Both the position numbers and the translations under genes were made by a program. Of a stretch of DNA of 64,000 nt, positions 1-64,000 are shown in pieces. The stretch is from a bacterium. Its GTDB lineage: Bacteria > Zhuqueibacterota > QNDG01 > JAFGCO01. Within the stretch, counting starts at the first letter, position 1, and every line of letters starts with the position of its first letter. The stretch is taken from contig JAFGCO010000036.1 of the NCBI GenBank assembly GCA_016932575.1, forward strand, positions 1 through 64,000, given 5' to 3'. The notes below the pieces were generated by a model. It did no database searches. It saw only the letters and a program-made list of their open reading frames with translations, and was not told the DNA's origin.

Positions 1-333
1 TAAATTAGTTACCTGTTTTGTCTTAAAGGAGTATAAAACAATGTAACATTTTATAGGACTTTATCAATGACTTTTGATACAGCCCCAAGGCCTGTTCCGG
101 CATGCTTTTAAGCCGGGATGGACTTCGATCCGCTCTCCGGCTCGGGAAGGGAATTCTGTCCCTCTGACAAAACCTGTAACAAATTTGATCCGGAAATTTA
201 CCCGATGCTCTTTTTTAGCGGGCCCCTTCCGGACCTGATCCGGAAGCCTACTCTGATTCTTCAAGGCAACCTTCAATCCGAAAAGATTCAGGAAATTATG
301 TAAACACACATATTTCAAAGAAAGATAACAATC
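1..333. other. Gene-free left edge
   Basis: I see no gene here. Short open frames on both strands (about 60 and 100 codons) show no family resemblance and no Shine-Dalgarno sequence. The stretch probably holds the promoter of the gene starting at 334, but I could not pick a convincing -35/-10 pair. Confidence 0.5.
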
Positions 334-1881
334 ATGAACCATCGATGGATTCAGTGGCTGTTCATTCATTTATATCTTTCCATTTATCTAATGGGTCAAT
401 TCCCTTCAGTGAATCAAATTGTCGAGGCGGAAGACGCGTTTCTTCAGGACAGCATTGTGGTAAAAAGAGATCCTTCTGCACGCAATAAACATTTTGTTTA
501 CATGCCTGAAAAGCAGGGATCTGTAACATTTCAGGTAGAGGTAGGCACCACTGCAAGATATGCCCTGTATATTGCCTACAGATCATCCGATGCTGACAAT
601 GCACAGCACATTCTGATCAATGGTAAAGAATATGCACCGGAAATCGGTTTTTCCGTCAGCCGGAATTGGACCGAAATCCGGCATTCAGCGGGTTTAAAAA
701 CAGGACAAAACAACATCGAACTCAGGGCATCCTGGGGAAACATGGATATCGATTATCTCCGGATTACAGGCCCTGTCTTTGACCCTCCGGAAATCACACC
801 TGTACAGAACTTTTATTATAAATATCAAAACGATACAGACCTGGTCATCCAGCTGGAAAAAAATCACAATGCATTCGCCAATATCACACACAACAATCGT
901 ACAGTACCGTTTCAATCTGATTCAGTTTGGTATCTTGAAGATGCAGTGACAATCACCATCCCTTCACGTTTTCTCGATACCTTACAGGATGGCAGGACAG
1001 AATTCGTTTTCAATTTTAATCATACAGAGTCCATTCCTTTTCATCTCAACGTTTGTGAATCTGCCCCTGAACCTGACTGGACAATCATTTCACTTGACGT
1101 GCGACACGGGACTGCTGTTCTCATGTGTTTACCGAATGAGAAAACATTACTGATCGACACCGGAACAGAAGCAATGTGCAAAAAAAATGTCCTTCCGTTT
1201 CTGGACCGGCATTATATTATCCTCGATTATCTCTGGATCACCCACCATCATGCCGACCATGACGGTGGTGTTCCGCTGCTTCAACAAAAATATCCGGATC
1301 TTGTCATGACCGATTATCATGACTACCAGACAGATGAGCGGTTCGATTTTGAAGGGATTGATGTGTTGATACTCAACTCGCACTCGGACGGAAACGACAC
1401 GGCAGGCGAAAATTCACGTTCGCTTTCATTCCGCATGGCATACCAGGGCTTTGTGTATACCCATGGCGGAGACATCTACGGAGAAAATCAGCAGAGAATT
1501 CTGAAAAGTTACACCCGAAAAAACAGGCTGGATCTTTTAAAAACCCATGTTTATCATGCCAATCATCATTTTCATGGGTCTGTAAATATATCCTATTTAA
1601 AAACAATCGATCCCTGTCTGTTTCTGGTATCCGGAGAGGAGCATATTTACGGCCGCGCCGCTTATACCCATCATGTCAAGCAAACCGTGCTTCCGTTTTT
1701 ACGTGACAACAATCATCGGCTCATTGAAGATTTACTGCCTTTTGAGGTGGGACATGTGGTGATTCGGGTACAGAATAATAAAAACTGGCAATATGAAACC
1801 TATTATCATCTTGATAAAAAAATTCCATTTTTAAACCCCCAATCTCAATCAAGGAGAGATCATTATGATATCAACCCATAA
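334..1881 (+). CDS. Secreted CBM plus metallo-beta-lactamase-fold hydrolase
   Basis: 515 residues. A hydrophobic N-terminus (about 1-25) looks like a signal peptide. Residues about 30-145 look like a CBM6/35-type jelly roll: it opens with VEAEDAF and closes with DIDYLRITGP. After a linker domain, a metallo-beta-lactamase fold starts near 250. The zinc motif HHHADH lies at residues 304-309, followed by further His and Asp positions (YHANHHFHG, EEHIYGRAAYTHH). The overall pattern recalls the ComEC/Rec2-type hydrolase domain, but without membrane segments. The substrate is unknown; a secreted phosphodiesterase or esterase acting near a glycan is only a guess. The 3' end overlaps the GH31 start by 17 nt, so the two genes are probably translationally coupled. 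The start has only a weak ribosome binding site. Confidence 0.75.
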   Translation: MNHRWIQWLFIHLYLSIYLMGQFPSVNQIVEAEDAFLQDSIVVKRDPSARNKHFVYMPEKQGSVTFQVEVGTTARYALYIAYRSSDADNAQHILINGKEYAPEIGFSVSRNWTEIRHSAGLKTGQNNIELRASWGNMDIDYLRITGPVFDPPEITPVQNFYYKYQNDTDLVIQLEKNHNAFANITHNNRTVPFQSDSVWYLEDAVTITIPSRFLDTLQDGRTEFVFNFNHTESIPFHLNVCESAPEPDWTIISLDVRHGTAVLMCLPNEKTLLIDTGTEAMCKKNVLPFLDRHYIILDYLWITHHHADHDGGVPLLQQKYPDLVMTDYHDYQTDERFDFEGIDVLILNSHSDGNDTAGENSRSLSFRMAYQGFVYTHGGDIYGENQQRILKSYTRKNRLDLLKTHVYHANHHFHGSVNISYLKTIDPCLFLVSGEEHIYGRAAYTHHVKQTVLPFLRDNNHRLIEDLLPFEVGHVVIRVQNNKNWQYETYYHLDKKIPFLNPQSQSRRDHYDINP

Positions 1882-3982
1882 ACATGTCAGGCGGTCATTA
1901 TTGATTCCAATATTATTAGCACTCATATTCTGGAGAGTCATAGCGGCAGGGCAGGAACTGATTCCTTCGAAACTGTCAATTCAATTAAAAAATAATTATC
2001 CGTTGATAAAAATAGAAAATCCTACGGGTGAACCGGTAATTATCAGGCCGATATCTTCGGGAGCCGGCAGCATCGGTTTTAGAAAAAATGGAAAAATCCG
2101 ATGGTTGACCGGAGCGCCGGACTGCACACATGCGCCCGAAACATATACCTGGATTATGAATACATCGGAAAAAATCTCTCTTCATATAGACTGTGATAAA
2201 ATAAACATCCATTTGCGTTTCGCCTGGACGGGTAACAGGGATTCAGAGCCGGATCAATGGATCTTAAATATCGGGGCAGAGACGGATGAATACTTCACTG
2301 GTATTTTTGAGCGGGTCATAGACGGGCGTCAAAACCGTTCCTGGGAACCTGGCATCGAAACCGCGATGGATCTGCATGGAGAACGTGTGGAAATGAAACT
2401 GAAACCCACGGTATCCGCGTATGCACCATTCTATCTGTCTTCAAAATTGTATGGAATTTTTATCAAGGGAATCTGGCCAGGAGTCTTCGATTTTTGCAAA
2501 GAAAACGATCACACGGTTCAGATTGCATTCGAGGGCCCCGAATTCAATTTAAAACTCTATTTTGGTACGCCCATGCAAATCGTGCGATGTCACGCACTTG
2601 AAACCGGTCCGTCCTTTTGTCCCCCGGATTGGGCTTTCGGTCCCTGGCGCTGGCGCGACGACCACCAAAACAACACGCGATATTATGACAGCACCGAAGT
2701 TAAGTCTCCTTACAATAGTCAGCTGGTTGAGGACGTGTTAATGATGAAAGCCTTTGATATCCCGTGTACTGCTTACTGGGTGGACAGGCCATGGGCCAAG
2801 GGCCCGCGGGGATTTGATGATTATGAATTCGATCCGGACCGATTCCCCAGCCACGAAAAGATGATTCGGTGGATAAACCGACATGGTATGGAATTTATGA
2901 TTTGGATCGCCCCCTGGGTCATGGGAAACATGGCAAATGAAGCAGTGAGAAACGGATACACGCTTAAAAGCCGGTCAAGAGGAAAATATCAGCAGGAATT
3001 GATCGATTTTACCCACCCGGAAGCAAGAAAATGGTGGTCGGAAAAAGGCCCATCCAAACTCGCCCGGCTGGGAATCCGGGGCTATAAACTGGACCGGGCA
3101 GACGGTGAGAAACTGATTGACTCGCTTCACTTGAAAACCTATTCCGGGAAATCCTACAGGGAAAATTACAATGATTATCCCCGTCAATATGTTAAAGCGG
3201 CATTTGAAGCCGTTCAGCCGGTTCTCGGAGACAACTTCATTTTGTATCCTCGGGCCCAATACACCGGAAGCGCAAAATACGGCGGTCTATGGGCCGGTGA
3301 TACGAACGGACGCCCTGAGGGTCTGCGTTCAGCGATTATTGGATTACAGCGCTGTGCTGTAATGGGATACCCTGTATGGGGATCGGATACCGGCGGATAC
3401 TGGGGAGATTTTTCTCACGAAACCTGCAAACGCTGGCTGGCGTTCAGTTGTTTCTCCCCGATTATGGAAGTGGGACCAACCAATAACCATGGATTCTGGG
3501 ACAATCCTGAAGAGCCGCATTATGATGTGGAATTGATCGCCACATGGCGTCTCTACTCAATTATTAGAATGCGAATTCAGAAGTATTTATACTCACTGGC
3601 CAAAGAAGCATCGAAAACGGGAATCCCCATTGTCCGGCCGTTGTTTCTGGTATATCCGGATCAGAAGGAAGCCTGGAGGGACTGGCAGACATTTATGGTA
3701 GGACCGGATATTCTGGTTTCAGCAATCTGGGAATCGGGGATTACAATGCATCGTCTTTATCTTCCCGACGGAGAGGTCTGGCTAAATGCATGGAATCATC
3801 AACCGCAGTCCGGCGGAGAATATGTGTCCGTCCCGGCTTCAATTCCCAGAATACCCGTTTTCATTCGCCAGGGATCAAAAATAGAGCTGGAAGACCTGGA
3901 GAAATTGTATCAGGAATCCCTGCAAATCGCATCTGAAAGACCCGATCTGGCCGAATTGGAAAAAGCCGAAGGCTGGCGATAG
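1865..3982 (+). CDS. Glycoside hydrolase family 31 (alpha-glucosidase/xylosidase type)
   Basis: 705 residues with an N-terminal hydrophobic export signal. The N-terminal beta-sandwich (about 25-250) precedes the catalytic barrel. The barrel carries the family landmarks: AYWVDRPW near 300, the nucleophile in GYKLDRADGE (Asp410) and the acid/base in GLWAGDTNGR (Asp479). Spacing between the two Asp residues is normal for GH31. The variant around the nucleophile (LDRADGE instead of the common DMNE) suggests a specificity outside the classic alpha-glucosidases. The start is supported by AAGGAGAG just upstream and lies inside the end of the metallo-hydrolase gene, so the two form an operon. It is followed by a terminator. 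Substrate not predictable; alpha-glucoside, alpha-xyloside and alpha-galactoside activities are all known in this family. Confidence 0.88.
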   Translation: MISTHKHVRRSLLIPILLALIFWRVIAAGQELIPSKLSIQLKNNYPLIKIENPTGEPVIIRPISSGAGSIGFRKNGKIRWLTGAPDCTHAPETYTWIMNTSEKISLHIDCDKINIHLRFAWTGNRDSEPDQWILNIGAETDEYFTGIFERVIDGRQNRSWEPGIETAMDLHGERVEMKLKPTVSAYAPFYLSSKLYGIFIKGIWPGVFDFCKENDHTVQIAFEGPEFNLKLYFGTPMQIVRCHALETGPSFCPPDWAFGPWRWRDDHQNNTRYYDSTEVKSPYNSQLVEDVLMMKAFDIPCTAYWVDRPWAKGPRGFDDYEFDPDRFPSHEKMIRWINRHGMEFMIWIAPWVMGNMANEAVRNGYTLKSRSRGKYQQELIDFTHPEARKWWSEKGPSKLARLGIRGYKLDRADGEKLIDSLHLKTYSGKSYRENYNDYPRQYVKAAFEAVQPVLGDNFILYPRAQYTGSAKYGGLWAGDTNGRPEGLRSAIIGLQRCAVMGYPVWGSDTGGYWGDFSHETCKRWLAFSCFSPIMEVGPTNNHGFWDNPEEPHYDVELIATWRLYSIIRMRIQKYLYSLAKEASKTGIPIVRPLFLVYPDQKEAWRDWQTFMVGPDILVSAIWESGITMHRLYLPDGEVWLNAWNHQPQSGGEYVSVPASIPRIPVFIRQGSKIELEDLEKLYQESLQIASERPDLAELEKAEGWR

Positions 3983-3997
3983 TCATAAATAAAAATT

Positions 3998-4022
3998 CCC
4001 GGGGAGAAATCAGCTCCCCGGG
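3998..4022. terminator. Bidirectional terminator between convergent genes
   Basis: Perfect 9-bp stem CCCGGGGAG / CTCCCCGGG with a 7-nt loop, between the GH31 stop at 3982 and the convergent sulfotransferase stop at 4041. The T-run is better for the minus strand (AAAAATT on the plus strand just left of the stem); the plus-strand exit is GCTTTC. Confidence 0.8.
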
Positions 4023-4040
4023 GCTTTCATACGGCTTAAT

Positions 4041-6314
4041 TCATTTCATCAATATCATTTTAATGACACGTTCAAAGGTCTGGGGTTCTTCTTTAGGCCC
4101 GGCTTTCATTTTACAGAAATAGACACCGGAGCTTAATGATTCATCATGAAAAACAAGAAGGTGACTTCCTGGAGAATAACTTCCCTTCTTAATCTCCCTG
4201 ACCTGCCTGCCCAGAATATCATATAAAACAAACGTAACATCACTTGAATAAGGAACTGAAAATTTCAATGTCGTTTTTCCATTAAACGGATTCGGATAAT
4301 TCTTTTCCAATTGATATCGTTCAGGCTTTACTGCTTTTGTTTCATCAACAGAAGTCATGACCTGCTTCAGCGATACATTATCGACATACAGTGTGCCCGT
4401 ATTTTCTCCCATTAAAAAACCTGCAATCGCTTCGGAGGTACTTGAAGAGCGTTTTGTGAATTCATAAGCATAATGTTTCGAGCTGGTACCCATTGGAACG
4501 TTGCCGATACGGGAGTAATCCCGACTCGCCGTATTATTGGCTACCATGGGAAGTATATTCAGTTTTTGATCGGCCCAGGCATCAAATTCGAAACGGTAGG
4601 TTTGATCTTCTAAAAGTTCGACCGGATATTGAAAAACATAGGCACCACCGTTATTGCCGGATATCGAACCGACATGAAGATGATACACACCGTCATTCAC
4701 TTCCCCCTCTGCATTGGTAGAATAACCGTACATCCCAAAAATCCAGAAATCATCCCCGCCTGAAAAATCCCCGTTCAGTATTTGCTCATCCCCCGGCCCG
4801 ATCCGTTTTATCATCGTCGCCTCTTCATTGGAAAAATCGGACTCCACTCCGGTTTTACTGACGGAAGTGACCCTGAAATAATGATACTGTATATTTTCCA
4901 GATTTTCGAATGATTTCATGGTCAGCCGGCTCGAATCAAGGATCGCTGTCGGATGCGGATCTGTTCCATGATATATATTATAATAATCCACATCCGGATC
5001 ACCGAATTGATTAAACAGCAAAGTGGGACCTGCCGGTCTGGATTCAATGATCAGATAGGGTCTGACAGCGGGTACGTTCCAGTCAAATTTGTAGGTTCGG
5101 TAACAATCATAATGGTTGATAAAATTCATTTCATACACTTTTGTTCCGTCCGGAGTCACTTCCGTGGCTTTAGGCCGTCCGCCTTCGGCCCAGTTAATCA
5201 GTGTGTTGCCATTGGGCAGCCGCTGGGCATTCCCCATATAATGAGAAAATTGAGCATCAGGATCCTGCCTGTATTCCCACACCAGGGTAGCGGTCATGGC
5301 ATCTAAGTCCAGCTCATATTCGACTGCGCGTGAGGTTTTCGGATTATGATTGTTCCCGTTGTCAAACAGAAGATACCGGTTGTTTCCCAGAACACTGACA
5401 GCATGCTGACCCGAGAATCCATTGAAGGGATCATTGACAAAAGTAAAATTCCCATTGATTCCGCCCAGTTTCCAGATAATCTCACCAGTTTGCCGCTGAA
5501 TTTTATAGACTGCGCTCAAATGGCGGCATGAAAAAATCAGATTATTGTCCTCGTCCACATCAATGGCATTCATATGGGGAAAGCGTCCGCCGTATTTTAC
5601 ATGTTCTTCGATTTGTGTGAATTCCCCGATATTCAAATTTTCCTGAGTGTCAAAATGTAATATCAGATTGCCTTCACTGTCAAATTCCTGAAGATGTGAA
5701 AAAGCCACTCCGGCATTGGTTTTGCCATCTTCAAAAAATTCGCTCATATCGACTTGACGGTAATCCAGTGCAACCAGCAGATAACCGCCATCTTCAAGTA
5801 CCACAAGTTCGTGTTCATCAACTTCATAAAACCGTCCTTGATTGTCAGGGGCTGCAAGAAATGTATCGACCACTGCATAAGTGGAATCATAGGCTATAAA
5901 CGCGCCGCCCGGAATTCCGTTTATACTCGGTATGTATCTTGCAGTCAGCAGGCCGTTGCGCTGCACTTTAAAATCACGCTGCCGTGCTATTGTTTTATTA
6001 TACCAGTATGGGGTTCCGTCGGAATTGAACATGACATTGTAGGGTGACGAGTCGCTCCAGTTGTTCAGAAAAATTTTTCCAGGAGCAGGATTTTCATTCA
6101 CCATTACCTCGATGTAGGGAAAATCGCTGGGTACGGATACACCATTTGCCAGAATAGTCGGTTCTCCAACGACCATCGGAGATCGCTTTTGGGATTCGGA
6201 GGATGGTTCGGAGAGCTGTGATGAATTAATCATTGGTTTTCCAAGAGAAATCCCGGCAACCAGTGATACCCAGAAACTCAACAATATAAAAACTCCGATA
6301 AAACGCTTAACCAT
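4041..6314 (-). CDS. Arylsulfotransferase-like secreted protein, paralog 1 (T9SS tail)
   Basis: 757 residues: signal peptide (1-24), an ASST-type beta-propeller (about 50-430), an FN3-like segment (about 430-520), a CBM4/9-like jelly roll (about 525-665, opening NGDFSGGDDFW) and a C-terminal sorting module (about 675-757, YPNPFNGKTTLKFSVP). Propeller signatures include FPHMNAIDVDEDNN, SCRHLSAVYKI, GEIIWKLGG and SGQHAVS. The three conserved His positions fit the catalytic and substrate-binding His pattern of arylsulfate sulfotransferases, which move sulfate from a phenolic ester to another phenol. Whether this is a transferase, a hydrolase or a binding propeller is not decided by sequence. AAGGAG precedes the start. 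It is the last of three tandem paralogs, 83 nt after paralog 2. Confidence 0.8.
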   Translation of the reverse strand: MVKRFIGVFILLSFWVSLVAGISLGKPMINSSQLSEPSSESQKRSPMVVGEPTILANGVSVPSDFPYIEVMVNENPAPGKIFLNNWSDSSPYNVMFNSDGTPYWYNKTIARQRDFKVQRNGLLTARYIPSINGIPGGAFIAYDSTYAVVDTFLAAPDNQGRFYEVDEHELVVLEDGGYLLVALDYRQVDMSEFFEDGKTNAGVAFSHLQEFDSEGNLILHFDTQENLNIGEFTQIEEHVKYGGRFPHMNAIDVDEDNNLIFSCRHLSAVYKIQRQTGEIIWKLGGINGNFTFVNDPFNGFSGQHAVSVLGNNRYLLFDNGNNHNPKTSRAVEYELDLDAMTATLVWEYRQDPDAQFSHYMGNAQRLPNGNTLINWAEGGRPKATEVTPDGTKVYEMNFINHYDCYRTYKFDWNVPAVRPYLIIESRPAGPTLLFNQFGDPDVDYYNIYHGTDPHPTAILDSSRLTMKSFENLENIQYHYFRVTSVSKTGVESDFSNEEATMIKRIGPGDEQILNGDFSGGDDFWIFGMYGYSTNAEGEVNDGVYHLHVGSISGNNGGAYVFQYPVELLEDQTYRFEFDAWADQKLNILPMVANNTASRDYSRIGNVPMGTSSKHYAYEFTKRSSSTSEAIAGFLMGENTGTLYVDNVSLKQVMTSVDETKAVKPERYQLEKNYPNPFNGKTTLKFSVPYSSDVTFVLYDILGRQVREIKKGSYSPGSHLLVFHDESLSSGVYFCKMKAGPKEEPQTFERVIKMILMK

Positions 6315-6397
6315 TGTTATCTCCTTGGATCCTTCGGTCCGTTTATTTATGATACACCTTTCATGATGACAATACTCTGTGAAAAACCGGATTGCTT

Positions 6398-8683
6398 CTA
6401 TTTCAGGCAGATTATCTTCCGAACCCGTTGATAAACCATTTCCCTCTGCGCCGACCGGGCTTCCATCCTGAAAAAATACACACCGGAACTTAACAATTCA
6501 TCCTGAAATATAACTCGATGCTCGCCCGGATCATAGACGCCTTTGTGAATTGAGCTTATCTGCTTTCCCTGTATGTCATACAAGGTGATCACGACTTCAC
6601 TCGTTTCTGACAGGGTAAAGGGCAGTGTTGTTATGCTGTTGAACGGATTGGGATAATTGTTACCCAGCTGAAATGACACTGGAATATCCTTATGTTTATC
6701 ACTCACTGATGTTACAACCTGCTTCAGTGAAACATAATCGATATATAATGTCCCCGTATTGGTCTCAATAAGGAATCCGGCCAATGCAGTTGTTGTGCTG
6801 GCTCTACTTTTGGTAAATTCAAAAGAATAAACTTTATTTTCTTCGGTCACCTGAACAGAACCAATTCTTGAATAATCCGTACTGGCATTTCCAGACATCA
6901 CATAAGGCTGGATTTGAAGTTTCTGATCGGACCAGGCGGCAAATTCAAAAATATAAGTTGCATTTTCCAGCAACTCGACAGGAGACTGAAACACATTTGC
7001 TCCGCCGTATCCCATAACATCTGTGACACGGAGACGATACACTCCGTCAACAACTGCACCGGAGGCGCTGATATCCCCATAGGTTCCGAAGGTCCAGAAC
7101 GTATCACCTTCTGTAAAATCAGGATTGATTATCTGATTTTCTCCGGGAGCAATATTTTTCACAAACACGGCTTCTTCGTTGGAAAAGCCGGATTCTTTAC
7201 CTGACTGATCAACAGAGGTTACCCGGAAATAGTGATTTTTTTTGTTTTCAAGTTGATCGAAATTTTTCATCGTCAAACGACTCGTATCCAGAAGTGTTGT
7301 CGGATGGGGTGATGTGTCATGGTAAATGTTAAAATAATCAACATCGGGATCGTTGAATTGATTGAAAATAAGAAAAACGGCATCCCGGTGATTCTCCGCA
7401 ATCAATTCAGGCTTTAAAGCTTTTCCCTCCCACTCGCACCGGTAGGACCGGTATCCGGATACTCCATCAACCTCAATTTCAAAAAGAAGGTTGTTGTTCG
7501 AGTCAACTTCGCAGGCACGCATGGGCGGCCGTGTGGACCAGTCGATATAGGTATTGCCATTCGAAAGCCGCTGCACACTGCCCATCATAAAAGCGTAATT
7601 GACTTTATCGTACCGATATTCCCAGACTTTTTCGGCTGTCATGGCTACCGGATCGATTTTATATTCTACAGCGCGTGTAAAAGGAGGTGTATGGGAATCT
7701 CCATTATCATAAATGGTATAATGGTTGGGTTTGCCGGGCACCGGCCGGGCGTGATGCTGGCTGGAAATCTGTGTATTTTCATTGATAAATGTGAACTGAT
7801 TATTCTCACCTCCCAGGCGCCATATGAAGTTGCCGGTGCTGCTATTGATTTTGGCCACCTCATTATAATATCGCAATGAAATAATATAATGCCCGTCATA
7901 GTCTTTGGCGATAGAATTAACATGGACATAATCGATCAGTCCCCATCCAGTCGCAAGATTTGCTTCAACGGCATCTTCAATATCAAGACGGTCTGCACTG
8001 CTCCATTCCCAGTACAGACGGCCGTCACTGTCCAGTTCCTGAATATAATTATGAATCACCCTTGCATTGGAATGTCCTCCAGGGATATTACTGAGATCTT
8101 CGGTCTTTATCTCCTCGGCAATGAGCAAAGCGTGTCCATTGGGCAGAATGAGAAACTCATGGTTGTCTGTCCAGTACTGATCACCGCATATGAATGTATC
8201 GATATGCGTGAAGGTCTGATCCATGATATAAAAAATACCGCTCTCCACCTTCAGATACTGATGGAACGTCAGGAGTCCATTTTCCTGAACCCTGAAATCT
8301 GCCGTACCTTTATCTGAATCCGGTGAACGATCATATCTTCGGTAAAAATAAGGAGTGCCGTCATTCTCACAAATCACAAGATAATTGCCCCGTCCGCTTC
8401 CGTCAAAAAATGTGCTTGAAAAAAAAATACGACCCGGTGCTGTTTGGCCATATTGACATGTATGGATTTCCGGAAAATCACTGGGCACTGCGACGCCATT
8501 TGAAAGTATCCGGGGGTTGCGTCCAGCAGATTGAAACCATCGATTTACGGACCGATCAAAGTAAATATTATTTTGAAATTGTAAAGGCTCTTTAAAACAG
8601 TTTGATATTTGTAAGTCGGAGGCAAATATATTTGCTGACAATAATAAGCTGACAATAATGATCACGGATATCCATTGTTGCAT
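6398..8683 (-). CDS. Arylsulfotransferase-like secreted protein, paralog 2 (T9SS tail)
   Basis: 761 residues, with the same domain order as its neighbours: signal peptide, ASST propeller, FN3-like segment, CBM4/9-like domain (opening NPDFTEGDTFW) and sorting tail (YPNPFNSITTLPFTLSE). Propeller marks are DYVHVNSIAKDYDGH, GNFIWRLGGENN and SSQHHARP, so the His positions are kept, with an extra His at the third site. I chose ATG 8683 because GAGG sits at the right distance in front of it. The ATG at 8695 has no ribosome binding site and would add four residues. It diverges clearly from paralogs 1 and 3 in the propeller loops, suggesting different acceptors or donors. Probably co-transcribed with paralog 1. 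Confidence 0.78.
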   Translation of the reverse strand: MQQWISVIIIVSLLLSANIFASDLQISNCFKEPLQFQNNIYFDRSVNRWFQSAGRNPRILSNGVAVPSDFPEIHTCQYGQTAPGRIFFSSTFFDGSGRGNYLVICENDGTPYFYRRYDRSPDSDKGTADFRVQENGLLTFHQYLKVESGIFYIMDQTFTHIDTFICGDQYWTDNHEFLILPNGHALLIAEEIKTEDLSNIPGGHSNARVIHNYIQELDSDGRLYWEWSSADRLDIEDAVEANLATGWGLIDYVHVNSIAKDYDGHYIISLRYYNEVAKINSSTGNFIWRLGGENNQFTFINENTQISSQHHARPVPGKPNHYTIYDNGDSHTPPFTRAVEYKIDPVAMTAEKVWEYRYDKVNYAFMMGSVQRLSNGNTYIDWSTRPPMRACEVDSNNNLLFEIEVDGVSGYRSYRCEWEGKALKPELIAENHRDAVFLIFNQFNDPDVDYFNIYHDTSPHPTTLLDTSRLTMKNFDQLENKKNHYFRVTSVDQSGKESGFSNEEAVFVKNIAPGENQIINPDFTEGDTFWTFGTYGDISASGAVVDGVYRLRVTDVMGYGGANVFQSPVELLENATYIFEFAAWSDQKLQIQPYVMSGNASTDYSRIGSVQVTEENKVYSFEFTKSRASTTTALAGFLIETNTGTLYIDYVSLKQVVTSVSDKHKDIPVSFQLGNNYPNPFNSITTLPFTLSETSEVVITLYDIQGKQISSIHKGVYDPGEHRVIFQDELLSSGVYFFRMEARSAQREMVYQRVRKIICLK

Positions 8684-8905
8684 AAAAAACCTCATATTGA
8701 GATCACAAATCGATACAAAAATAATTTTTATATTGACAATATACTACCCATTACGAATGGCTTTTGACAATGTTCCCGCAGAATACTGAATGAAGCCGCT
8801 TGATGACATTTTTTTACAAATTGCCGGATACCGGTGATTATTTCCTTTCCAATCCGGAGAAAATTTTATATTTATTGACCTTTTAATTGTAAAAATGGTC
8901 ATGGA

Positions 8906-11200
8906 TTACTTGAGATAAATCATTTTGACAATTTGATGATAAAGCTGCCGGCCGTTCGCAGTTTCAGCCGCCACATGAAAAAAGTAAATCCCGGAGCTGA
9001 GAGACGGATTCTGAAAAGAAAGCTGATGATCGCCGGGAAGGTAATTGCCTTTTCTGACGGTTCCGGTCTGTCTTCCCAATACATCATAGAGCGTCATACA
9101 GATACGACATTCGACAGGAACATTCAATGTCATCACTGTCTGATCATTGAACGGATTGGGATAGTTTTGACTTAATTGAAAATCCAGTGGCAGATCATCT
9201 GCTGTGAAATATACGGCAGAGGCGACCTGCTGTTTAAAACTCACATGATCAAAGTAAACATCACAGCCGGGTTGGTCGGTTATAATAAAAGCCAGAACTG
9301 CTTCACTGTTGGCAGATCCGGATATAAATTCATACGAATAGGATTTTCTCTCCTGAGTAATCTGTATCTTGCCTATTTTTGAATAATCAGAGCCGCTGTT
9401 GTTATTGATTACTGCTGGTTGAATTCTCATGGTTTTACTGGCCCATGCATCAAATTGCATGATATAAGATTTTTTCTGTTTTAATTCCATAGGCATTTGT
9501 CCGAGATATACGAGCCAGGATGAACCAGCATTCTCCTGAATACGCACGTGATACACTTCATTTTCTACACTGCCGGAAGCAGTCACTTCACCATTTACAC
9601 CAAACTCCCAGTATTCATCCTGATCTGCAAAATCCGGATTCAGCACCTGATTGCCACCCGGCTTGATCAGTTTCACCAGCACGTATGCTTCATTTGAAAA
9701 ATCCGATTCCTCTCCCGATTGGTTAACCGAAGTAATCCTGAAATAATGCTCTTCTTTATTTTCCAGATCCGTCAGTGTTTTCATGGTCAGCCGGCTTGTA
9801 TCAAGCACTGCGGAAGGCGCCGGATTCAATCCGTGATAGATATTGTAATAGTCGACCTGACCGTCTCCGAATTGATTGAAAATCAGTGTGATTCCTGCAG
9901 TTCCGGATTCCACAATCAAATAGGGCTTGACCGCGGGTGCATCCCATGATTCGCGATGAACCCGGTAACACTTTTCACGATCCTCGAATTTCATTTCATA
10001 GGCAATGGTTCCATCCGGACGCACTTCCGTTACATTCGGGTGTCTGTCCGATCCCCAGTTGATGAGTTTGTTGCCGTTGGGCAGCTGCTGAACATTGCCG
10101 AACTGTCCTGAATATCTTCCGGGCTGGCTTCGGTATTCCCAGACCAGGGTTGCGGTCATCGCCTGCGTATCAAGCACGTACTCCACACCGCGGGATTCCT
10201 GGGGCCAGCGTCCATTGCCGTTGTCGAATATCGAATAATGTCCGTTGCCGAGGCACCGGGCGTCATGCTGCGCGGAAAAACCATCAAACGGATCGTCAAT
10301 AAAGACAAAATCGCTTCTCAAACCGCCCAGCCTCCATATGATCTCCTTGGTCTCACGGTTGATTTTGGTCACTTCCGACAGATGCCGGCTCGATATTACC
10401 AGATGGCCGTCCTCGTCGATATCTATAGAATTGATGTGAGGAAAATCAATGAAACTGTCAGTGAGATGCCAAAGAGCCGGATCTATGTCTGTATATTCAA
10501 AATGATTCAGAGAACGCCATTCCCAGACAACGGAATCCCTTTCATTCAATTCCCGCAGATTAGTCAAATCGATATTGGCATCCGGATCGCCGCCTTGGAC
10601 AATAGTGCGCATATCCACGCCAAACAGTTTTTCTTCAGCGATGATCAGATAGTGACCGTTCGGCAGTACCCGCAGTTCGTGTTCATCTACATAGGCATTC
10701 GGACCTGCATAAAAGGTGTCCACTACGGTATATGTGTTATCCATCCCGATATAACTGTGGGGAATGGTACCAAAAACAGGATGATTATATGTCGTCAATG
10801 CGGTCAGGAGTCCAGTCGGCTGTTTCGTAAATTGGCGTAAAATAGCATCGAGTTTTTGATACCAGAAAGGCGTGCCGTCATTATTGAGAATCAGAATATA
10901 TGGAGCATTAGAATCACGATAGCTCAGAACAATCCTGCCCGAAGCCGGATTTTCGTTGGTCAAAACATTCGAATATGGAAAATCGCTCGGCACCGAAACC
11001 CCGTTGGCAAGAATCGCAGGTTCGCCGAAAACAGTGAATGCTCTAGAATCTGAATTGCCTTTTTCCTCCGTAAAAACTGAAGGATCGGAACCGGATTGTT
11101 CCTCTTTAAAGTAAATGGCATTGAATGAAGCATGAAGCGAAATTGAAAGGGTGGATAAAAATATAAGAAAAATAAGCGTTCTTAAATGTAGATATCTCAT
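8906..11200 (-). CDS. Arylsulfotransferase-like secreted protein, paralog 3 (T9SS tail)
   Basis: 764 residues: signal peptide (about 1-25), ASST propeller, FN3-like segment, CBM4/9-like domain (opening NPDFADQDEYW) and sorting tail (YPNPFNDQTVMTLNVP). Conserved propeller strings are FPHINSIDIDEDGH, SSRHLSEVTKI, KEIIWRLGG and SAQHDARCLG. It is closer to paralog 1 than to paralog 2 by eye (shared FSAQHD/FSGQHA and PAVKPYLIVES/PAVRPYLIIES segments). It lies directly downstream of the alkaline phosphatase gene (158 nt) in the same direction, and a GGGAG stands before its start. The 205-nt gap to paralog 2 has no hairpin terminator, so read-through is possible. Confidence 0.8.
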   Translation of the reverse strand: MRYLHLRTLIFLIFLSTLSISLHASFNAIYFKEEQSGSDPSVFTEEKGNSDSRAFTVFGEPAILANGVSVPSDFPYSNVLTNENPASGRIVLSYRDSNAPYILILNNDGTPFWYQKLDAILRQFTKQPTGLLTALTTYNHPVFGTIPHSYIGMDNTYTVVDTFYAGPNAYVDEHELRVLPNGHYLIIAEEKLFGVDMRTIVQGGDPDANIDLTNLRELNERDSVVWEWRSLNHFEYTDIDPALWHLTDSFIDFPHINSIDIDEDGHLVISSRHLSEVTKINRETKEIIWRLGGLRSDFVFIDDPFDGFSAQHDARCLGNGHYSIFDNGNGRWPQESRGVEYVLDTQAMTATLVWEYRSQPGRYSGQFGNVQQLPNGNKLINWGSDRHPNVTEVRPDGTIAYEMKFEDREKCYRVHRESWDAPAVKPYLIVESGTAGITLIFNQFGDGQVDYYNIYHGLNPAPSAVLDTSRLTMKTLTDLENKEEHYFRITSVNQSGEESDFSNEAYVLVKLIKPGGNQVLNPDFADQDEYWEFGVNGEVTASGSVENEVYHVRIQENAGSSWLVYLGQMPMELKQKKSYIMQFDAWASKTMRIQPAVINNNSGSDYSKIGKIQITQERKSYSYEFISGSANSEAVLAFIITDQPGCDVYFDHVSFKQQVASAVYFTADDLPLDFQLSQNYPNPFNDQTVMTLNVPVECRICMTLYDVLGRQTGTVRKGNYLPGDHQLSFQNPSLSSGIYFFHVAAETANGRQLYHQIVKMIYLK

Positions 11201-11358
11201 CTAATATATAACTCCCGCATTTATTTATTGATAATTTTCCCATTGAACATATGAATTAATTTGATATTTAAAAATTTTAAAGCCTCTGTCAATTTAATGA
11301 AAAATATACTATTGGACGATCAACGAAACCAAGTTGTTGACAACAATATTGTCATTTT

Positions 11359-12735
11359 TCACTGCTGCATCACATCAAATAAAGCCCGCCCCAGCTCTGC
11401 ATTATCCAGATACGGTCCGCGGACCGGATCGTGTTCATCCGCCAGAGTTTGAAAGCGTTGTGCCCCCATGCCTTTGGCGTAAAACGGAACCAGGCTGTTC
11501 GTATGCTCTTCTGAATACCATTTCATTCCGGGAACCTGGTTTTTGCCCCGATTCTCGATTGGTCTCCAGCGGGGTTCGGCTCCCGTTAACCAGCCAAAGA
11601 GACCGCTTCCCGATTTTTTTCCCAAAAGGTATCCCGTCTCATGGTCAGCAGTAACAATTAGCAGCGTTTCCTCCCAGCTGCTGTGAGACTCTATCCAGTT
11701 GACCACTGTCTGAGTCGCCAGGTTGAAATCCAGCATTTCTTCGATCATTCGCCCGGATTGATTGTCATGACTCGCCCAATCCACTGCGCCGCCCTCAACC
11801 ATCAGAAAAAATCCATCCGGATTAAAGTCAAGCATGCAAAGTGCACCCTCAGTCATTTCATGCAGCATGGGGACTGTTTCTATCCATGTCTCCTTAAAGG
11901 GGGGAGCTTTTTCATGACCCGGACGTCCCTGCTCCAAGGTCTTGAAAACTTTGGGTATACCTAAAACACGCATGAATTCGGACGCGTCTTTTAGCGCAAG
12001 AAAATCTTCCCGATCTTCAATCAGCGTCCAGGGATCATCCACACCGTCTCCATTCCTGTCGGCGCCGATAATACCCTGCCGAATCAACTGCCATAAATGT
12101 GGATCCACATATTCATAATCGCATTGTCTATTTAAAACAGACTGTCCTGAACAATCATATTCCGGATGGCCGCATCCCATGATCAGATCGATGGCGCTTT
12201 CCTGAATCATCTGTTCTGCAATCCGGTGGTATTCATCACGGTTGTTATGATGTGAAGCGAATGCGGCAGGCGTGGCATGACTGAAGGGCACTGTTGTGAC
12301 CAGGCCTGTGGCCCTGCCCAGACTTTCACAGTGCTCTACAATATTTGCAATGGATTTTTTTAAAGGAGTCATACCCAGAAATTTACTATTCGTTTTTATT
12401 CCGCAAGCCATGGCGGTTGCAGCGGCAGCAGAATCCGTGGGCTTTTTCTTGACAAACTTAAAATCATGCCAGGCTTTTTCCGGATCATATTTATTTCCTG
12501 ATGCAGAATAGGTGCTCATGGCACAGCATACCGGGAATTGCTCATAAACTTGGGTGCCGGACTCTCCGAACTCATAATAACTGGAGGCATCCACATGATT
12601 ATATCCGCCTCCGTCACAAATCATAAAAATAATATTTTTTGGGTTTTTCGCGTATATGGCTCCCAGCGAAACTGCAATAAGAGCCAATATGCCTTTTACG
12701 ATTTTTAAATTCGCTTTATTATTTTTCGGGTGCAT
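11359..12735 (-). CDS. Alkaline phosphatase, exported
   Basis: 458 residues. Start placed at ATG 12735, not at 12831: GAGGTGAG precedes 12735 and the next residues form a signal peptide (IVKGILALIAVSLGAIYA). The active-site string PTDSAAAATAMACG puts the nucleophile at Ser102. Metal-ligand motifs of the PhoA family are present: FMICDGGG, VEGGAVDWASHDN and VTADHETG, plus a C-terminal His in YSEEHTNSLVPF. It would act on phosphomonoesters in the periplasm or outside the cell. It is the first gene of a same-strand run with three arylsulfotransferase paralogs and is divergent from a CapA-like gene. The phoA symbol is avoided because orthology within this large family is uncertain. Confidence 0.9.
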   Translation of the reverse strand: MHPKNNKANLKIVKGILALIAVSLGAIYAKNPKNIIFMICDGGGYNHVDASSYYEFGESGTQVYEQFPVCCAMSTYSASGNKYDPEKAWHDFKFVKKKPTDSAAAATAMACGIKTNSKFLGMTPLKKSIANIVEHCESLGRATGLVTTVPFSHATPAAFASHHNNRDEYHRIAEQMIQESAIDLIMGCGHPEYDCSGQSVLNRQCDYEYVDPHLWQLIRQGIIGADRNGDGVDDPWTLIEDREDFLALKDASEFMRVLGIPKVFKTLEQGRPGHEKAPPFKETWIETVPMLHEMTEGALCMLDFNPDGFFLMVEGGAVDWASHDNQSGRMIEEMLDFNLATQTVVNWIESHSSWEETLLIVTADHETGYLLGKKSGSGLFGWLTGAEPRWRPIENRGKNQVPGMKWYSEEHTNSLVPFYAKGMGAQRFQTLADEHDPVRGPYLDNAELGRALFDVMQQ

Positions 12736-12759
12736 ATCGCTCACCTCATGATTTGGTTC

Positions 12760-12788
12760 TTGACAATCATTATATGATTTTGTACGAT
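12760..12788 (+). promoter_or_regulatory. Sigma70-like promoter with a palindrome in the spacer
   Basis: TTGACA (12760-12765), a 17-nt spacer, then TG-extended TACGAT (12783-12788). The spacer contains the perfect 15-bp palindrome AATCATTATATGATT (12765-12779), a likely operator between the divergent phosphatase and CapA-like genes. Transcription would begin near 12795, which rules out the in-frame ATG codons at 12753 and 12774 as starts of the downstream gene. Confidence 0.6.
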
Positions 12789-12815
12789 AAAGAGTTCTAT
12801 GAAAAAGGTATAAAT

Positions 12816-14015
12816 TTGAAATATCGAGCATATCGACATTTTTTTAAAACTTTTGGTTTATTTGGTTATTTATTATTTCAAATCACCCAGGCACAAATCC
12901 GTATTCAACGGGTGGACAGCTGCAACATCGCAGCTGTTGGAGATATCATGGTGCATGACAGCCAGATTGCCTCTGCCTGGAATGAAAATAAAAAAATCTA
13001 TGATTTTACCCCTTCTTTTCAGTATGTCAAACACCAGTTATCCCGTGCAGACTTAACCATCGGCAATCTGGAAACTACAACGCCCGGACAGAAGAAAGCA
13101 TATTCCGGATATCCTCTTTTCGGCGCGCCTGATGCTTTGATCGAGGCATTGAAATATGCCGGATTTGACCTGCTCTCAACGGCCAATAATCATGCTTGCG
13201 ATAAAGGCAGGCAGGGCCTGATTCGGACTCTGAATGTGCTGGATACCCATAAAATTGCTCACTGTGGCACCTATCGAAATAAAAAAGAATACGAAGACAA
13301 CCGAATATTGGTCCTCGATTGTCAGCATATCAGGCTGGCCTTTTTAAATTATACGTATGGCACAAACGGCCTTCGCATTCCGAGCGGAGTGGTTGTCAAT
13401 CTGATTGATTCTGTGCAGATTGCTCAGGATATGTCACTGGCCCGGGCAAAACAGCCCGATGTTATATGCGTGCTCCTTCATGCAGGGGCTGAATATCGTT
13501 CAACGCCTGATGATTTTCAAAAAAAATGGATCCATTTACTCCTGGATGAAGGCGCCGACATCGTTCTTGGAACCCATCCCCATGTGGTTCAACCCTTTTT
13601 ACTGGAACGTCGACGGGATAAATACGGCAGGATTAAACCGAGACTGGTGATCTATTCTCTGGGCAACTTCATTTCAAATCAAAAAAGACCGCACACAGAC
13701 TGCGGGATTATTTTCTCCTTTACGATTAAAAAATATACAACGGATCTTGACCGGACCCATATCACAATGGAACACATCCATTACTCACCCCTGATGGTCT
13801 ATGAAGCAAAAACATCCTCGCATCATGCGCATTACCTTCTGCCTGTTCATGATTTCATTCAAAATCAGTCATCCTTGAATCTTCCCTTTTCCGTGCATCG
13901 CAAGCTGTTGAAGATCAGTGCCTATTATAAAAATCATTTGAAATCCAGTTCGGAGCAAATAAAAAAATTCGTGCAATCGCAGAAATTCGGCCGATCATCG
14001 ACCGCCGTATTTTAA
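12816..14015 (+). CDS. CapA family protein (PGA_cap metallophosphoesterase fold)
   Basis: 399 residues if translation begins at TTG 12816. That start has AAAAAGG 7 nt upstream and gives a plausible signal peptide (FKTFGLFGYLLFQITQAQ). The in-frame ATGs at 12753 and 12774 lie in or before the promoter. Family motifs: AAVGDIMVHDSQI, GNLETTTPG, LLSTANNHACDKG, VCVLLHAGAEY-like strand, GTHPHVVQP and YSLGNFISNQ. CapA proteins belong to the calcineurin-like phosphoesterase fold and were first linked to poly-gamma-glutamate capsule; many homologs have no proven role. No capB/capC genes are nearby, so capsule synthesis is not supported here. Divergent from the alkaline phosphatase, possibly sharing its regulator. 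Confidence 0.82.
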   Translation: MKYRAYRHFFKTFGLFGYLLFQITQAQIRIQRVDSCNIAAVGDIMVHDSQIASAWNENKKIYDFTPSFQYVKHQLSRADLTIGNLETTTPGQKKAYSGYPLFGAPDALIEALKYAGFDLLSTANNHACDKGRQGLIRTLNVLDTHKIAHCGTYRNKKEYEDNRILVLDCQHIRLAFLNYTYGTNGLRIPSGVVVNLIDSVQIAQDMSLARAKQPDVICVLLHAGAEYRSTPDDFQKKWIHLLLDEGADIVLGTHPHVVQPFLLERRRDKYGRIKPRLVIYSLGNFISNQKRPHTDCGIIFSFTIKKYTTDLDRTHITMEHIHYSPLMVYEAKTSSHHAHYLLPVHDFIQNQSSLNLPFSVHRKLLKISAYYKNHLKSSSEQIKKFVQSQKFGRSSTAVF

Positions 14016-14105
14016 ATAAATAAAAATAATTAAAATAACTCACCAAACCAAGAAATTTTTCAATGAACAGTGAATCCAAATCGAAATTATAACAAGAGGC
14101 AATAT

Positions 14106-15290
14106 ATGATTAATGAAAAGCTGAATCAGGCTGTTCGTATCCTGAAAGAAAAAAAAGTGGATCTCTGGCTAAACTTTGTACGGGAGACATCCAGTTCTCC
14201 GGACCCGGTTTTAGACCTGATTTTGGGAACCCATGTCGTATGGTCCTCTGCGTTCTGTTTAACCAGACAGGGAGAAAAGATAGCGCTCGTCGGCAGTCTG
14301 GATGTGCAGAATGTAAAGGACCACGCCGATTATGAGGTGGTGGGTTATGTGGATTCGATTAAACCGTCTTTGCTCAAATTATTGGACCGGTTGAATCCAA
14401 AGCGCATTGCGATCAATTATTCCACAAATGATGTAACGGCAGACGGCCTGAGTCACGGCATGTATCTTATTCTGATGGAATATTTAAAAGAAACCGATTT
14501 CGCGGATCGGCTCGAATCCAGTGAAATGATTATATCCGCTTTGCGCGGGCGAAAATCAAAAACCGAAATTGAATATATTCAAGGTGCCATTCGTGAAACC
14601 CTGTTGATTTTTAATGCGGTTACCGCGGTCGTACGGCCCGGTATGACCGAATTCGAAGTGGCTGATTTTATCAAAAACCAAATGAAAGATAAAGGACTGG
14701 AGCCCGCCTGGGATCCGGATCAGTGTCCGGCCGTATTTACCGGTCCGGACAGCGCCGGCGCCCATGCCATGCCCACCGGAAGAAAAATTGAACCGGGTCA
14801 TATCATGAATATTGACTTCGGGGTCAGATACAAAGACTATGTTTCGGATCTTCAGAGAACCTGGTACTTTATGCGTGAGGGTGAAATCGCTCCGCCCGAA
14901 GCCGTTCAGCGGGGATTCCAGGTTATTCGGGATTCAATAAAAAAAGCGGCGGATTGTATGAAACCAGGTGTGGAGGGCCGGAAAGTCGACGAAGTGGCCC
15001 GAAAACACATAACGGATGCTGGATATACGGAATATCCGCATGCCCTGGGCCATCAGGTCGGACGAAAAGCCCATGACGGCTCTACCCTGCTCTGCCCGCA
15101 GTGGGAGCGCTATGGAAAGCTCCCCTTCTCAAAAGTCGAAGCCGGTCAGGTATTTACACTGGAACCTCGGCTGACTGTACCCGGCCACGGTGTGGCCACC
15201 ATCGAAGAAATTGTGGTTGTGAACAATGATGGCTGTGAATTCCTGTCTGATCCGCAGGAGGAGCTGTATCTGATTGCGTTTGAAGCATAG
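14106..15290 (+). CDS. M24 metallopeptidase (Xaa-Pro aminopeptidase / creatinase fold)
   Basis: 394 residues. Start placed at ATG 14106, preceded by AAGAGG, rather than at the upstream ATG 14070. An N-terminal creatinase-like domain (1-150) precedes the pita-bread catalytic domain. Dinuclear metal ligands are visible: Asp237 (NIDFGVRYKD), Asp248 (VSDLQRTW), His316 (HALGHQVG), Glu353 (FTLEPRL) and Glu367/368 (ATIEEIV). No signal peptide, so a cytosolic peptidase that removes N-terminal residues before proline is likely. It follows the CapA-like gene by 90 nt without a clear terminator. Confidence 0.9.
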   Translation: MINEKLNQAVRILKEKKVDLWLNFVRETSSSPDPVLDLILGTHVVWSSAFCLTRQGEKIALVGSLDVQNVKDHADYEVVGYVDSIKPSLLKLLDRLNPKRIAINYSTNDVTADGLSHGMYLILMEYLKETDFADRLESSEMIISALRGRKSKTEIEYIQGAIRETLLIFNAVTAVVRPGMTEFEVADFIKNQMKDKGLEPAWDPDQCPAVFTGPDSAGAHAMPTGRKIEPGHIMNIDFGVRYKDYVSDLQRTWYFMREGEIAPPEAVQRGFQVIRDSIKKAADCMKPGVEGRKVDEVARKHITDAGYTEYPHALGHQVGRKAHDGSTLLCPQWERYGKLPFSKVEAGQVFTLEPRLTVPGHGVATIEEIVVVNNDGCEFLSDPQEELYLIAFEA

Positions 15291-15360
15291 ACGGATGAAA
15301 TGAATGAATAGTGGTTTTCATTGAATAATAGAAATATGAAAAACACTCTCCCCCCGCTGG

Positions 15361-15380
15361 ATTCCCGCTTTCGCGGGAAT
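15361..15380. repeat. Short dispersed hairpin repeat
   Basis: ATTCCCGC-TTTC-GCGGGAAT: an 8-bp perfect stem with a 4-nt loop, 70 nt after the M24 stop, followed by GACAAAAAAGG. The same hairpin is familiar from many bacterial genomes as a small REP-like element. It may also serve as a terminator. Confidence 0.65.
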
Positions 15381-15591
15381 GACAAAAAAGGAGTAGTTAT
15401 TCCTGACCTGTTTCATTCCGTCATCATGAAAATTTCATTAAGAAATTCCGGAAAATGTTTTACTATAAAAAATAGTCACCTAATAGCTCCAAAGGCAGTA
15501 GATTTTAATATTCTGCCATAAAGATTAAAGGTTTACTTTTTTTTATAACTCATGTCAGGATGCAACGCTTTTAGGACTGGGTAGTGTTTCT

Positions 15592-15742
15592 GGCATTCGG
15601 AAAAATTTCCGTTAAGAATTCGGATAACGCGAACGATCAGAAGGACTGATGTTTGACTCCGTTAGATAAGCTTTACTATCTTACGGGGGAGTTTCAGTCC
15701 TTCTGTTAGCGGAATCCGCATTTGGGAGATTTTTCGGCAGCC
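15592..15742. repeat. 151-bp imperfect inverted repeat (MITE-like or structured RNA)
   Basis: The centre has perfect 12-bp arms CAGAAGGACTGA (15638-15649) and TCAGTCCTTCTG (15694-15705). Similarity continues outward: CGGAT..CGC.AAC on each side, then GGC...CGGAAAAAT.TCC against the reverse complement of GGAGATTTTTCGGCAGCC. It continues inward through CTCCGT.AGATA. No coding potential. It sits in a 616-bp gene-free stretch (15291-15906) that otherwise holds only two other hairpins. Confidence 0.6.
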
Positions 15743-15773
15743 AAAAGTTTCTTTGCCCACTTTCTTTCAACGG

Positions 15774-15805
15774 CTTGTCCCGGAAGCGAAGCTATCCGGG
15801 ACAAG
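15774..15805. repeat. Strong hairpin next to the long inverted repeat
   Basis: Perfect 11-bp stem CTTGTCCCGGA (15774-15784) / TCCGGGACAAG (15795-15805) with a 10-nt loop. An outer pair CCCACTT (15756-15762) / AAGTGGG (15803-15809) could form an alternative fold. No T-run on either side, so it is probably part of the neighbouring repeat element rather than a terminator. Confidence 0.55.
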
Positions 15806-15906
15806 TGGGATTCTAATTTTACATACTGAATGGCTATTTAACAATTATCATAACCCATTCAACAAATCCTGTGAACATAATACGTAGCCTGCTGTAAGGA
15901 TTCTGC

Positions 15907-17859
15907 CTACTTCAAATAAATCACCTGCTGCGCCATTATCCGGCCGTCCCGGGTGGTTGCCTGTATCAGATATTCGCCGCTTCCCAGGATCCCGTCCGGC
16001 TGCCAGAGAAAACCATTCGTGAACACATCGGAAGCATCAAACCTTGCAACCCTGCGGCCGGTGACATCGAATATTTCGATCCGGCTCTCATGGGAGGTAA
16101 AGATCCTGCATACTGAATTGAAAGGATTGGGATAAACTGACAGCATATAGTCCGAAGGCCGACTCCGGTTGTCACGCGGAACGCTCACCGATCCTGCTGC
16201 CTCTCCGGAACAGCCAATCATCACCCAGGACGTATCTGAATAATTTTCCTCTATGGAAACCACGATCATCACGGAATCCGCATCCTCTGACGTGGCATCC
16301 GAAGGAACTGTGAAGGCGACATCCGCGCTGTCAAATTCAAACGGATCGAGCGCAGTCGTGCTGCCGGAAGCCGGCATTACCCAGCCATTCATTGAACTCA
16401 CCGCATAATCGAGCGTTCTCGAAGCCGTGCTCTGATTTTGAAAAAGAATGGGCAGGCTGCCGGTTTCGCCGATGTCTCCGATTTGATCGAGTCCGATTGC
16501 CGATGCCCGGACAAAATCGGGATCTGCGGGATTGATATGGGGATCCGGCTTACAAATATAATCCATGCCTTCTGCGGGCGGGATAAGATTGTTTGTATAG
16601 ATATAAATCTCGCCTATCAAAGGATCATTTTGCTCCAATGCCGTCACACCCAAAGCATTCTGCGCATGCGTGCCGGAAAAATCCGCATCGCCCTCGGGGG
16701 TTGTATAAATTTTCATGTCATCCCCGAAAAAAACCTCCCAACAGGCATTCACCTCGCATACGAAATGATTGGCAATCGCTTCAACCTTCCCAAAACTTTG
16801 TATATCGTCATTCACAATCACACTGTCTCCCACAAGAAAAACGGAGCCGTTTTGATAAGTCTCAGCGGCAATTTTACCTAAGCCGGGCTCCCCGGATTCG
16901 TCCCAATATCCGCAATATGATCCGGCTGCTGTTATTCCTGAAATCAAGGTACCGAAAGAATTGAGAAATATATCACCGCCATGTACACCACTGCCGCTGA
17001 CCATAAGGCCGTACATGTTGTCAATTTCGCTCTCATTCTGTATCAAAATGTCACCTCCGTCGCCGCTGTGGCCGAATCCGCCTATTCCTCCATTTCCACT
17101 ATACATTTGTCCTTCATTGATGAATTTATTAAGCTTTGTAATATAAATACTTCCTCCGTCTCCTGTTTTACCTAATATATTCATGTCTCCTCCATCGCCT
17201 GCCAGAATTTTTCCGGATGAATAATTCTTCATATATTGCACAACTTGAATTGAGATATCACCGCCATGATATCCTGTTTCGCCATCCGCCGCTTGGATTT
17301 TTCCCCAGTTGTAAACATAGGTGGCCGCTATCATAATACCGGACATACTATTAAAAGTTGTATTTTCGTTGGCCCCCTTACTTTCAATCGTTCCTTCATT
17401 CGCAAGCTCATTTGCTGAAATCATTATTCCTTGTTCTGATGTGCTTATAATCGTAGCTCCATTCGCATTCCCCATATTTTCTGCGGACAAATCCAAACTG
17501 CTCGCTTCGATACTTCCATTATTCAACATATCCTTACAGGAAATAGCGAGGTTTTTACAATCCATGCTGCCATTATTGACCAGATCTCCCTTGACTTGAA
17601 GGTTAGAATCATCTTCAGACAATAATATACCGTTATTTGTCAAACTATTCACATGGACAAAACCACCAGGCAGACGACAATGATTGGGTGCATTATCGGA
17701 GATGGTTACATTATCATTTTCACCCGGCACTTTTCCGCCGCTCCAGTTGCCCGGATTGTTCCATTCACCGCTTTCTGATCCGGTCCAGGTAATGTTATCG
17801 GCAAAAATAACTGCTGAAAATACAACAAGGCTCAATATCATCGTAACTGCACATCTCAT
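15907..17859 (-). CDS. Secreted repeat protein, beta-helix-like, T9SS tail
   Basis: 650 residues from ATG 17859, which has GGGAGG in front and starts a clean signal peptide (AVTMILSLVVFSAVIFA). Residues about 20-60 (WTGSESGEWNNPGNWSGG) match the start of many autotransporter-like or adhesin-like beta-helix proteins. Residues about 70-330 are short repeats rich in Asn, Gly and Ser with motifs such as NNGSI, NEGTI and GDGGDI, as in right-handed beta-helices. The C-terminus carries a sorting module (YPNPFNSVCRIF...GSGEYLIQA). No catalytic motif is visible. A surface adhesin or structural protein is likely; a glycan lyase cannot be excluded. Confidence 0.7.
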   Translation of the reverse strand: MRCAVTMILSLVVFSAVIFADNITWTGSESGEWNNPGNWSGGKVPGENDNVTISDNAPNHCRLPGGFVHVNSLTNNGILLSEDDSNLQVKGDLVNNGSMDCKNLAISCKDMLNNGSIEASSLDLSAENMGNANGATIISTSEQGIMISANELANEGTIESKGANENTTFNSMSGIMIAATYVYNWGKIQAADGETGYHGGDISIQVVQYMKNYSSGKILAGDGGDMNILGKTGDGGSIYITKLNKFINEGQMYSGNGGIGGFGHSGDGGDILIQNESEIDNMYGLMVSGSGVHGGDIFLNSFGTLISGITAAGSYCGYWDESGEPGLGKIAAETYQNGSVFLVGDSVIVNDDIQSFGKVEAIANHFVCEVNACWEVFFGDDMKIYTTPEGDADFSGTHAQNALGVTALEQNDPLIGEIYIYTNNLIPPAEGMDYICKPDPHINPADPDFVRASAIGLDQIGDIGETGSLPILFQNQSTASRTLDYAVSSMNGWVMPASGSTTALDPFEFDSADVAFTVPSDATSEDADSVMIVVSIEENYSDTSWVMIGCSGEAAGSVSVPRDNRSRPSDYMLSVYPNPFNSVCRIFTSHESRIEIFDVTGRRVARFDASDVFTNGFLWQPDGILGSGEYLIQATTRDGRIMAQQVIYLK

Positions 17860-18236
17860 GACGATCCTCCCTTCCTGAATTAAATGATTATAACAGTCAC
17901 AAATTGACATCCAATATTTCAAATTGTTAGAAACGATCATCATGATGTTTTTAAGGTTCAATACGCTGACCGAAAGGAAAACTGAAGTCAATCTGAATGA
18001 TGAGAATAAAAAAAATTATAGGCGGACAATGATCACACAGGTTTGAAAAAATCTTAACAGATACCAGACAGGATAACCCTCCAAAAATCGGTCCCGGTCC
18101 TTCTCATCAGACAAACATCTTGATTCATGATCACGAAATAAAAATATTAATTAAAGAATTATAATGTTTTTATCATTAAAAATCAATAAAAAACCGGATA
18201 TTCCTGTTCATCGTGACACTATGGCAGCCCATCCTG
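17860..18236. other. Gene-free stretch between two minus-strand genes
   Basis: No gene or convincing RNA. It should hold the promoter of the beta-helix-like gene (17859, minus strand); an AT-rich run at 18130-18190 downstream of the NagX-like gene may end its transcript. Confidence 0.4.
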
Positions 18237-19376
18237 TCATACCCTCACAAAAACCCGGTGCACGTACAAGATTGCCATCAGGCCTGTCCAGAGAAGCACA
18301 TAGAGTATCGCGAATACGAGTGAACCGAGCATGTCTCCAAAAACCGGCGTACACACGAACTGATATATCAGGGATGCGAGAGATGTGCCGCCAACCTTGA
18401 TCATCGACAGCACCCGCCCGCCCAGAGACGACAGAAAATAGACCAGAATCGCGTTGCTGCCCAGCACCTGAAACGACTTGGACCAGCGTGTCCAGCCCTT
18501 CACATCCACCAGCCACATGCAAATCCCCAGCACTCCCAATGCTAATCCAGAGGTGAGAAATACATATGACGGTGTCCACAGATTTTTATTGATGGGAACA
18601 ATCAAGCTCAGCAGATAGCCTAAAAGAACGCCTGCCGTGCCTGCCACAAAAAGCATCATCAGTTTTTGCATCCGGTTCTGATGCTGCAGCCTCAGCCACC
18701 AGGCACAAATCAAGCCTGAAATAGTGGTTGCCAGGGCAGGCAGTGTGCTCAGAAGCCCTTCAGGATCCCAGGTTTTCGAGAAACGCCACAGATGCGGTCC
18801 GAAGACCCACCGGTCCACATAGGCGGCCAGATTCCCTTCTTTTGAATCCCATAATCCCGCGCCGTATCCGGGAACCGGCACAAAACGCATCAGGCCACAG
18901 TACAGCACCATGAATCCCAACCCCAACCACATTATAAACCTGGGCGAAAAATACAGCCGGTCTCCCGCCATCCGGACACGGGCCAGGTAGATTAATGAAA
19001 TGATGAGATAACAACCGGCGATTCGCTGCAGCACTCCCGGAATCCGCAATGTATTGAAATTATAATCCGGAAATCCGTTTAAAATCAGTCCGAACAAAAA
19101 CAGGAGTATTGTGCGACGAAAAATCCTTGGCAGCAAAGACGCTTTCGGTTTTCCGGATTTTAAATACTTATCCATAGAAAGCTTGATGGATGCCCCCATG
19201 ATAAACAGAAAAAACGGAAACACCAGATCCGTGGGCGTCCATCCGTGCCATTCGGCATGACGAAGCGGTGCGTATACATGTTGCCAGCTCCCGGGATGAT
19301 TTACGAGAATCATGGCCGCAATGGTCAATCCCCGAAATACATCCAGCGAAACCAGCCGTCCGGAATTTGTTTTCAT
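18237..19376 (-). CDS. NagX/HGSNAT-like membrane acyltransferase (DUF5009 type)
   Basis: 379 residues, about ten hydrophobic segments. The N-terminus SLDVFRGLTIAAMILVNHPG and the following HAEWHGWTPTDLVFPFFLFIMG are the hallmark of the family that includes bacterial NagX and eukaryotic heparan-alpha-glucosaminide N-acetyltransferase. The His in HAEWHGW region is the presumed acetyl carrier. Family knowledge suggests acetylation of amino sugars or import-linked modification; bacterial function is not firmly proven. Gene order (symporter, GH20, this gene, all minus strand) supports a role in N-acetylhexosamine use. It is separated from GH20 by 361 bp of repeat DNA. Confidence 0.85.
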   Translation of the reverse strand: MKTNSGRLVSLDVFRGLTIAAMILVNHPGSWQHVYAPLRHAEWHGWTPTDLVFPFFLFIMGASIKLSMDKYLKSGKPKASLLPRIFRRTILLFLFGLILNGFPDYNFNTLRIPGVLQRIAGCYLIISLIYLARVRMAGDRLYFSPRFIMWLGLGFMVLYCGLMRFVPVPGYGAGLWDSKEGNLAAYVDRWVFGPHLWRFSKTWDPEGLLSTLPALATTISGLICAWWLRLQHQNRMQKLMMLFVAGTAGVLLGYLLSLIVPINKNLWTPSYVFLTSGLALGVLGICMWLVDVKGWTRWSKSFQVLGSNAILVYFLSSLGGRVLSMIKVGGTSLASLIYQFVCTPVFGDMLGSLVFAILYVLLWTGLMAILYVHRVFVRV

Positions 19377-19449
19377 AAGCCCTCTTTTATTTTTTCCTGT
19401 TCAAGTGAATGAATCATTAACAGGACAATATTTTTTACATGAACGATTT

Positions 19450-19560
19450 AAAATCCCAAACAACAAATCAAAAATTCCAAACACACTTTTCTTTGTTTGT
19501 TATTTTGGTCATTGGAATTTGAAATTTATTTGAAATTTGGATTTTGTTATTTGGAATTTT
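19450..19560. repeat. 111-bp A/T-rich inverted repeat
   Basis: Arms 19450-19481 and 19529-19560 (32 nt each) are imperfect reverse complements, around a 47-bp centre. Themes AAATTCCAAA / TTTGGAATTT recur several times. MITE-like; it lies between the GH20 and NagX-like genes of one apparent operon. Confidence 0.6.
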
Positions 19561-19589
19561 TTCACCACCAATCCTTATATTCTCTTTGT

Positions 19590-19737
19590 CTTTAATTATT
19601 TATCCTGTTTCTTGATTCTTATTTCTTGATTCTTTCTTTCTCCGCTTCTCCGTCTCTCCCACGCTCTGTCTCCGTCACTCAACCATCGACACAATGACTC
19701 AATGACCCTGCGACTCTACGACCCAATGACTTCTTTC
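19590..19737. repeat. TC-rich dispersed repeat, copy A
   Basis: Pyrimidine-rich plus strand with TTTCTTGATTCTT, TTTCTCCGCTTCTCC and CGACTCTACGACCCAATGAC. Closely related blocks occur at about 52010-52120 and 55625-55715, inside the longer repeats there. No coding potential. Ends exactly at the GH20 stop. Confidence 0.6.
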
Positions 19738-21774
19738 TTATCTCTCCGGCACACCATCGACCAGCTGCTTGATGGCCGAGACAATCATCAATTCTGTCTG
19801 ACCATGCGGATCGTGCATTTTTTTCAAAGTCTTCAGATGATTTTTTTTCCACTTCTTTTTCACCGGATCCCCTTTACGTATTTTATTCAGGGCTTCAAGG
19901 CCAATCTGAGCACAAATAAACAGATGTTCTGCATGGGGTTTGATTTCATCAAGGGCCGGTATCTGCCGGATCAGCGCCGTCAGTTCTGAATGATTTTCCT
20001 TCCATACGGACATCTGCTCCTCGATCATCTGAGCGGTTCCTGGTTCTAAATTAACTTCCAGGAATGCCTTGACATTCCATCTGAATTTCCTGGCCACTGA
20101 TGCGTCCGGCCGTGCAATATCCACCATACGTGTCATGGGCGAATAGGAAGTATATTCACGAAGCGCACCACGTTGATATCCCTTGACCGGTTCCAGCACA
20201 TCCACCAGCACTTCCAGAGGATGGATTTCACGACTGCAAATCAGGCGCCGCAGCATCATTCCCCGGTTTTTCTCATGGGTCAATCCTAATTCCTCCAATT
20301 GGAGTGTAATCGCTTCTAAACGGCTGTACATATCATGCACGTCTTTCACGGATTCCGGAGACCAGAACCTCTCGGCGATAGCAGCAGTTCTGGGCCAGAT
20401 CCGGGAATCGATTGTCTCAGGGGTCACAAATTCCGCCCACATGGTCGTTTCACCTCCCAGGATGAATTTCCTCTGTTCTTCGGTCAGCTTAACATCTGCA
20501 GGCGACGGATCATTGAGATAATGGATATCTGCAGGATGAATAAGATCAATATAATATCCGTTTGATAAAATTGTATAAACACTGTCTTTGGCGCATTGAA
20601 TCATCGCTTCCTTGCCCCGCCAGGATTGGATCAGAATGGACTTGGGAAGCTCCGGATGTAAAATCTCATCCCATCCCATCATTTTTTTACCATAATAACT
20701 CAGAATCTGATTGACCCGCCGGTTGAAATATGCCTGCAGCTCATGAAAATCACGGATATCATTGGCTTCCATAAATCTGCGGATCGTCCTGTTTTTCTTC
20801 CAATGGATATAATTGGCTTCGTCGCCGCCGATATGCATGTACTCATCCGGAAAAAGTGCGCACATCTCATTAAAAAATCCATCCAAAAATGCATAGGTCT
20901 GTTCCCGGGTTGGATCCATGACCGCTTCATGGATGCCCCATCCACGACTGATTTCATAAGGTCCGGGAGCACTGGCAAGATCCGGATATCCCGCAAACCA
21001 ACTGGTCGTGTGACCTGGAATGTCAAATTCGGGCACCACCCGAATTCCCCGATCATCTGCATAGGCAATAATTTCTTTTATCTGAGCATGGGTATAATAC
21101 AGGCCGTCCGAACCCATTTCATGCAGTTTGGGATAGGTTTTACATTCAATCCTAAATCCCTGATCTTCGGATAAATGCAAATGCAGCACATTCATTTTCA
21201 CGGCAGCCATTCCGTCCAGATTTCTCTTAATAACTTCCGAAGGCATGAAATGCCGGCACACATCGATCAGTAAACCCCGCCAAGGGAAACGCGGTTTGTC
21301 CTGAATCGTAACACATGGAAAATAATAGCCCGACGAATTTACTTTCAGTAACTGGAGAAGGGTCTCAAATCCCCTTAAAGCGCCTATGTCCGTATCGGCA
21401 GTCAGTGTAACTGATTTTGGCCGGATTGTAAGTGTATAGGATTCATCCTGATGCAGTGCCACTTTTCCTGGTAAAACCACATGAACCTGCATGGCAGCCG
21501 CATGTTCCAATTGGCCGGGTCTGATGAAATCCTGAGTAAAAAATAATCCCGTACGGGCGGACAACTGTCGCAGCATCCGCGTGGCAGCCCGGTACCCCCT
21601 TTCATGGGGATTCCCTGTCACGGAAATTCGGAATGAATCATCAAGAAGAAATTTTCCTCTTTGAACTTCAATATCAGCAGGATACGGCATCAGATCGAAT
21701 ACCTGCACATCCTGAGAAGCATATGCACAAACACCAACAGAGAAACAAATAAATAATATAATCCCCCAATTCAT
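19738..21774 (-). CDS. Beta-N-acetylhexosaminidase, GH20
   Basis: 678 residues: signal peptide (1-20), GH20b domain (about 25-150), TIM barrel (about 155-480), C-terminal helical extension. The catalytic pair is Asp318-Glu319 in YMHIGGDEANY; other landmarks are VVPEFDIPGHTTSW, MMGWDEIL and IQSWRGKE. It releases terminal GlcNAc or GalNAc by substrate-assisted catalysis, probably in the periplasm, since there is no sorting tail. It starts 3 nt after the symporter stop (TGA-ATA-ATG), with AGGAAGGTGA inside the symporter end, so the two are translationally coupled. Confidence 0.93.
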   Translation of the reverse strand: MNWGIILFICFSVGVCAYASQDVQVFDLMPYPADIEVQRGKFLLDDSFRISVTGNPHERGYRAATRMLRQLSARTGLFFTQDFIRPGQLEHAAAMQVHVVLPGKVALHQDESYTLTIRPKSVTLTADTDIGALRGFETLLQLLKVNSSGYYFPCVTIQDKPRFPWRGLLIDVCRHFMPSEVIKRNLDGMAAVKMNVLHLHLSEDQGFRIECKTYPKLHEMGSDGLYYTHAQIKEIIAYADDRGIRVVPEFDIPGHTTSWFAGYPDLASAPGPYEISRGWGIHEAVMDPTREQTYAFLDGFFNEMCALFPDEYMHIGGDEANYIHWKKNRTIRRFMEANDIRDFHELQAYFNRRVNQILSYYGKKMMGWDEILHPELPKSILIQSWRGKEAMIQCAKDSVYTILSNGYYIDLIHPADIHYLNDPSPADVKLTEEQRKFILGGETTMWAEFVTPETIDSRIWPRTAAIAERFWSPESVKDVHDMYSRLEAITLQLEELGLTHEKNRGMMLRRLICSREIHPLEVLVDVLEPVKGYQRGALREYTSYSPMTRMVDIARPDASVARKFRWNVKAFLEVNLEPGTAQMIEEQMSVWKENHSELTALIRQIPALDEIKPHAEHLFICAQIGLEALNKIRKGDPVKKKWKKNHLKTLKKMHDPHGQTELMIVSAIKQLVDGVPER

Positions 21775-21777
21775 TAT

Positions 21778-23649
21778 TCACCTTCCTTCTTTTAATGACC
21801 AGAAAATCCATCCACCCGTCAATAAAATAGCCGCCAGACAAATAAGTGAATGCCTATATTCACCAAACAACAACGATCCCATTCCAAATAGTGCTCCATA
21901 CACCATAATGATTCCGCAGATCCATTGAAATGTCATACGAATGACAGGCTGGTTTGATTGATGGAATTCAGGAGGAAACATTCTCCATCCCGGCCCTCCG
22001 GGCTTGACCTTTTGATAAAATTCATATAAAACATGGGTCTCAACAGGGCGGGTTAAATAGGTCACCAAAAGCCATATGGCTGTACTGCCAATCACGACCG
22101 GATAAAGCGTCATAGGAAATTCCAAGTCCAGTACAAAAACAGCCAGAGGGTAAAAAATAAAAGGGGCGATCATGGCCGCCAGTTCAGACCAGGCGTTGAT
22201 CCGCCACCAGTACCAGCGTAAAATTAATACCCCGCCCAAACCAGCGCTGGCATTGATGATAAATTTCCAGGCTCCCGATATCGTAGTCAGCAATGTCCCG
22301 GCGATTACCAGAGAAACCAATGTTAAACAGACAATACATATTCGCGACATAAAAATCAGCTGACCTTCCGAGGCCCCGGGATAAAGAAACCGTTTGTATA
22401 AATCGTTAATTAAATATGAAGCACCCCAATTCAACTGCGCAGCAATGGTTGACATATAGGCAGCCAGAAATACTGCAATCAATAATCCGAGCATGCCTTT
22501 CGGAAGACATCGAACCATAAGTTTCGGATACATGACGCCTGGATCAATGGTATTTTCATAATTTTCATAAAATTGGATCAAATCAGGATCACCGGCAGAT
22601 TCAATCTCATGCCGACGGGGATAGGCCTGGGCCACCAATGCATATTTTTCAGGATCACGATTTCTCAGGTTTTCAGGCGAAACCGATCTGGGAAGAATAA
22701 CCAATGCGGATAATGCCACGAGGATCCAGGGCCAGGGACGTACGGTATAATGGGCGATTGTAAACCAGAGTGTGGCCAGAAAACTATGACGCTCATCTTT
22801 GGCAGACAGCATTCGCTGGGCAATATATCCGCCACCTCCCGGATCCGCTCCAGGATACCAACTGGACCACCATTGTAGTCCCACATGAGCGACCAGGGCC
22901 CCTGTAGTGAACGCCATTGCTCCTCCGGTGATTCTGGGTACAGTGGTATTGGTGATTTTTGGTAAAAAGCTCGTGATATGAGGCGCCAGTTGTTTTTTTA
23001 AATGAATTAATCCTCCGATTTCCGGAGACCGGATCACAATCACTGCCAGAATAATACAGCCGGCCATGGCAAACACAAATTGCAAACTGTCTGTCCGTGC
23101 CGTTCCTAACAGACCTGAAGCAGCGGTGTACAAAGTAATGAGCCCCGCAATGAATATAACCAGCAAAAACGGATCCGTTTCAGGAAGTACAACTCTGAAA
23201 ATTTTCTCCATGGCCTTATGTACCCAGGCGAGCACAATGACATTCATCAACAGCCCCAGATAAATGGCTTTGAAACCTCGTAAAAACGCAGCGGGTTTTC
23301 CCGAATATCGAAACTCAAGAAAGGCCACATCTGTTATAATGCCTGAACGGCGCCACAATCTGGAAAAAAAGAAAACCGTCAGCACAGCACCCAAAGCCAT
23401 ATTCCACCACAACCAATTACCGGCAATTCCGTTTTGAGCAACCAGTTCAGTGACTGCCAGCGGTGTATCTGCGGCAAAAGTGGTGGCCACCATAGCCGTG
23501 CCTGCCAAATACCAGGGCAAATTCCGGCCGGATAAAAAGAATTGCTGCGTATCTTTTCCTGCCTGTCGAGTGTAACGAAAAGCAACAGTCAGGATTCCGC
23601 CTAAAAAAACCAGAATGATCATCCCGTCAAGCCAATGAAGATTAGTCAT
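21778..23649 (-). CDS. Sodium:solute symporter (SSS family)
   Basis: 623 residues, about 14 hydrophobic segments. It begins with GGILTVAFRYTRQAGKDTQQFFLSG-type sequence and has FAADTPLAVTELVAQ in the second helix region and an AAYMSTIAAQLNWGASY helix near 410, typical of SSS sugar and solute carriers. It imports a solute with sodium; with GH20 directly downstream, N-acetylhexosamine or a chitobiose-like sugar is the likely cargo (inference). First gene of the operon; an operator-like palindrome lies about 120 bp upstream. Confidence 0.9.
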   Translation of the reverse strand: MTNLHWLDGMIILVFLGGILTVAFRYTRQAGKDTQQFFLSGRNLPWYLAGTAMVATTFAADTPLAVTELVAQNGIAGNWLWWNMALGAVLTVFFFSRLWRRSGIITDVAFLEFRYSGKPAAFLRGFKAIYLGLLMNVIVLAWVHKAMEKIFRVVLPETDPFLLVIFIAGLITLYTAASGLLGTARTDSLQFVFAMAGCIILAVIVIRSPEIGGLIHLKKQLAPHITSFLPKITNTTVPRITGGAMAFTTGALVAHVGLQWWSSWYPGADPGGGGYIAQRMLSAKDERHSFLATLWFTIAHYTVRPWPWILVALSALVILPRSVSPENLRNRDPEKYALVAQAYPRRHEIESAGDPDLIQFYENYENTIDPGVMYPKLMVRCLPKGMLGLLIAVFLAAYMSTIAAQLNWGASYLINDLYKRFLYPGASEGQLIFMSRICIVCLTLVSLVIAGTLLTTISGAWKFIINASAGLGGVLILRWYWWRINAWSELAAMIAPFIFYPLAVFVLDLEFPMTLYPVVIGSTAIWLLVTYLTRPVETHVLYEFYQKVKPGGPGWRMFPPEFHQSNQPVIRMTFQWICGIIMVYGALFGMGSLLFGEYRHSLICLAAILLTGGWIFWSLKEGR

Positions 23650-23768
23650 TATTGAATTTCCAATCGTTCATTTCATTGAAATACCAGATGAGTTGAAATT
23701 CTGTATCAAATGCAGATATCGGGATATCGTGATTAAAACTTATTATCCGGGACTGATTTTACATTGAC

Positions 23769-23783
23769 TGTCTGATACAGACA
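23769..23783. promoter_or_regulatory. Operator-like palindrome upstream of the symporter operon
   Basis: TGTCTG-ATA-CAGACA, perfect 6+3+6 inverted repeat with partial extension (CATTG...CAATG) on both sides. It lies between the dehydrogenase stop (23836) and the symporter start (23649). No T-run, so not a terminator. A related TGATACAG occurs again at about 23700 without a partner arm. Confidence 0.45.
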
Positions 23784-23835
23784 ATGATTGACCCTATCTT
23801 GTGTATCGTATCCTTGATAAATAACCGGATTGATT

Positions 23836-24864
23836 CTAATGCACTTTCAGTACTTTGGCTCCCCGGATTCTGCTTTGTTTTAAATCCATCAAAGCCTCAT
23901 TGACTGATAAAAATGGATAGATTTGGACTTCAGGTTGAATAGGAATTTCTGCAGCAATCCCCAGGAATTCAGCGATATCCCGCCTTGACACATTGGCAAC
24001 ACTTTTGATTTCCTTCTCCATCCATAAATGTTCGGGATAATCCAGTTTCAGTAAATAATCCTGATCAACGGATTCTTTCCTAATTGCATTAACCACAAGC
24101 CGTCCTCCCGGTTCAAGACAGCGAAGGGCTTCCACAATCGGTTTCCATACAGGGGTGGTGTCTATGATCGCATGACAGAATCGGGGAGGTGTATCCATGG
24201 TATCACCTGCCCAGGCAGCACCCAGTTCCAGAGCAAATTGCCGCTCTTTTGTACTTCTGGCGAATACATAGATGTCCGAATGGGGATATTGAAACCGGGT
24301 CAACATCAGAACAAGATGCCCGGAAGCGCCGAATCCTGTCAATCCCAGGCGCTGACCGTCCGTCAAGCCGGTTAAACGAAGTGACCGGTAACCGATAGCG
24401 CCTGCGCATAACAGAGGCGCCGCTTGTTCATCTTGAAAGATATCGGGTATATGAAACGCATAATTTTCCGGAACAGTCATAAAATCCGCATAACCACCAG
24501 GCCGGTCCTGTCCCGTGGCTTTAAAATCACGGCACAGATTATCATTCCCTGTCCGGCAATACTCACATGAACCGCAGGAGGAATAAATCCATCCGATCCC
24601 CACGCGGTCTCCGATTTTAAACCGGGTCACCGCTTTTCCAAGAGATGAGACGCGCCCTACGACCTGATGCCCGAGAATCATGGGCAAATTTTCAGGTGGC
24701 GTTCTGCCTTCTATCTCATCGAGTTCCGTATGGCAGATACCGCAAACCGATACCTCGACAAGGATCTCATGCTGAACAGGCCTCGGATTCGGTATATTCT
24801 GAAGTACCAATGGAGATGGCTGTTCATCCAGGGATACCATTTTGTGAAGCATCCACGCTCGCAT
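23836..24864 (-). CDS. Zinc-dependent alcohol dehydrogenase (MDR family)
   Basis: 342 residues from ATG 24864 (GCGGAAG upstream); an upstream in-frame ATG at 24915 would add residues that overlap the terminator region. Catalytic zinc ligands are in CGICHTELDEIEG and GHQVVGRV. The structural zinc site has four Cys in CGSCEYCRTGNDNLC. The Rossmann motif is GLTGFGASGH, so NAD(P)-dependent oxidation of an alcohol or reduction of an aldehyde is expected in the cytosol. The pattern fits the AdhA-like subgroup with a short coenzyme loop. Its link to the neighbours is not clear; a terminator separates it from the receiver gene upstream. Confidence 0.9.
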   Translation of the reverse strand: MRAWMLHKMVSLDEQPSPLVLQNIPNPRPVQHEILVEVSVCGICHTELDEIEGRTPPENLPMILGHQVVGRVSSLGKAVTRFKIGDRVGIGWIYSSCGSCEYCRTGNDNLCRDFKATGQDRPGGYADFMTVPENYAFHIPDIFQDEQAAPLLCAGAIGYRSLRLTGLTDGQRLGLTGFGASGHLVLMLTRFQYPHSDIYVFARSTKERQFALELGAAWAGDTMDTPPRFCHAIIDTTPVWKPIVEALRCLEPGGRLVVNAIRKESVDQDYLLKLDYPEHLWMEKEIKSVANVSRRDIAEFLGIAAEIPIQPEVQIYPFLSVNEALMDLKQSRIRGAKVLKVH

Positions 24865-24893
24865 ATCATCTTCCGCTGACTTAAAAAACCAAA

Positions 24894-24931
24894 ATAAAAA
24901 AACCCGCTCGATCATCGAAAAAAGAGCAGGT
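24894..24931 (-). terminator. Rho-independent terminator after the receiver gene
   Basis: Read on the minus strand: ACCTGCTC, 14-nt loop, GAGCGGGT (one wobble pair), then TTTTTT. It closes the transcript of the response-regulator gene and lies just before the dehydrogenase start. Confidence 0.75.
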
Positions 24932-25001
24932 CTGTTTGTAAATGATGTTGCAATGAATCCTCATCGATCGGGCAACAGATATCCGTATATTTTCAGTACA
25001 T

Positions 25002-25394
25002 TTATTTTTTACTGTTGCGTTCCAGCATTTTGGGAATCCGGGACAGCCAAACATCAATGGGATTGGTTTTGCTGATAAAAAGATCAGCACCGCATTGTCT
25101 TGCCAGATTCGCTTCTTTATCCAGATCTCTGGATGTAAGAATAATGACCGGAATATGGGCCAAGGTCTTGTCAAATTTAATCATGCGGCATATTCTATGT
25201 CCATCCATGCCCGGCAAAAGTAAATCTGTAATGATAAGATCGGGTTTGAGTTTTCGCACAGAATTTAAAGCTTTTAATCCGTCGTTAACGACAAATACTT
25301 CATAACCAAGCTGCTTTAATCGTACTTGCAGCAGCTTGATAAATGCAGGATCATCTTCTATCGCCAATATACGTTTTGTCTGACCAGCTTTCAT
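25002..25394 (-). CDS. Single-domain response regulator receiver
   Basis: 130 residues, only a CheY-like receiver. Acidic pocket in AIEDDPAF, phospho-acceptor Asp in LIITDLLLPGMDGH, Thr/Ser switch in VIILTSRD and conserved Lys in LFISKTNP. No output domain, so it must act by protein contact or phosphorelay. The two hybrid kinases some 2-6 kb upstream on the same strand are the obvious possible partners (inference). GAAGGG precedes the start; a terminator follows. Confidence 0.92.
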   Translation of the reverse strand: MKAGQTKRILAIEDDPAFIKLLQVRLKQLGYEVFVVNDGLKALNSVRKLKPDLIITDLLLPGMDGHRICRMIKFDKTLAHIPVIILTSRDLDKEANLARQCGADLFISKTNPIDVWLSRIPKMLERNSKK

Positions 25395-25500
25395 ACGAGC
25401 CCTTCACTCACAAATATTTGCCACGATAATCCCATGTCGATTGCCATTATGCGCTTTCATATGATTGTAATACAAATAAAATCAATTTTACAAAGCCTCA

Positions 25501-27246
25501 TTATTGGCGTTTTCCCACAACACGATAATTAAATTCATAGGCGAGGCTATGACTCCAGGAAGAGTCAAACATTGTATTGAATCGCGTGCCGTCATCAGGT
25601 CCAACTGGCTTCCCATAAGTAAAAAACCAGTTGACAACAGGGCTGCCTGTATACGCCAGAGCAATCCAGTAACGACCCGGTTGTAAGATAAGCAATTCTT
25701 TTTGAAAATCAAAATTAATCCATTGGTATCCATAATTTTTTGGCAGCGTTTTCAAAGATTTTATTGCACTGCCGGTTTTGTATTCTCCAGGTTTACCGTG
25801 ACCATCATCCGAATACAATTCAATCCACAATTGTCCTTCCCCTCCAAATTTCTGCAGTGCAAGACTGACAGTATCAAGGACGATGGGATCCTCTAATATA
25901 AAGGTTTGTGCAAACTTTTTTCCTTCTGTAGTGACAAATTCGGCGGTTTCAACCATAAAATTCTTTTTAAGAAGCATTGCACCTCCGCCGGTATCTTCAA
26001 TCTCTCCCATGATTTCGAAAAAATTCAGATTTTCTGGAAATTCAAGATTTCCATAAATAAACCGCTTCTCTTTTGAAACAGGCCGCGGTTTTTCGATTTC
26101 AAAAAATACAGGTCCTGCAGACATGGCTTCAAAAGCCACCTGGGCAAACACTGTTTCCACTTTTGGCGTAAAAAGCATTTTTCTCGGACCATAATTCTGT
26201 TTTGCAGCCATGAATTGACCATGATCCTGCTGGAACTGTGCGTTGATCATCTCCTTATATTTCGGACTTCCCGTACTCCCCCGGATTTTTGTCCATCGCA
26301 CAGTGCCGTCATTCACCGTTTCATCATTATCCAGGCCAACTTCAACACGAATAAACCGATTGCTGACAAATAATTGCATCTGCTGAGGATCAAAGGGTAC
26401 CCACCCGAGGTCGGGAAAATACACTTCTATCCAGGAATGCCTTCCCTGCGCCATACGCATGGAGAGGGTTCCGCCGGAAACCTGAATCTGGTAGGGCTCT
26501 TTTAATGTGACGCCATTCACAATGCGAACAGGAATCCCCACAGCGCGCATAAAGGTCGCCGCCAGGTGGGAATAATTTTGACAATTGCCTCTTCCCGTTT
26601 TTAAAGAATAGATCGCACTGTAATCTTCAGGGCTCTGAACATATCGAATTCTGTCTACAATCCAGGTCAGGATTTTCTGAACCGCATCGAATTCTGTTGT
26701 GGCATCCCATGTCAGCGCCTGTGCTTTTTGAATAATCTGAGGATGGTTGGAAAAAACAAATTTGCTGGGCTGTGTATACGGAGTAACTTCACCGGGAAGA
26801 GAGAGAATCGGAAATTCCGCGTCGGTCTCCAAAATATCCAAATCTGTCTGATTATGTGTGTCGATGAACAAATCCACCTTCAGCGGTTTTACCGGATTTT
26901 CCCATGAAGCCTGAATGATGACATTTCCCCGCGCATCTTCAGAGCGTTGAATATCTTCCGGAGGGTATGAGTAATCAATATGAAATTTTTGGATCTGTTG
27001 TTTGTAACTGGGGGAATAAAAAGACTGCGGCTCAACATAACTTAAAACCAATCGCTTCGTTCCCCGGACCGGTTTAATCTGCTGTTCCATTTGATATACG
27101 ATATTTGACGATTGATTGCCATTTAATATATAATTCTCAGCAAACAAAGGAGAGTATAAAAAATATGAAATCAGAATAAAAATAAACAGATATAATCGGT
27201 GGGACATTGCATTGATCAATCGAATTCTAAAAAATATCGACATCAT
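25501..27246 (-). CDS. Exported transglutaminase-like protein with C-terminal beta-sandwich
   Basis: 581 residues. Signal peptide in the first about 35 residues (LYLFIFILISYFLYSPLFA); AAGGGA supports the ATG pair at 27246/27243. The papain-like core has Cys in GRGNCQNYSHLAA, His in GRHSWIEVYFPDLGW and Asp in VPFDPQQM, the Cys-His-Asp triad of the transglutaminase/protease superfamily. The last 150 residues (FAQTFILEDPIVLDTVSL to the end) resemble beta-sandwich modules found on secreted proteins. No sorting tail, so periplasmic is likely. It may cleave or crosslink a protein or peptide; the substrate is unknown. It sits between the kinases and the lone receiver. Confidence 0.8.
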   Translation of the reverse strand: MMSIFFRIRLINAMSHRLYLFIFILISYFLYSPLFAENYILNGNQSSNIVYQMEQQIKPVRGTKRLVLSYVEPQSFYSPSYKQQIQKFHIDYSYPPEDIQRSEDARGNVIIQASWENPVKPLKVDLFIDTHNQTDLDILETDAEFPILSLPGEVTPYTQPSKFVFSNHPQIIQKAQALTWDATTEFDAVQKILTWIVDRIRYVQSPEDYSAIYSLKTGRGNCQNYSHLAATFMRAVGIPVRIVNGVTLKEPYQIQVSGGTLSMRMAQGRHSWIEVYFPDLGWVPFDPQQMQLFVSNRFIRVEVGLDNDETVNDGTVRWTKIRGSTGSPKYKEMINAQFQQDHGQFMAAKQNYGPRKMLFTPKVETVFAQVAFEAMSAGPVFFEIEKPRPVSKEKRFIYGNLEFPENLNFFEIMGEIEDTGGGAMLLKKNFMVETAEFVTTEGKKFAQTFILEDPIVLDTVSLALQKFGGEGQLWIELYSDDGHGKPGEYKTGSAIKSLKTLPKNYGYQWINFDFQKELLILQPGRYWIALAYTGSPVVNWFFTYGKPVGPDDGTRFNTMFDSSWSHSLAYEFNYRVVGKRQ

Positions 27247-27505
27247 ATTCCCTTGATCAAGTAATTATTTTTACAAAATCAACGCAAATTGAGGCATGAT
27301 ATTTTCGGAATGACCTTCACTCCCGAAGTCATCAGTGTATCAATTAGACCCTTGAAGACAAAATACAGCCGCTCAGACTTTACATAAATAAAATTCTATT
27401 TATTTTACAGTTTTTTTTTGTTTGAGTCAATGTTTTTTTTTATTCAGCAGAAGGAAAGTTAAAGTTTTAAATAATTATTCCGGAGCCGCTATTGTTATTG
27501 ATGCA

Positions 27506-29824
27506 TTATGCATTCATCAATGTCTGTAATTTTTTCAGAACATCGGTCAATGTATATGGTTTTTGAAGGTAGATAAAATTATTTGCCAGCACACTGGAAG
27601 ATTGTATCTTTTTATCCGCATATCCGCTGCACAAAAGCACCTTGACATTCGACTTTTTCTTTTTCAGCCGCTCACTCAGTGTAATCCCGCTCGTATCCGG
27701 TAAAACAATATCGCTGAAAATTACATCGAAATCGCCAAGTTCGTGATCAAACAGCTTCTCTGCTTCAGAACCATTTCTGGCTGAATAGACCTGATAGCCG
27801 TTCATCTGCAGGCCCTTGCAGGTGAATTCACGTACTTTATCTTCATCTTCGATAATCAGAATACGTTTGCCGTTTCCCTGATATTGATCAAACGAAATCA
27901 TTCTATGATCTTTCAGTGCAGGCGGTTCATAAATGGCCGGCAGATAAATTTCGAAAACGGTACCGGTGCCCAACTGACTTCTCACTTGAATAAATCCTTC
28001 ATGTTCCTTAATAATCCCATACACCACAGAGAGCCCCAGCCCTGTTCCCTTTCCCGGAGACTTGGTACTGTAAAATGGCTCAAAAACATGGGTTAAAATG
28101 TCCTTTGACATTCCGACGCCGGTATCTTTTATTGTTAATTTTACATACTTGCCGGGTCTGGATTCAGGGATTTGCTTACAAAGTGTCTTATTTAAACGAA
28201 CATTCTCTGTATGAATAGTCAATTCACCACCCAGTTGCATCGCATCTTTGGCATTCATTGCCAAATTCATAATCACTTGTTCAATTGTTCCCAGATCTGC
28301 CCATACATACCAAAGTCTGGAATCATATTCATTTTTAATTGTAATTTTTTCTCCTATTAGCCTGCTGAGCATTTTTTGCAGATGCCTGATCACATCATTC
28401 AGATTTAATGAATCAGGCTCCATGGGATGTTTGCGACTGAACAGCAAAAGCTGTCTGGCCAGATCAGAAGCATGATTGGCAACCTGATGTATTTCATTCA
28501 ATTCCCTTACAACCGGGGAAGCCTCATCAACCTCCATCATGGCCAAATCCACACTTACCTGAATTGCCGTCAGCAAATTATTGAAATCATGAGCGACTCC
28601 ACCTGCCAGTACACCCACTGCTTCCATTTTCTGAGATTGAAACAACTGGGCACGAATCTGTTTCTTTTCTTCTTCGTTTTTTTCATGCTCATGACGGACC
28701 TTCAATGCGATAAAGCCGAAAGCCATATCATTTGCCAGTTCCTTGAGTAAATTGAGTTCTTCCTGATCAAACGGTTTCTGATGCTGTCCCAATATATTAA
28801 TCACTCCGAATGATTGATTTTTATGAATCAACGGGATACTGATCCATGCGCCATAATTTTTCTCCCGGAGTATTTGCAAATCAGTCGGGGTGAACGGCAG
28901 CCTGGTGAAATCATCCAAAATCACAGGCTGGACAGACTCAATCGCTTCAAATAGAGGTAAATCCTTACTATATCCTTCGTTATAAAACCACTTGACGATC
29001 TTTTCGTCTTCAGGATGCGCCATGGCTTTTGCTTGCAGTTTGAAGCGATATTCACTTTTACTATCCACTGAATCGACCCATACCAGTGGATATCCGCCAA
29101 TATCCACCAATTTTTGACAAATATCCTGAAGCAGTGCCGATTCATCAGTCGCTCTAACCAATGCCTCATTGCATTTACTGAGCGTTTTAAGGGCCCGATT
29201 CACTCTCAACAATTCTTCTTCCGTATGAATACGCTCGGCAACTTCTTTTTTCAACTGCTCATTGGATTGTTTCAGTGCATCCGTCCGTTCATCCACCAGT
29301 TGTTCCAGCCGTTTCTGTGTTTCCTTTAAGGCTTGCTCCGCCCGCTTTCGGTCATCATTCAGCATCTGTGTATAGGCACTGAATAATAAAATCACGCAAA
29401 TCGCCATCAGCCTCATGGCAATGTCAAACACGTCAGACGTGAACATACAGTCAAAATACGAACCCTTACCAAATGTCCACGCATCACGGACAGATTCCAA
29501 ACACCAGTAAACAACACTGAAACCCAGACCGGCCCAAATCATTCTGCCAGTTAAAAAACGACGCACAGGTATTTTTAATTGATGCGTTCTCCCATAAAGC
29601 ATTTGCGCGACAGTTCCGAATCCAATCAAGAGCAAGACAACCAGCATTCGAGACAAAAAGACCAATAACCCCGGTTGAAACATCTGTTTCAGGAAGGTTC
29701 CGTTTCCAAGACCAATGACATCACGAACCGATTCGATAATCCAGTAGAACGCACTGAACAACAAGCCCATCACGATCAGATTGACCTTTTTATTCAAGAT
29801 GCGATTTAACTCTTTGTAGATCAT
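27506..29824 (-). CDS. Hybrid histidine kinase with duplicated membrane module and GAF domain
   Basis: 772 residues from ATG 29824, 4 nt after the stop of the upstream kinase; the ATG at 29884 would overlap that gene by 56 nt. The N-terminus has two copies of a roughly 60-residue two-helix module (YWIIESVRDV..GNGTFL...F and YWCLESVRDA..GKGSYF...F). A coiled coil (about 150-210), a GAF domain (about 215-375), HisKA with phospho-acceptor His412 (GGVAHDFNNLLTAI), HATPase_c (DTGVGMS, GKGTGLGLSVVYG) and a C-terminal receiver (Asp in VIFSDIVLPDTSG) follow. Co-transcribed with its paralog. The stimulus is unknown. Confidence 0.92.
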   Translation of the reverse strand: MIYKELNRILNKKVNLIVMGLLFSAFYWIIESVRDVIGLGNGTFLKQMFQPGLLVFLSRMLVVLLLIGFGTVAQMLYGRTHQLKIPVRRFLTGRMIWAGLGFSVVYWCLESVRDAWTFGKGSYFDCMFTSDVFDIAMRLMAICVILLFSAYTQMLNDDRKRAEQALKETQKRLEQLVDERTDALKQSNEQLKKEVAERIHTEEELLRVNRALKTLSKCNEALVRATDESALLQDICQKLVDIGGYPLVWVDSVDSKSEYRFKLQAKAMAHPEDEKIVKWFYNEGYSKDLPLFEAIESVQPVILDDFTRLPFTPTDLQILREKNYGAWISIPLIHKNQSFGVINILGQHQKPFDQEELNLLKELANDMAFGFIALKVRHEHEKNEEEKKQIRAQLFQSQKMEAVGVLAGGVAHDFNNLLTAIQVSVDLAMMEVDEASPVVRELNEIHQVANHASDLARQLLLFSRKHPMEPDSLNLNDVIRHLQKMLSRLIGEKITIKNEYDSRLWYVWADLGTIEQVIMNLAMNAKDAMQLGGELTIHTENVRLNKTLCKQIPESRPGKYVKLTIKDTGVGMSKDILTHVFEPFYSTKSPGKGTGLGLSVVYGIIKEHEGFIQVRSQLGTGTVFEIYLPAIYEPPALKDHRMISFDQYQGNGKRILIIEDEDKVREFTCKGLQMNGYQVYSARNGSEAEKLFDHELGDFDVIFSDIVLPDTSGITLSERLKKKKSNVKVLLCSGYADKKIQSSSVLANNFIYLQKPYTLTDVLKKLQTLMNA

Positions 29825-29828
29825 TTGA

Positions 29829-31616
29829 TTACCCGCTGTATTCAAATGCTTCTTCAACACTTCTGAGAAGCTCATTAAGTTCAAAAGGCTTTTTCAGGAA
29901 AGGGAATCCATGCTTCTTGATTGCAGACCATTGGGATTTTGTGTCATTATGACCGCTGCATAAAAGTACAGCCAGGCCCGGAAAATCGGTCCTGCATTTC
30001 AACGCCAGCTCCACACCGCTTTTATCCGGAAGCACAACATCCGAAAGCAAAAGATCGAAACCGCCCTGTTGTCCTTTGAATAAACGCCGGGCTTCTTTTG
30101 CGGATTTCGCCGTCTTCACAATATAACCCTGACGTCCTAAAGCACGGCTTGTAAACTCACGGACGCCCTCTTCGTCTTCCACAAGAAGTATTCGTTTTCC
30201 GTGACCCGGTTGATTTTTAAAAGTCGATGACTGATTCTCAGACGTGGATATCCGGCTCGTAATGATCGGCAGAAAAACTGAGAATACCGTCCCCTGACCG
30301 GGTACGCTGTCAATATGTGCCCATCCTTTGTGCTTTCGGATGATTTGATCCACGACTGACAATCCCAGACCGGTTCCCGTGCCCGGTGATTTTGTAGTAA
30401 AAAAGGGCTCGAAAATTTTCTCCCGAATCTGAGAAGACATTCCCAGGCCATTGTCCGAAACCCGTAAGAGGAGATAATGTCCGGGTTTTCCACAAGGATA
30501 TCGGCGACATGTTTTACTGTCCAGTGAAACAGTTCTGGTTTGAATAGAAATTTGACCGCCATGGAGCATTGCGTCCCGTCCGTTTACAACCAGATTGATG
30601 ATCATCTGCTCTAAACTGCCTTTATCTCCGGAAACAAATCGGGATAAATTTTCCAAATCCAATTTTAGCTGAATATCTTCGCCGATTAAACTTTTAAGAA
30701 TTTTTCTAAGCTCGAATATGGTACGATTGATATCAACAGCTGCAAATTTCGCAGGCTGTTCCCGACTGAAGAGTAAAAGCTGCCGGGTCAAATCAGCCGC
30801 CCGGCTGGCAGCTACTTTGATTTCCTGGAGATCATGATGCAGTGTGCTCTCCGAAGCCGTTTCTTTCAGAGCAAGTGTGCTGACTCCCAGAATCGCCGTC
30901 ATGAGGTTGTTGAAATCATGCGCGATCCCGCCGGCCACCACGCCGATGGCCTCGATTTTTTGGGCTTGAATCAGCTGTTCCTGAATCATGACATTTTCAT
31001 TTTCGAGCCATTTGCGTTTTTGGATCTCCTGTCCGAGACGACGGATGAGCACTCTGGCTTCCTTTAATTCTGTGGATCTTGAATGCAGTAATTTCTCAAG
31101 ACGCAGGTGTTCATTCTGAAGCAGTTTTTCTTCATCCCGCAGTTCATTCACCTGTATCTGTACAAACAGACCGAACAGTACAATAAAGAAAACAGCCATG
31201 ATCCGCATCCATAAAAATATGTGGGAGGGAGAAAAGGCAGATTCTAAAAAAGAATCAGAGTGATAAATGAATACTTCACGGAATGCTTCGAACAGCCAGT
31301 AGAGAAAAGAAAAAACCACCGAAATATAAAAAATTCCCCAGTCGCTCTTGAACAGAACCTTCCATTTGGATATCTTTCGTTTATCCCGCAGATTATCTGC
31401 CATGATGCCGAATATTAAAATGACGCAAATCACCAGAACACGCATCCACAGTGCTTTGGCATCCGGCACAAAAAACCGTTCCAGAAACGTTCCCTGATCA
31501 AAAGCAATGACATCACGAACCGCTTCCATGGCCCAATAGCAAAGTCCAAAAATAACACTGTATTTTAAAAATAGAACGCGTGAAGATCGAGTTGAATACG
31601 TTTTTTGGTTTTCCAT
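29829..31616 (-). CDS. Hybrid histidine kinase with duplicated membrane module
   Basis: 595 residues: four membrane segments arranged as two copies of one module (YWAMEAVRDV..DQGTFLERFFVP..LWMR and YWLFEAFREV..HSDSFLESAFSP..LWMR), a coiled coil, HisKA with His233 (GGIAHDFNNLMTAI), HATPase_c (DNGLGMS, GTGTGLGLSVVDQ) and a receiver (LLVEDEEGVREF; Asp in LLLSDVVLPDKSG; Lys in FLKKPFE). Compared with the downstream paralog it lacks the GAF domain. Both kinases carry their own receiver but no output domain, so signalling must go on through a phosphotransfer protein or by autoregulation. No clear Shine-Dalgarno sequence. Confidence 0.92.
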   Translation of the reverse strand: MENQKTYSTRSSRVLFLKYSVIFGLCYWAMEAVRDVIAFDQGTFLERFFVPDAKALWMRVLVICVILIFGIMADNLRDKRKISKWKVLFKSDWGIFYISVVFSFLYWLFEAFREVFIYHSDSFLESAFSPSHIFLWMRIMAVFFIVLFGLFVQIQVNELRDEEKLLQNEHLRLEKLLHSRSTELKEARVLIRRLGQEIQKRKWLENENVMIQEQLIQAQKIEAIGVVAGGIAHDFNNLMTAILGVSTLALKETASESTLHHDLQEIKVAASRAADLTRQLLLFSREQPAKFAAVDINRTIFELRKILKSLIGEDIQLKLDLENLSRFVSGDKGSLEQMIINLVVNGRDAMLHGGQISIQTRTVSLDSKTCRRYPCGKPGHYLLLRVSDNGLGMSSQIREKIFEPFFTTKSPGTGTGLGLSVVDQIIRKHKGWAHIDSVPGQGTVFSVFLPIITSRISTSENQSSTFKNQPGHGKRILLVEDEEGVREFTSRALGRQGYIVKTAKSAKEARRLFKGQQGGFDLLLSDVVLPDKSGVELALKCRTDFPGLAVLLCSGHNDTKSQWSAIKKHGFPFLKKPFELNELLRSVEEAFEYSG

Positions 31617-32284
31617 GATGGCAAATTTTTAATAACGGCTCTGAATTCCTCTTTTAACTGAATTGATACCCTATGTCTTGATCTGCTTTAAGCCTGCAGC
31701 CGGTATCAGCACTCTGAAATATCTAATACAAATGACATGCCAGAATATGTCTTTTTCACAATAAATTTACCCTTTTATTTTTTAAGGAGTTATGACTTGT
31801 GAAAAACAATGAATATTATTGGATTCCTGTTTTCAAGGCAATATTGATTTCATTTTGCAACCGGGCAGGGTTTCAATATTGAACATGGGTTTTGATTCTA
31901 ATTGATTCCTCAGCTATAATCCGGCAATCGTATATACAATCGTGGTTCGATAATAATTGGCGGGAATCCCCCCCGCACTGGTCAGCAAATACTGGATATC
32001 CATGCCGTTCCTGTTTTTGTTTCCCTGAAAAAAGAGGAAAAAAACACAAAGAAAAATTTCATTTTGAAATGTTTTTTCTTGATACGGCCGCAATTCGTGG
32101 TAAAAGAAATAGTTGCCAGATATTATATTTATTAAAGTTAAATATTTCTGTAAAAGGACGAATCCATAAAACCTATCAAAGGATTTCAGACAGGCAGCTC
32201 GATGAATCACTTCTGTGATACATGGGTCATTTTTTCCTGTCTTCCCGGTCCATCACTGCCTGATTAAAATATAAAACACGAATT
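31617..32284. other. Gene-free stretch of 668 bp
   Basis: Open frames of about 100 codons overlap each other on opposite strands at 31892-32218, with no ribosome binding sites and no recognisable family. I treat both as chance frames. AT-rich blocks at 31720-31860 may hold the promoter of the kinase operon (minus strand). No RNA gene recognised. Confidence 0.45.
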
Positions 32285-32938
32285 TCATCGACTCAAAGAT
32301 TCTTCAGCTTTTTTCAGCCCGAACACCGCAGAAACCGATTTCCGGGGAATCATCAGCGAGGTTTCGGTCACCTGAATTCCAATCTGATCACCCCGGCAGC
32401 ACTTTAAAATATCGTTCTGCACTGTGATCGGCCAGTCCCCGTACCCGGCGCTGAATCGGGGTGTCACACCGTATTCCGCAGTAATAATTTTCTGAATGTA
32501 TTGTCTGTGCAGATAATCGGCCACCGCATCGGCTGTTTCAGAGGCGATGGCATCCAGCATAAACCCCAGCGTTACATCACCCTGTTGTGACAGTTCCGCG
32601 ATCCGCTCTTCGAGCGCCTTTCCAATGGTGGTCATGAACAGCACACACAAGGAACAGGATTTGAGCAATTTTGCCACCTGGCGGCTGTGAATTTCAAATG
32701 GACAATCCTGAAACGCCACAAATTCTTTCGAGTCAGACGCTTTTTCTAAAAACAGATACGCGCCTTTGGGATAAATTAAAGGCTTCGCGATTTGCAGGGC
32801 CTGCTCCAGCAATTGAGACACGCCTGTATGTTTTTGCACCTCATGGATCGGCATTCCTATTCTTCGATAGATATCATTCATGGGAAACGGAACCGGGGGC
32901 AAATCGAGATGAACGGGTTTGTTGAAGTCAAATTTCAT
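32285..32938 (-). CDS. Stand-alone B12-dependent methionine synthase activation-type domain
   Basis: 217 residues. The C-terminal half (RFSAGYGDWPITVQNDI, then IGIQVTETSLMIPRKSVSA) matches the S-adenosylmethionine-binding reactivation domain at the end of MetH, with the usual SxGYGDWP and MxPxKSVS signatures. Here it is a separate protein of about normal domain size plus an N-terminal extension. In MetH this domain supports reductive remethylation of inactive cob(II)alamin. No MetH core is in the window, so whether it serves a split MetH or another corrinoid enzyme is unknown. ATG 32938 has GGGAA at good spacing; ATG 32944 is also possible. It lies 38 nt after the flippase stop, probably in the same transcript. 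Confidence 0.82.
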   Translation of the reverse strand: MKFDFNKPVHLDLPPVPFPMNDIYRRIGMPIHEVQKHTGVSQLLEQALQIAKPLIYPKGAYLFLEKASDSKEFVAFQDCPFEIHSRQVAKLLKSCSLCVLFMTTIGKALEERIAELSQQGDVTLGFMLDAIASETADAVADYLHRQYIQKIITAEYGVTPRFSAGYGDWPITVQNDILKCCRGDQIGIQVTETSLMIPRKSVSAVFGLKKAEESLSR

Positions 32939-32976
32939 TAACATTTCCCTGTCAAATCAATCATTTCTTCCAGAGT

Positions 32977-34467
32977 TTACCTTGACCGAAAACGGATTTT
33001 CAATAATCCGGTCAATCCCTGCTTTACCTTTTGTATCTCCTGTGGATGCCAGAAACGGACCAGCCATAAACATACAGGAAGAGCCAATATACATAAAAAC
33101 CGAAAACGAACGGGTGCCCGGATTCCGAGAAAGAAAACAGCACCGACCAGAAAGATCAGTTTGATCAGTCTGCGCCACTCATAGGCAATTGGATATAAAC
33201 GCCGGGACACAAAATACACAGAAACGGCCATAATCAAATAAGCCCCCAGCCGTGCCCACGATGCCCCCATCATGCCGATGGAAGGAATCAGCAATATATT
33301 CAGCAGAATATTTCCCAGCATTCCCGCTCCGGTAATATAAGAAAGGTATATGGTCTTTTTTTTCAGGTAAATTCCGATTAAGAAATTGATATAAACGGCA
33401 TAGAATATATAGGCCAGCATAACAACAGGCGCAACCACTGCGCTATCCCAAAATTCGGAACCGATAATGGAATATCCGAAAAAATCAAATCTCACAATTG
33501 GGTCAATATAAAAGGAAATCAGTAAAAAAACGCTGAGACAGGCCAAAAGCACATAGGTTAATACCCTGGAGAATGTGACCTTTGCATTTTCAACTTTCGC
33601 ATGGCTCATAAAAAACGGAAACCAGGCAAATCGAAAAGCAGAAACAAAAATAGCCATAAACATACCCAGTTTCACGCCTGCATTGAACAGGCCTGCTTCT
33701 TCAATGGATGCCAGACGCTTGAGCAGGGGCCGGTCGATTGTATCCATAACGATCACAGACGCATTGACCATGATGTAGGGCAGGCCGAAAGCAAGCAGTT
33801 CCTGAAACAGGGCGGGTGAAAACATTTTTCGAAGGTGTTTCAGCATCACAGGCAGAACCGACAGCATGCAAAAACAGGAGGCAATGGCATTGGCCATAAA
33901 TATGCCCTCAACGCCCATTTTCAGCACCACCACCAGCAGGATATTACAGCCAACATTCATCAGCACAAACAATAATTTAAGAACAGCATATAAAACGGAT
34001 TTTTCTTTCGAAAGCAGAACCAGAAAACCCAGCAGACCAATCGCATCGAAAAATAATATCACAGCAGCCATACGAACAACAAAAGGCACCGAAACAGTAC
34101 CATTCTGAATCGAGCCGCTGAAAAGGATCTGTGACAATGGATTGGCAAACAGAATCAAAAGGGCCGAAAAGAGACCGGATGTAATAAGAAGTGCAAAGAA
34201 CGCCGTAGAAAAAACCCGGTCCCTTTCTGATTTTTCTTCCTTTGCCAGATAGAATCGAAAGAATGCCGAGCTCAGCCCGTATGTATAGAGAATTGAAAGG
34301 ATGGCAATATAAGTAAAAAAGATGCCCACCATACCATATTCTTCGCGTGTAAGCACATGTGTATACAGGGGCAAAAGTAAAAAATTGATAAACCGGCTTA
34401 ATATGTGACCGATACCGTAAATCGCAGAATTTTTAAATAACCGTTTGATGCTCAGAAATACCGACAC
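32977..34467 (-). CDS. Polysaccharide/O-antigen flippase (Wzx-like, MOP superfamily)
   Basis: 496 residues from GTG 34467, which has GGGAGAAG upstream; the ATG at 34509 has no ribosome binding site. About 14 membrane segments. The start (IKRLFKNSAIYGIGHILSRFINFLLLPLYTHVLTREEYG) is the typical first-helix pattern of polysaccharide biosynthesis exporters. It should flip lipid-linked oligosaccharide across the inner membrane. No glycosyltransferases stand next to it, which is unusual for a Wzx gene and suggests a dispersed pathway. Confidence 0.9.
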   Translation of the reverse strand: MSVFLSIKRLFKNSAIYGIGHILSRFINFLLLPLYTHVLTREEYGMVGIFFTYIAILSILYTYGLSSAFFRFYLAKEEKSERDRVFSTAFFALLITSGLFSALLILFANPLSQILFSGSIQNGTVSVPFVVRMAAVILFFDAIGLLGFLVLLSKEKSVLYAVLKLLFVLMNVGCNILLVVVLKMGVEGIFMANAIASCFCMLSVLPVMLKHLRKMFSPALFQELLAFGLPYIMVNASVIVMDTIDRPLLKRLASIEEAGLFNAGVKLGMFMAIFVSAFRFAWFPFFMSHAKVENAKVTFSRVLTYVLLACLSVFLLISFYIDPIVRFDFFGYSIIGSEFWDSAVVAPVVMLAYIFYAVYINFLIGIYLKKKTIYLSYITGAGMLGNILLNILLIPSIGMMGASWARLGAYLIMAVSVYFVSRRLYPIAYEWRRLIKLIFLVGAVFFLGIRAPVRFRFLCILALPVCLWLVRFWHPQEIQKVKQGLTGLLKIRFRSR

Positions 34468-34523
34468 AGCTTCTCCCGTGTAAAATGCATTCTGCACCAA
34501 TATACTCATTCATGAAAAAGAAA

Positions 34524-34563
34524 ACAAAAAAAATCCGGGCTCTCAATGAACAAACCCGGATTT
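34524..34563 (-). terminator. Rho-independent terminator after the GWxTD gene
   Basis: On the minus strand: AAATCCGGG, 15-nt loop, CCCGGATTT, then a run of seven T. It separates the GWxTD gene from the flippase gene. Confidence 0.85.
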
Positions 34564-34666
34564 TGGTTTCAATGCGTATTCAGGCTCTTGAGTATGTTAT
34601 TTTTTCTTTCCTGATGACGCTTAACATTTTAAATTTAAGGTAACAAATCATTCGGAAGGGAATTTT

Positions 34667-36094
34667 CTATTCAAGCCATCGCTCCCAGCCCGCATCATAC
34701 AATTCTCCGCGCGCCGTTGAATGAACCAGCTCCATGTCACCTAATTCCTGTTTGTCTACAAAAACAAAGATGACTCCACCCTCCAGAGAATGATAATGCC
34801 ATATTTCATGACTCTTTGAACCCATTCCGAATGTCGAGCGTTCAATATCATCCGGTTTTCCGTAAATAAGCAGTACACGCCCTCTGTCGGTCTTCCAGCC
34901 GTCACGAAATGAACCGCGGAACATCTGGTTCGCCATTTCCACCCGGGCCAGGTAATTATCCCGAAAATTTTCTCCTACTTCCAGATCCTGCGATACCATG
35001 GTACGCCTGTTCCAGAATTGTTTTAAAAATTCGCGCTTGCCTTCGAGATTGGCTTTTTTAAATGTCTTTTTTTCATCTGAAGCCGCCAGATACCGGGCAT
35101 AATCAAATTCCTGATTTAGTTCCTGTTCGAGCATCCCGTCTATTTCAGTATCTCCATGAATATATTGATCACCGCTTTTTTCACTTAAGGCACCGCCTTC
35201 TTCATAATCAGGCTGCCGATAGACCAGAAATTTTCGATAATTCGATGTCTCAGCACCGGTCTCCAGGTCAATGACCTCCATCACCAAAGTATAAACACCG
35301 GAAACAAGACTCACCACATTCAGCTGAATAATATTCACAGCCGATTCTCCGGGTTTCCATTTATCCTGGGTCTGCGTACGCGTCACCTCGCCCTGTGCAT
35401 CTAAAATATGATAATTCACGCGAAAAATCCTCCCTGAATCACTCTCCGACGAAACGAGATGGTACACCTCGGAATATCCGAGAAGCACAGGCAGACCGAT
35501 ACCATACAATGCAGAAGGATTGGGTATAATCAGGTAACCGTTTTTCGAATAAAGACTCTTTGTGGTGTCCTTTTTAATATCGCTGGCCAGCTGAATATCA
35601 CTGATACTGAGAGAGCCGGTTTTAAACGGTCTGACAGACAATTCTGATTCCCAGGTTCCAATTCTGCCGGAATTGGCATCCTCCACTTCTATCCGGAAAA
35701 TATAGTCCCCTTCGGGAAGCAAAAAATAGTTTTTATTATAAAGATGCTGGGTAGGAGTAATGTCATCCCTCGAAGCGCAATGGTCCACATTCCTCCAGTG
35801 TTTCCGCTGAATAACCGAATCATCCTGAATAATCTCGGCAGTCACCAGATATTCGGCTTTGTATTCAGCATCTTCATCCTCAACAAATTCCAGTTGATCG
35901 CGCATGAGATCAATGGGATATTCCACATAGGTCAGACTGTCTGAATATTTAAATCTCGAATAATTCACATAAAAATTCAGTTTTTTCTCATTCAGCTGAA
36001 TATGGGTTCCATCATCCGATAAAGCCGGCAAACCGGTACATACAATTATAATGACCGGTAAAATCAGGAAATAACGGCTGAGTACTTTCTGCAT
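34667..36094 (-). CDS. GWxTD domain protein, exported
   Basis: 475 residues from ATG 36094 (GAGGAAGG upstream) with a signal peptide (FLILPVIIIVCTGLPALS). The C-terminal region has the name-giving GWKTDRGRVLLIYGKPDD and then FGMGSKSHEIWHYHS, as in the GWxTD family of exported proteins found in several FCB and related phyla. The N-terminal two thirds consists of beta-rich segments (PSALYGIGLPVLLGYSEVY, KWKPGESAVNIIQLNV) that look like beta-sandwich domains. Function of the family is not established. Monocistronic by position: 220 bp from the VOC gene and closed by a terminator. Confidence 0.85.
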   Translation of the reverse strand: MQKVLSRYFLILPVIIIVCTGLPALSDDGTHIQLNEKKLNFYVNYSRFKYSDSLTYVEYPIDLMRDQLEFVEDEDAEYKAEYLVTAEIIQDDSVIQRKHWRNVDHCASRDDITPTQHLYNKNYFLLPEGDYIFRIEVEDANSGRIGTWESELSVRPFKTGSLSISDIQLASDIKKDTTKSLYSKNGYLIIPNPSALYGIGLPVLLGYSEVYHLVSSESDSGRIFRVNYHILDAQGEVTRTQTQDKWKPGESAVNIIQLNVVSLVSGVYTLVMEVIDLETGAETSNYRKFLVYRQPDYEEGGALSEKSGDQYIHGDTEIDGMLEQELNQEFDYARYLAASDEKKTFKKANLEGKREFLKQFWNRRTMVSQDLEVGENFRDNYLARVEMANQMFRGSFRDGWKTDRGRVLLIYGKPDDIERSTFGMGSKSHEIWHYHSLEGGVIFVFVDKQELGDMELVHSTARGELYDAGWERWLE

Positions 36095-36314
36095 AATACC
36101 TTCCTCTCTGTATATAGACATTTATAATTTACATAAAATTTTGACGGTTATTACCATCATCCTGTTTACATGGATCAGGCAATGTGGTATAATATCAATT
36201 GATCCTGATATAATATATCCGATCATCAGTAATATAACCAAACATTCAAATCAATGTAAAGTCTTTTCAGACAAAATGAATACAGTAATGCCATATACTT
36301 TGAAATAAAGCCAT

Positions 36315-36785
36315 TCAACAGTAATGCTCAATTTCAGAAAGGGATATGCCTGTTCGTTTGGCAATAGCGCCTGGCGAAAAGCCCTGTTCATGGTAACGCC
36401 TGATCACCGCTGACATAGGTTCACTGATTTCAATAATCGTCCCATCCGGATCACAGACACGGATACCCCGCTGTCCCCAGTCATGTTCATATAATTCATG
36501 GATAAATGATACGCGATTCGCCTTCAGCGCCTGAAGTGTTTCATCCAGACGATCCGATTCAAAATAGAGCTCTGTCTGGGGGTGATCCGCTGATGGCGTT
36601 TTATTCTGATCCGGATAAATAACTGACATGGCATATGCAGTCTCCCAGATGCCAAATCCGCATTCGAAACCGACATAGCGTCCGTAATCATGAATCACCT
36701 TCTGTTCCAGAATCTCTGTGTAGAATTGCTTTGATCGGTGAATATCCCTGACAAAAATAACACAGTTTTTATATTTCAAGGTCAT
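36315..36785 (-). CDS. VOC-fold (glyoxalase/dioxygenase-like) protein with C-terminal HTH
   Basis: 156 residues from ATG 36785 (AGAGGG upstream). Residues 1-115 form the paired beta-alpha-beta-beta-beta VOC fold (FVRDIHRSKQFYTEIL, then LYFESDRLDETLQAL and CDPDGTIIEISEP). The last about 35 residues (RRYHEQGFSPGAIAKRTG, then SLSEIEHY) look like a helix-turn-helix. VOC proteins include glyoxalases, bleomycin-binding proteins and dioxygenases; no specific metal triad can be assigned. A ligand-sensing regulator is possible. It follows the GH5 gene by 39 nt. Confidence 0.78.
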   Translation of the reverse strand: MTLKYKNCVIFVRDIHRSKQFYTEILEQKVIHDYGRYVGFECGFGIWETAYAMSVIYPDQNKTPSADHPQTELYFESDRLDETLQALKANRVSFIHELYEHDWGQRGIRVCDPDGTIIEISEPMSAVIRRYHEQGFSPGAIAKRTGISLSEIEHYC

Positions 36786-36824
36786 AACTAAACACCCTCT
36801 GAACAAAAACAGTCAAGTTTCCTT

Positions 36825-37880
36825 CTATTCCTTCGGAATCAGCGCCTCAAGCAAATCGGCTCTCCATATCTTTTTGTCCCGGTCATAAACACCGAAACCG
36901 GCTCCAAATTCCCAGTAGGCCCAGCCGAATCCAAAAGCTTCTGCCTGTCGTGCCACATAATCTGTCCAAGCCACTCGGCTGGTCATGTCCGCTGCACTGT
37001 AAGCGCCAAACTCACCCATGTACACCGGCCGGTAATTTTGTTCACTCCAGGTTCTGGCCTTATTAAAATCCGCAGCCACCCGGCTCCTCTGTGAAGCGGT
37101 GGCAGTCCATGTGGTCCCCAGCCACGCTTCCGAACCATCCACCCAGTCGGCGCCCTGATGCGTAAAAGTAAAGGGTTCATAATAATGAAAAGTGGCAATC
37201 AAATGATGGTCGTCTTCCGGAAAAACCAAATTGGGAATTTCATTAATACTGTTCCAGCCTCCGGGTCCAATAATGATATTCCGGGTTGGATTGCTTACAC
37301 GAATGGTGTCCAGAATTTCCGGAAAATAATCGTTCCAGACCCCTGTTGCATTGATTTTATCGTGAGGTTCGTTCAGTATTTCAAAAATCAGATCTTCATG
37401 ATAGCCCTGATAATGCCCGGCGATTTGCGCCCAGATATGCTTGAATCGTGTTTTTTGGGTCTGGGGATCTTCAAAAAGTTCCTCGTAATGATGTACATTG
37501 ATTACAGCGATCATGCCAAGTTCCAATGTTTTCAAGACAATCCCGTCGATGCGGTCAAAAAACGACTCTGAAATGTTGTATGGCGCGGATTCCAGGGCAT
37601 GCGAGGACCATCGGATGGGAATCCGGATCGATCGAAATCCGGCACCTGAAAGCAGATAAAAATAATTCCATTCAATGGTCATGCCCCAGTCTCCTTCATT
37701 CGGGGCCTCCAATGCATTCCCGAAATTGACGCCGGGAGCCAGCCTTTCGGTTTGTTCAAACGCATCGGCCGTCTGAAAATTATTTTTATCATGACTTTTG
37801 ACAGCGTGATCTGAATCTGAAGAACATCGGATAAAACTGAAGAAAAGCAGACAGATCAGCCCAGACTTGAAAAATTGCAT
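36825..37880 (-). CDS. Endoglucanase-like glycoside hydrolase family 5, probable lipoprotein
   Basis: 351 residues. Short hydrophobic start followed by Cys19 (FSFIRCSSDSD), a loose lipobox. Catalytic landmarks: GVNFGNALEAPNEGDWG, SIRIPIRWSSH, VINVHHYEEL, acid/base Glu171 in FEILNEPHDK and nucleophile Glu290 in YMGEFGAYS. The spacing and the YWEFGAGFGVYD strand near the end fit the cellulase-type GH5 subfamilies. It would cut beta-1,4-glucan or a related beta-glycan at the cell surface or in the periplasm. AAGGAAGG precedes the start. First gene of a short operon with the VOC protein. Confidence 0.92.
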   Translation of the reverse strand: MQFFKSGLICLLFFSFIRCSSDSDHAVKSHDKNNFQTADAFEQTERLAPGVNFGNALEAPNEGDWGMTIEWNYFYLLSGAGFRSIRIPIRWSSHALESAPYNISESFFDRIDGIVLKTLELGMIAVINVHHYEELFEDPQTQKTRFKHIWAQIAGHYQGYHEDLIFEILNEPHDKINATGVWNDYFPEILDTIRVSNPTRNIIIGPGGWNSINEIPNLVFPEDDHHLIATFHYYEPFTFTHQGADWVDGSEAWLGTTWTATASQRSRVAADFNKARTWSEQNYRPVYMGEFGAYSAADMTSRVAWTDYVARQAEAFGFGWAYWEFGAGFGVYDRDKKIWRADLLEALIPKE

Positions 37881-38236
37881 GATAAACCTTCCTTATATAA
37901 GCGATACGACATTAAAGTAACACCGGTCGATTCAGAAAAACAAATCATTTTTTTCTTAAAATAAAAATATTCTTTTTATTGCTTTTTAATTCTCTTTTTT
38001 GTAACATCCAGTAAGGGATTCTTTATTTCTTTAAATCACCATCACTATCTGACTCTTCAACCGTACTTTGAAAATATATGCCCCTATTTTCCTTCGCCTT
38101 TTCGTATACTATAACACAGGTTCTTTTCAACTTCGATTTCGGGGAATCGGCCGACTGCTTATCATGGTGATAATACCGGGTTTCATGTATTCATCCGTAT
38201 TCCATTTTCATGATGAATTATGGATGGGAGGGTGCT
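37881..38236. other. Divergent intergenic region, 356 bp
   Basis: Sits between the divergent GH5 and barrel-like genes and must contain both promoters. AT-rich near 37940-38010; TATACTATAA at 38104-38113 is a possible -10 for the plus strand, but without a matching -35. No gene or hairpin terminator. Confidence 0.4.
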
Positions 38237-38869
38237 ATGTTTAACCATTTATTTCAGCAGTGTACAAATAGCCGATGGATCTCAATGCGTGCCATGTGGC
38301 TGATCATGATCTTCGGTCTGCAGCTCAATGCGCAAAATGCCTGGGCCGGCCAGAAAAACAATCAAACCGACAGTCAGAATGCCAGGCGTAAAATGGTGGC
38401 GCTGACCCTTCGATTCGGTCAGGGAGGCTTCACAGACCACCGGTCTCCCCTGAACCAGCTGGGAGGAGGACAGATCGCCCTGGATGTGAAACCGGCCGGA
38501 CTTCCGATCGCCTTATCGCTGTCCGGTGAATACTACACCAACGGTCCGGAACCGACCCATTCGTATGAAATCAGCGATCTGACCTCTCTGAATTGTCTCT
38601 ATGTGAAAAATTTCAGCAAAACAATCCTGTTTGCCGGAGGGGGTTTCGGACAATTGAAGGTCCCCAGGGGAAAAGACAAACCCAATCAAACCGAGAGCGG
38701 CCCTCTCTTCAATCTTGAAGTTGGCGTGAACCGTGTGCTGCTCTGGAAAATCGGATTGTACGCTGTCGGTAAATATCTCTATGCGCAAAAAAGCCGAAAC
38801 GGGGAAAAAGTCATTGCTTTTAATGAAGCGATTCTGCTGATCGGCCTGACCCTGAACTTTAAGATATAA
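38237..38869 (+). CDS. Small exported barrel-like protein of unknown function
   Basis: 210 residues from ATG 38237 (GGGAGGG upstream; the earlier ATG at 38210 is less well placed). A signal peptide ends near AWAGQ. The mature part alternates polar and hydrophobic residues in strands (VALTLRFGQGGF, PIALSLSGEYYTN, TILFAGGGFG, LFNLEVGVNRVL, AILLIGLTLNFKI). This is consistent with an eight-stranded outer-membrane beta-barrel of the OmpW/OMP_b-brl type. I recognise no specific family. It stands alone upstream of a large secreted protein, 169 nt away. Confidence 0.65.
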   Translation: MFNHLFQQCTNSRWISMRAMWLIMIFGLQLNAQNAWAGQKNNQTDSQNARRKMVALTLRFGQGGFTDHRSPLNQLGGGQIALDVKPAGLPIALSLSGEYYTNGPEPTHSYEISDLTSLNCLYVKNFSKTILFAGGGFGQLKVPRGKDKPNQTESGPLFNLEVGVNRVLLWKIGLYAVGKYLYAQKSRNGEKVIAFNEAILLIGLTLNFKI

Positions 38870-39038
38870 AAGAGCCGGCACACGATTTTTATCATCCGGA
38901 AAGACCATTTTATATCGTGAAGATAATTTCGTCCATTGAACCATTGAAAATTTCTCTTCATGGCTTGGTCAACAGAAATACGTGAGCAAAATACGGCATC
39001 TTGGCACGAATCTATCATTTCAACAAAAGGAGGCAGGC

Positions 39039-41534
39039 ATGTTTATGTTCATGGGGGACAATCGTGGAAAATTAAAGTGGTGCTGTTTGATTGGAATCAT
39101 TCTGATACTTTCAGGCAGTTACAGGGCGGACGCGCATACCATCACATTTGATGAAGACCGCTATAAGGCGGTTTATAATGCCTATCTCTGGCGGGGAGGG
39201 AGTAACACGCTGACTGACACATGGTTTGGATTGAATTTTTTTGTGGCCTATGGGGAAATGTATGTCACAAGGCTGGCGCACGTGGGCTGGTACAATTATA
39301 TGCTGTTTTTCTCTCCCAAAATACCCAGCGGCTGGGATCCGCGCGGAAGGGTGGTGATCACGTTTGATGAACAACAGCGGTATGTCCGAATAGATGCAAG
39401 CTCTGATTTTCATCCGGTCGGTGATCCTGCTACTGCTTATTTTAGGATTTCATTTTATCGTAATACGAATCCGGTCAATCCCTTATATACTGGCGGCAAC
39501 GACGATACTGGTGTTGAATATACGAATACCGATGTCGGCATTAAAATGCTGATCGTGGATACACATTATACAGAAAACAATATAGAAGAGCTGGAATTCT
39601 ACGCGCTGGACGCAGCCCTTCCGGATATCATTGTCACAAATATTGAGGCCATGGATGCCACGGGCCCGGATCTCTCTTATCGCGTGACTGTGAAAAACAT
39701 TGGGGATGGTGCTACAACCGGTAAATTCAAGAACAGAATCTATCTGTCCCCGGATGCAACCATCACCCCAGATGATCATCAGATCAACGACTGGAACTGC
39801 TACGATATTCTGAATGCCAACCAGTCCAAAATCAGTTATGATCTGACTTCCACTGTAACCGAACTATCACCGGGCGAGTACTATATGGGCGTGATAGCCG
39901 ACGCCAAGGAAGTCATTGAGGAATCGGATGAAACCAACAACATCCTGGCAAATCTGACAACCAAAATTACGATTCCGGATGAAGGTGGTGGCGGGGGCGG
40001 CGGCAGCATGACAGACGGCTTCGTTCTCGAAGTGCCCATGACACACACGCCTCCTACGATCGATGGAAACATGGATCCGGTCTGGTACAGCGTCTGTTCC
40101 GTGCCTTTGGAAAAATCGAGTCTGGACGATGATGTGCAGACCGACGACTGGCTGGATACCTTCGCCAGCTTCAAAGCGATGTATGACGATCATTATTTTT
40201 ATATTCTCATTCGGGCGCAGGATGATATCATCAATACGTCAAATGGCTCTGCCTGGGAGAACGATTCCTTTGAAATCTACTTTGACGGAGACAACAGCAA
40301 GAACGACCTGGCCACAGGGTATGACGGCAATGACAAGCAGCTGCGATACGTGTACGGCCAGACTTCTGAAAATAACGGGACCGCGCCCCATTCAAACTGC
40401 AAATTCATGAACACGGCTTACGGATACAACTGTGAGGTCCGAATTCCCGCTCAGGACATGACCTTCGGCCTGAATCCCGGCCATGACTTCGGATTTGAGG
40501 TGCAGTTTAATGATGATGACAGCGGCACACGCGATCATCTGCTGAAATGGTGGTCCGCGAGCAATAACTCCTGGCAGGATGCCAGTCTGTTCGGCACGGC
40601 CGTGACCACGGATTATATAGCCGCCAGCCCCGCTTACGTGCTTCGTGCTGCGAACACGCCGGTGATTGACGGTGTGCCTGAGGAATCGGCATGGGAAGAC
40701 ATCCCCTGGTTCAGTATTAACAAATTCGCGGACCGGGATAACGGCGCACTTTTCAGTCCCCCGCTCGATCTGGCCGATGTGGACGGCTGGTCAGACTGCT
40801 GGTTCACTTATAAGATGATGTGGCGGGGCAGCAGGCTTTATCTGTATGCGCAGGTTTATGATAATGTCATTGACACATCTCATCCGGACTGGTATATGAA
40901 CGACTGCGTCGAAGTCCAGATCGACGGTAATAATGACAAGGGTCAGGCCGAAGACGGCAATGACTACAATTATAATATGGTTTACTCCACCACACCGACG
41001 GGAGATGCGGTTTTCACTCAGCAAAGTTACGGGTGGTCAATGGAAGCGCAGATGGATCTCGCCGCGGACCTGGGTATTTCACCGTCCATCGGTCATCAAA
41101 TGGGCATCGAAGTGCAGATCGATGACAATGACGGCGGCGGACGCGACCTGATCGGGCGGTGGTGGTCCAACGACAATATCACCTGGACAAAACCGAGCTA
41201 TCGGGGAACTGTAGAGCTGACTGACTATGCCGTGGTGGAGGTCGATGTGCCTGGCAATGAAACATCGGTCAATACATATCACCTGGACCAGAACTATCCG
41301 AATCCTTTCAATCCATCCACGACAATTCGATATGCAGTGCCGAAATCCTGTCACGTCAGCCTGACCATCTATGATCTGCTTGGCAAACAGGTCGCCCAAC
41401 TGGTCAATGAAACCCAATCGCAGGGTGAATATTCGGTAATATGGAACGGGCAGGACAGGGCTGCAGGTATCTATCTGTATCAGCTCAGGGCCGGGGATTA
41501 CATTGAAACCAGAAAACTGATTCTGCAGAAGTAA
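39039..41534 (+). CDS. Secreted CARDB / CBM9 protein, T9SS tail (paralog A)
   Basis: 831 residues from ATG 39039 (AAAAGGAGG upstream; the upstream GTG at 38982 is not needed). Signal peptide, then an N-terminal beta domain (about 25-190) not recognised, a CARDB domain (about 195-310, LPDIIVTNIEAMD), a poly-Gly linker, and two CBM9-like domains (about 330-527 and 535-730) sharing PTIDGNMDPVW / PVIDGVPEESAW and WENDSFEIYFDGDN / MNDCVEVQIDGNND. The sorting tail is at 747-831 (YPNPFNPSTTIRYAVP, ending TRKLILQK). No catalytic residues seen; a surface glycan-binding protein is the best reading. Its last three domains match the protein encoded at 47234. Confidence 0.8.
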   Translation: MFMFMGDNRGKLKWCCLIGIILILSGSYRADAHTITFDEDRYKAVYNAYLWRGGSNTLTDTWFGLNFFVAYGEMYVTRLAHVGWYNYMLFFSPKIPSGWDPRGRVVITFDEQQRYVRIDASSDFHPVGDPATAYFRISFYRNTNPVNPLYTGGNDDTGVEYTNTDVGIKMLIVDTHYTENNIEELEFYALDAALPDIIVTNIEAMDATGPDLSYRVTVKNIGDGATTGKFKNRIYLSPDATITPDDHQINDWNCYDILNANQSKISYDLTSTVTELSPGEYYMGVIADAKEVIEESDETNNILANLTTKITIPDEGGGGGGGSMTDGFVLEVPMTHTPPTIDGNMDPVWYSVCSVPLEKSSLDDDVQTDDWLDTFASFKAMYDDHYFYILIRAQDDIINTSNGSAWENDSFEIYFDGDNSKNDLATGYDGNDKQLRYVYGQTSENNGTAPHSNCKFMNTAYGYNCEVRIPAQDMTFGLNPGHDFGFEVQFNDDDSGTRDHLLKWWSASNNSWQDASLFGTAVTTDYIAASPAYVLRAANTPVIDGVPEESAWEDIPWFSINKFADRDNGALFSPPLDLADVDGWSDCWFTYKMMWRGSRLYLYAQVYDNVIDTSHPDWYMNDCVEVQIDGNNDKGQAEDGNDYNYNMVYSTTPTGDAVFTQQSYGWSMEAQMDLAADLGISPSIGHQMGIEVQIDDNDGGGRDLIGRWWSNDNITWTKPSYRGTVELTDYAVVEVDVPGNETSVNTYHLDQNYPNPFNPSTTIRYAVPKSCHVSLTIYDLLGKQVAQLVNETQSQGEYSVIWNGQDRAAGIYLYQLRAGDYIETRKLILQK

Positions 41535-41883
41535 AATCCGGTGGTTTGTAAGCGAAGGCCAACCGGATAAAATGAAGTACGTTCTTTATTTAAAAAGAGT
41601 GTTTCGCGGCGATTGTTTAACCTGAAATGATTAAGAAAAAAAAGCCGGAAAGGTCATCGGTATCCTCCAAATCTTTCGATAGCAAAACATTGGAGTTGAC
41701 GATGGCCTTTGCTCTTTTTATAGCAACCAAGTTGCTAATAATTATTGACTCAACTCATTTGGAATTCAGAGTGATATTTGAGACGGCAAAAGCGAGGTTG
41801 TTGTACGCACGGACAGGCCGTATCACCCGGATAAAAGTTCAGTGGGATCAATAAAATCCTTTTGCGGGAGTGATACAAATTTC
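41535..41883. other. Intergenic stretch of 349 bp
   Basis: No gene: an open frame at 41627-41854 has no ribosome binding site and no family. It contains the palindrome listed separately at 41721 and a TTGACT (41745-41750) without a good -10 partner. Confidence 0.4.
41721..41737. promoter_or_regulatory. Operator-like palindrome upstream of the Asp-box protein
   Basis: TAGCAAC-CAA-GTTGCTA: perfect 7+3+7 inverted repeat, about 150 bp before the next gene and followed by AT-rich DNA. No T-run. Candidate binding site of an unknown regulator. Confidence 0.35.
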
Positions 41884-43983
41884 ATGAAACCGATCGCTTT
41901 TCTATGCCTTCTTCTGTTTTTCCTTCACCTCGGCATCACAGCTCAGGAAAATTGGATCTGGCAGAATCCGCGGCCTCAGGGCAATACCCTGAATGATGTG
42001 TTTGTCCTGGATCCCGGTACAGCCGTGGCAGTCGGGAATAATGGAACCATTCTGAAAACCACAGATGGCGGCCTCACCTGGCATCAGCAGAACAGCGGCA
42101 CCTCACAATATCTGTACGATGTCTTTTTTCAGGATCACAATACAGGATGGTCCCTCGGATACTCCGCATTTTTAAAGACCGAAGACGGCGGCGCCAACTG
42201 GTCGCAGGTGTGGGATAATCCGAACGACAATCTCTTCTCCATCAGTTTCGCGGATGCGGATCACGGATGGGCGGTCGGTCATTACGGGGTTATTCTTTAT
42301 ACGGATGACGGCGGAAAGAGCTGGCAATATCAGACATTCGATCCGGATTTGCATTTTATTTCCGTCTGTTTTGCGGACCGGAATACCGGCTGGGCGGTCG
42401 GCTCCGGCAGTTCGATATTCAAAACAACCGATGGCGGAGAGAACTGGCTGCCTCAGGACAGCGTCACCGATCAGCCGTTGAGACAGGTTGTTTTCAGGGA
42501 TATCAATACAGGCTGGATCATAGGCGCCTTTGGCTCATTGTTATCCACAACGGACGGCGGCGAACACTGGCGGTACAGCGGTCTGGGTTCAGACTCGTTT
42601 CAGTCGATTTTCTTTGTGAACGACACAACAGGCTGGATCGTAGGGCAATGGGAAGGTGAAATTATAAAAACCATAGATGCAGGCTGGTCCTGGGTACATC
42701 AGGCCAGCAATACATTGAATGGACTGCGGGCGATTCATTTCTGCGATATGGATCATGGATGGATCGTCGGTGTGGACGGAACGATTCTGAAAACAATGGA
42801 CAGCGGGCAGCATTGGATACCGCAATTTGAGAGCATCACGTCTGATTGCATCCTGTCTATGGTCTTTCTGGATGATAACACAGGCTGGGCATCGGGCCGC
42901 AACGGACTGATCATGAAGACCATGAACGGCGGCACAGACTGGATCCTGCAGGACAGCGGGGCCATGAGCGGCCTGCGGTCAATCTGCTTTATCGACGATC
43001 AGACCGGATGGGCAGCTGGATATTATCAGATCCTGCATACTGCGGATGGGGGCGTCACCTGGACTTCGCAGACCAACGGATCGGCTCATGATCTGTGGTC
43101 TGTCGATTTCCATGATACTCAAAACGGATGGGCGGTCGGCCGATGGGGCAAAGTGCTGCATACGTCGGACGGCGGTCTGAACTGGTCAGCCATGAAAAGT
43201 CCCACGGAAAAAATCCTTTATGATGTCTGCGCAGTCAATATAAATACAGGATGGGCAGTCGGTGAAAACGGCGCACTTCTGAGACTGATGGATGAAAGCA
43301 TCGAGTTGATTGAAATGCCCGATATCTGGCAGGATCTAAATGATATCTTTTTTCTTAATCCGCAGACTGGATGGATTGTAGGCGCATATGTCATTCTGAA
43401 GACCGTAGACGGGGGATCCTCATGGACCGATCAAACCGTCAGCCTGGACAATCCTCTGAATTCAGTTTACTTCATAAATGAACTTAATGGATGGGCTGCA
43501 GGTGACCGCGGAACAGTCATCCGGACAATCGACGGTGGCGTTACCTGGAATGAAGAGCCGATCCGGGCAGTCCGGGATCTGCATGCGCTCTGGTTATCGG
43601 AGTCCGGGAACGGATGGGTAGCGGGTGAGGACGGCATCATTCTCAAAACCACGGCTGGACCGTCCACTGCAATTGAAATTATGCCGGCATCCGAATATCA
43701 TCATCCGGAGCACCCGGTCCTCCTTCAGAATTATCCGAATCCCTTTAATTCGACCACCTCGATCCGGTTTAAATTATCAAAATCCGGATTCGTTCATTTG
43801 GCGATATACAACCTGATGGGGGAAAAAATCGAAGTCCTGATCGATCAACAGTTGTCCGAAGGTGTTCATCAAATAGTCTGGGAGGTGGAACGTTATTCAA
43901 GCGGGATTTACCTGTGCTGCCTGAAAACAATAACAGCCGCAGGTTCATTCCGTCAGACCCGAAAACTGATTTTGCAGAAGTAG
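41884..43983 (+). CDS. Ycf48-like Asp-box (BNR) propeller protein, T9SS tail
   Basis: 699 residues from ATG 41884, which opens a signal peptide (FLCLLLFFLHLGITAQ). About 14 repeats of roughly 45 residues follow, each with TGWxxG and KTxDGGxxW (Asp-box) motifs, as in Ycf48/sortilin-like propellers. There are enough repeats for two stacked propellers. The tail is YPNPFNSTTSIRFKLS...SGIYLCCLKT. Asp-box propellers include sialidases, but the catalytic Arg triad and Tyr/Glu are not apparent, so binding or scaffolding is more likely. It is followed after 9 nt by the PQQ-like gene, pointing to an operon with it and perhaps with the LRR gene. Confidence 0.82.
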   Translation: MKPIAFLCLLLFFLHLGITAQENWIWQNPRPQGNTLNDVFVLDPGTAVAVGNNGTILKTTDGGLTWHQQNSGTSQYLYDVFFQDHNTGWSLGYSAFLKTEDGGANWSQVWDNPNDNLFSISFADADHGWAVGHYGVILYTDDGGKSWQYQTFDPDLHFISVCFADRNTGWAVGSGSSIFKTTDGGENWLPQDSVTDQPLRQVVFRDINTGWIIGAFGSLLSTTDGGEHWRYSGLGSDSFQSIFFVNDTTGWIVGQWEGEIIKTIDAGWSWVHQASNTLNGLRAIHFCDMDHGWIVGVDGTILKTMDSGQHWIPQFESITSDCILSMVFLDDNTGWASGRNGLIMKTMNGGTDWILQDSGAMSGLRSICFIDDQTGWAAGYYQILHTADGGVTWTSQTNGSAHDLWSVDFHDTQNGWAVGRWGKVLHTSDGGLNWSAMKSPTEKILYDVCAVNINTGWAVGENGALLRLMDESIELIEMPDIWQDLNDIFFLNPQTGWIVGAYVILKTVDGGSSWTDQTVSLDNPLNSVYFINELNGWAAGDRGTVIRTIDGGVTWNEEPIRAVRDLHALWLSESGNGWVAGEDGIILKTTAGPSTAIEIMPASEYHHPEHPVLLQNYPNPFNSTTSIRFKLSKSGFVHLAIYNLMGEKIEVLIDQQLSEGVHQIVWEVERYSSGIYLCCLKTITAAGSFRQTRKLILQK

Positions 43984-43992
43984 CCCTGAACA

Positions 43993-45498
43993 ATGAAAAA
44001 TCATATTGAAAAAATACTCATTCCCTTTATAATCATTCTTGTACTCATCACAGGGCAATGCGGCAAAAAACAATCCACCGAATCCCCCCAGCCGACGACA
44101 GGAACAATAACAGGAACCGTAAGAAGTACGGAAGATCAATCTTTACTTGAGAATGCACAGATCCGGGCCGTACCGGGAGAATATATCGGAATTTCCGACA
44201 GTGCCGGGATATACACCATACCGGATTGCCCGGAAGGTGAATATCTGCTGATCGCCTCCAAAGAAGCTTTCGAAAATGACAGTGCCGATGTATTGGTAAC
44301 GGCCGGCCATACAACCAATACGGACTTTTATCTGACGCCTGAATTCAACCCGTTGATATGGGAATATATCACGGATAAACCCATTTACTATTCGGTACCG
44401 GCAATCGATAATGAGGGCACCATCTATGTCGGTACAGGAGTCTATCTCGGCACCACTTCAGGCAGTTTGTACGCCATTCATCCTGATGGTTCTTTGAAAT
44501 GGAAACAGGATTTGGAAAACAATGTGTTCTCACCCGTCATCGGAGCGGACGGAACCATTTATGTTATGGACACGGGGAATGCGCTGTACGCTTTCGACAA
44601 CACCGGTGCGCTTCAATGGCGGTATGAGAACTGGATCGATGCTGATTTTACAGAAGTCGGACAGAGATGCGTGGCCATCGGACCCGATCAGACCCTGTAT
44701 GTGTACGTGGCATTCGATCTCTACGCGATCAATCCGGACGGCTCACTCCTTTGGGTATTCGATCCCCGGGTCGGCGGAACACCCTGCGGCGCTTCCCCGG
44801 TGGTTGGAAAAGACAGTACGATTTATATTATCCCGGGCGGAGAAATTTTGTATGCATTGAGATCGAACGGCACGCTTAAGTGGCAATTTTATCTGGAGGC
44901 CTATGATGCACATTCCTATACATCTCCCTCCCTGGACTCTGAGGATGTTATTTATTTCGGTGTGGAGAACGGGGATGGCGGATATGTATATGCCGTATAT
45001 CCTGACGGCACCCTGAAGTGGCGGGTGCTCGCAGGCCGGGATCGCGCTGTACGCGCTTCTCCTGTCATCGACGAGGACGGCACCGTATATACAGCGACCA
45101 AAGCATACAGCCACAACCGTCCCGCCGAAGTAATCGCCATCAGTCCGGAAGGAAAAATAGAGTGGCGGTTTACTGTGGAATCAGTGCACTTTACACCCGA
45201 TGATGTGTATGCCACACCAACCATCGGTGCTGATGGATTGATTTACATGGCGGCCGAAACCGGATTTGTCTATGCCCTGAACAGAGACGGAACACTCAAT
45301 TGGACATTCGACTCGCATGGAGGGATTAACTGGTCCTCCCCCACAATGATTGAGGACGGCACTTTATATATCGGTGCCATGAAAAATGAAGGCGGTGCCC
45401 TGCTTGCACTGAAAACAGAAAGCATGGGACTTGCCGATACTCCCTGGCCCACATTTCGTCAGAACAATCAGAATAACGGACGGTCTTCCAAATACTGA
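43993..45498 (+). CDS. Exported PQQ-like propeller with carboxypeptidase-regulatory-like domain
   Basis: 501 residues. N-terminal hydrophobic stretch then Cys23 (VLITGQCGKK): a lipoprotein is possible, but Gln before Cys is not the usual lipobox. A CarboxypepD_reg-like beta-sandwich (about 38-115, GTITGTVRSTEDQS and GIYTIPDCPEGEYLL) is followed by a PQQ-type beta-propeller of about seven repeats, with motifs such as GTIYVGTG, GSLYAIHPDGSLKW and GTVYTATK. Bacterial proteins with this layout are usually surface or periplasmic scaffolds; no ligand can be predicted. No sorting tail. Directly downstream of the Asp-box gene; no clear ribosome binding site, which favours coupling. Confidence 0.78.
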   Translation: MKNHIEKILIPFIIILVLITGQCGKKQSTESPQPTTGTITGTVRSTEDQSLLENAQIRAVPGEYIGISDSAGIYTIPDCPEGEYLLIASKEAFENDSADVLVTAGHTTNTDFYLTPEFNPLIWEYITDKPIYYSVPAIDNEGTIYVGTGVYLGTTSGSLYAIHPDGSLKWKQDLENNVFSPVIGADGTIYVMDTGNALYAFDNTGALQWRYENWIDADFTEVGQRCVAIGPDQTLYVYVAFDLYAINPDGSLLWVFDPRVGGTPCGASPVVGKDSTIYIIPGGEILYALRSNGTLKWQFYLEAYDAHSYTSPSLDSEDVIYFGVENGDGGYVYAVYPDGTLKWRVLAGRDRAVRASPVIDEDGTVYTATKAYSHNRPAEVIAISPEGKIEWRFTVESVHFTPDDVYATPTIGADGLIYMAAETGFVYALNRDGTLNWTFDSHGGINWSSPTMIEDGTLYIGAMKNEGGALLALKTESMGLADTPWPTFRQNNQNNGRSSKY

Positions 45499-45564
45499 TC
45501 ATCCACTTCATAGAATTTATTTTTTTCATAAGTTATGCAAAACGGATAACCCGGAAAGGTAAAA

Positions 45565-46986
45565 ATGACAAACCTGAAAAACAATAATTTCGAAAAATGG
45601 CAGAGAGCTGCTGTTTGTACAAGCATGGCCGTACTTCTATGTTTGTTGGGATGTGATTCTGAACCAACTTTCCGTGACATAGAAAAGGGAAAGATAGTTA
45701 TGAAAACGGCCGAAGCAGAGGCTGTAAAGCAGTTGCTGACCGATGCCGATGTCCCTGCAAAAAAATGCCCGGTCTTTGTCGGGCAGAACGCCTTTGATAA
45801 CGCTATCGAGAACCATAAAATACTCGTTCAGAATGAGCATGTCCTTGCGCTGAAGATAACCTGGGCAGCACTGAAAAATATGGAACCGGTAGCGGCTCTG
45901 ACAGAATGCCGCCTGCTTGATTTCTCACTGAATGAGCTCACTGAAATCAGAGGATTAAAAAACGCCAAAAAGCTCGAAAAACTCATTCTGGTGAATAATG
46001 CCATAAAATCTCCCGAAGGCATTGAGTCGTGTACGGCCCTTAAAGTACTTGAACTGCCGGCCAATGAATTAACCGTCATGCCGGATATATCACAGATGCG
46101 GCATCTGGAGCGGCTCGTACTGACCAACAATCAGATCCAATCCGTTCAGAATTTTCATGGCAGTGACAAACTGGAGCATCTGGATCTTTCAATAAACCAG
46201 CTTGCGTCCCTGTCCGGTCTTCCGGACCTGCCGAACCTCACCTACCTCGGACTTGAGAACAATTCGCTTGGTTCTCTGGAAGGACTCGGTGAATGTCCCA
46301 GATTGCAAACAATAAAATTAAGTCAGAATCAGCTCACATCCGCGGACCGGCTGGCTTCATACACTGCCCTGGAATCTGTGGACCTGAGATCCAATCAGAT
46401 CACTACACTGCCCCTTTTTGAGCATGAAATTACATTGCATACTGGGGGGAATCCTGTGGCTGCCGTCATCGATACAAGACCCAAACCAAAACTGGTATTA
46501 GCCGCAGATGCAGGCAGGGTTGCGGTTCTGCCTGATCTGGATGGGCACCTGTCCGGAGGCGGATCCGTACATCACGCCGTCACCACCTATTCAAAAAATC
46601 CCCTGGCAACCCCGTCGTCATTTCGTTACAGCCGGAAAGATCTGTCCCTGACGGGCACGGCCGGGCTGAATTTCATTCGCGGTTTATTCACACTCTATAT
46701 GGCCCGGGTGACTATTTACACAGAAGAAGGCCGGGTGCGTGTCTATCTGAAGCACCCAGGGGATATCAAATTTATGGAGGACGAATATGGCAAGCAGAAA
46801 CTGACGGAAATTAAAAATGAGGACTTCATGTATACAGACGCCTCTCCTGACCAGCCCTGCACACTTCAGGGTCTGATCATGCGGCCCAATTATTTCAGAT
46901 ATGAAGTGGTACTGCAGGCGCTGGACGGTAAAGCCCGGGGTGTCTCATATATAATTACAGATGTGGAGCAACAGATACAGAAATAA
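45565..46986 (+). CDS. Leucine-rich-repeat lipoprotein
   Basis: 473 residues. Signal peptide with a good lipobox (LLCLLGCDSEP, Cys30). Residues about 105-290 hold about eight LRRs of 22 residues (LEKLILVNNAIKS, LKVLELPANELTV, LEHLDLSINQLAS, LTYLGLENNSLGS) of the SDS22/internalin-like class. The C-terminal third is unrelated and beta-rich. AAAGGT precedes the start. LRR proteins bind other proteins; with two propeller proteins just upstream this could be part of one envelope assembly (inference). Confidence 0.82.
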   Translation: MTNLKNNNFEKWQRAAVCTSMAVLLCLLGCDSEPTFRDIEKGKIVMKTAEAEAVKQLLTDADVPAKKCPVFVGQNAFDNAIENHKILVQNEHVLALKITWAALKNMEPVAALTECRLLDFSLNELTEIRGLKNAKKLEKLILVNNAIKSPEGIESCTALKVLELPANELTVMPDISQMRHLERLVLTNNQIQSVQNFHGSDKLEHLDLSINQLASLSGLPDLPNLTYLGLENNSLGSLEGLGECPRLQTIKLSQNQLTSADRLASYTALESVDLRSNQITTLPLFEHEITLHTGGNPVAAVIDTRPKPKLVLAADAGRVAVLPDLDGHLSGGGSVHHAVTTYSKNPLATPSSFRYSRKDLSLTGTAGLNFIRGLFTLYMARVTIYTEEGRVRVYLKHPGDIKFMEDEYGKQKLTEIKNEDFMYTDASPDQPCTLQGLIMRPNYFRYEVVLQALDGKARGVSYIITDVEQQIQK

Positions 46987-47233
46987 AAAGATCTTGACAA
47001 TATTGGCCCTTGACATTCATTAGAATTTTCTGTAAGGTATTTTATCAATTAAAATTGAAATCAACAGAATCGTTCTGGCTGGACGTTTCCCCCTGCTCTA
47101 TTGACAATACAACAGAAATTCTACCTCGCATGTCAGTCATCCATTCTCATCTCTGGCGAACAGCGATTGGCACTCTGCTCTCATCAGGAAATCCGCTAAA
47201 TGATTATAAAAATCAACCATCAGGAGGCATGTC

Positions 47234-50200
47234 ATGAAGAAAAACATCCCCATCTGCCTGGCCATCATTGGTTTTTTATCTCTCAGTTATCAAAATCTCG
47301 CGCAGCAAAACCAGCCGCTGGTTCAAATCGATGTGGATAAGAATGGTCATGTTGAATTCCTCAATCATGCGACCACTCAAAAACAAACCATCCGGAAAAT
47401 CCAGCAATCATCTGATATGGTTTCAGACAACCCGGCCACCCTGGCTTCCGTGGGTGATATGTGGATCATTGCCATGACCTATAACTTTGTGGACCCAAAT
47501 ATCATCATCAATACGACTATCGGATATGATCTCAACATCATACTGGGCAATATTTCTCTGGATTATTACTTATCAGAGAATGCCTCAATAACCACATCCG
47601 ATACGCACATCAAACAAGAATATATCGCCATATTACCCTGCGGCGTAGGAACAACGCAAAAATCGGCAATCATTGACATCAGCCCGTATCAGGGCACATG
47701 GTACGTCGGAGTCCTCCTTGATAAAGCGAATCACTTTGAGGAAACCAATGAGTACAACAATGATTGGGCAGCTCCTAATCCCCTGACCATTTACATAGAC
47801 CTGCAATTTTGTCAGTGGGAAATCAATTATACCTATCCCAATATGCAGCTGCTTGCAGGAATCTATAACAGTGGAACCCTATCATCGGATCAGATATCGC
47901 TTGATGTTTACCTTTCCTTAGACAACACGATACAATCCAATGATACCCATATTGCATTCAGCCTGTATCCTGCCTTGTCTCCGGAGGAACAAATACTAAG
48001 AGAATTCTCAATCGATCTCTCCGGTCATGAGGGATTTGAATGGTTCGTTGGCGGCATCATTGATGAAGACAATGACATCCCGGAGTTGAACGACAACAAT
48101 AATACAACCGATGATCCTGAACCGCTCCCTCTTTTATCAGATTTAACTTACGTTTCATCACATTGCAGCTACAGTTATTCAGATCCGGATTTAACCTTGA
48201 ATAGTCGCATCACCAACTGTGGCAACGTGCCTTCCGGTTCATTCCCTGTGGATTATTATTTATCTCTTGATGACAATATTCGGACCTCGGATCCGCATTT
48301 GGGGTCAACATCGATTCCCGGTTTGGACGTTAATGGACATACCGACAAAACAAAAACATTCAATGTGTCCGCCTATATGGGTTCCAACTGGTATGTGGGT
48401 TTTATTATCAATAAGGATGACACCGAGCCTGAAATCAACGGAGAACCCAATATCTTTTATTTTCAGGACATGATTGTTCTGGATACCTCGAATCCGCTTC
48501 CGGATCTGATCATTTCAGCCCTCCATGTGATTGACAGCGAAGGCCCCCAAATCACATATAAAGCGACTGTGCAGAATACCGGAGGGGCTGTCGTCGATCA
48601 GGATTTTAAAAACCATTTTTACCTGTCCGCCGATCCAGACATCACCGCGTCCGATTATTACGTGAATGACTGGAATGTGTCCCAATCCCTGGATGCCGGT
48701 GAATCAAAACAAAGCTGGGACATTAATTCAACCATCAGCGGCGTGCCGCCAGGTACCTATTATCTGGGAGTAATCGCGGACGGGAACCATGTGATCGCTG
48801 AATCCAATGAAAACAACAACACTGCTTACGCAGCTTCTTCCAGGATTTCCATTGACGGGGGGAGCAGCGGAAGCGAACCTGATTTTATCCTTGAGGTACC
48901 CGTGGCAGGTATCGCGCCGGTCATCGACGGAATCCTGGATCCGGTCTGGACCAGTGTCTGTTCATGGCCTATGGAAAAAATCAGTCTGAACGAAGATGTG
49001 GCACCTGCTGACTGGCTGGATACATTTTCAAGCTTTAAAATGATGTATGATGAAAATAATGTCTACGTATTCATCGAGGCAAATGATGATATTGTCAATA
49101 CCTTAAACGGACTTGCCTGGGAAAACGATGCCTTTGAGCTCTACTTTGACGGGGATAACAGCAAGAATGATCAGGTCACAGGGTATGATGTAAATGACAG
49201 ACAATTAAGATATGTGTACAATCAGACCTCTGAAAACATAGGCAATGCCCCCAATTCCACATGCAGTTTTATCACTACGGATCATGGATACAACTGTGAG
49301 ATTCAAATTCCGGCACAGGATATGACATTTGCTTTAGTTTCTGATCACACATTCGGTTTTGATATCCAGTTTGATGACAATGATACCGGCATCCGCAATC
49401 ATCAGCTGAAATGGTGGTCAGCCAGCAACGATTCATGGCATGACGCCAGCCTCTTCGGCACGGCCCGGACCACTAACTACGTGGCTTCGGATCCCATGCA
49501 AATTCTTCAGGCATCAGGCACACCTGTCATAGACGGTATTGCGGATGAAACCGTCTGGAAGGATATCCCCTGGTTCAGTGACAACACCTTTGTGACCCAG
49601 ACGGACGGAAACCCGCTTTCTCCCCCGTTTGACATCACCCAGGTGAAAAACTGGAACGACTGCCGGTTCAACTGCAAGATGATGTGGCAGGGCAACATGC
49701 TCTATCTATACGCAAATGTATTCGATGATATCATCGACACGGGCCACAACAATTCCTGGATGAATGACGGATTCCAGATTTTCATAGACGGCAACAATGA
49801 CAAAAACGTTTCAGATCCCAATGACGGAGACTTCTCGTTTGTATACAGCACCACACCGACTTCAGACGCGGCATTCGCAGTTACAGGCTCGGGTTATACA
49901 TTTGAGTGTCAGTTGAACCTGAATTCAGAACTCGGTATTGGGATGTATCAGGGTAAATTGATTGGTTTTGAGATTTCGCTCAATGACAATGATGGCGGAG
50001 GCCGCGATTTATGGACCCACTGGTGGTCCAATGATGATATTTCCTGGTCAGATCCCGGCACGCTTGGCACCATTCAATTGGCCGGATCCACCGTGAAGGT
50101 GGATGATCCGGAACATCAACCGGTCGTGCAAACCTGTCACCTGGCTCAGAATATTCCCAATCCATTTAATCCATCAACGACGATTCGATATACAGTGCCG

Positions 50201-50392
50201 AAATCCTGTCATGTGACACTGACGATCTATGATCTGCTCGGTAAAGAGATCGCCACACTGGTGAATGAGACTCAGAGTCCCGGGGAGTATGCTGTTAAAT
50301 GGAACGGACAGAATCATGCAAATGCGATCTATCTGTATCAGATCAAGACCGGAGATTACATTGAAACGAAAAAGATGATTCTGCAAAAATAA
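47234..50392 (+). CDS. Secreted CARDB / CBM9 protein, T9SS tail (paralog B)
   Basis: 1052 residues. Signal peptide (LAIIGFLSLSYQNLAQ) with AGGAGG upstream. Four CARDB-like domains (about 55-190, 190-300, 300-415, 420-540), three with a DYYLS or DVYLS string; the fourth is the closest to that of paralog A. Two CBM9-like domains follow (about 553-752 and 760-950), with WENDAFELYFDGDN and MNDGFQIFIDGNND, then the sorting tail (IPNPFNPSTTIRYTVP...KKMILQK). The CARDB array looks like a stalk holding the binding domains away from the surface. The shared C-terminal half with the protein at 39039 points to duplication and differentiation of the N-terminus. Confidence 0.82.
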   Translation: MKKNIPICLAIIGFLSLSYQNLAQQNQPLVQIDVDKNGHVEFLNHATTQKQTIRKIQQSSDMVSDNPATLASVGDMWIIAMTYNFVDPNIIINTTIGYDLNIILGNISLDYYLSENASITTSDTHIKQEYIAILPCGVGTTQKSAIIDISPYQGTWYVGVLLDKANHFEETNEYNNDWAAPNPLTIYIDLQFCQWEINYTYPNMQLLAGIYNSGTLSSDQISLDVYLSLDNTIQSNDTHIAFSLYPALSPEEQILREFSIDLSGHEGFEWFVGGIIDEDNDIPELNDNNNTTDDPEPLPLLSDLTYVSSHCSYSYSDPDLTLNSRITNCGNVPSGSFPVDYYLSLDDNIRTSDPHLGSTSIPGLDVNGHTDKTKTFNVSAYMGSNWYVGFIINKDDTEPEINGEPNIFYFQDMIVLDTSNPLPDLIISALHVIDSEGPQITYKATVQNTGGAVVDQDFKNHFYLSADPDITASDYYVNDWNVSQSLDAGESKQSWDINSTISGVPPGTYYLGVIADGNHVIAESNENNNTAYAASSRISIDGGSSGSEPDFILEVPVAGIAPVIDGILDPVWTSVCSWPMEKISLNEDVAPADWLDTFSSFKMMYDENNVYVFIEANDDIVNTLNGLAWENDAFELYFDGDNSKNDQVTGYDVNDRQLRYVYNQTSENIGNAPNSTCSFITTDHGYNCEIQIPAQDMTFALVSDHTFGFDIQFDDNDTGIRNHQLKWWSASNDSWHDASLFGTARTTNYVASDPMQILQASGTPVIDGIADETVWKDIPWFSDNTFVTQTDGNPLSPPFDITQVKNWNDCRFNCKMMWQGNMLYLYANVFDDIIDTGHNNSWMNDGFQIFIDGNNDKNVSDPNDGDFSFVYSTTPTSDAAFAVTGSGYTFECQLNLNSELGIGMYQGKLIGFEISLNDNDGGGRDLWTHWWSNDDISWSDPGTLGTIQLAGSTVKVDDPEHQPVVQTCHLAQNIPNPFNPSTTIRYTVPKSCHVTLTIYDLLGKEIATLVNETQSPGEYAVKWNGQNHANAIYLYQIKTGDYIETKKMILQK

Positions 50393-50423
50393 ATCAGTAA
50401 AATCACAGTCCGAGAGAATTCTC

Positions 50424-50595
50424 AAACCTGCCGGGTTTTGAAAACCCGGCAGGTTTTTCAGTACTCTCTCCTGCTCCTGATTCCAATGATGTCATCCCGA
50501 GCCCTTCGACAAGCTCAGGACAGGCTCCGCCGGTTTCCCTACTAAAACATCCGGCGGGTAAAGATCTGTAATCTGCACTGGGGTTCGAATCCGTC
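50424..50595. repeat. Long intergenic repeat, copy R1 (hairpin plus degenerate tail)
   Basis: Starts with a near-perfect hairpin, stem AAACCTGCCGGG / CCCGGCAGGTTT, which ends in TTTTT and can terminate the gene before it. Then come CTCTCTCCTGCTCCTGAT, GATGTCATCCCGAG and CTTCGACAAGCTCAGGACAG. It ends in AGATCTGTAATCTGCACTGG, which corresponds to the GATCTGTGATCTGAACTGAG of R2 and R3. R1 is shorter and more diverged. The rest of the gap to 50838 is AT-rich with nothing I recognise. Confidence 0.75.
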
Positions 50596-50838
50596 AATCT
50601 GTTTATTACACGCACATATGATCTATACAAATCAAACGCTTCTCTTTCAGGGATATGGCAGCATGATTATGATCTTATAAGCTATTTTTACCATCCATTC
50701 CTTCTCATCTGCTGCCCTCTGATTGCAGGCATCTTATACCGAAAACCAGTTGCATTTTTATTCGCATTTTTGTAACATAATCACACCCGATTTTGATTTT
50801 AATCTAATCAAGAACTTAGATAATCAGGAAAACTTATT

Positions 50839-51804
50839 ATGATCTCAAAGAAATCATCTTTCATCATCAGCGCAATCTGTATCATTTTATTGTGTACAAT
50901 TTTATTATTCATCAACAGCTGCGGTCCCATCGATTCAATGATGGCCAAATCCCTGATTTACCCCAGGCGTCAGCCTCTGGTGAAAAATCCTGCGGACTAC
51001 GGCATGCCGTATGAAGACGTTGAATTCATCACGCAGGACAGTGTGACCCTCAAAGCCTGGTGGATTCCCGGCGACGATGAAAAAATCATTGTCATGACCC
51101 ATCCCATGCCGTTTACCCGGTATGGATTCTCCCCGAAACATCAGGGATTTTTCAAAGTGACAAAACTTGAAGTGGAACTCTTGAAAACAGTGAGGCATCT
51201 GCATGATCAAGGATACAATGTGCTGACATTTGATTTCAGAAACCACGGCGAAAGCGCCGAGGGCGATGGCGGTGTATGCTGCGTGGGATTGAACGAATGG
51301 CAGGATGTGGCCGGTGCCCTGGATTATATCGCCGGACAGCCGGACCTGAGTTCTATGCCGGTTGCGTTCGTCAGCCACTGCATGGGCGCGAACGCGACCA
51401 TCATCGCCATGAGCAAAGCAAGTGATAAGTTTGCGAATGTCAAATGCCTGGTGGCGGTTCAGCCGGTTTCCATGGATGTCCTGGTCCCCTGCATGATTCA
51501 AGACAAGTATCCCCTGTTTTCATCCCGCGTGAACGCCATCAATAAAAAAGTGATGCACTATACCGGACACACCCTGGATGAAATGTCGCCGGAAAATTAT
51601 GTCGGGGACATCCGGGTGCCGGTCCTTTATGTTCAGGTGAAAAACGATCCATGGACCCGCCCGTCGGATATTCAGAGCATCTTTGATAAGACACACGAAC
51701 CCAAAAAGCTGCTTTGGATCGAGGGCAATGAACGGTTTGACGGGTATAACTATTTCGGTGACCATCCGGAAAAATTACTTCAGTTTTTGGATTCGAATTT
51801 TTGA
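50839..51804 (+). CDS. Alpha/beta hydrolase with Cys in the nucleophile position
   Basis: 321 residues. An N-terminal membrane segment ends at a possible lipobox Cys28 (LLFINSCGP). The fold is clear: WIPGDDEKIIVMTHPMP, LTFDFRNHGESAEGDGG and VAFVSHCMGAN. The nucleophile elbow is normally GxSxG (often GHSMGG); here it reads S-H-C-M-G, so Cys181 replaces Ser. Asp270 (QVKNDPW) and His309 (FGDHPEK) complete a possible Cys-Asp-His triad. A Cys nucleophile is known from dienelactone hydrolase but is rare elsewhere in the fold. AGGAAAA precedes the start. It is flanked by repeat copies R1 and R2, so it looks like a single-gene unit. Confidence 0.82.
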   Translation: MISKKSSFIISAICIILLCTILLFINSCGPIDSMMAKSLIYPRRQPLVKNPADYGMPYEDVEFITQDSVTLKAWWIPGDDEKIIVMTHPMPFTRYGFSPKHQGFFKVTKLEVELLKTVRHLHDQGYNVLTFDFRNHGESAEGDGGVCCVGLNEWQDVAGALDYIAGQPDLSSMPVAFVSHCMGANATIIAMSKASDKFANVKCLVAVQPVSMDVLVPCMIQDKYPLFSSRVNAINKKVMHYTGHTLDEMSPENYVGDIRVPVLYVQVKNDPWTRPSDIQSIFDKTHEPKKLLWIEGNERFDGYNYFGDHPEKLLQFLDSNF

Positions 51805-51855
51805 TATGATGATGGGTGCGTCTTAATAAAACCAGGTATTAATGAGAAAATTTTT

Positions 51856-52225
51856 AAACCTGCCGGGTTTCTAAAACCTGGCAGGTTTTTCAGCACTCTC
51901 TCCTGCTCCTGATCCCAATGATGTCATCCCGAGTCCTTCGACAAGCTCAGGACAGGCTCCGCCGAGGGATCTGTGATCTGAACTGAGGTTCAAATCCACC
52001 CATTTGATTATTGATTCCTGTTTCTTGATTTTTGATTCTTTCTCTCTCCGTTTCTCCCCTTCTCCGTTTCACCGTCTCAGCCTCTCGACCAACGATTCTA
52101 CGACTCTATGACTCAAGGATCCTATATCCATTATATCCCCTATTTCTCCTTGATTCTTTGTATCTGCAGATCACAGGTCTCTCTCCGCCGGCAAACGGAT
52201 CTAGACGACCGCTTTTTTTGATTGT
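51856..52225. repeat. Long intergenic repeat, copy R2
   Basis: Hairpin AAACCTGCCGGGTTT / AAACCTGGCAGGTTT ending in TTTTT, then the CTTCGACAAGCTCAGGACAG block, GATCTGTGATCTGAACTGAG, a TC-rich block (about 52010-52120, CTACGACTCTATGACTCAAG), TATCTGCAGATCACAGG and an arm-like CCGCCGGC...CGGATC stretch. It lines up over some 350 bp with R3 and shares its first 170 bp with R1. No coding potential. The 230 bp from here to the next start are AT-rich with no recognised element. Confidence 0.8.
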
Positions 52226-52455
52226 CATTCCAAGCGAACAATCTGAACCTGCAATTTACAGATCTTTCCCTTATCCTTATCTTGCCAAGCCGAATGGAGA
52301 AATACCATAAAAAAGTTTTTTCCCGCGGCAAATTTATATTGATCATTTTAACACTGACAATTATATTAAAATGGAAAGTGAATTTTACAAAGACAGATCC
52401 GTTGATTTGGATTCACCGAATAACAGAATCGCGTTCTTTATTAAGGAGGAGACTC

Positions 52456-55449
52456 ATGTTTAATCAATCTCATTGCAATAGCCTGTCTCTCTGGCTCTCC
52501 ATAACTGCTCTTTTAATCCTCCAGACACCGGGTTTAACAAATTCCTGGACGTATTCTGACCTGAAAGGCTTAGATCCTTGGGGAGACGCTGCCGTGGAAT
52601 ATGCTGATCTGATTGCAGTTTATGGCAGGCGAAGCCCGGAAGGATTCGCTTTTCGTGCCGACCTCATGAATCTGAAAACAGGTCCGGAAGACCTGCTTTT
52701 TATTGCAATTGGCTTTACTGAAGGAGGGCGGAAAGATTATTCCCGGAAGAATCACGCTCTTGAATTTGATATCGCATGGGATCTGTTAATCAGATTCTCA
52801 CTGAACGGGGACAATACATTAATGGATACGAACTTTCAGGAGCTGCCCCAACACATCCTGGAAGCAGCGCTGAATTCCAGACTCGATTTTGTCTTTATGG
52901 ATATTGATTCAGCCCTTTTCCAGAATATGGACGGCTTATGGCAGATCCAGGCGTCAACCCTGAATAAAGATGGCAACAGTCTGCTGGATAAAACAAAAGT
53001 CTTCTCGTCCCTCGATTCAGCGGGCCTGGGCAAACTGGTTCTGACCGTATCGAACGTTTTTACAGGATATGGTCCCCATGCGGTGAGCTGGTATGACGGA
53101 TTCGGCATCCGCTCCTGGGAGCGTCCCGGTGAACGGCGGGGATTTAAATATCTTCTGGATTCTTTTGAAAATCACAATATCCCCATGGTCCTTGGTGACA
53201 TGCGGCTGGAGACTTTTCCTGCCAATGAGTATCTGGAAATAAACGACCGGATTCGGCAGCTTCATAATAATGGGCTGTGCGATCCCCTTTCCACCTTGAC
53301 TTACGGTCATTTCATGTGCTGGCAGCCTGAAGATGTCAACACAAAAGCCCTGGAAATGATGGCCGAGCTGCGTGACCGTATGAATCTCCCGGTTTCGGAT
53401 ATTTTCTTTCCCTATGAATCGATGCTGACCGCCGGAGATGTGAAGACCATTTCCGATGCCGGATATTCGGCCATCTACGGACTGGACCAGTACCGTTACT
53501 GGTTCGGCTGGCTGGATGACTGGAGTGATATCACGGCTGTGAGGGAAAGCATTGAATCATTAAGAAAAATTCACCGGATCAACGGAATTGATTTTTTCTT
53601 TCACACTTCGATAAATAACTATCAGGGATTTTTGACGGATGAAAGATGGGAAACCATAGACTGGAATACCTGGAGTGAATATGCCATGTATGAAGGCACA
53701 GATGAAGGCCTGCACCTCTGGTGGCGGCGTATCCTGCTGGATATGGCACTGGATCCGGATCAGGAACAGTTTTTCACCCTGGGGACAGATTTACTGCTGA
53801 CTCCCTGGCTCTACCCTGACGTGATCGAGTGGAACATCGCCTGGATTGCGGCTCATCCCTGGATCGAGGCGGTCACCTTTACTGGTCTTTTAACCCGCGG
53901 CTGGGAAGTGATTGATCACGGCGACCTGGGTCTGAGTGACGATGAGCTTTTAATTCGATATGCTCCTCAGGGAGACATGCACTACAACGCTTACTTTCCA
54001 TGGTTTTATCATGGCGGTGTATCGGATGGTCACTCGCCGAATATTCCGGCGGGGACCGCCATCGAAGCGTATTCCGATTTTGTTCCCTATCTCCGGGAGG
54101 GAGAAAAAATTCCCTCCGGCCGGATGATGGGCGATGACAATACGCCTGAATCACTGATTGACGAAACTCTGAATCATCTTCGTGCGGCGCCGGACAATGC
54201 CGTTACAGACCTGGCCTGGCTGGCGTGGTTTCTTGGAATAGCCGAACAGACGTTTCACGCCCAGACGAACTATGCCGGGGGCGAGGAAGCAGGCAATGAC
54301 TGGGGAGGTCAATTCCTGCATCCGGCGGCCAGACTGCGTGCCAATTATATCAACCAGATCAATAAATTGACAACCGCCGCGGCATGGGCAGATTCAGCGG
54401 CTTCGGGGACGCTACCATCATCCTCTCAATACCGGGCGGGTGATTATGATCTTGACGGCGAAGATGAAGCCGTGATTTATAATGATCAGGTCTGGTGCCT
54501 GTTTGAAAACGACGGAGGGCGCCTGGAGTACGCATTTTCATGGTCCGGGACCGGGGGCCCTGTCCAGCTCGTCGCTCCCACGCATCAGCATCAGCTTATC
54601 TTTGACGGTCTGGGCCGTAACTATGAATCCGGTGAAATTTCGGCCCTCCAGACATGGAACCGTGCTGCAGACGGGTGTTTTGTCGAGGATTTTTCTTACC
54701 CGGTTTACACCATGGATGTTCAGAATGATCAGTTAATTGCAGCCTCGCCTGACGGCTCCGTTCAGAAAACCATCACACTGGAAGGATCACAGGTACATGC
54801 CGACTATGAACTCCATGGCATTTCGCAGGTGAATCCGGGATTCGGTTTTACTGTGAATCTGATGCAGACATACAGTCCTGACTGGCCTCAGCTTTTCCAA
54901 AAGATTGAAGAAACTGATCAGGTCGGCTGGCAGTGTACTGCCGGCGGACAGGTGACTGTCGATCTGTCTGATCCGAATGTCGGATTGATTTCCATGGACG
55001 CCTTCAGTGATTCACCCGCCAATCAGGAAATGCAGGAGCGGATTTCTTATGACGACTACCCGAACGGTCACTGGTTTAATTTTCCTTATCATACCATCTC
55101 CACCATTGGGGTGAGTCCTTTCCGAATCACCCTTTCATTCTCAGCCGGTTCAAGTGTCTCTGTGGATGATCAGGGCAGAATACCTGAAAATTTCATGATG
55201 GCTGAAGCCTTTCCCAATCCCTTCAATCCGTTCACAACCATCCGATATACAGTACCTAAGGTCTGCCATGTGAACCTGATCATTTATGATCTTCTTGGCA
55301 GAGAGATCACAACACTGGTGAATGAGATTAAAACGCCTGGCAAGTATCTGGTGAAGTGGAATGGACAAAACCGTGCGGCAGGCATTTATCTGGCCCATCT
55401 GACCGCCGGAGAGTTTACAAACACGAAAAAGCTGATTTTGCAGAAATAA
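52456..55449 (+). CDS. Large secreted GH57-like protein, T9SS tail
   Basis: 997 residues from ATG 52456, which has AAGGAGG upstream and begins a signal peptide; earlier in-frame ATGs have no ribosome binding site. Residues about 20-200 form a beta-rich domain. Residues about 210-600 look like a GH57/polysaccharide-deacetylase-type barrel (ENHNIPMVLGDMRL, DIFFPYESMLTAGDVKTI, AIYGLDQYRYWFGW). Residues near 655 (AGDYDLDGEDEAVIYND) and GGRLEYAFSW recall the beta-sandwich that follows the GH57 barrel in amylopullulanases. Catalytic Glu and Asp cannot be assigned safely; Glu in FFPYESMLT is one candidate. Sorting tail at 913-997 (FPNPFNPFTTIRYTVP). Flanked by repeat copies R2 and R3. GH57 assignment is tentative. 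Confidence 0.62.
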   Translation: MFNQSHCNSLSLWLSITALLILQTPGLTNSWTYSDLKGLDPWGDAAVEYADLIAVYGRRSPEGFAFRADLMNLKTGPEDLLFIAIGFTEGGRKDYSRKNHALEFDIAWDLLIRFSLNGDNTLMDTNFQELPQHILEAALNSRLDFVFMDIDSALFQNMDGLWQIQASTLNKDGNSLLDKTKVFSSLDSAGLGKLVLTVSNVFTGYGPHAVSWYDGFGIRSWERPGERRGFKYLLDSFENHNIPMVLGDMRLETFPANEYLEINDRIRQLHNNGLCDPLSTLTYGHFMCWQPEDVNTKALEMMAELRDRMNLPVSDIFFPYESMLTAGDVKTISDAGYSAIYGLDQYRYWFGWLDDWSDITAVRESIESLRKIHRINGIDFFFHTSINNYQGFLTDERWETIDWNTWSEYAMYEGTDEGLHLWWRRILLDMALDPDQEQFFTLGTDLLLTPWLYPDVIEWNIAWIAAHPWIEAVTFTGLLTRGWEVIDHGDLGLSDDELLIRYAPQGDMHYNAYFPWFYHGGVSDGHSPNIPAGTAIEAYSDFVPYLREGEKIPSGRMMGDDNTPESLIDETLNHLRAAPDNAVTDLAWLAWFLGIAEQTFHAQTNYAGGEEAGNDWGGQFLHPAARLRANYINQINKLTTAAAWADSAASGTLPSSSQYRAGDYDLDGEDEAVIYNDQVWCLFENDGGRLEYAFSWSGTGGPVQLVAPTHQHQLIFDGLGRNYESGEISALQTWNRAADGCFVEDFSYPVYTMDVQNDQLIAASPDGSVQKTITLEGSQVHADYELHGISQVNPGFGFTVNLMQTYSPDWPQLFQKIEETDQVGWQCTAGGQVTVDLSDPNVGLISMDAFSDSPANQEMQERISYDDYPNGHWFNFPYHTISTIGVSPFRITLSFSAGSSVSVDDQGRIPENFMMAEAFPNPFNPFTTIRYTVPKVCHVNLIIYDLLGREITTLVNEIKTPGKYLVKWNGQNRAAGIYLAHLTAGEFTNTKKLILQK

Positions 55450-55474
55450 AAGAGAAGAATCAAAGACCAATTTG

Positions 55475-55825
55475 CAAACCCGCCAGGTCTCGAAGACCTG
55501 GCGGGTTTGTCTGTGCTCTCTCTTACCATAATCCCAATTCTGTCATCCCGCGCCCTTCGACAATCTCAGGACAGGCTCTGCCGATGGATCTGTGATCTGA
55601 ACTGAGGTTCAAATCCACCCATTTGATTATTGATTCCTGTTTCTTGATTCTTTCTCTCTCCGTTTCACCGTCTCAGCCTCTCGACCAATGACTCTACGAC
55701 TCTATGACTCAAGAACCCTATTTCCCTTATATCCCCTATTTCCCCTTGATTCTTTGTATCTGCAGATTACAGCTCTTGATCCACCAGCTGGCGGATCAAG
55801 ACGACAGCATTTTTCTTTTATCATT
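55475..55825. repeat. Long intergenic repeat, copy R3
   Basis: Opens with a 16-bp perfect stem (55475-55490 / 55494-55509), CAAACCCGCCAGGTCT, but without a T-run. The CTTCGACAATCTCAGGACAG block, GATCTGTGATCTGAACTGAG, the TC-rich block (about 55625-55715) and TATCTGCAGATTACAG follow in the same order as in R2. Near the end lies a 26-bp palindrome CTTGATCCACCAGCTGGCGG plus ATCAAG (55775-55800), mismatched only at one central pair. Confidence 0.8.
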
Positions 55826-55933
55826 ATTCCCTTGTTTTCCGTGAATCACTGAACGGTCACAACTGATCTTAAAAGTCACTTCACCTTCCCCAGACAATTT
55901 TTACAAAAAAGTCAAAAATGCCTTAAAAATCCC

Positions 55934-55962
55934 TTGACAAATAAAATTCCTTTTTGTATAAT
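55934..55962 (+). promoter_or_regulatory. Consensus sigma70 promoter of the LacI-type gene
   Basis: TTGACA (55934-55939), 17-nt spacer, TATAAT (55957-55962). Both boxes are perfect. The start of transcription should be near 55969, so the operator at 55971 overlaps it. This excludes the in-frame codon at 55934 as the start of the regulator. Confidence 0.9.
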
Positions 55963-55970
55963 GGAACTGT

Positions 55971-55984
55971 TGGAAGCGCTTCCA
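55971..55984. promoter_or_regulatory. LacI-family operator O1
   Basis: TGGAAGCGCTTCCA, a perfect 14-bp palindrome with the central CG typical of LacI/GalR sites, immediately downstream of the -10 box. Occupancy would block initiation or escape. Confidence 0.85.
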
Positions 55985-56011
55985 GAACTTCCATTTTTTT
56001 TGATCATTATA

Positions 56012-56025
56012 TGGAAGGGCTTCCA
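56012..56025. promoter_or_regulatory. LacI-family operator O2
   Basis: TGGAAGGGCTTCCA: same half-sites as O1 with GG instead of CG in the centre. O1 and O2 centres are 41 bp apart, close to four helical turns, which would suit a bridged repressor tetramer. An extra half-site CTTCCA lies between them (55988-55993). O2 directly precedes the Shine-Dalgarno sequence. Confidence 0.7.
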
Positions 56026-56038
56026 TGAAGAGGATTTT

Positions 56039-57085
56039 ATGAAACCAACCATTTATGATGTCGCAAAAAAAGCCGGCGTAGGAATCGGCACAGTTTCACG
56101 GGTGATCAACAACAGTTCGCAGATTACTCCGGAGACCAAGAGCCGGGTGCTGAAGGTCATTCGTGATTTGCGATATCAGCCTCATGCTATGGCCAGAGGT
56201 CTGGCGCAAAATAAATCCCTCATGGTCGCCATCATCCTGCCTTCTTTTACCGGATATTTCTATCTGGAATTGCTTCGCGGCATCCAGCAGGAAATTTCTG
56301 AGCATTCATATGATATTGTTCTCTATAATGTAGACAATCCTGAACGGATCGATATTTTCATGAACCGGATACTGCGTGAACGCCGGGTCGATGGCATGCT
56401 GCTGGTATCCATGTCGATCAGCGAAAAATACAAAGATCGGTTTCTAAGGGCTAATTTTCCTATTGTGCTCGTGGACAGCTTCCATAAGGAACTGGATTCT
56501 GTATCCGTTGAAAATGAACAGGGCGCCTATCTGGCCACAAAGCATCTGATCGATCAGGGGCATAACAAGATCGGGATGATCGATGCACAGTTAAAAAGCA
56601 CACCGGCAAAAATCCGTCTGCAGGGATATAAAAAAGCCTTAAAAGACCATCACCTGCCGTTCAATAAAAATTATCTGCTGATCAGTGATGCGGATACGGA
56701 TAAAGACGGCTTTAACCGCCAGGCCGGATATGAAGCCATGAAACAGATGCTGGCTATGCCGGATCGCCCGACAGCAGTGTTTATTTCCAGCGATGTTCAG
56801 GCAGCAGGCGCCATACGCGCTTTGCAGGAAGCCGGATTAACAATCCCCCGTGATATGGCGATCGTTGGTTTTGATGACATTGAATTGGCTCAATACCTGG
56901 GATTAACAACCATTCATCAGCCTTTGTATGAAATGGGCCGACTGGCTGTTCATCGGCTCATGGAACGTATCAAGGGAAAACTTCCGGAGCATCTGGATAA
57001 ACATTTTTCAACGCATCTGGTGATTCGTGACAGCTGCGGTGCAAAAGCATCTTCTAACAGCAATACATCGGCTGGCAACCGATGA
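56039..57085 (+). CDS. LacI/GalR-family transcriptional regulator
   Basis: 348 residues from ATG 56039 (AAGAGGA upstream). The HTH and hinge (TIYDVAKKAGVGIGTVSRVI, SRVLKVIRDLRYQPHAMARG) are followed by a periplasmic-binding-protein-like effector domain (VAIILPSFTGYFYLELLRGI, IGMIDAQ, FISSDVQAAGAIRAL and VGFDDIELAQYL). It binds DNA as a dimer and releases on binding a sugar or sugar phosphate. The promoter carries two fitting operators, so autorepression is expected. The two downstream genes, a TonB receptor and its partner, are probably its main targets, since the gap is only 81 nt. The ligand is not predictable. Confidence 0.95.
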   Translation: MKPTIYDVAKKAGVGIGTVSRVINNSSQITPETKSRVLKVIRDLRYQPHAMARGLAQNKSLMVAIILPSFTGYFYLELLRGIQQEISEHSYDIVLYNVDNPERIDIFMNRILRERRVDGMLLVSMSISEKYKDRFLRANFPIVLVDSFHKELDSVSVENEQGAYLATKHLIDQGHNKIGMIDAQLKSTPAKIRLQGYKKALKDHHLPFNKNYLLISDADTDKDGFNRQAGYEAMKQMLAMPDRPTAVFISSDVQAAGAIRALQEAGLTIPRDMAIVGFDDIELAQYLGLTTIHQPLYEMGRLAVHRLMERIKGKLPEHLDKHFSTHLVIRDSCGAKASSNSNTSAGNR

Positions 57086-57166
57086 AATCTGTTCATGAGC
57101 TGAAAAAATTAGAGCGATAAAATTGATCTTCTGCACTTTATAAAAAGTATAATTTTGGAGTCCCAT

Positions 57167-60100
57167 ATGGCGAGAAAAACACATTGGATATTTTGGGCGA
57201 CCTTCCTGTTTTTCACCATTGTCATTCAGGCCGGCAATACCGGAAAAGTACGGGGAGTGGTCACCGATGCCAATACCGGAGATCCTTTGATCGGCGCCAA
57301 TATTGTCATTGAAAACACCATATTCGGTGCAGCGGCCGACATGGACGGGAAATACATCATATTGAACATTCCTCCCGGCAATTATGCTGTCCGTGCAACC
57401 ATGATTGGGTACAACAGCCTTCGCGTCGAAAATGTCAATGTATCTGTAGATTTTACCACTGACCTCGATATCGAATTAACCACAACCATATTGGAGAGCG
57501 GTGAAACAGTTACAGTGACAGCTGAGCGTCCCATGGTGGTCAGAGACCTGACTGCGACGACTGCTGTCGTTGGTGCCGAAGAAATCGAAGCCCTGCCGGT
57601 CACTGAAGTCGGAGAAGCCATTGAACTGCAGGCAGGTCTGGTAAAAGATGCCGGCGGAGGTATTCATGTACGCGGGGGTCGAAGCGGTGAAATCAGCTAC
57701 TGGATCGACGGGATTCCGGTGACAGATGTCTATGACGGCGGTACTGTGGTGGATGTGAATAAAAATATGGTTCAGGAACTTCAGGTTGTCAGCGGTGCAT
57801 TCAATGCGGAGTACGGACAGGCCATGTCCGGAATAGTGAATATTACAACCAAGGAAGGGAGCAATGCTTTCGGCGGTTCATTCTCCACATATTTCGGGGA
57901 TTATCTGAGCAGACACAATCATATTTTTACAGGCATCGATGAATTCAGCCCCACGGCCATTCGAAATGTTGAAGGTGGCCTGCACGGCCCCATCATCCCA
58001 GGCAAACTCTTTTTCTATGTCAATGCCCGCGACATTTACTTTGACGGATGGCTGCATGGCCGACGTAATTACAATCCCGGTGCAGTCACCACGTCATTCA
58101 GTATGATTCCTGAATATGAAATAGAAAAACAATATCCAGATCGTGTATTAAGAGATTATGAAAGCTTCGCTAATTTTACAGGATATTATGACGATCTGTT
58201 TAAGGTACAATGGAACGATACCAGTTATTCATTCATTGAAACAAAAAATCTTGAAGAATATATGCTGACAAATGGATTAAAAAGGGAACAAATCGACTCG
58301 GTCAAGCATTACAGCCTCGCCTATATCCATGGTTCAGAAGCCCTGTTGGATTCATTTATTACCATGTTTAATACCGATGAACTGGATTCTGCGGATTTCA
58401 GTGAGGCATACCAACAATTAAGAAACAATCATAAAGATGGCAAGGGTGATCAGAAAATTATTCCCATGAACTGGAACCGGAAACGCTATTTTCAGGGCAA
58501 GCTGATTTACAGACTGACCCCTGCGATCAAGCTCTCATACAATTATATCATGGACAATGTGGAATATGAGGATTATGATTTTAATTACTCGTTGAATCCT
58601 GACGGCAATCTGAACCGTTTCCGCGACGGCCAGACCCACATTTTTCAGATCACACACACCCTGAGTGCGAGCACGTTTTATAATCTGGGTATTTCACAAT
58701 TCACCAAGGAATACAGCCACCATACTTATGATAAAATGAATGATTCACTGTATGTTCATCCCTTTCTAGAGCTTCAATTGCCCTACAGCTTTAAAACAGG
58801 CGGCACCAACAATTCCTGGTTTCACAGAAAAACCAATACACTTTTAACAAAACTCGACATCACCAGCCAGATAACAAAAACGCACCAAGTCAAAGCCGGA
58901 GCAGAATGGCGTCAATACAAGGTCTCTCAGAAAGATATCACATTAAGACCGGTGGAGATACAATCCAGTATAAACCTGATATTCGACAGTCCGTATATCG
59001 ACACCCGAATTATGGATGAAAGCACCATTTACAACAGCGCCTATCAGCATGAACCCGCTGAAATTTCAGCATATATCCAGGACAAAATGGAATTTAAGAA
59101 CATGATTGTAAACCTCGGTGTTCGTGCGGATTATTTTAATCCGGATGGTATCGTCCTGAATGACGAAAGCGATCCCAGCATCTATAATCCCATCAAGCCT
59201 TCAAATCTGTACCGTGATATTGGATCGGACGGTATACCGGGCACCTTCGATCCGGACGGCACGGAAGGAAACGGGCGCATGGATCCGGGTGAGCCGGGGG
59301 TCACTCTGCAGGAACGACAGACTTACTGGTACAAAAAGGCTTCCTCAAAACTGCAGATCAGCCCCAGGCTGGGTATCAGTTTTCCGGTGACCGAAAGAGG
59401 CATTTTTCACTTTTCATATGGTCACTTTTTCCAGATTCCCCGATTTGAACGACTCTATCAGAATCCGGATTTCGAACTGGAAGACGGAACCGGAAACGTG
59501 GGCGTCATTGGCAACGCCGATCTGAAACCGGAACAGACCATAAGCGGAGAAATCGGATTGCAGCAACAGCTCACCGAAGACATTGCCGTATCTTTAACGG
59601 GATATTTCCGGGACATCCGGGATCTGGCCGGAACCCGTGCCGAAGAAATCGAGCTTTTCGGAGGATCCGCCCGTTACAGTAAAATGGTGAACAGTGATTT
59701 CGGAATGATCAAAGGATTGACCTTTGCCGTGAACAAGCGTTTATCCCAAAACTGGGCAGCTACTCTGGATTATACGCTTCAGACCGCATCGGGCAGCAAC
59801 TCAGATCCTGAAGCCGCGAGAAACGCTCTGGAAGGCGGTTCTTTACCGGAAGTCCAGTTTACACCGCTGGACTGGGACCAGAAACATACAGTGAACGCGT
59901 CCTTTACCTACGCAAGCAAAACATGGGGCACCAGCATCATTGCCCAGTGGGGCAGCGGTCTCCCCTATACGCCGCGTCGCTCAGAAGATATTTCTGCCCT
60001 TTTAACAAACAGCCAGAGAAAGCCTGCTTCCTTTAACATGGATTTACGCGCCTATAAAGACTTTAATATTGGTCCGGGGAAGCTCACTTTCTTCTGCCGT

Positions 60101-60322
60101 ATTCTGAATGTATTTGACAATTTAAATGAAATCAATGTCTACGAAGATACAGGACGCGCTGGCTTTACCACGGATCAGCGAGTCGCTGAAGCCACCAATC
60201 CGACTGAGTCAATCAACACATTAAAGGCGTGGTATACCAATCCCACCCACTATTCGGAGCCCCGTCGTATTGAAGCGGGTCTTTCATATACCATTGATTC
60301 AATTTCCTTTGCAAAGAGGTGA
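57167..60322 (+). CDS. TonB-dependent receptor with carboxypeptidase-like N-domain
   Basis: 1051 residues from ATG 57167 (TTGGAG upstream). Signal peptide, CarboxypepD_reg-like domain (about 27-110, GVVTDANTGDPLIGANIVIE and GKYIILNIPPGNYAVRATM), plug domain (about 120-235, LQAGLVKDAGGGIHVRGGRS, YWIDGIPVTDVY and AEYGQAMSGIVNITTKEG), then a 22-strand barrel. It should import a ligand, most likely an oligosaccharide, across the outer membrane using TonB energy. The protein ends in SISFAKR rather than in the usual aromatic residue. No SusD-type lipoprotein follows; an unrelated large exported protein does. Confidence 0.92.
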   Translation: MARKTHWIFWATFLFFTIVIQAGNTGKVRGVVTDANTGDPLIGANIVIENTIFGAAADMDGKYIILNIPPGNYAVRATMIGYNSLRVENVNVSVDFTTDLDIELTTTILESGETVTVTAERPMVVRDLTATTAVVGAEEIEALPVTEVGEAIELQAGLVKDAGGGIHVRGGRSGEISYWIDGIPVTDVYDGGTVVDVNKNMVQELQVVSGAFNAEYGQAMSGIVNITTKEGSNAFGGSFSTYFGDYLSRHNHIFTGIDEFSPTAIRNVEGGLHGPIIPGKLFFYVNARDIYFDGWLHGRRNYNPGAVTTSFSMIPEYEIEKQYPDRVLRDYESFANFTGYYDDLFKVQWNDTSYSFIETKNLEEYMLTNGLKREQIDSVKHYSLAYIHGSEALLDSFITMFNTDELDSADFSEAYQQLRNNHKDGKGDQKIIPMNWNRKRYFQGKLIYRLTPAIKLSYNYIMDNVEYEDYDFNYSLNPDGNLNRFRDGQTHIFQITHTLSASTFYNLGISQFTKEYSHHTYDKMNDSLYVHPFLELQLPYSFKTGGTNNSWFHRKTNTLLTKLDITSQITKTHQVKAGAEWRQYKVSQKDITLRPVEIQSSINLIFDSPYIDTRIMDESTIYNSAYQHEPAEISAYIQDKMEFKNMIVNLGVRADYFNPDGIVLNDESDPSIYNPIKPSNLYRDIGSDGIPGTFDPDGTEGNGRMDPGEPGVTLQERQTYWYKKASSKLQISPRLGISFPVTERGIFHFSYGHFFQIPRFERLYQNPDFELEDGTGNVGVIGNADLKPEQTISGEIGLQQQLTEDIAVSLTGYFRDIRDLAGTRAEEIELFGGSARYSKMVNSDFGMIKGLTFAVNKRLSQNWAATLDYTLQTASGSNSDPEAARNALEGGSLPEVQFTPLDWDQKHTVNASFTYASKTWGTSIIAQWGSGLPYTPRRSEDISALLTNSQRKPASFNMDLRAYKDFNIGPGKLTFFCRILNVFDNLNEINVYEDTGRAGFTTDQRVAEATNPTESINTLKAWYTNPTHYSEPRRIEAGLSYTIDSISFAKR

Positions 60323-60325
60323 ACA

Positions 60326-63300
60326 ATGCGTTTGCTGAAAAATATCTTATTGAATAAAAAAATCAATAAAAGGGGATTCCCGTTCAGGCAGAAATTGAAA
60401 TACGGTTCATTGGGATTCCTGATCTGTTTTTTGACCTCGTCGGTGCTGATTTTTGCTCAAAGCGGCCGGGAGTACCGCCGGTCTGCCATTATGCGGGGCA
60501 ACCTGGTAAAAACCGTATTTGGTAACTGGGGTGTGATCGGACAGCCTGCTTCAGCAGGTGCCCGGGGAGCCTGGATTTATGAAAACAATGGATATATCGG
60601 TGACGTAAGCCCGATGGTAGGCGCAGAAATTTTAACAGAAGACGATCTGGAATTTCATTCTGTGGTTGTGTGCCCGGTCAGCCGGCCGACCCGTCAGTCT
60701 GAAGTATCCCCCGAAGGAAAGGCCTGGGGATTTGAGCCTATCGCCGGTTATTTCGATGAAACCCAGGAAAGCATCGCTTTATACAGCGATCCCAAATCAT
60801 GGCCTCCGTACTGGCCCGACCGTCAGGATGATCCGGAAGATCCGGGCTGGTCCGGTTCCTGGAATGGATTTCGGGGAAAACTGACAACTGCCTCGGAGGA
60901 ATGCTATTTTCTCATGAACGATCAGAATGACACTGAATTTAATGTCGCCAATAACAATCAATGGGGTGTTGCATTCAAGCCGGACTCCACAGACTTGAGC
61001 CGAAATGGTCTGGGTCTTGAGGTCAAGGTGCGTGGCATGCAGTGGCCCGATTTTCTGGCCCAGGATTGTATTTTCTGGCTTTATGAAATTACCAATACCA
61101 GCACGACCGACTACAGCAAAGTGGTTTTTGGTATGCTTGTCGGTACTTACCTGGGCGTCACTTCAACCGAAGATTATCGCGAATATGATGATGACTATTC
61201 CTTTTTTGATGTGGAAAAAGATCTCACCTACACCGGTGACTTTGATGATAACGCTGCCCGAAATCCTTTGTGGCAGGGAGAAGTCGGGGTGGTCGGATAT
61301 GCATTTTTGGAAAGCCCGGGCAACCCGTATGATGGTATCGACAATGATGGTGATGCGGATGAAAATCCTCTGTTTCCTTCAACAGCGCCTTTTTTTGTGG
61401 AAGAAGATTTTCTTCCAAGAATCCTGAAATCCGGCGACAAGCTGGTGTTAATCAATCAGGATTATGAAAGGCAAGTGGTCACTTTATCTGCCCGGGACAG
61501 CACGGCATTCACCACACTGGGCATGCGTCAGCCGATCTGGATTAAACCAGATGAAACCGAAGTGGCAGAGGGCAATGTATTGACAGAGGATGGTTCGGAA
61601 TATATTAATCCAAATGCCTATGACGGTATAGATAACGATTTCGACGGTTTGATTGATGAAAATTTCTATCTGCATTACCGTCAAATCAGAAAGGATCAGG
61701 ACGGCAATGTACTGATTGACAAGCTGGCGCCGGTCCGGTACATAAATTATATTGATGGATTGGGAATGAGCGACCTTCTGATCGATGAGAAACGCAACGA
61801 CGGCATTGACAATGACGGAGACTGGAATCCCGAATTTGACGATATCGGAGCCGATGGACTGATCGGGACCAATGACCGGGGTGAAGGAGACGGCGTGCCT
61901 ACGACCGGTGAACCGAATTTCGATGCCACGGATGTTGATGAATCGGATCAGATTGGTTTAACCAGCTTTGAATATTTCACACCGGCAGGTGAATTTGCTA
62001 TGGCCGATGATGAAGAATTATGGGGACGTCTGTCTCCGGGATTTTTTGATGTGCCTGCGTCTATCGTTAACAACAAACCGATCCAGGGGGAAGATGGTGA
62101 TTTTATTTACGGTTCAGGCTACTTTCCCCTGCCCGCCGGCGAGAAACAGCGATTTTCTCTGGCTCTGGTTTATGGTGAAGGGGGCGGCCCGGAAGTGGAT
62201 ATCGACGACCTGCTGAAAAACCGTGAGACCGTGCAACAGATTTATGACAGTGACTATAATTTTCCTCCACCGCCTGACCGGCCGACATTGACTGCAGTAC
62301 CCGGAGACGGCCGGGTGACATTATACTGGGATCGTAAAGCAGAAGACTCATTTGATCCGGTATTGAAAGAATACGATTTCGAAGGATATAAAATCTACAA
62401 AGCCACGGATCAAAACTTTAATGAGGTCTTTAAAATCACAGATGCGGATGGTAGATCCATCGCCTATCAGCCGTTGAAACAATTTGACATTAAAAATGAA
62501 GTGGAAGGTTATTTCAGAGCCGGAGACGACCTTTACCAGGACAGCCGAGGTGCCAGTTTTTACCTGGGGAACAATTCAGGACTCAAGCATACATTTGTGG
62601 ATGAAGATGTGGAAAACGGACACCGGTATTTTTACGCACTGGTTGCCTATGACCGCGGAAACGCAGATATGGATATATTTCCCAAGGAAAACAGCAAACG
62701 GATCGATATCATGCCTACCGGTGAAATCCGGACATTTCAAAACACGGCACAGGTGATACCCAATGGCCAGGTATTGGGATATGAACCGCCCGAAGGAAGC
62801 GTCCTGCTCTTTGCAGACGGAACAGCCATGGGAACCGGCAGGGTGTATTCCCTGGTCGTAGACGAAACTGCCCAAACCGGACATCAATATCAGCTGGAAT
62901 TTTGGGACACCTCCAATGATGGTGTGGATAATAACAACAATTGGGATGTGTTTACAGACGACGTAGGGAGTGATGGAAAGCCGGACACCAATGACCCGGA
63001 TGGATCAGAACAAAACGGCCTGCCTGATTCCGGCGAACCGAATCTGGATGCGAATGATCCTGAAGAATACTTTGTGCCCATCACCACATCTTATTCGGTT
63101 CGGGATATCAGCGGCACACTTGAAACTTTCACTGCACGGGATACAATCGTTGTAACCCTGAATAATCAGCACCTCATTGAAGGAACTGTGATCGTAGAAG
63201 ACGCTATGGGCAATACTGTGGATCCGTCGGATTATATTCTGAATCTGGAAAACGGCAAGATTCAGGGCAGCAGATCCGGATCGCTCCGATATGGAGATAC

Positions 63301-64000
63301 CTATTCAATCCGTTATCAATATTATCCCGTATTCTGCAGTAAAAACATAGAAAAAAATCCATATAAAAATGAGACGGTAGATACGGATATTTTTGACGGA
63401 CTCAGTATTTCATTTAACAATCACTGGAATATTGAAATTGACACGCTGAATTCCGGCTGGACCGATTCTGAGCGGATTTACAGCTATACCTTCCGGATTA
63501 TCGACACCAAAGTCGGCGCTGATCGTCTTTTGGGTCTGAAACATCCCTCGGATTACCGCATTGAATTTTGCGATAATATATGTGATACTTCACTGGCCAA
63601 ACCTGAATTTTTTGTTCCGGCTGTTCCTGTGAATTTTAAAATTTATAATATCACCGATAGCCGCTATCTGGATTTCTTCTTTATTGATCTGGACAACAAC
63701 CGAAAATTGTCTCCCTATGATGAAATTATTCTGCTGGAACCGGGCAATAACAGTGAAATGATCTATACGTGGGATATCTTTTTCACGGAACGTAAGGATC
63801 GGACTTTTAATTTTCATACAGGAGATACCCTGACCATTGCCATGAAAAAACCGTTCAGACGGGGGGATGTGTTCACATTTCAATCATATAAACCGACTGT
63901 AACGACCGTAGAAAAAAATGAACTGGACAATATACGTGTGGTTCCAAATCCCTATGTGGTGGCGACAAGTCATGAACTGCCGCTGCCCCCCGCCATTACG
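60326..64000 (+). CDS. Large exported partner of the TonB receptor, DGIDND-rich, partial at right edge
   Basis: At least 1225 residues, open to the end of the window. Starts 3 nt after the receptor stop, inside its AGAGG. A hydrophobic N-terminal segment (LGFLICFLTSSVLIFA) is an export signal after a basic 30-residue lead. Three Ca-binding-like blocks (PYDGIDNDGDADEN, AYDGIDNDFDGLIDEN, NDGIDNDGDWNPEFDD) and further Asp/Asn-rich strings (WDTSNDGVDNNNNWD) occur. An FN3-like domain (PDRPTLTAVPGDGRVTLYW) is near 650. PNPYVVA at the end of the visible part suggests that a C-terminal sorting region lies just beyond. Proteins of this type follow TonB receptors in several FCB genomes (from memory); function unknown. 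A surface glycan-capture role is an inference from context. Confidence 0.75.
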   Translation, partial: MRLLKNILLNKKINKRGFPFRQKLKYGSLGFLICFLTSSVLIFAQSGREYRRSAIMRGNLVKTVFGNWGVIGQPASAGARGAWIYENNGYIGDVSPMVGAEILTEDDLEFHSVVVCPVSRPTRQSEVSPEGKAWGFEPIAGYFDETQESIALYSDPKSWPPYWPDRQDDPEDPGWSGSWNGFRGKLTTASEECYFLMNDQNDTEFNVANNNQWGVAFKPDSTDLSRNGLGLEVKVRGMQWPDFLAQDCIFWLYEITNTSTTDYSKVVFGMLVGTYLGVTSTEDYREYDDDYSFFDVEKDLTYTGDFDDNAARNPLWQGEVGVVGYAFLESPGNPYDGIDNDGDADENPLFPSTAPFFVEEDFLPRILKSGDKLVLINQDYERQVVTLSARDSTAFTTLGMRQPIWIKPDETEVAEGNVLTEDGSEYINPNAYDGIDNDFDGLIDENFYLHYRQIRKDQDGNVLIDKLAPVRYINYIDGLGMSDLLIDEKRNDGIDNDGDWNPEFDDIGADGLIGTNDRGEGDGVPTTGEPNFDATDVDESDQIGLTSFEYFTPAGEFAMADDEELWGRLSPGFFDVPASIVNNKPIQGEDGDFIYGSGYFPLPAGEKQRFSLALVYGEGGGPEVDIDDLLKNRETVQQIYDSDYNFPPPPDRPTLTAVPGDGRVTLYWDRKAEDSFDPVLKEYDFEGYKIYKATDQNFNEVFKITDADGRSIAYQPLKQFDIKNEVEGYFRAGDDLYQDSRGASFYLGNNSGLKHTFVDEDVENGHRYFYALVAYDRGNADMDIFPKENSKRIDIMPTGEIRTFQNTAQVIPNGQVLGYEPPEGSVLLFADGTAMGTGRVYSLVVDETAQTGHQYQLEFWDTSNDGVDNNNNWDVFTDDVGSDGKPDTNDPDGSEQNGLPDSGEPNLDANDPEEYFVPITTSYSVRDISGTLETFTARDTIVVTLNNQHLIEGTVIVEDAMGNTVDPSDYILNLENGKIQGSRSGSLRYGDTYSIRYQYYPVFCSKNIEKNPYKNETVDTDIFDGLSISFNNHWNIEIDTLNSGWTDSERIYSYTFRIIDTKVGADRLLGLKHPSDYRIEFCDNICDTSLAKPEFFVPAVPVNFKIYNITDSRYLDFFFIDLDNNRKLSPYDEIILLEPGNNSEMIYTWDIFFTERKDRTFNFHTGDTLTIAMKKPFRRGDVFTFQSYKPTVTTVEKNELDNIRVVPNPYVVATSHELPLPPAIT

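Follow-up and report, generated by a model that had tools for sequence, protein, structure and literature searches.

Predicted surface-sorted arylsulfotransferases with carbohydrate-binding modules, one of them chimeric, in a KSB1-type bacterium

Three adjacent genes in a 64,000-nucleotide stretch of DNA from a KSB1-type bacterium (the window) encode arylsulfotransferases (ASSTs) that, judging by their sequences, very probably transfer sulfate from one molecule to another. We tentatively read them, at somewhat below an even chance, as surface enzymes that would sulfate a CBM-bound glycan from a donor made by the cell, with the neighbouring alkaline phosphatase as a bystander.

Gene layout and domain architecture

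The first-pass annotation had claimed four genes on the same strand, and four minus-strand open reading frames were confirmed. The features of the region are as follows.

11359..12735, minus strand: alkaline phosphatase, PhoA-type, exported (PF00245, E 2.6e-55; motifs)
8906..11200, minus strand: ASST copy 3, type C, with signal, ASST propeller, FN3-like stretch, CBM4 and T9SS tail (Pfam and NCBIfam; type C clade)
10265..10267, minus strand: codon of copy 3 His312, equivalent to catalytic His436 of E. coli AssT (alignment and position)
6398..8695, minus strand: ASST copy 2, type C (a chimera whose propeller comes from one lineage and whose FN3-CBM part belongs to the array's own)
7754..7756, minus strand: codon of copy 2 His314, equivalent to His436 (alignment and position)
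7376..7408, minus strand: switch point of the copy 2 chimera, placed approximately at aa 430-440 on the border of propeller and FN3 (sliding identity)
4041..6314, minus strand: ASST copy 1, type C (Pfam and NCBIfam; AlphaFold model; Foldseek best match Cpz4)
5403..5405, minus strand: codon of copy 1 His304, equivalent to His436 (alignment to 3elq)
4359..4796, minus strand: CBM4-like module of copy 1, aa 507-652 (PF02018; profile match and Foldseek to 1gui)
4044..4298, minus strand: T9SS type A C-terminal sorting domain of copy 1, aa 673-757 (TIGR04183 and PF18962)
3998..4022, minus strand: terminator-like hairpin of 9 pairs, 8 of them G-C, after the last ASST (the region's strongest such site)

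The ASSTs comprise 757, 765 and 764 amino acids (copies 1, 2 and 3) and share an overall identity of 46%. The spacers measure 158 nt between phosphatase and copy 3, 210 nt between copies 3 and 2, and 83 nt between copies 2 and 1, and a search of all three for minus-strand terminator-like sites yielded none. The hairpin (4022-3998) stands just past the last stop codon, that of copy 1; as it lies between convergent genes, it may serve both. From the sequence, one transcript carrying the phosphatase and the three ASSTs is plausible.

PF05935 matched all three ASSTs (E 1e-26 to 4e-31; 94-109 bits, cut-off 24.2), as did PF14269 (82-93 bits, cut-off 27). CBM_4_9 (PF02018) scored 26.2, 27.6 and 35.2 bits in the three proteins, two of them just above the cut-off of 25.9, and the module of copy 1 matched 1gui by profile and, as a predicted fold, by Foldseek (TM 0.78, rmsd 2.6). 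The T9SS tail model TIGR04183 exceeded its cut-off of 23 in all three (35.5, 30.1 and 25.8 bits) and the Pfam model Por_Secre_tail did so in two, copy 3 reaching 26.4 versus 27. The FN3-like stretch gave no Pfam match in the three window ASSTs; their close paralogs gave a weak PF00041 score there. The N-terminus is hydrophobic in sequence and forms a helix (2-20) in the model, and both features of T9SS type A cargo, the signal peptide and the C-terminal sorting domain, are present. The AlphaFold model of copy 1 had a mean pLDDT of 86.7, mostly above 90 in the propeller, whose fold resembles solved ASSTs. Profile matches and intact sites thus bear out the earlier description of exported, T9SS-sorted, CBM-bearing ASSTs.

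The unusual architecture claimed for these proteins was confirmed, but it is not peculiar to the locus, as ASST-FN3-CBM4 proteins also exist in Ignavibacteriota, Bacteroidota, Calditrichota, Verrucomicrobiota and Planctomycetota. The ASST-FN3-CBM4 proteins of the last two phyla belong to the same type C clade and share its core modules, their genes usually being followed by one for a type I ASST, but they lack the T9SS tail and have dockerin-like C-termini (PF00404 above cut-off in locus L121), and some carry LamG or PA14 near the N-terminus. Multimodular T9SS carbohydrate-active exoproteins of the FCB group likewise combine a signal peptide, a catalytic domain, FN3/CBM and a C-terminal sorting domain, but their catalytic module is a glycosidase or lyase and not a sulfotransferase. 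A search of open-access journal papers for KSB1 sulfotransferases, T9SS with arylsulfotransferase and CBM-bearing bacterial ASSTs yielded nothing relevant.

Active site and relation to known enzymes

Residue equivalence was set by alignment to AssT of E. coli CFT073 (PDB 3elq; also 3ets and 3ett), for which the functions of the active-site residues have been reviewed (PMC13426309). The equivalents of AssT His252, His356, Asn358, Arg374 and His436 are all kept in the three window ASSTs; the catalytic His, on which the first-pass reading had been made to depend, is therefore present in every copy. His304 of copy 1 falls in the alignment column of 3elq H436, where the 4p04 chain has N, and the AssT Thr501 region aligns roughly to G, which is found in nearly all relatives. 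The type C proteins as a group keep His252 in 86/86, His356 in 85/86, Asn358 in 86/86, Arg374 in 78/86 and His436 in 86/86 cases.

By sequence profile the nearest solved relative is Cpz4, the caprazamycin ASST of Streptomyces (PDB 9kf4, 9kf6), with E 2e-60 versus 3e-18 for AssT. The match spans the propeller and the FN3-like part, and the model of copy 1 resembles Cpz4 in fold (E 1e-29, TM about 0.7 of Cpz4). This kinship was absent from the first-pass annotation. The far less similar AssT is a single-copy periplasmic homodimer with an N-terminal beta-sandwich, lacks a CBM and surface sorting, and acts on exogenous phenol sulfates. In caprazamycin biosynthesis Cpz8 sulfates a triketide pyrone, which then serves Cpz4 as donor for the sulfation of a sugar (PMC4257720, PMC6731281); Cpz4 has sugar hydroxyls as its preferred acceptors (PMC13426309). 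Unlike the window ASSTs, Cpz4 is a single 472-aa protein of an antibiotic pathway, without CBM or T9SS tail. The logic in common, seen here in gene sets outside the window, is that a PAPS-sulfotransferase and a ketide-making enzyme are encoded together with an ASST.

History of the array and distribution of ASSTs

The array had been described as a triplication, with divergence among the copies. Divergence was evident as differing propellers on nearly common targeting modules, but a recent triplication was rejected for the propellers by AU tests (p = 0.0216 and 0.000173): the three catalytic propellers fall in different old lineages, whereas the FN3-CBM4 modules form one clade. On sequence comparison copy 2 is a head-swapped chimera, its sliding identity shifting from L115-like to copy-1-like at the switch point. 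Its propeller groups in a clade holding type C genes of the KASIII-sulfotransferase runs described below. Homogenisation of FN3-CBM parts within arrays in general was not significant (p = 0.29; 10 adjacent versus 237 non-adjacent pairs). Accessory identity exceeded propeller identity by about 10 points or more in no non-adjacent pair and in just three adjacent ones, of which the window holds two.

The array is not the isolated triplet it had been taken for, since the source genome, examined as stretches, has at least 15 ASST places; a giant ASST frame of 24,530 aa on contig C63 proved to be an artefact of masked N runs. A set consisting of KASIII, a PAPS-type sulfotransferase and a type I ASST was detected in 4 of 82 genomes of the phylum (G000, G002, G047 and G061), one of them the source genome. 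There it lies on contig C24 with a type I ASST only; the window itself contains no KASIII or sulfotransferase gene. The first-pass annotation did not include this set. The set extends in G002 and G061 into type C ASSTs within one tight run. Three of the four sulfotransferase-positive genomes have at least 15, 20 and 20 ASSTs, whereas none of the 78 remaining genomes exceeds 5; that all three ASST-rich genomes are among these four has a chance probability of 4.5e-5, a figure that ignores kinship and concerns genomes that are few and not independent.

KASIII matched PF08541, PF08545 and FabH-type NCBIfam models. Its C-H-N triad and the PAPS motifs of the sulfotransferase are intact, and the source genome encodes ATP sulfurylase, APS kinase and a CysQ-like phosphatase; one of its exopolysaccharide loci also contains a PF00685 sulfotransferase gene. 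As the ketide maker belongs to the KASIII/FabH family and is not a type III PKS like that of caprazamycin, the parallel is one of logic; the set would work like the Cpz system, in which a single ASST serves the pathway, without being a member of it. In 25 of 28 genomes of other phyla with type C-type I pairs, the sulfotransferase query found no match; of the three matches, one was G047 again and two were only 23-27% identical. In such genomes the donor must come from elsewhere. Among 118 neighbour proteins across phyla, no conserved non-ASST neighbour was found apart from scattered T9SS-tailed proteins and GH5.

Proposed mechanism and alternatives

From the modules, intact residues, Cpz4 kinship, gene linkage and chimerism we infer catalysis, a glycan acceptor and a cell-made donor, with the chemistry itself well supported. 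The window ASSTs would belong to the Cpz4 branch and act as PAPS-independent sulfotransferases, with Sec exporting them and T9SS delivering them to the outer surface. An aryl (or otherwise activated) sulfate ester would give up its sulfuryl group to the active-site His304, His314 or His312, and this sulfo-His would hand it on to hydroxyls of a carbohydrate polymer held by the CBM4 module. Different propellers on related FN3-CBM parts may allow one locus to use several donors or acceptor positions on one target. Most likely the donor is cell-made: KASIII would build a small ketide, the PAPS-type sulfotransferase on C24 would sulfate it, and the exported product could be used by the type I partner and the type C window ASSTs alike.

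The same catalysis might instead draw on environmental aryl sulfates (phenol sulfates from plants, algae or humic matter) with phenolics or glycans as acceptors, the KASIII-sulfotransferase set serving another purpose. We consider this possible though on the unlikely side: AssT and other studied ASSTs do use exogenous phenol sulfates (PMC13426309), and many genomes with type C genes or type C-type I pairs lack the sulfotransferase, but the tight runs in G002 and G061, the confinement of ASST-rich genomes to sulfotransferase-positive ones, and the CBM4 with T9SS or dockerin tails, which point to polymer-associated work, argue against it. Net desulfation, with sulfate stripped from polysaccharides onto a small acceptor to aid degradation, would fit the glycan-degrading genes nearby (GH31, a CBM35 protein, GH20, HGSNAT-like and GH5), a GH88 gene just upstream of one ASST paralog and nine sulfatase-family places in the source genome. 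It is nevertheless improbable, as the donors of known ASSTs are activated aryl esters, alkyl sugar sulfates make poor leaving groups, ordinary sulfatases are at hand for that job, and linkage to a PAPS-type sulfotransferase gene points to adding sulfate.

Non-catalytic adhesins or structural proteins of ASST fold are a very improbable reading: T9SS-tailed proteins are very numerous in the genome and some type I relatives have lost the His436 or Arg374 equivalents, but all 86 type C proteins, from several phyla and including the window copies, keep those of His252, Asn358 and His436. Least probable of all is a functional unit of phosphatase and ASSTs exchanging phosphate for sulfate on a polymer. 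The phosphatase, whose frame could open at 12831 but has its signal-like start at Met 12735, contains the motifs CDGGG, TDSAA, DWASH, TADHE and EEHTN and is the only PF00245 gene of the source genome. The genes are adjacent on the same strand with no terminator-like site between them, but the 158-nt spacer holds a weak promoter-like site and small monoesters are the usual substrates of PhoA-type enzymes. The pairing with dephosphorylation suggested earlier found no parallel, for no phosphatase homolog stood beside ASSTs, and the phosphatase-ASST order recurred nowhere, in the other loci examined; PF00245 is also not among the common ASST-neighbour families. The phosphatase is probably an incidental neighbour.

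Sulfation of surface glycans from a cell-made donor would, in its widest and more doubtful form, amount to a self-contained extracellular pathway in KSB1-type bacteria, in which KASIII and the PAPS-type sulfotransferase make a carrier inside the cell and surface ASST arrays, with propellers swapped on a shared FN3-CBM chassis, add sulfate to glycans of the cell surface or matrix. What ASSTs do physiologically, and on which natural substrates, is largely unknown (PMC13426309), and a gene run combining a possible donor-making pair with surface ASSTs would give them a testable role. The head-swapped copy 2 illustrates one route by which such arrays can diversify. PAPS is cytoplasmic, a limit that PAPS-free sulfation outside the cell gets round, and two-step sulfation, a scheme described for one type of antibiotic pathway, would extend to cell-surface glycans.

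Gene order and conserved residues of the array

The window belongs to a KSB1-type genome (4.4 Mb, 72 contigs, 94.5% complete), an assignment based on KSB1 records from its order or phylum set. In transcription order, its phosphatase and PAPS-independent arylsulfate sulfotransferase (ASST) genes are arranged as follows:

12735-11359, minus strand: PhoA-type alkaline phosphatase, first
11200-8906, minus strand: ASST copy 3, second
8695-6398, minus strand: ASST copy 2, third
6314-4041, minus strand: ASST copy 1, last
4022-3998: terminator-like hairpin past the last ASST gene, the sole strong one found

The spacers measure, in the same order, 158, 210 and 83 nt, and weak promoter-like sites were detected in two of them by a consensus scan, which is a poor guide in this phylum. 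The hairpin lies between convergent genes and could therefore serve either side. The convergent plus-strand pair (334-3982) encodes a metallo-beta-lactamase-fold protein with a CBM35 and a GH31 glycosidase. Elsewhere in the window, an HGSNAT/DUF5009-like membrane protein, a GH20 hexosaminidase and an SSF symporter stand in a row resembling an amino-sugar uptake unit (18237-23649), and a LacI-type regulator precedes a protein that combines carboxypeptidase-regulatory-like and TonB-receptor plug domains (55934-60322).

Every window ASST starts with a signal-like N-terminus and ends in a T9SS tail, with an ASST propeller, an FN3-like region and a CBM4-like module between them. When copy 1 was aligned by profile with solved ASSTs, its His168, His247, Asn249, Arg264 and His304 fell on His252, His356, Asn358, Arg374 and His436 of E. 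coli AssT, residues whose functional roles have been described (PMC13426309). The register was confirmed by the 4p04 chain, which aligns likewise but has N at position 436. All five residues are present in the three copies and nearly invariant among 86 relatives from several phyla. Loss of the catalytic His in all three copies, which the first-pass annotation had named as refuting its reading, is thus not seen. The window proteins are very probably competent surface ASSTs.

The phosphatase is the sole PF00245 gene of the genome and carries the alkaline phosphatase motifs. No homologs adjoining ASSTs were found at the other loci examined, which speaks against the pairing suggested earlier; the phosphatase is treated here as a mere neighbour.

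Mosaic origin of copy 2

Propeller identity among the three copies is 38-50%. The copy 2 propeller shares 62% identity with that of a KSB1 relative (L115) and just 38-39% with its window neighbours, whereas beyond aa 430-440 copy 2 resembles copy 1 (FN3 63%, CBM 59%) rather than L115 (FN3 33%, CBM 27%). Compared by their FN3-CBM parts, the three copies group as a single clade (98). A single clade of window propellers was rejected (AU p = 0.0216 with 146 rows, 0.000173 with 81 rows), as was grouping of the copy 2 FN3-CBM part with L115 (p = 0.000667), although these p-values are weakened as the clades were picked after a tree was seen. The propellers consequently argue against the simple triplication initially assumed. 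Judged from these comparisons, copy 2 is chimeric, joined at the propeller/FN3 domain border, and may either have gained its head or had its tail overwritten. With identities this low, an assembly error is an unlikely source of the mosaic. Such a chimeric head/accessory pattern was not general across the ASST arrays compared.

Abundance and types of ASSTs

The window ASSTs are no isolated triplet: their genome holds 15 ASST places, most with window-type modules. One further protein of this genome (L040, 8055-10286) matches the FN3-CBM part of the window ASSTs, apparently twice, with no ASST propeller match. Among the 82 phylum genomes examined, 24 carry any ASST; genomes G002 and G061 hold 20 or more copies each (26 in G002 in a separate count), and every genome other than these two and the window genome has at most five. 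Comparable proteins are also encoded in Ignavibacteriota, Bacteroidota, Calditrichota, Fidelibacterota, Verrucomicrobiota and Planctomycetota, those of the last two having dockerin-like ends instead of the T9SS tail.

A propeller tree of 146 proteins separated, with strong support for each, the window type (type C, 86 rows including the three copies) from a second type (type I, 38 rows). In 22 counted cases from several phyla, a type I gene comes immediately after one of type C, mostly with gaps below 50 nt, for example:

L084, 9905-14965
L096, 9923-14961
L065, 8273-14491

Since some type I proteins have lost catalytic residues, non-catalytic partners may be among them.

Possible acceptor and donor of the sulfate group

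The solved chains closest to a window ASST by profile were 9kf4 and 9kf6 (E about 2e-60), and the match to E. coli AssT was much weaker (3e-18). A fold search with an AlphaFold model (alignment of 36 sequences, mean pLDDT 86.7, pTM 0.73; domains more certain than their arrangement) named both chains as Cpz4 of caprazamycin synthesis and, for the CBM portion, gave a match to the CBM4 structure 1gui. Cpz4, not AssT, is thus the closest solved relative by profile and by fold. In the caprazamycin pathway the PAPS-dependent Cpz8 sulfates a triketide pyrone, from which Cpz4 takes the sulfate and hands it to a sugar (PMC4257720, PMC6731281); Cpz4 prefers sugar hydroxyls (PMC13426309). That the window ASSTs likewise act on a glycan has, in our view, an about even chance.

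In four phylum genomes a type I ASST adjoins a KASIII ketosynthase and a PAPS-type sulfotransferase, in tight runs:

L106 (G002), 2035-13960: C-C-I-KASIII-sulfotransferase-C-C
L139 (G061), 1096-10111: I-KASIII-sulfotransferase-C-C
L037 (window genome G000, contig C24, outside the window), 7726-12824
L051 (G047), 7363-12445

The first two genes of the G002 run were taken as C and the third as I by scores and by the same genes in L091 and L046. Gene gaps in the G002 and G061 runs are -4 to 149 nt. Both the KASIII Cys-His-Asn triad and the sulfotransferase motifs for the 5'- and 3'-phosphate, elements of known role, are intact. The set is present in each of the three ASST-rich genomes (chance 4.5e-5, uncorrected). 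On contig C18 (L142, 6122-10716, and L143), the window genome also encodes ATP sulfurylase, a CitMHS-type permease, APS kinase and a CysQ-like phosphatase in one run, adjoined by an exopolysaccharide locus that includes a PF00685 sulfotransferase. These genes make PAPS and sulfated polymers plausible in this organism. A sulfate donor made by the cell itself is possible, although we lean somewhat against it. Surface ASSTs that would sulfate a CBM-bound glycan, using a donor made in the cell by the KASIII and the PAPS-type sulfotransferase, represent the best of the explanations offered, no proven whole and a tentative reading that we place just short of even.
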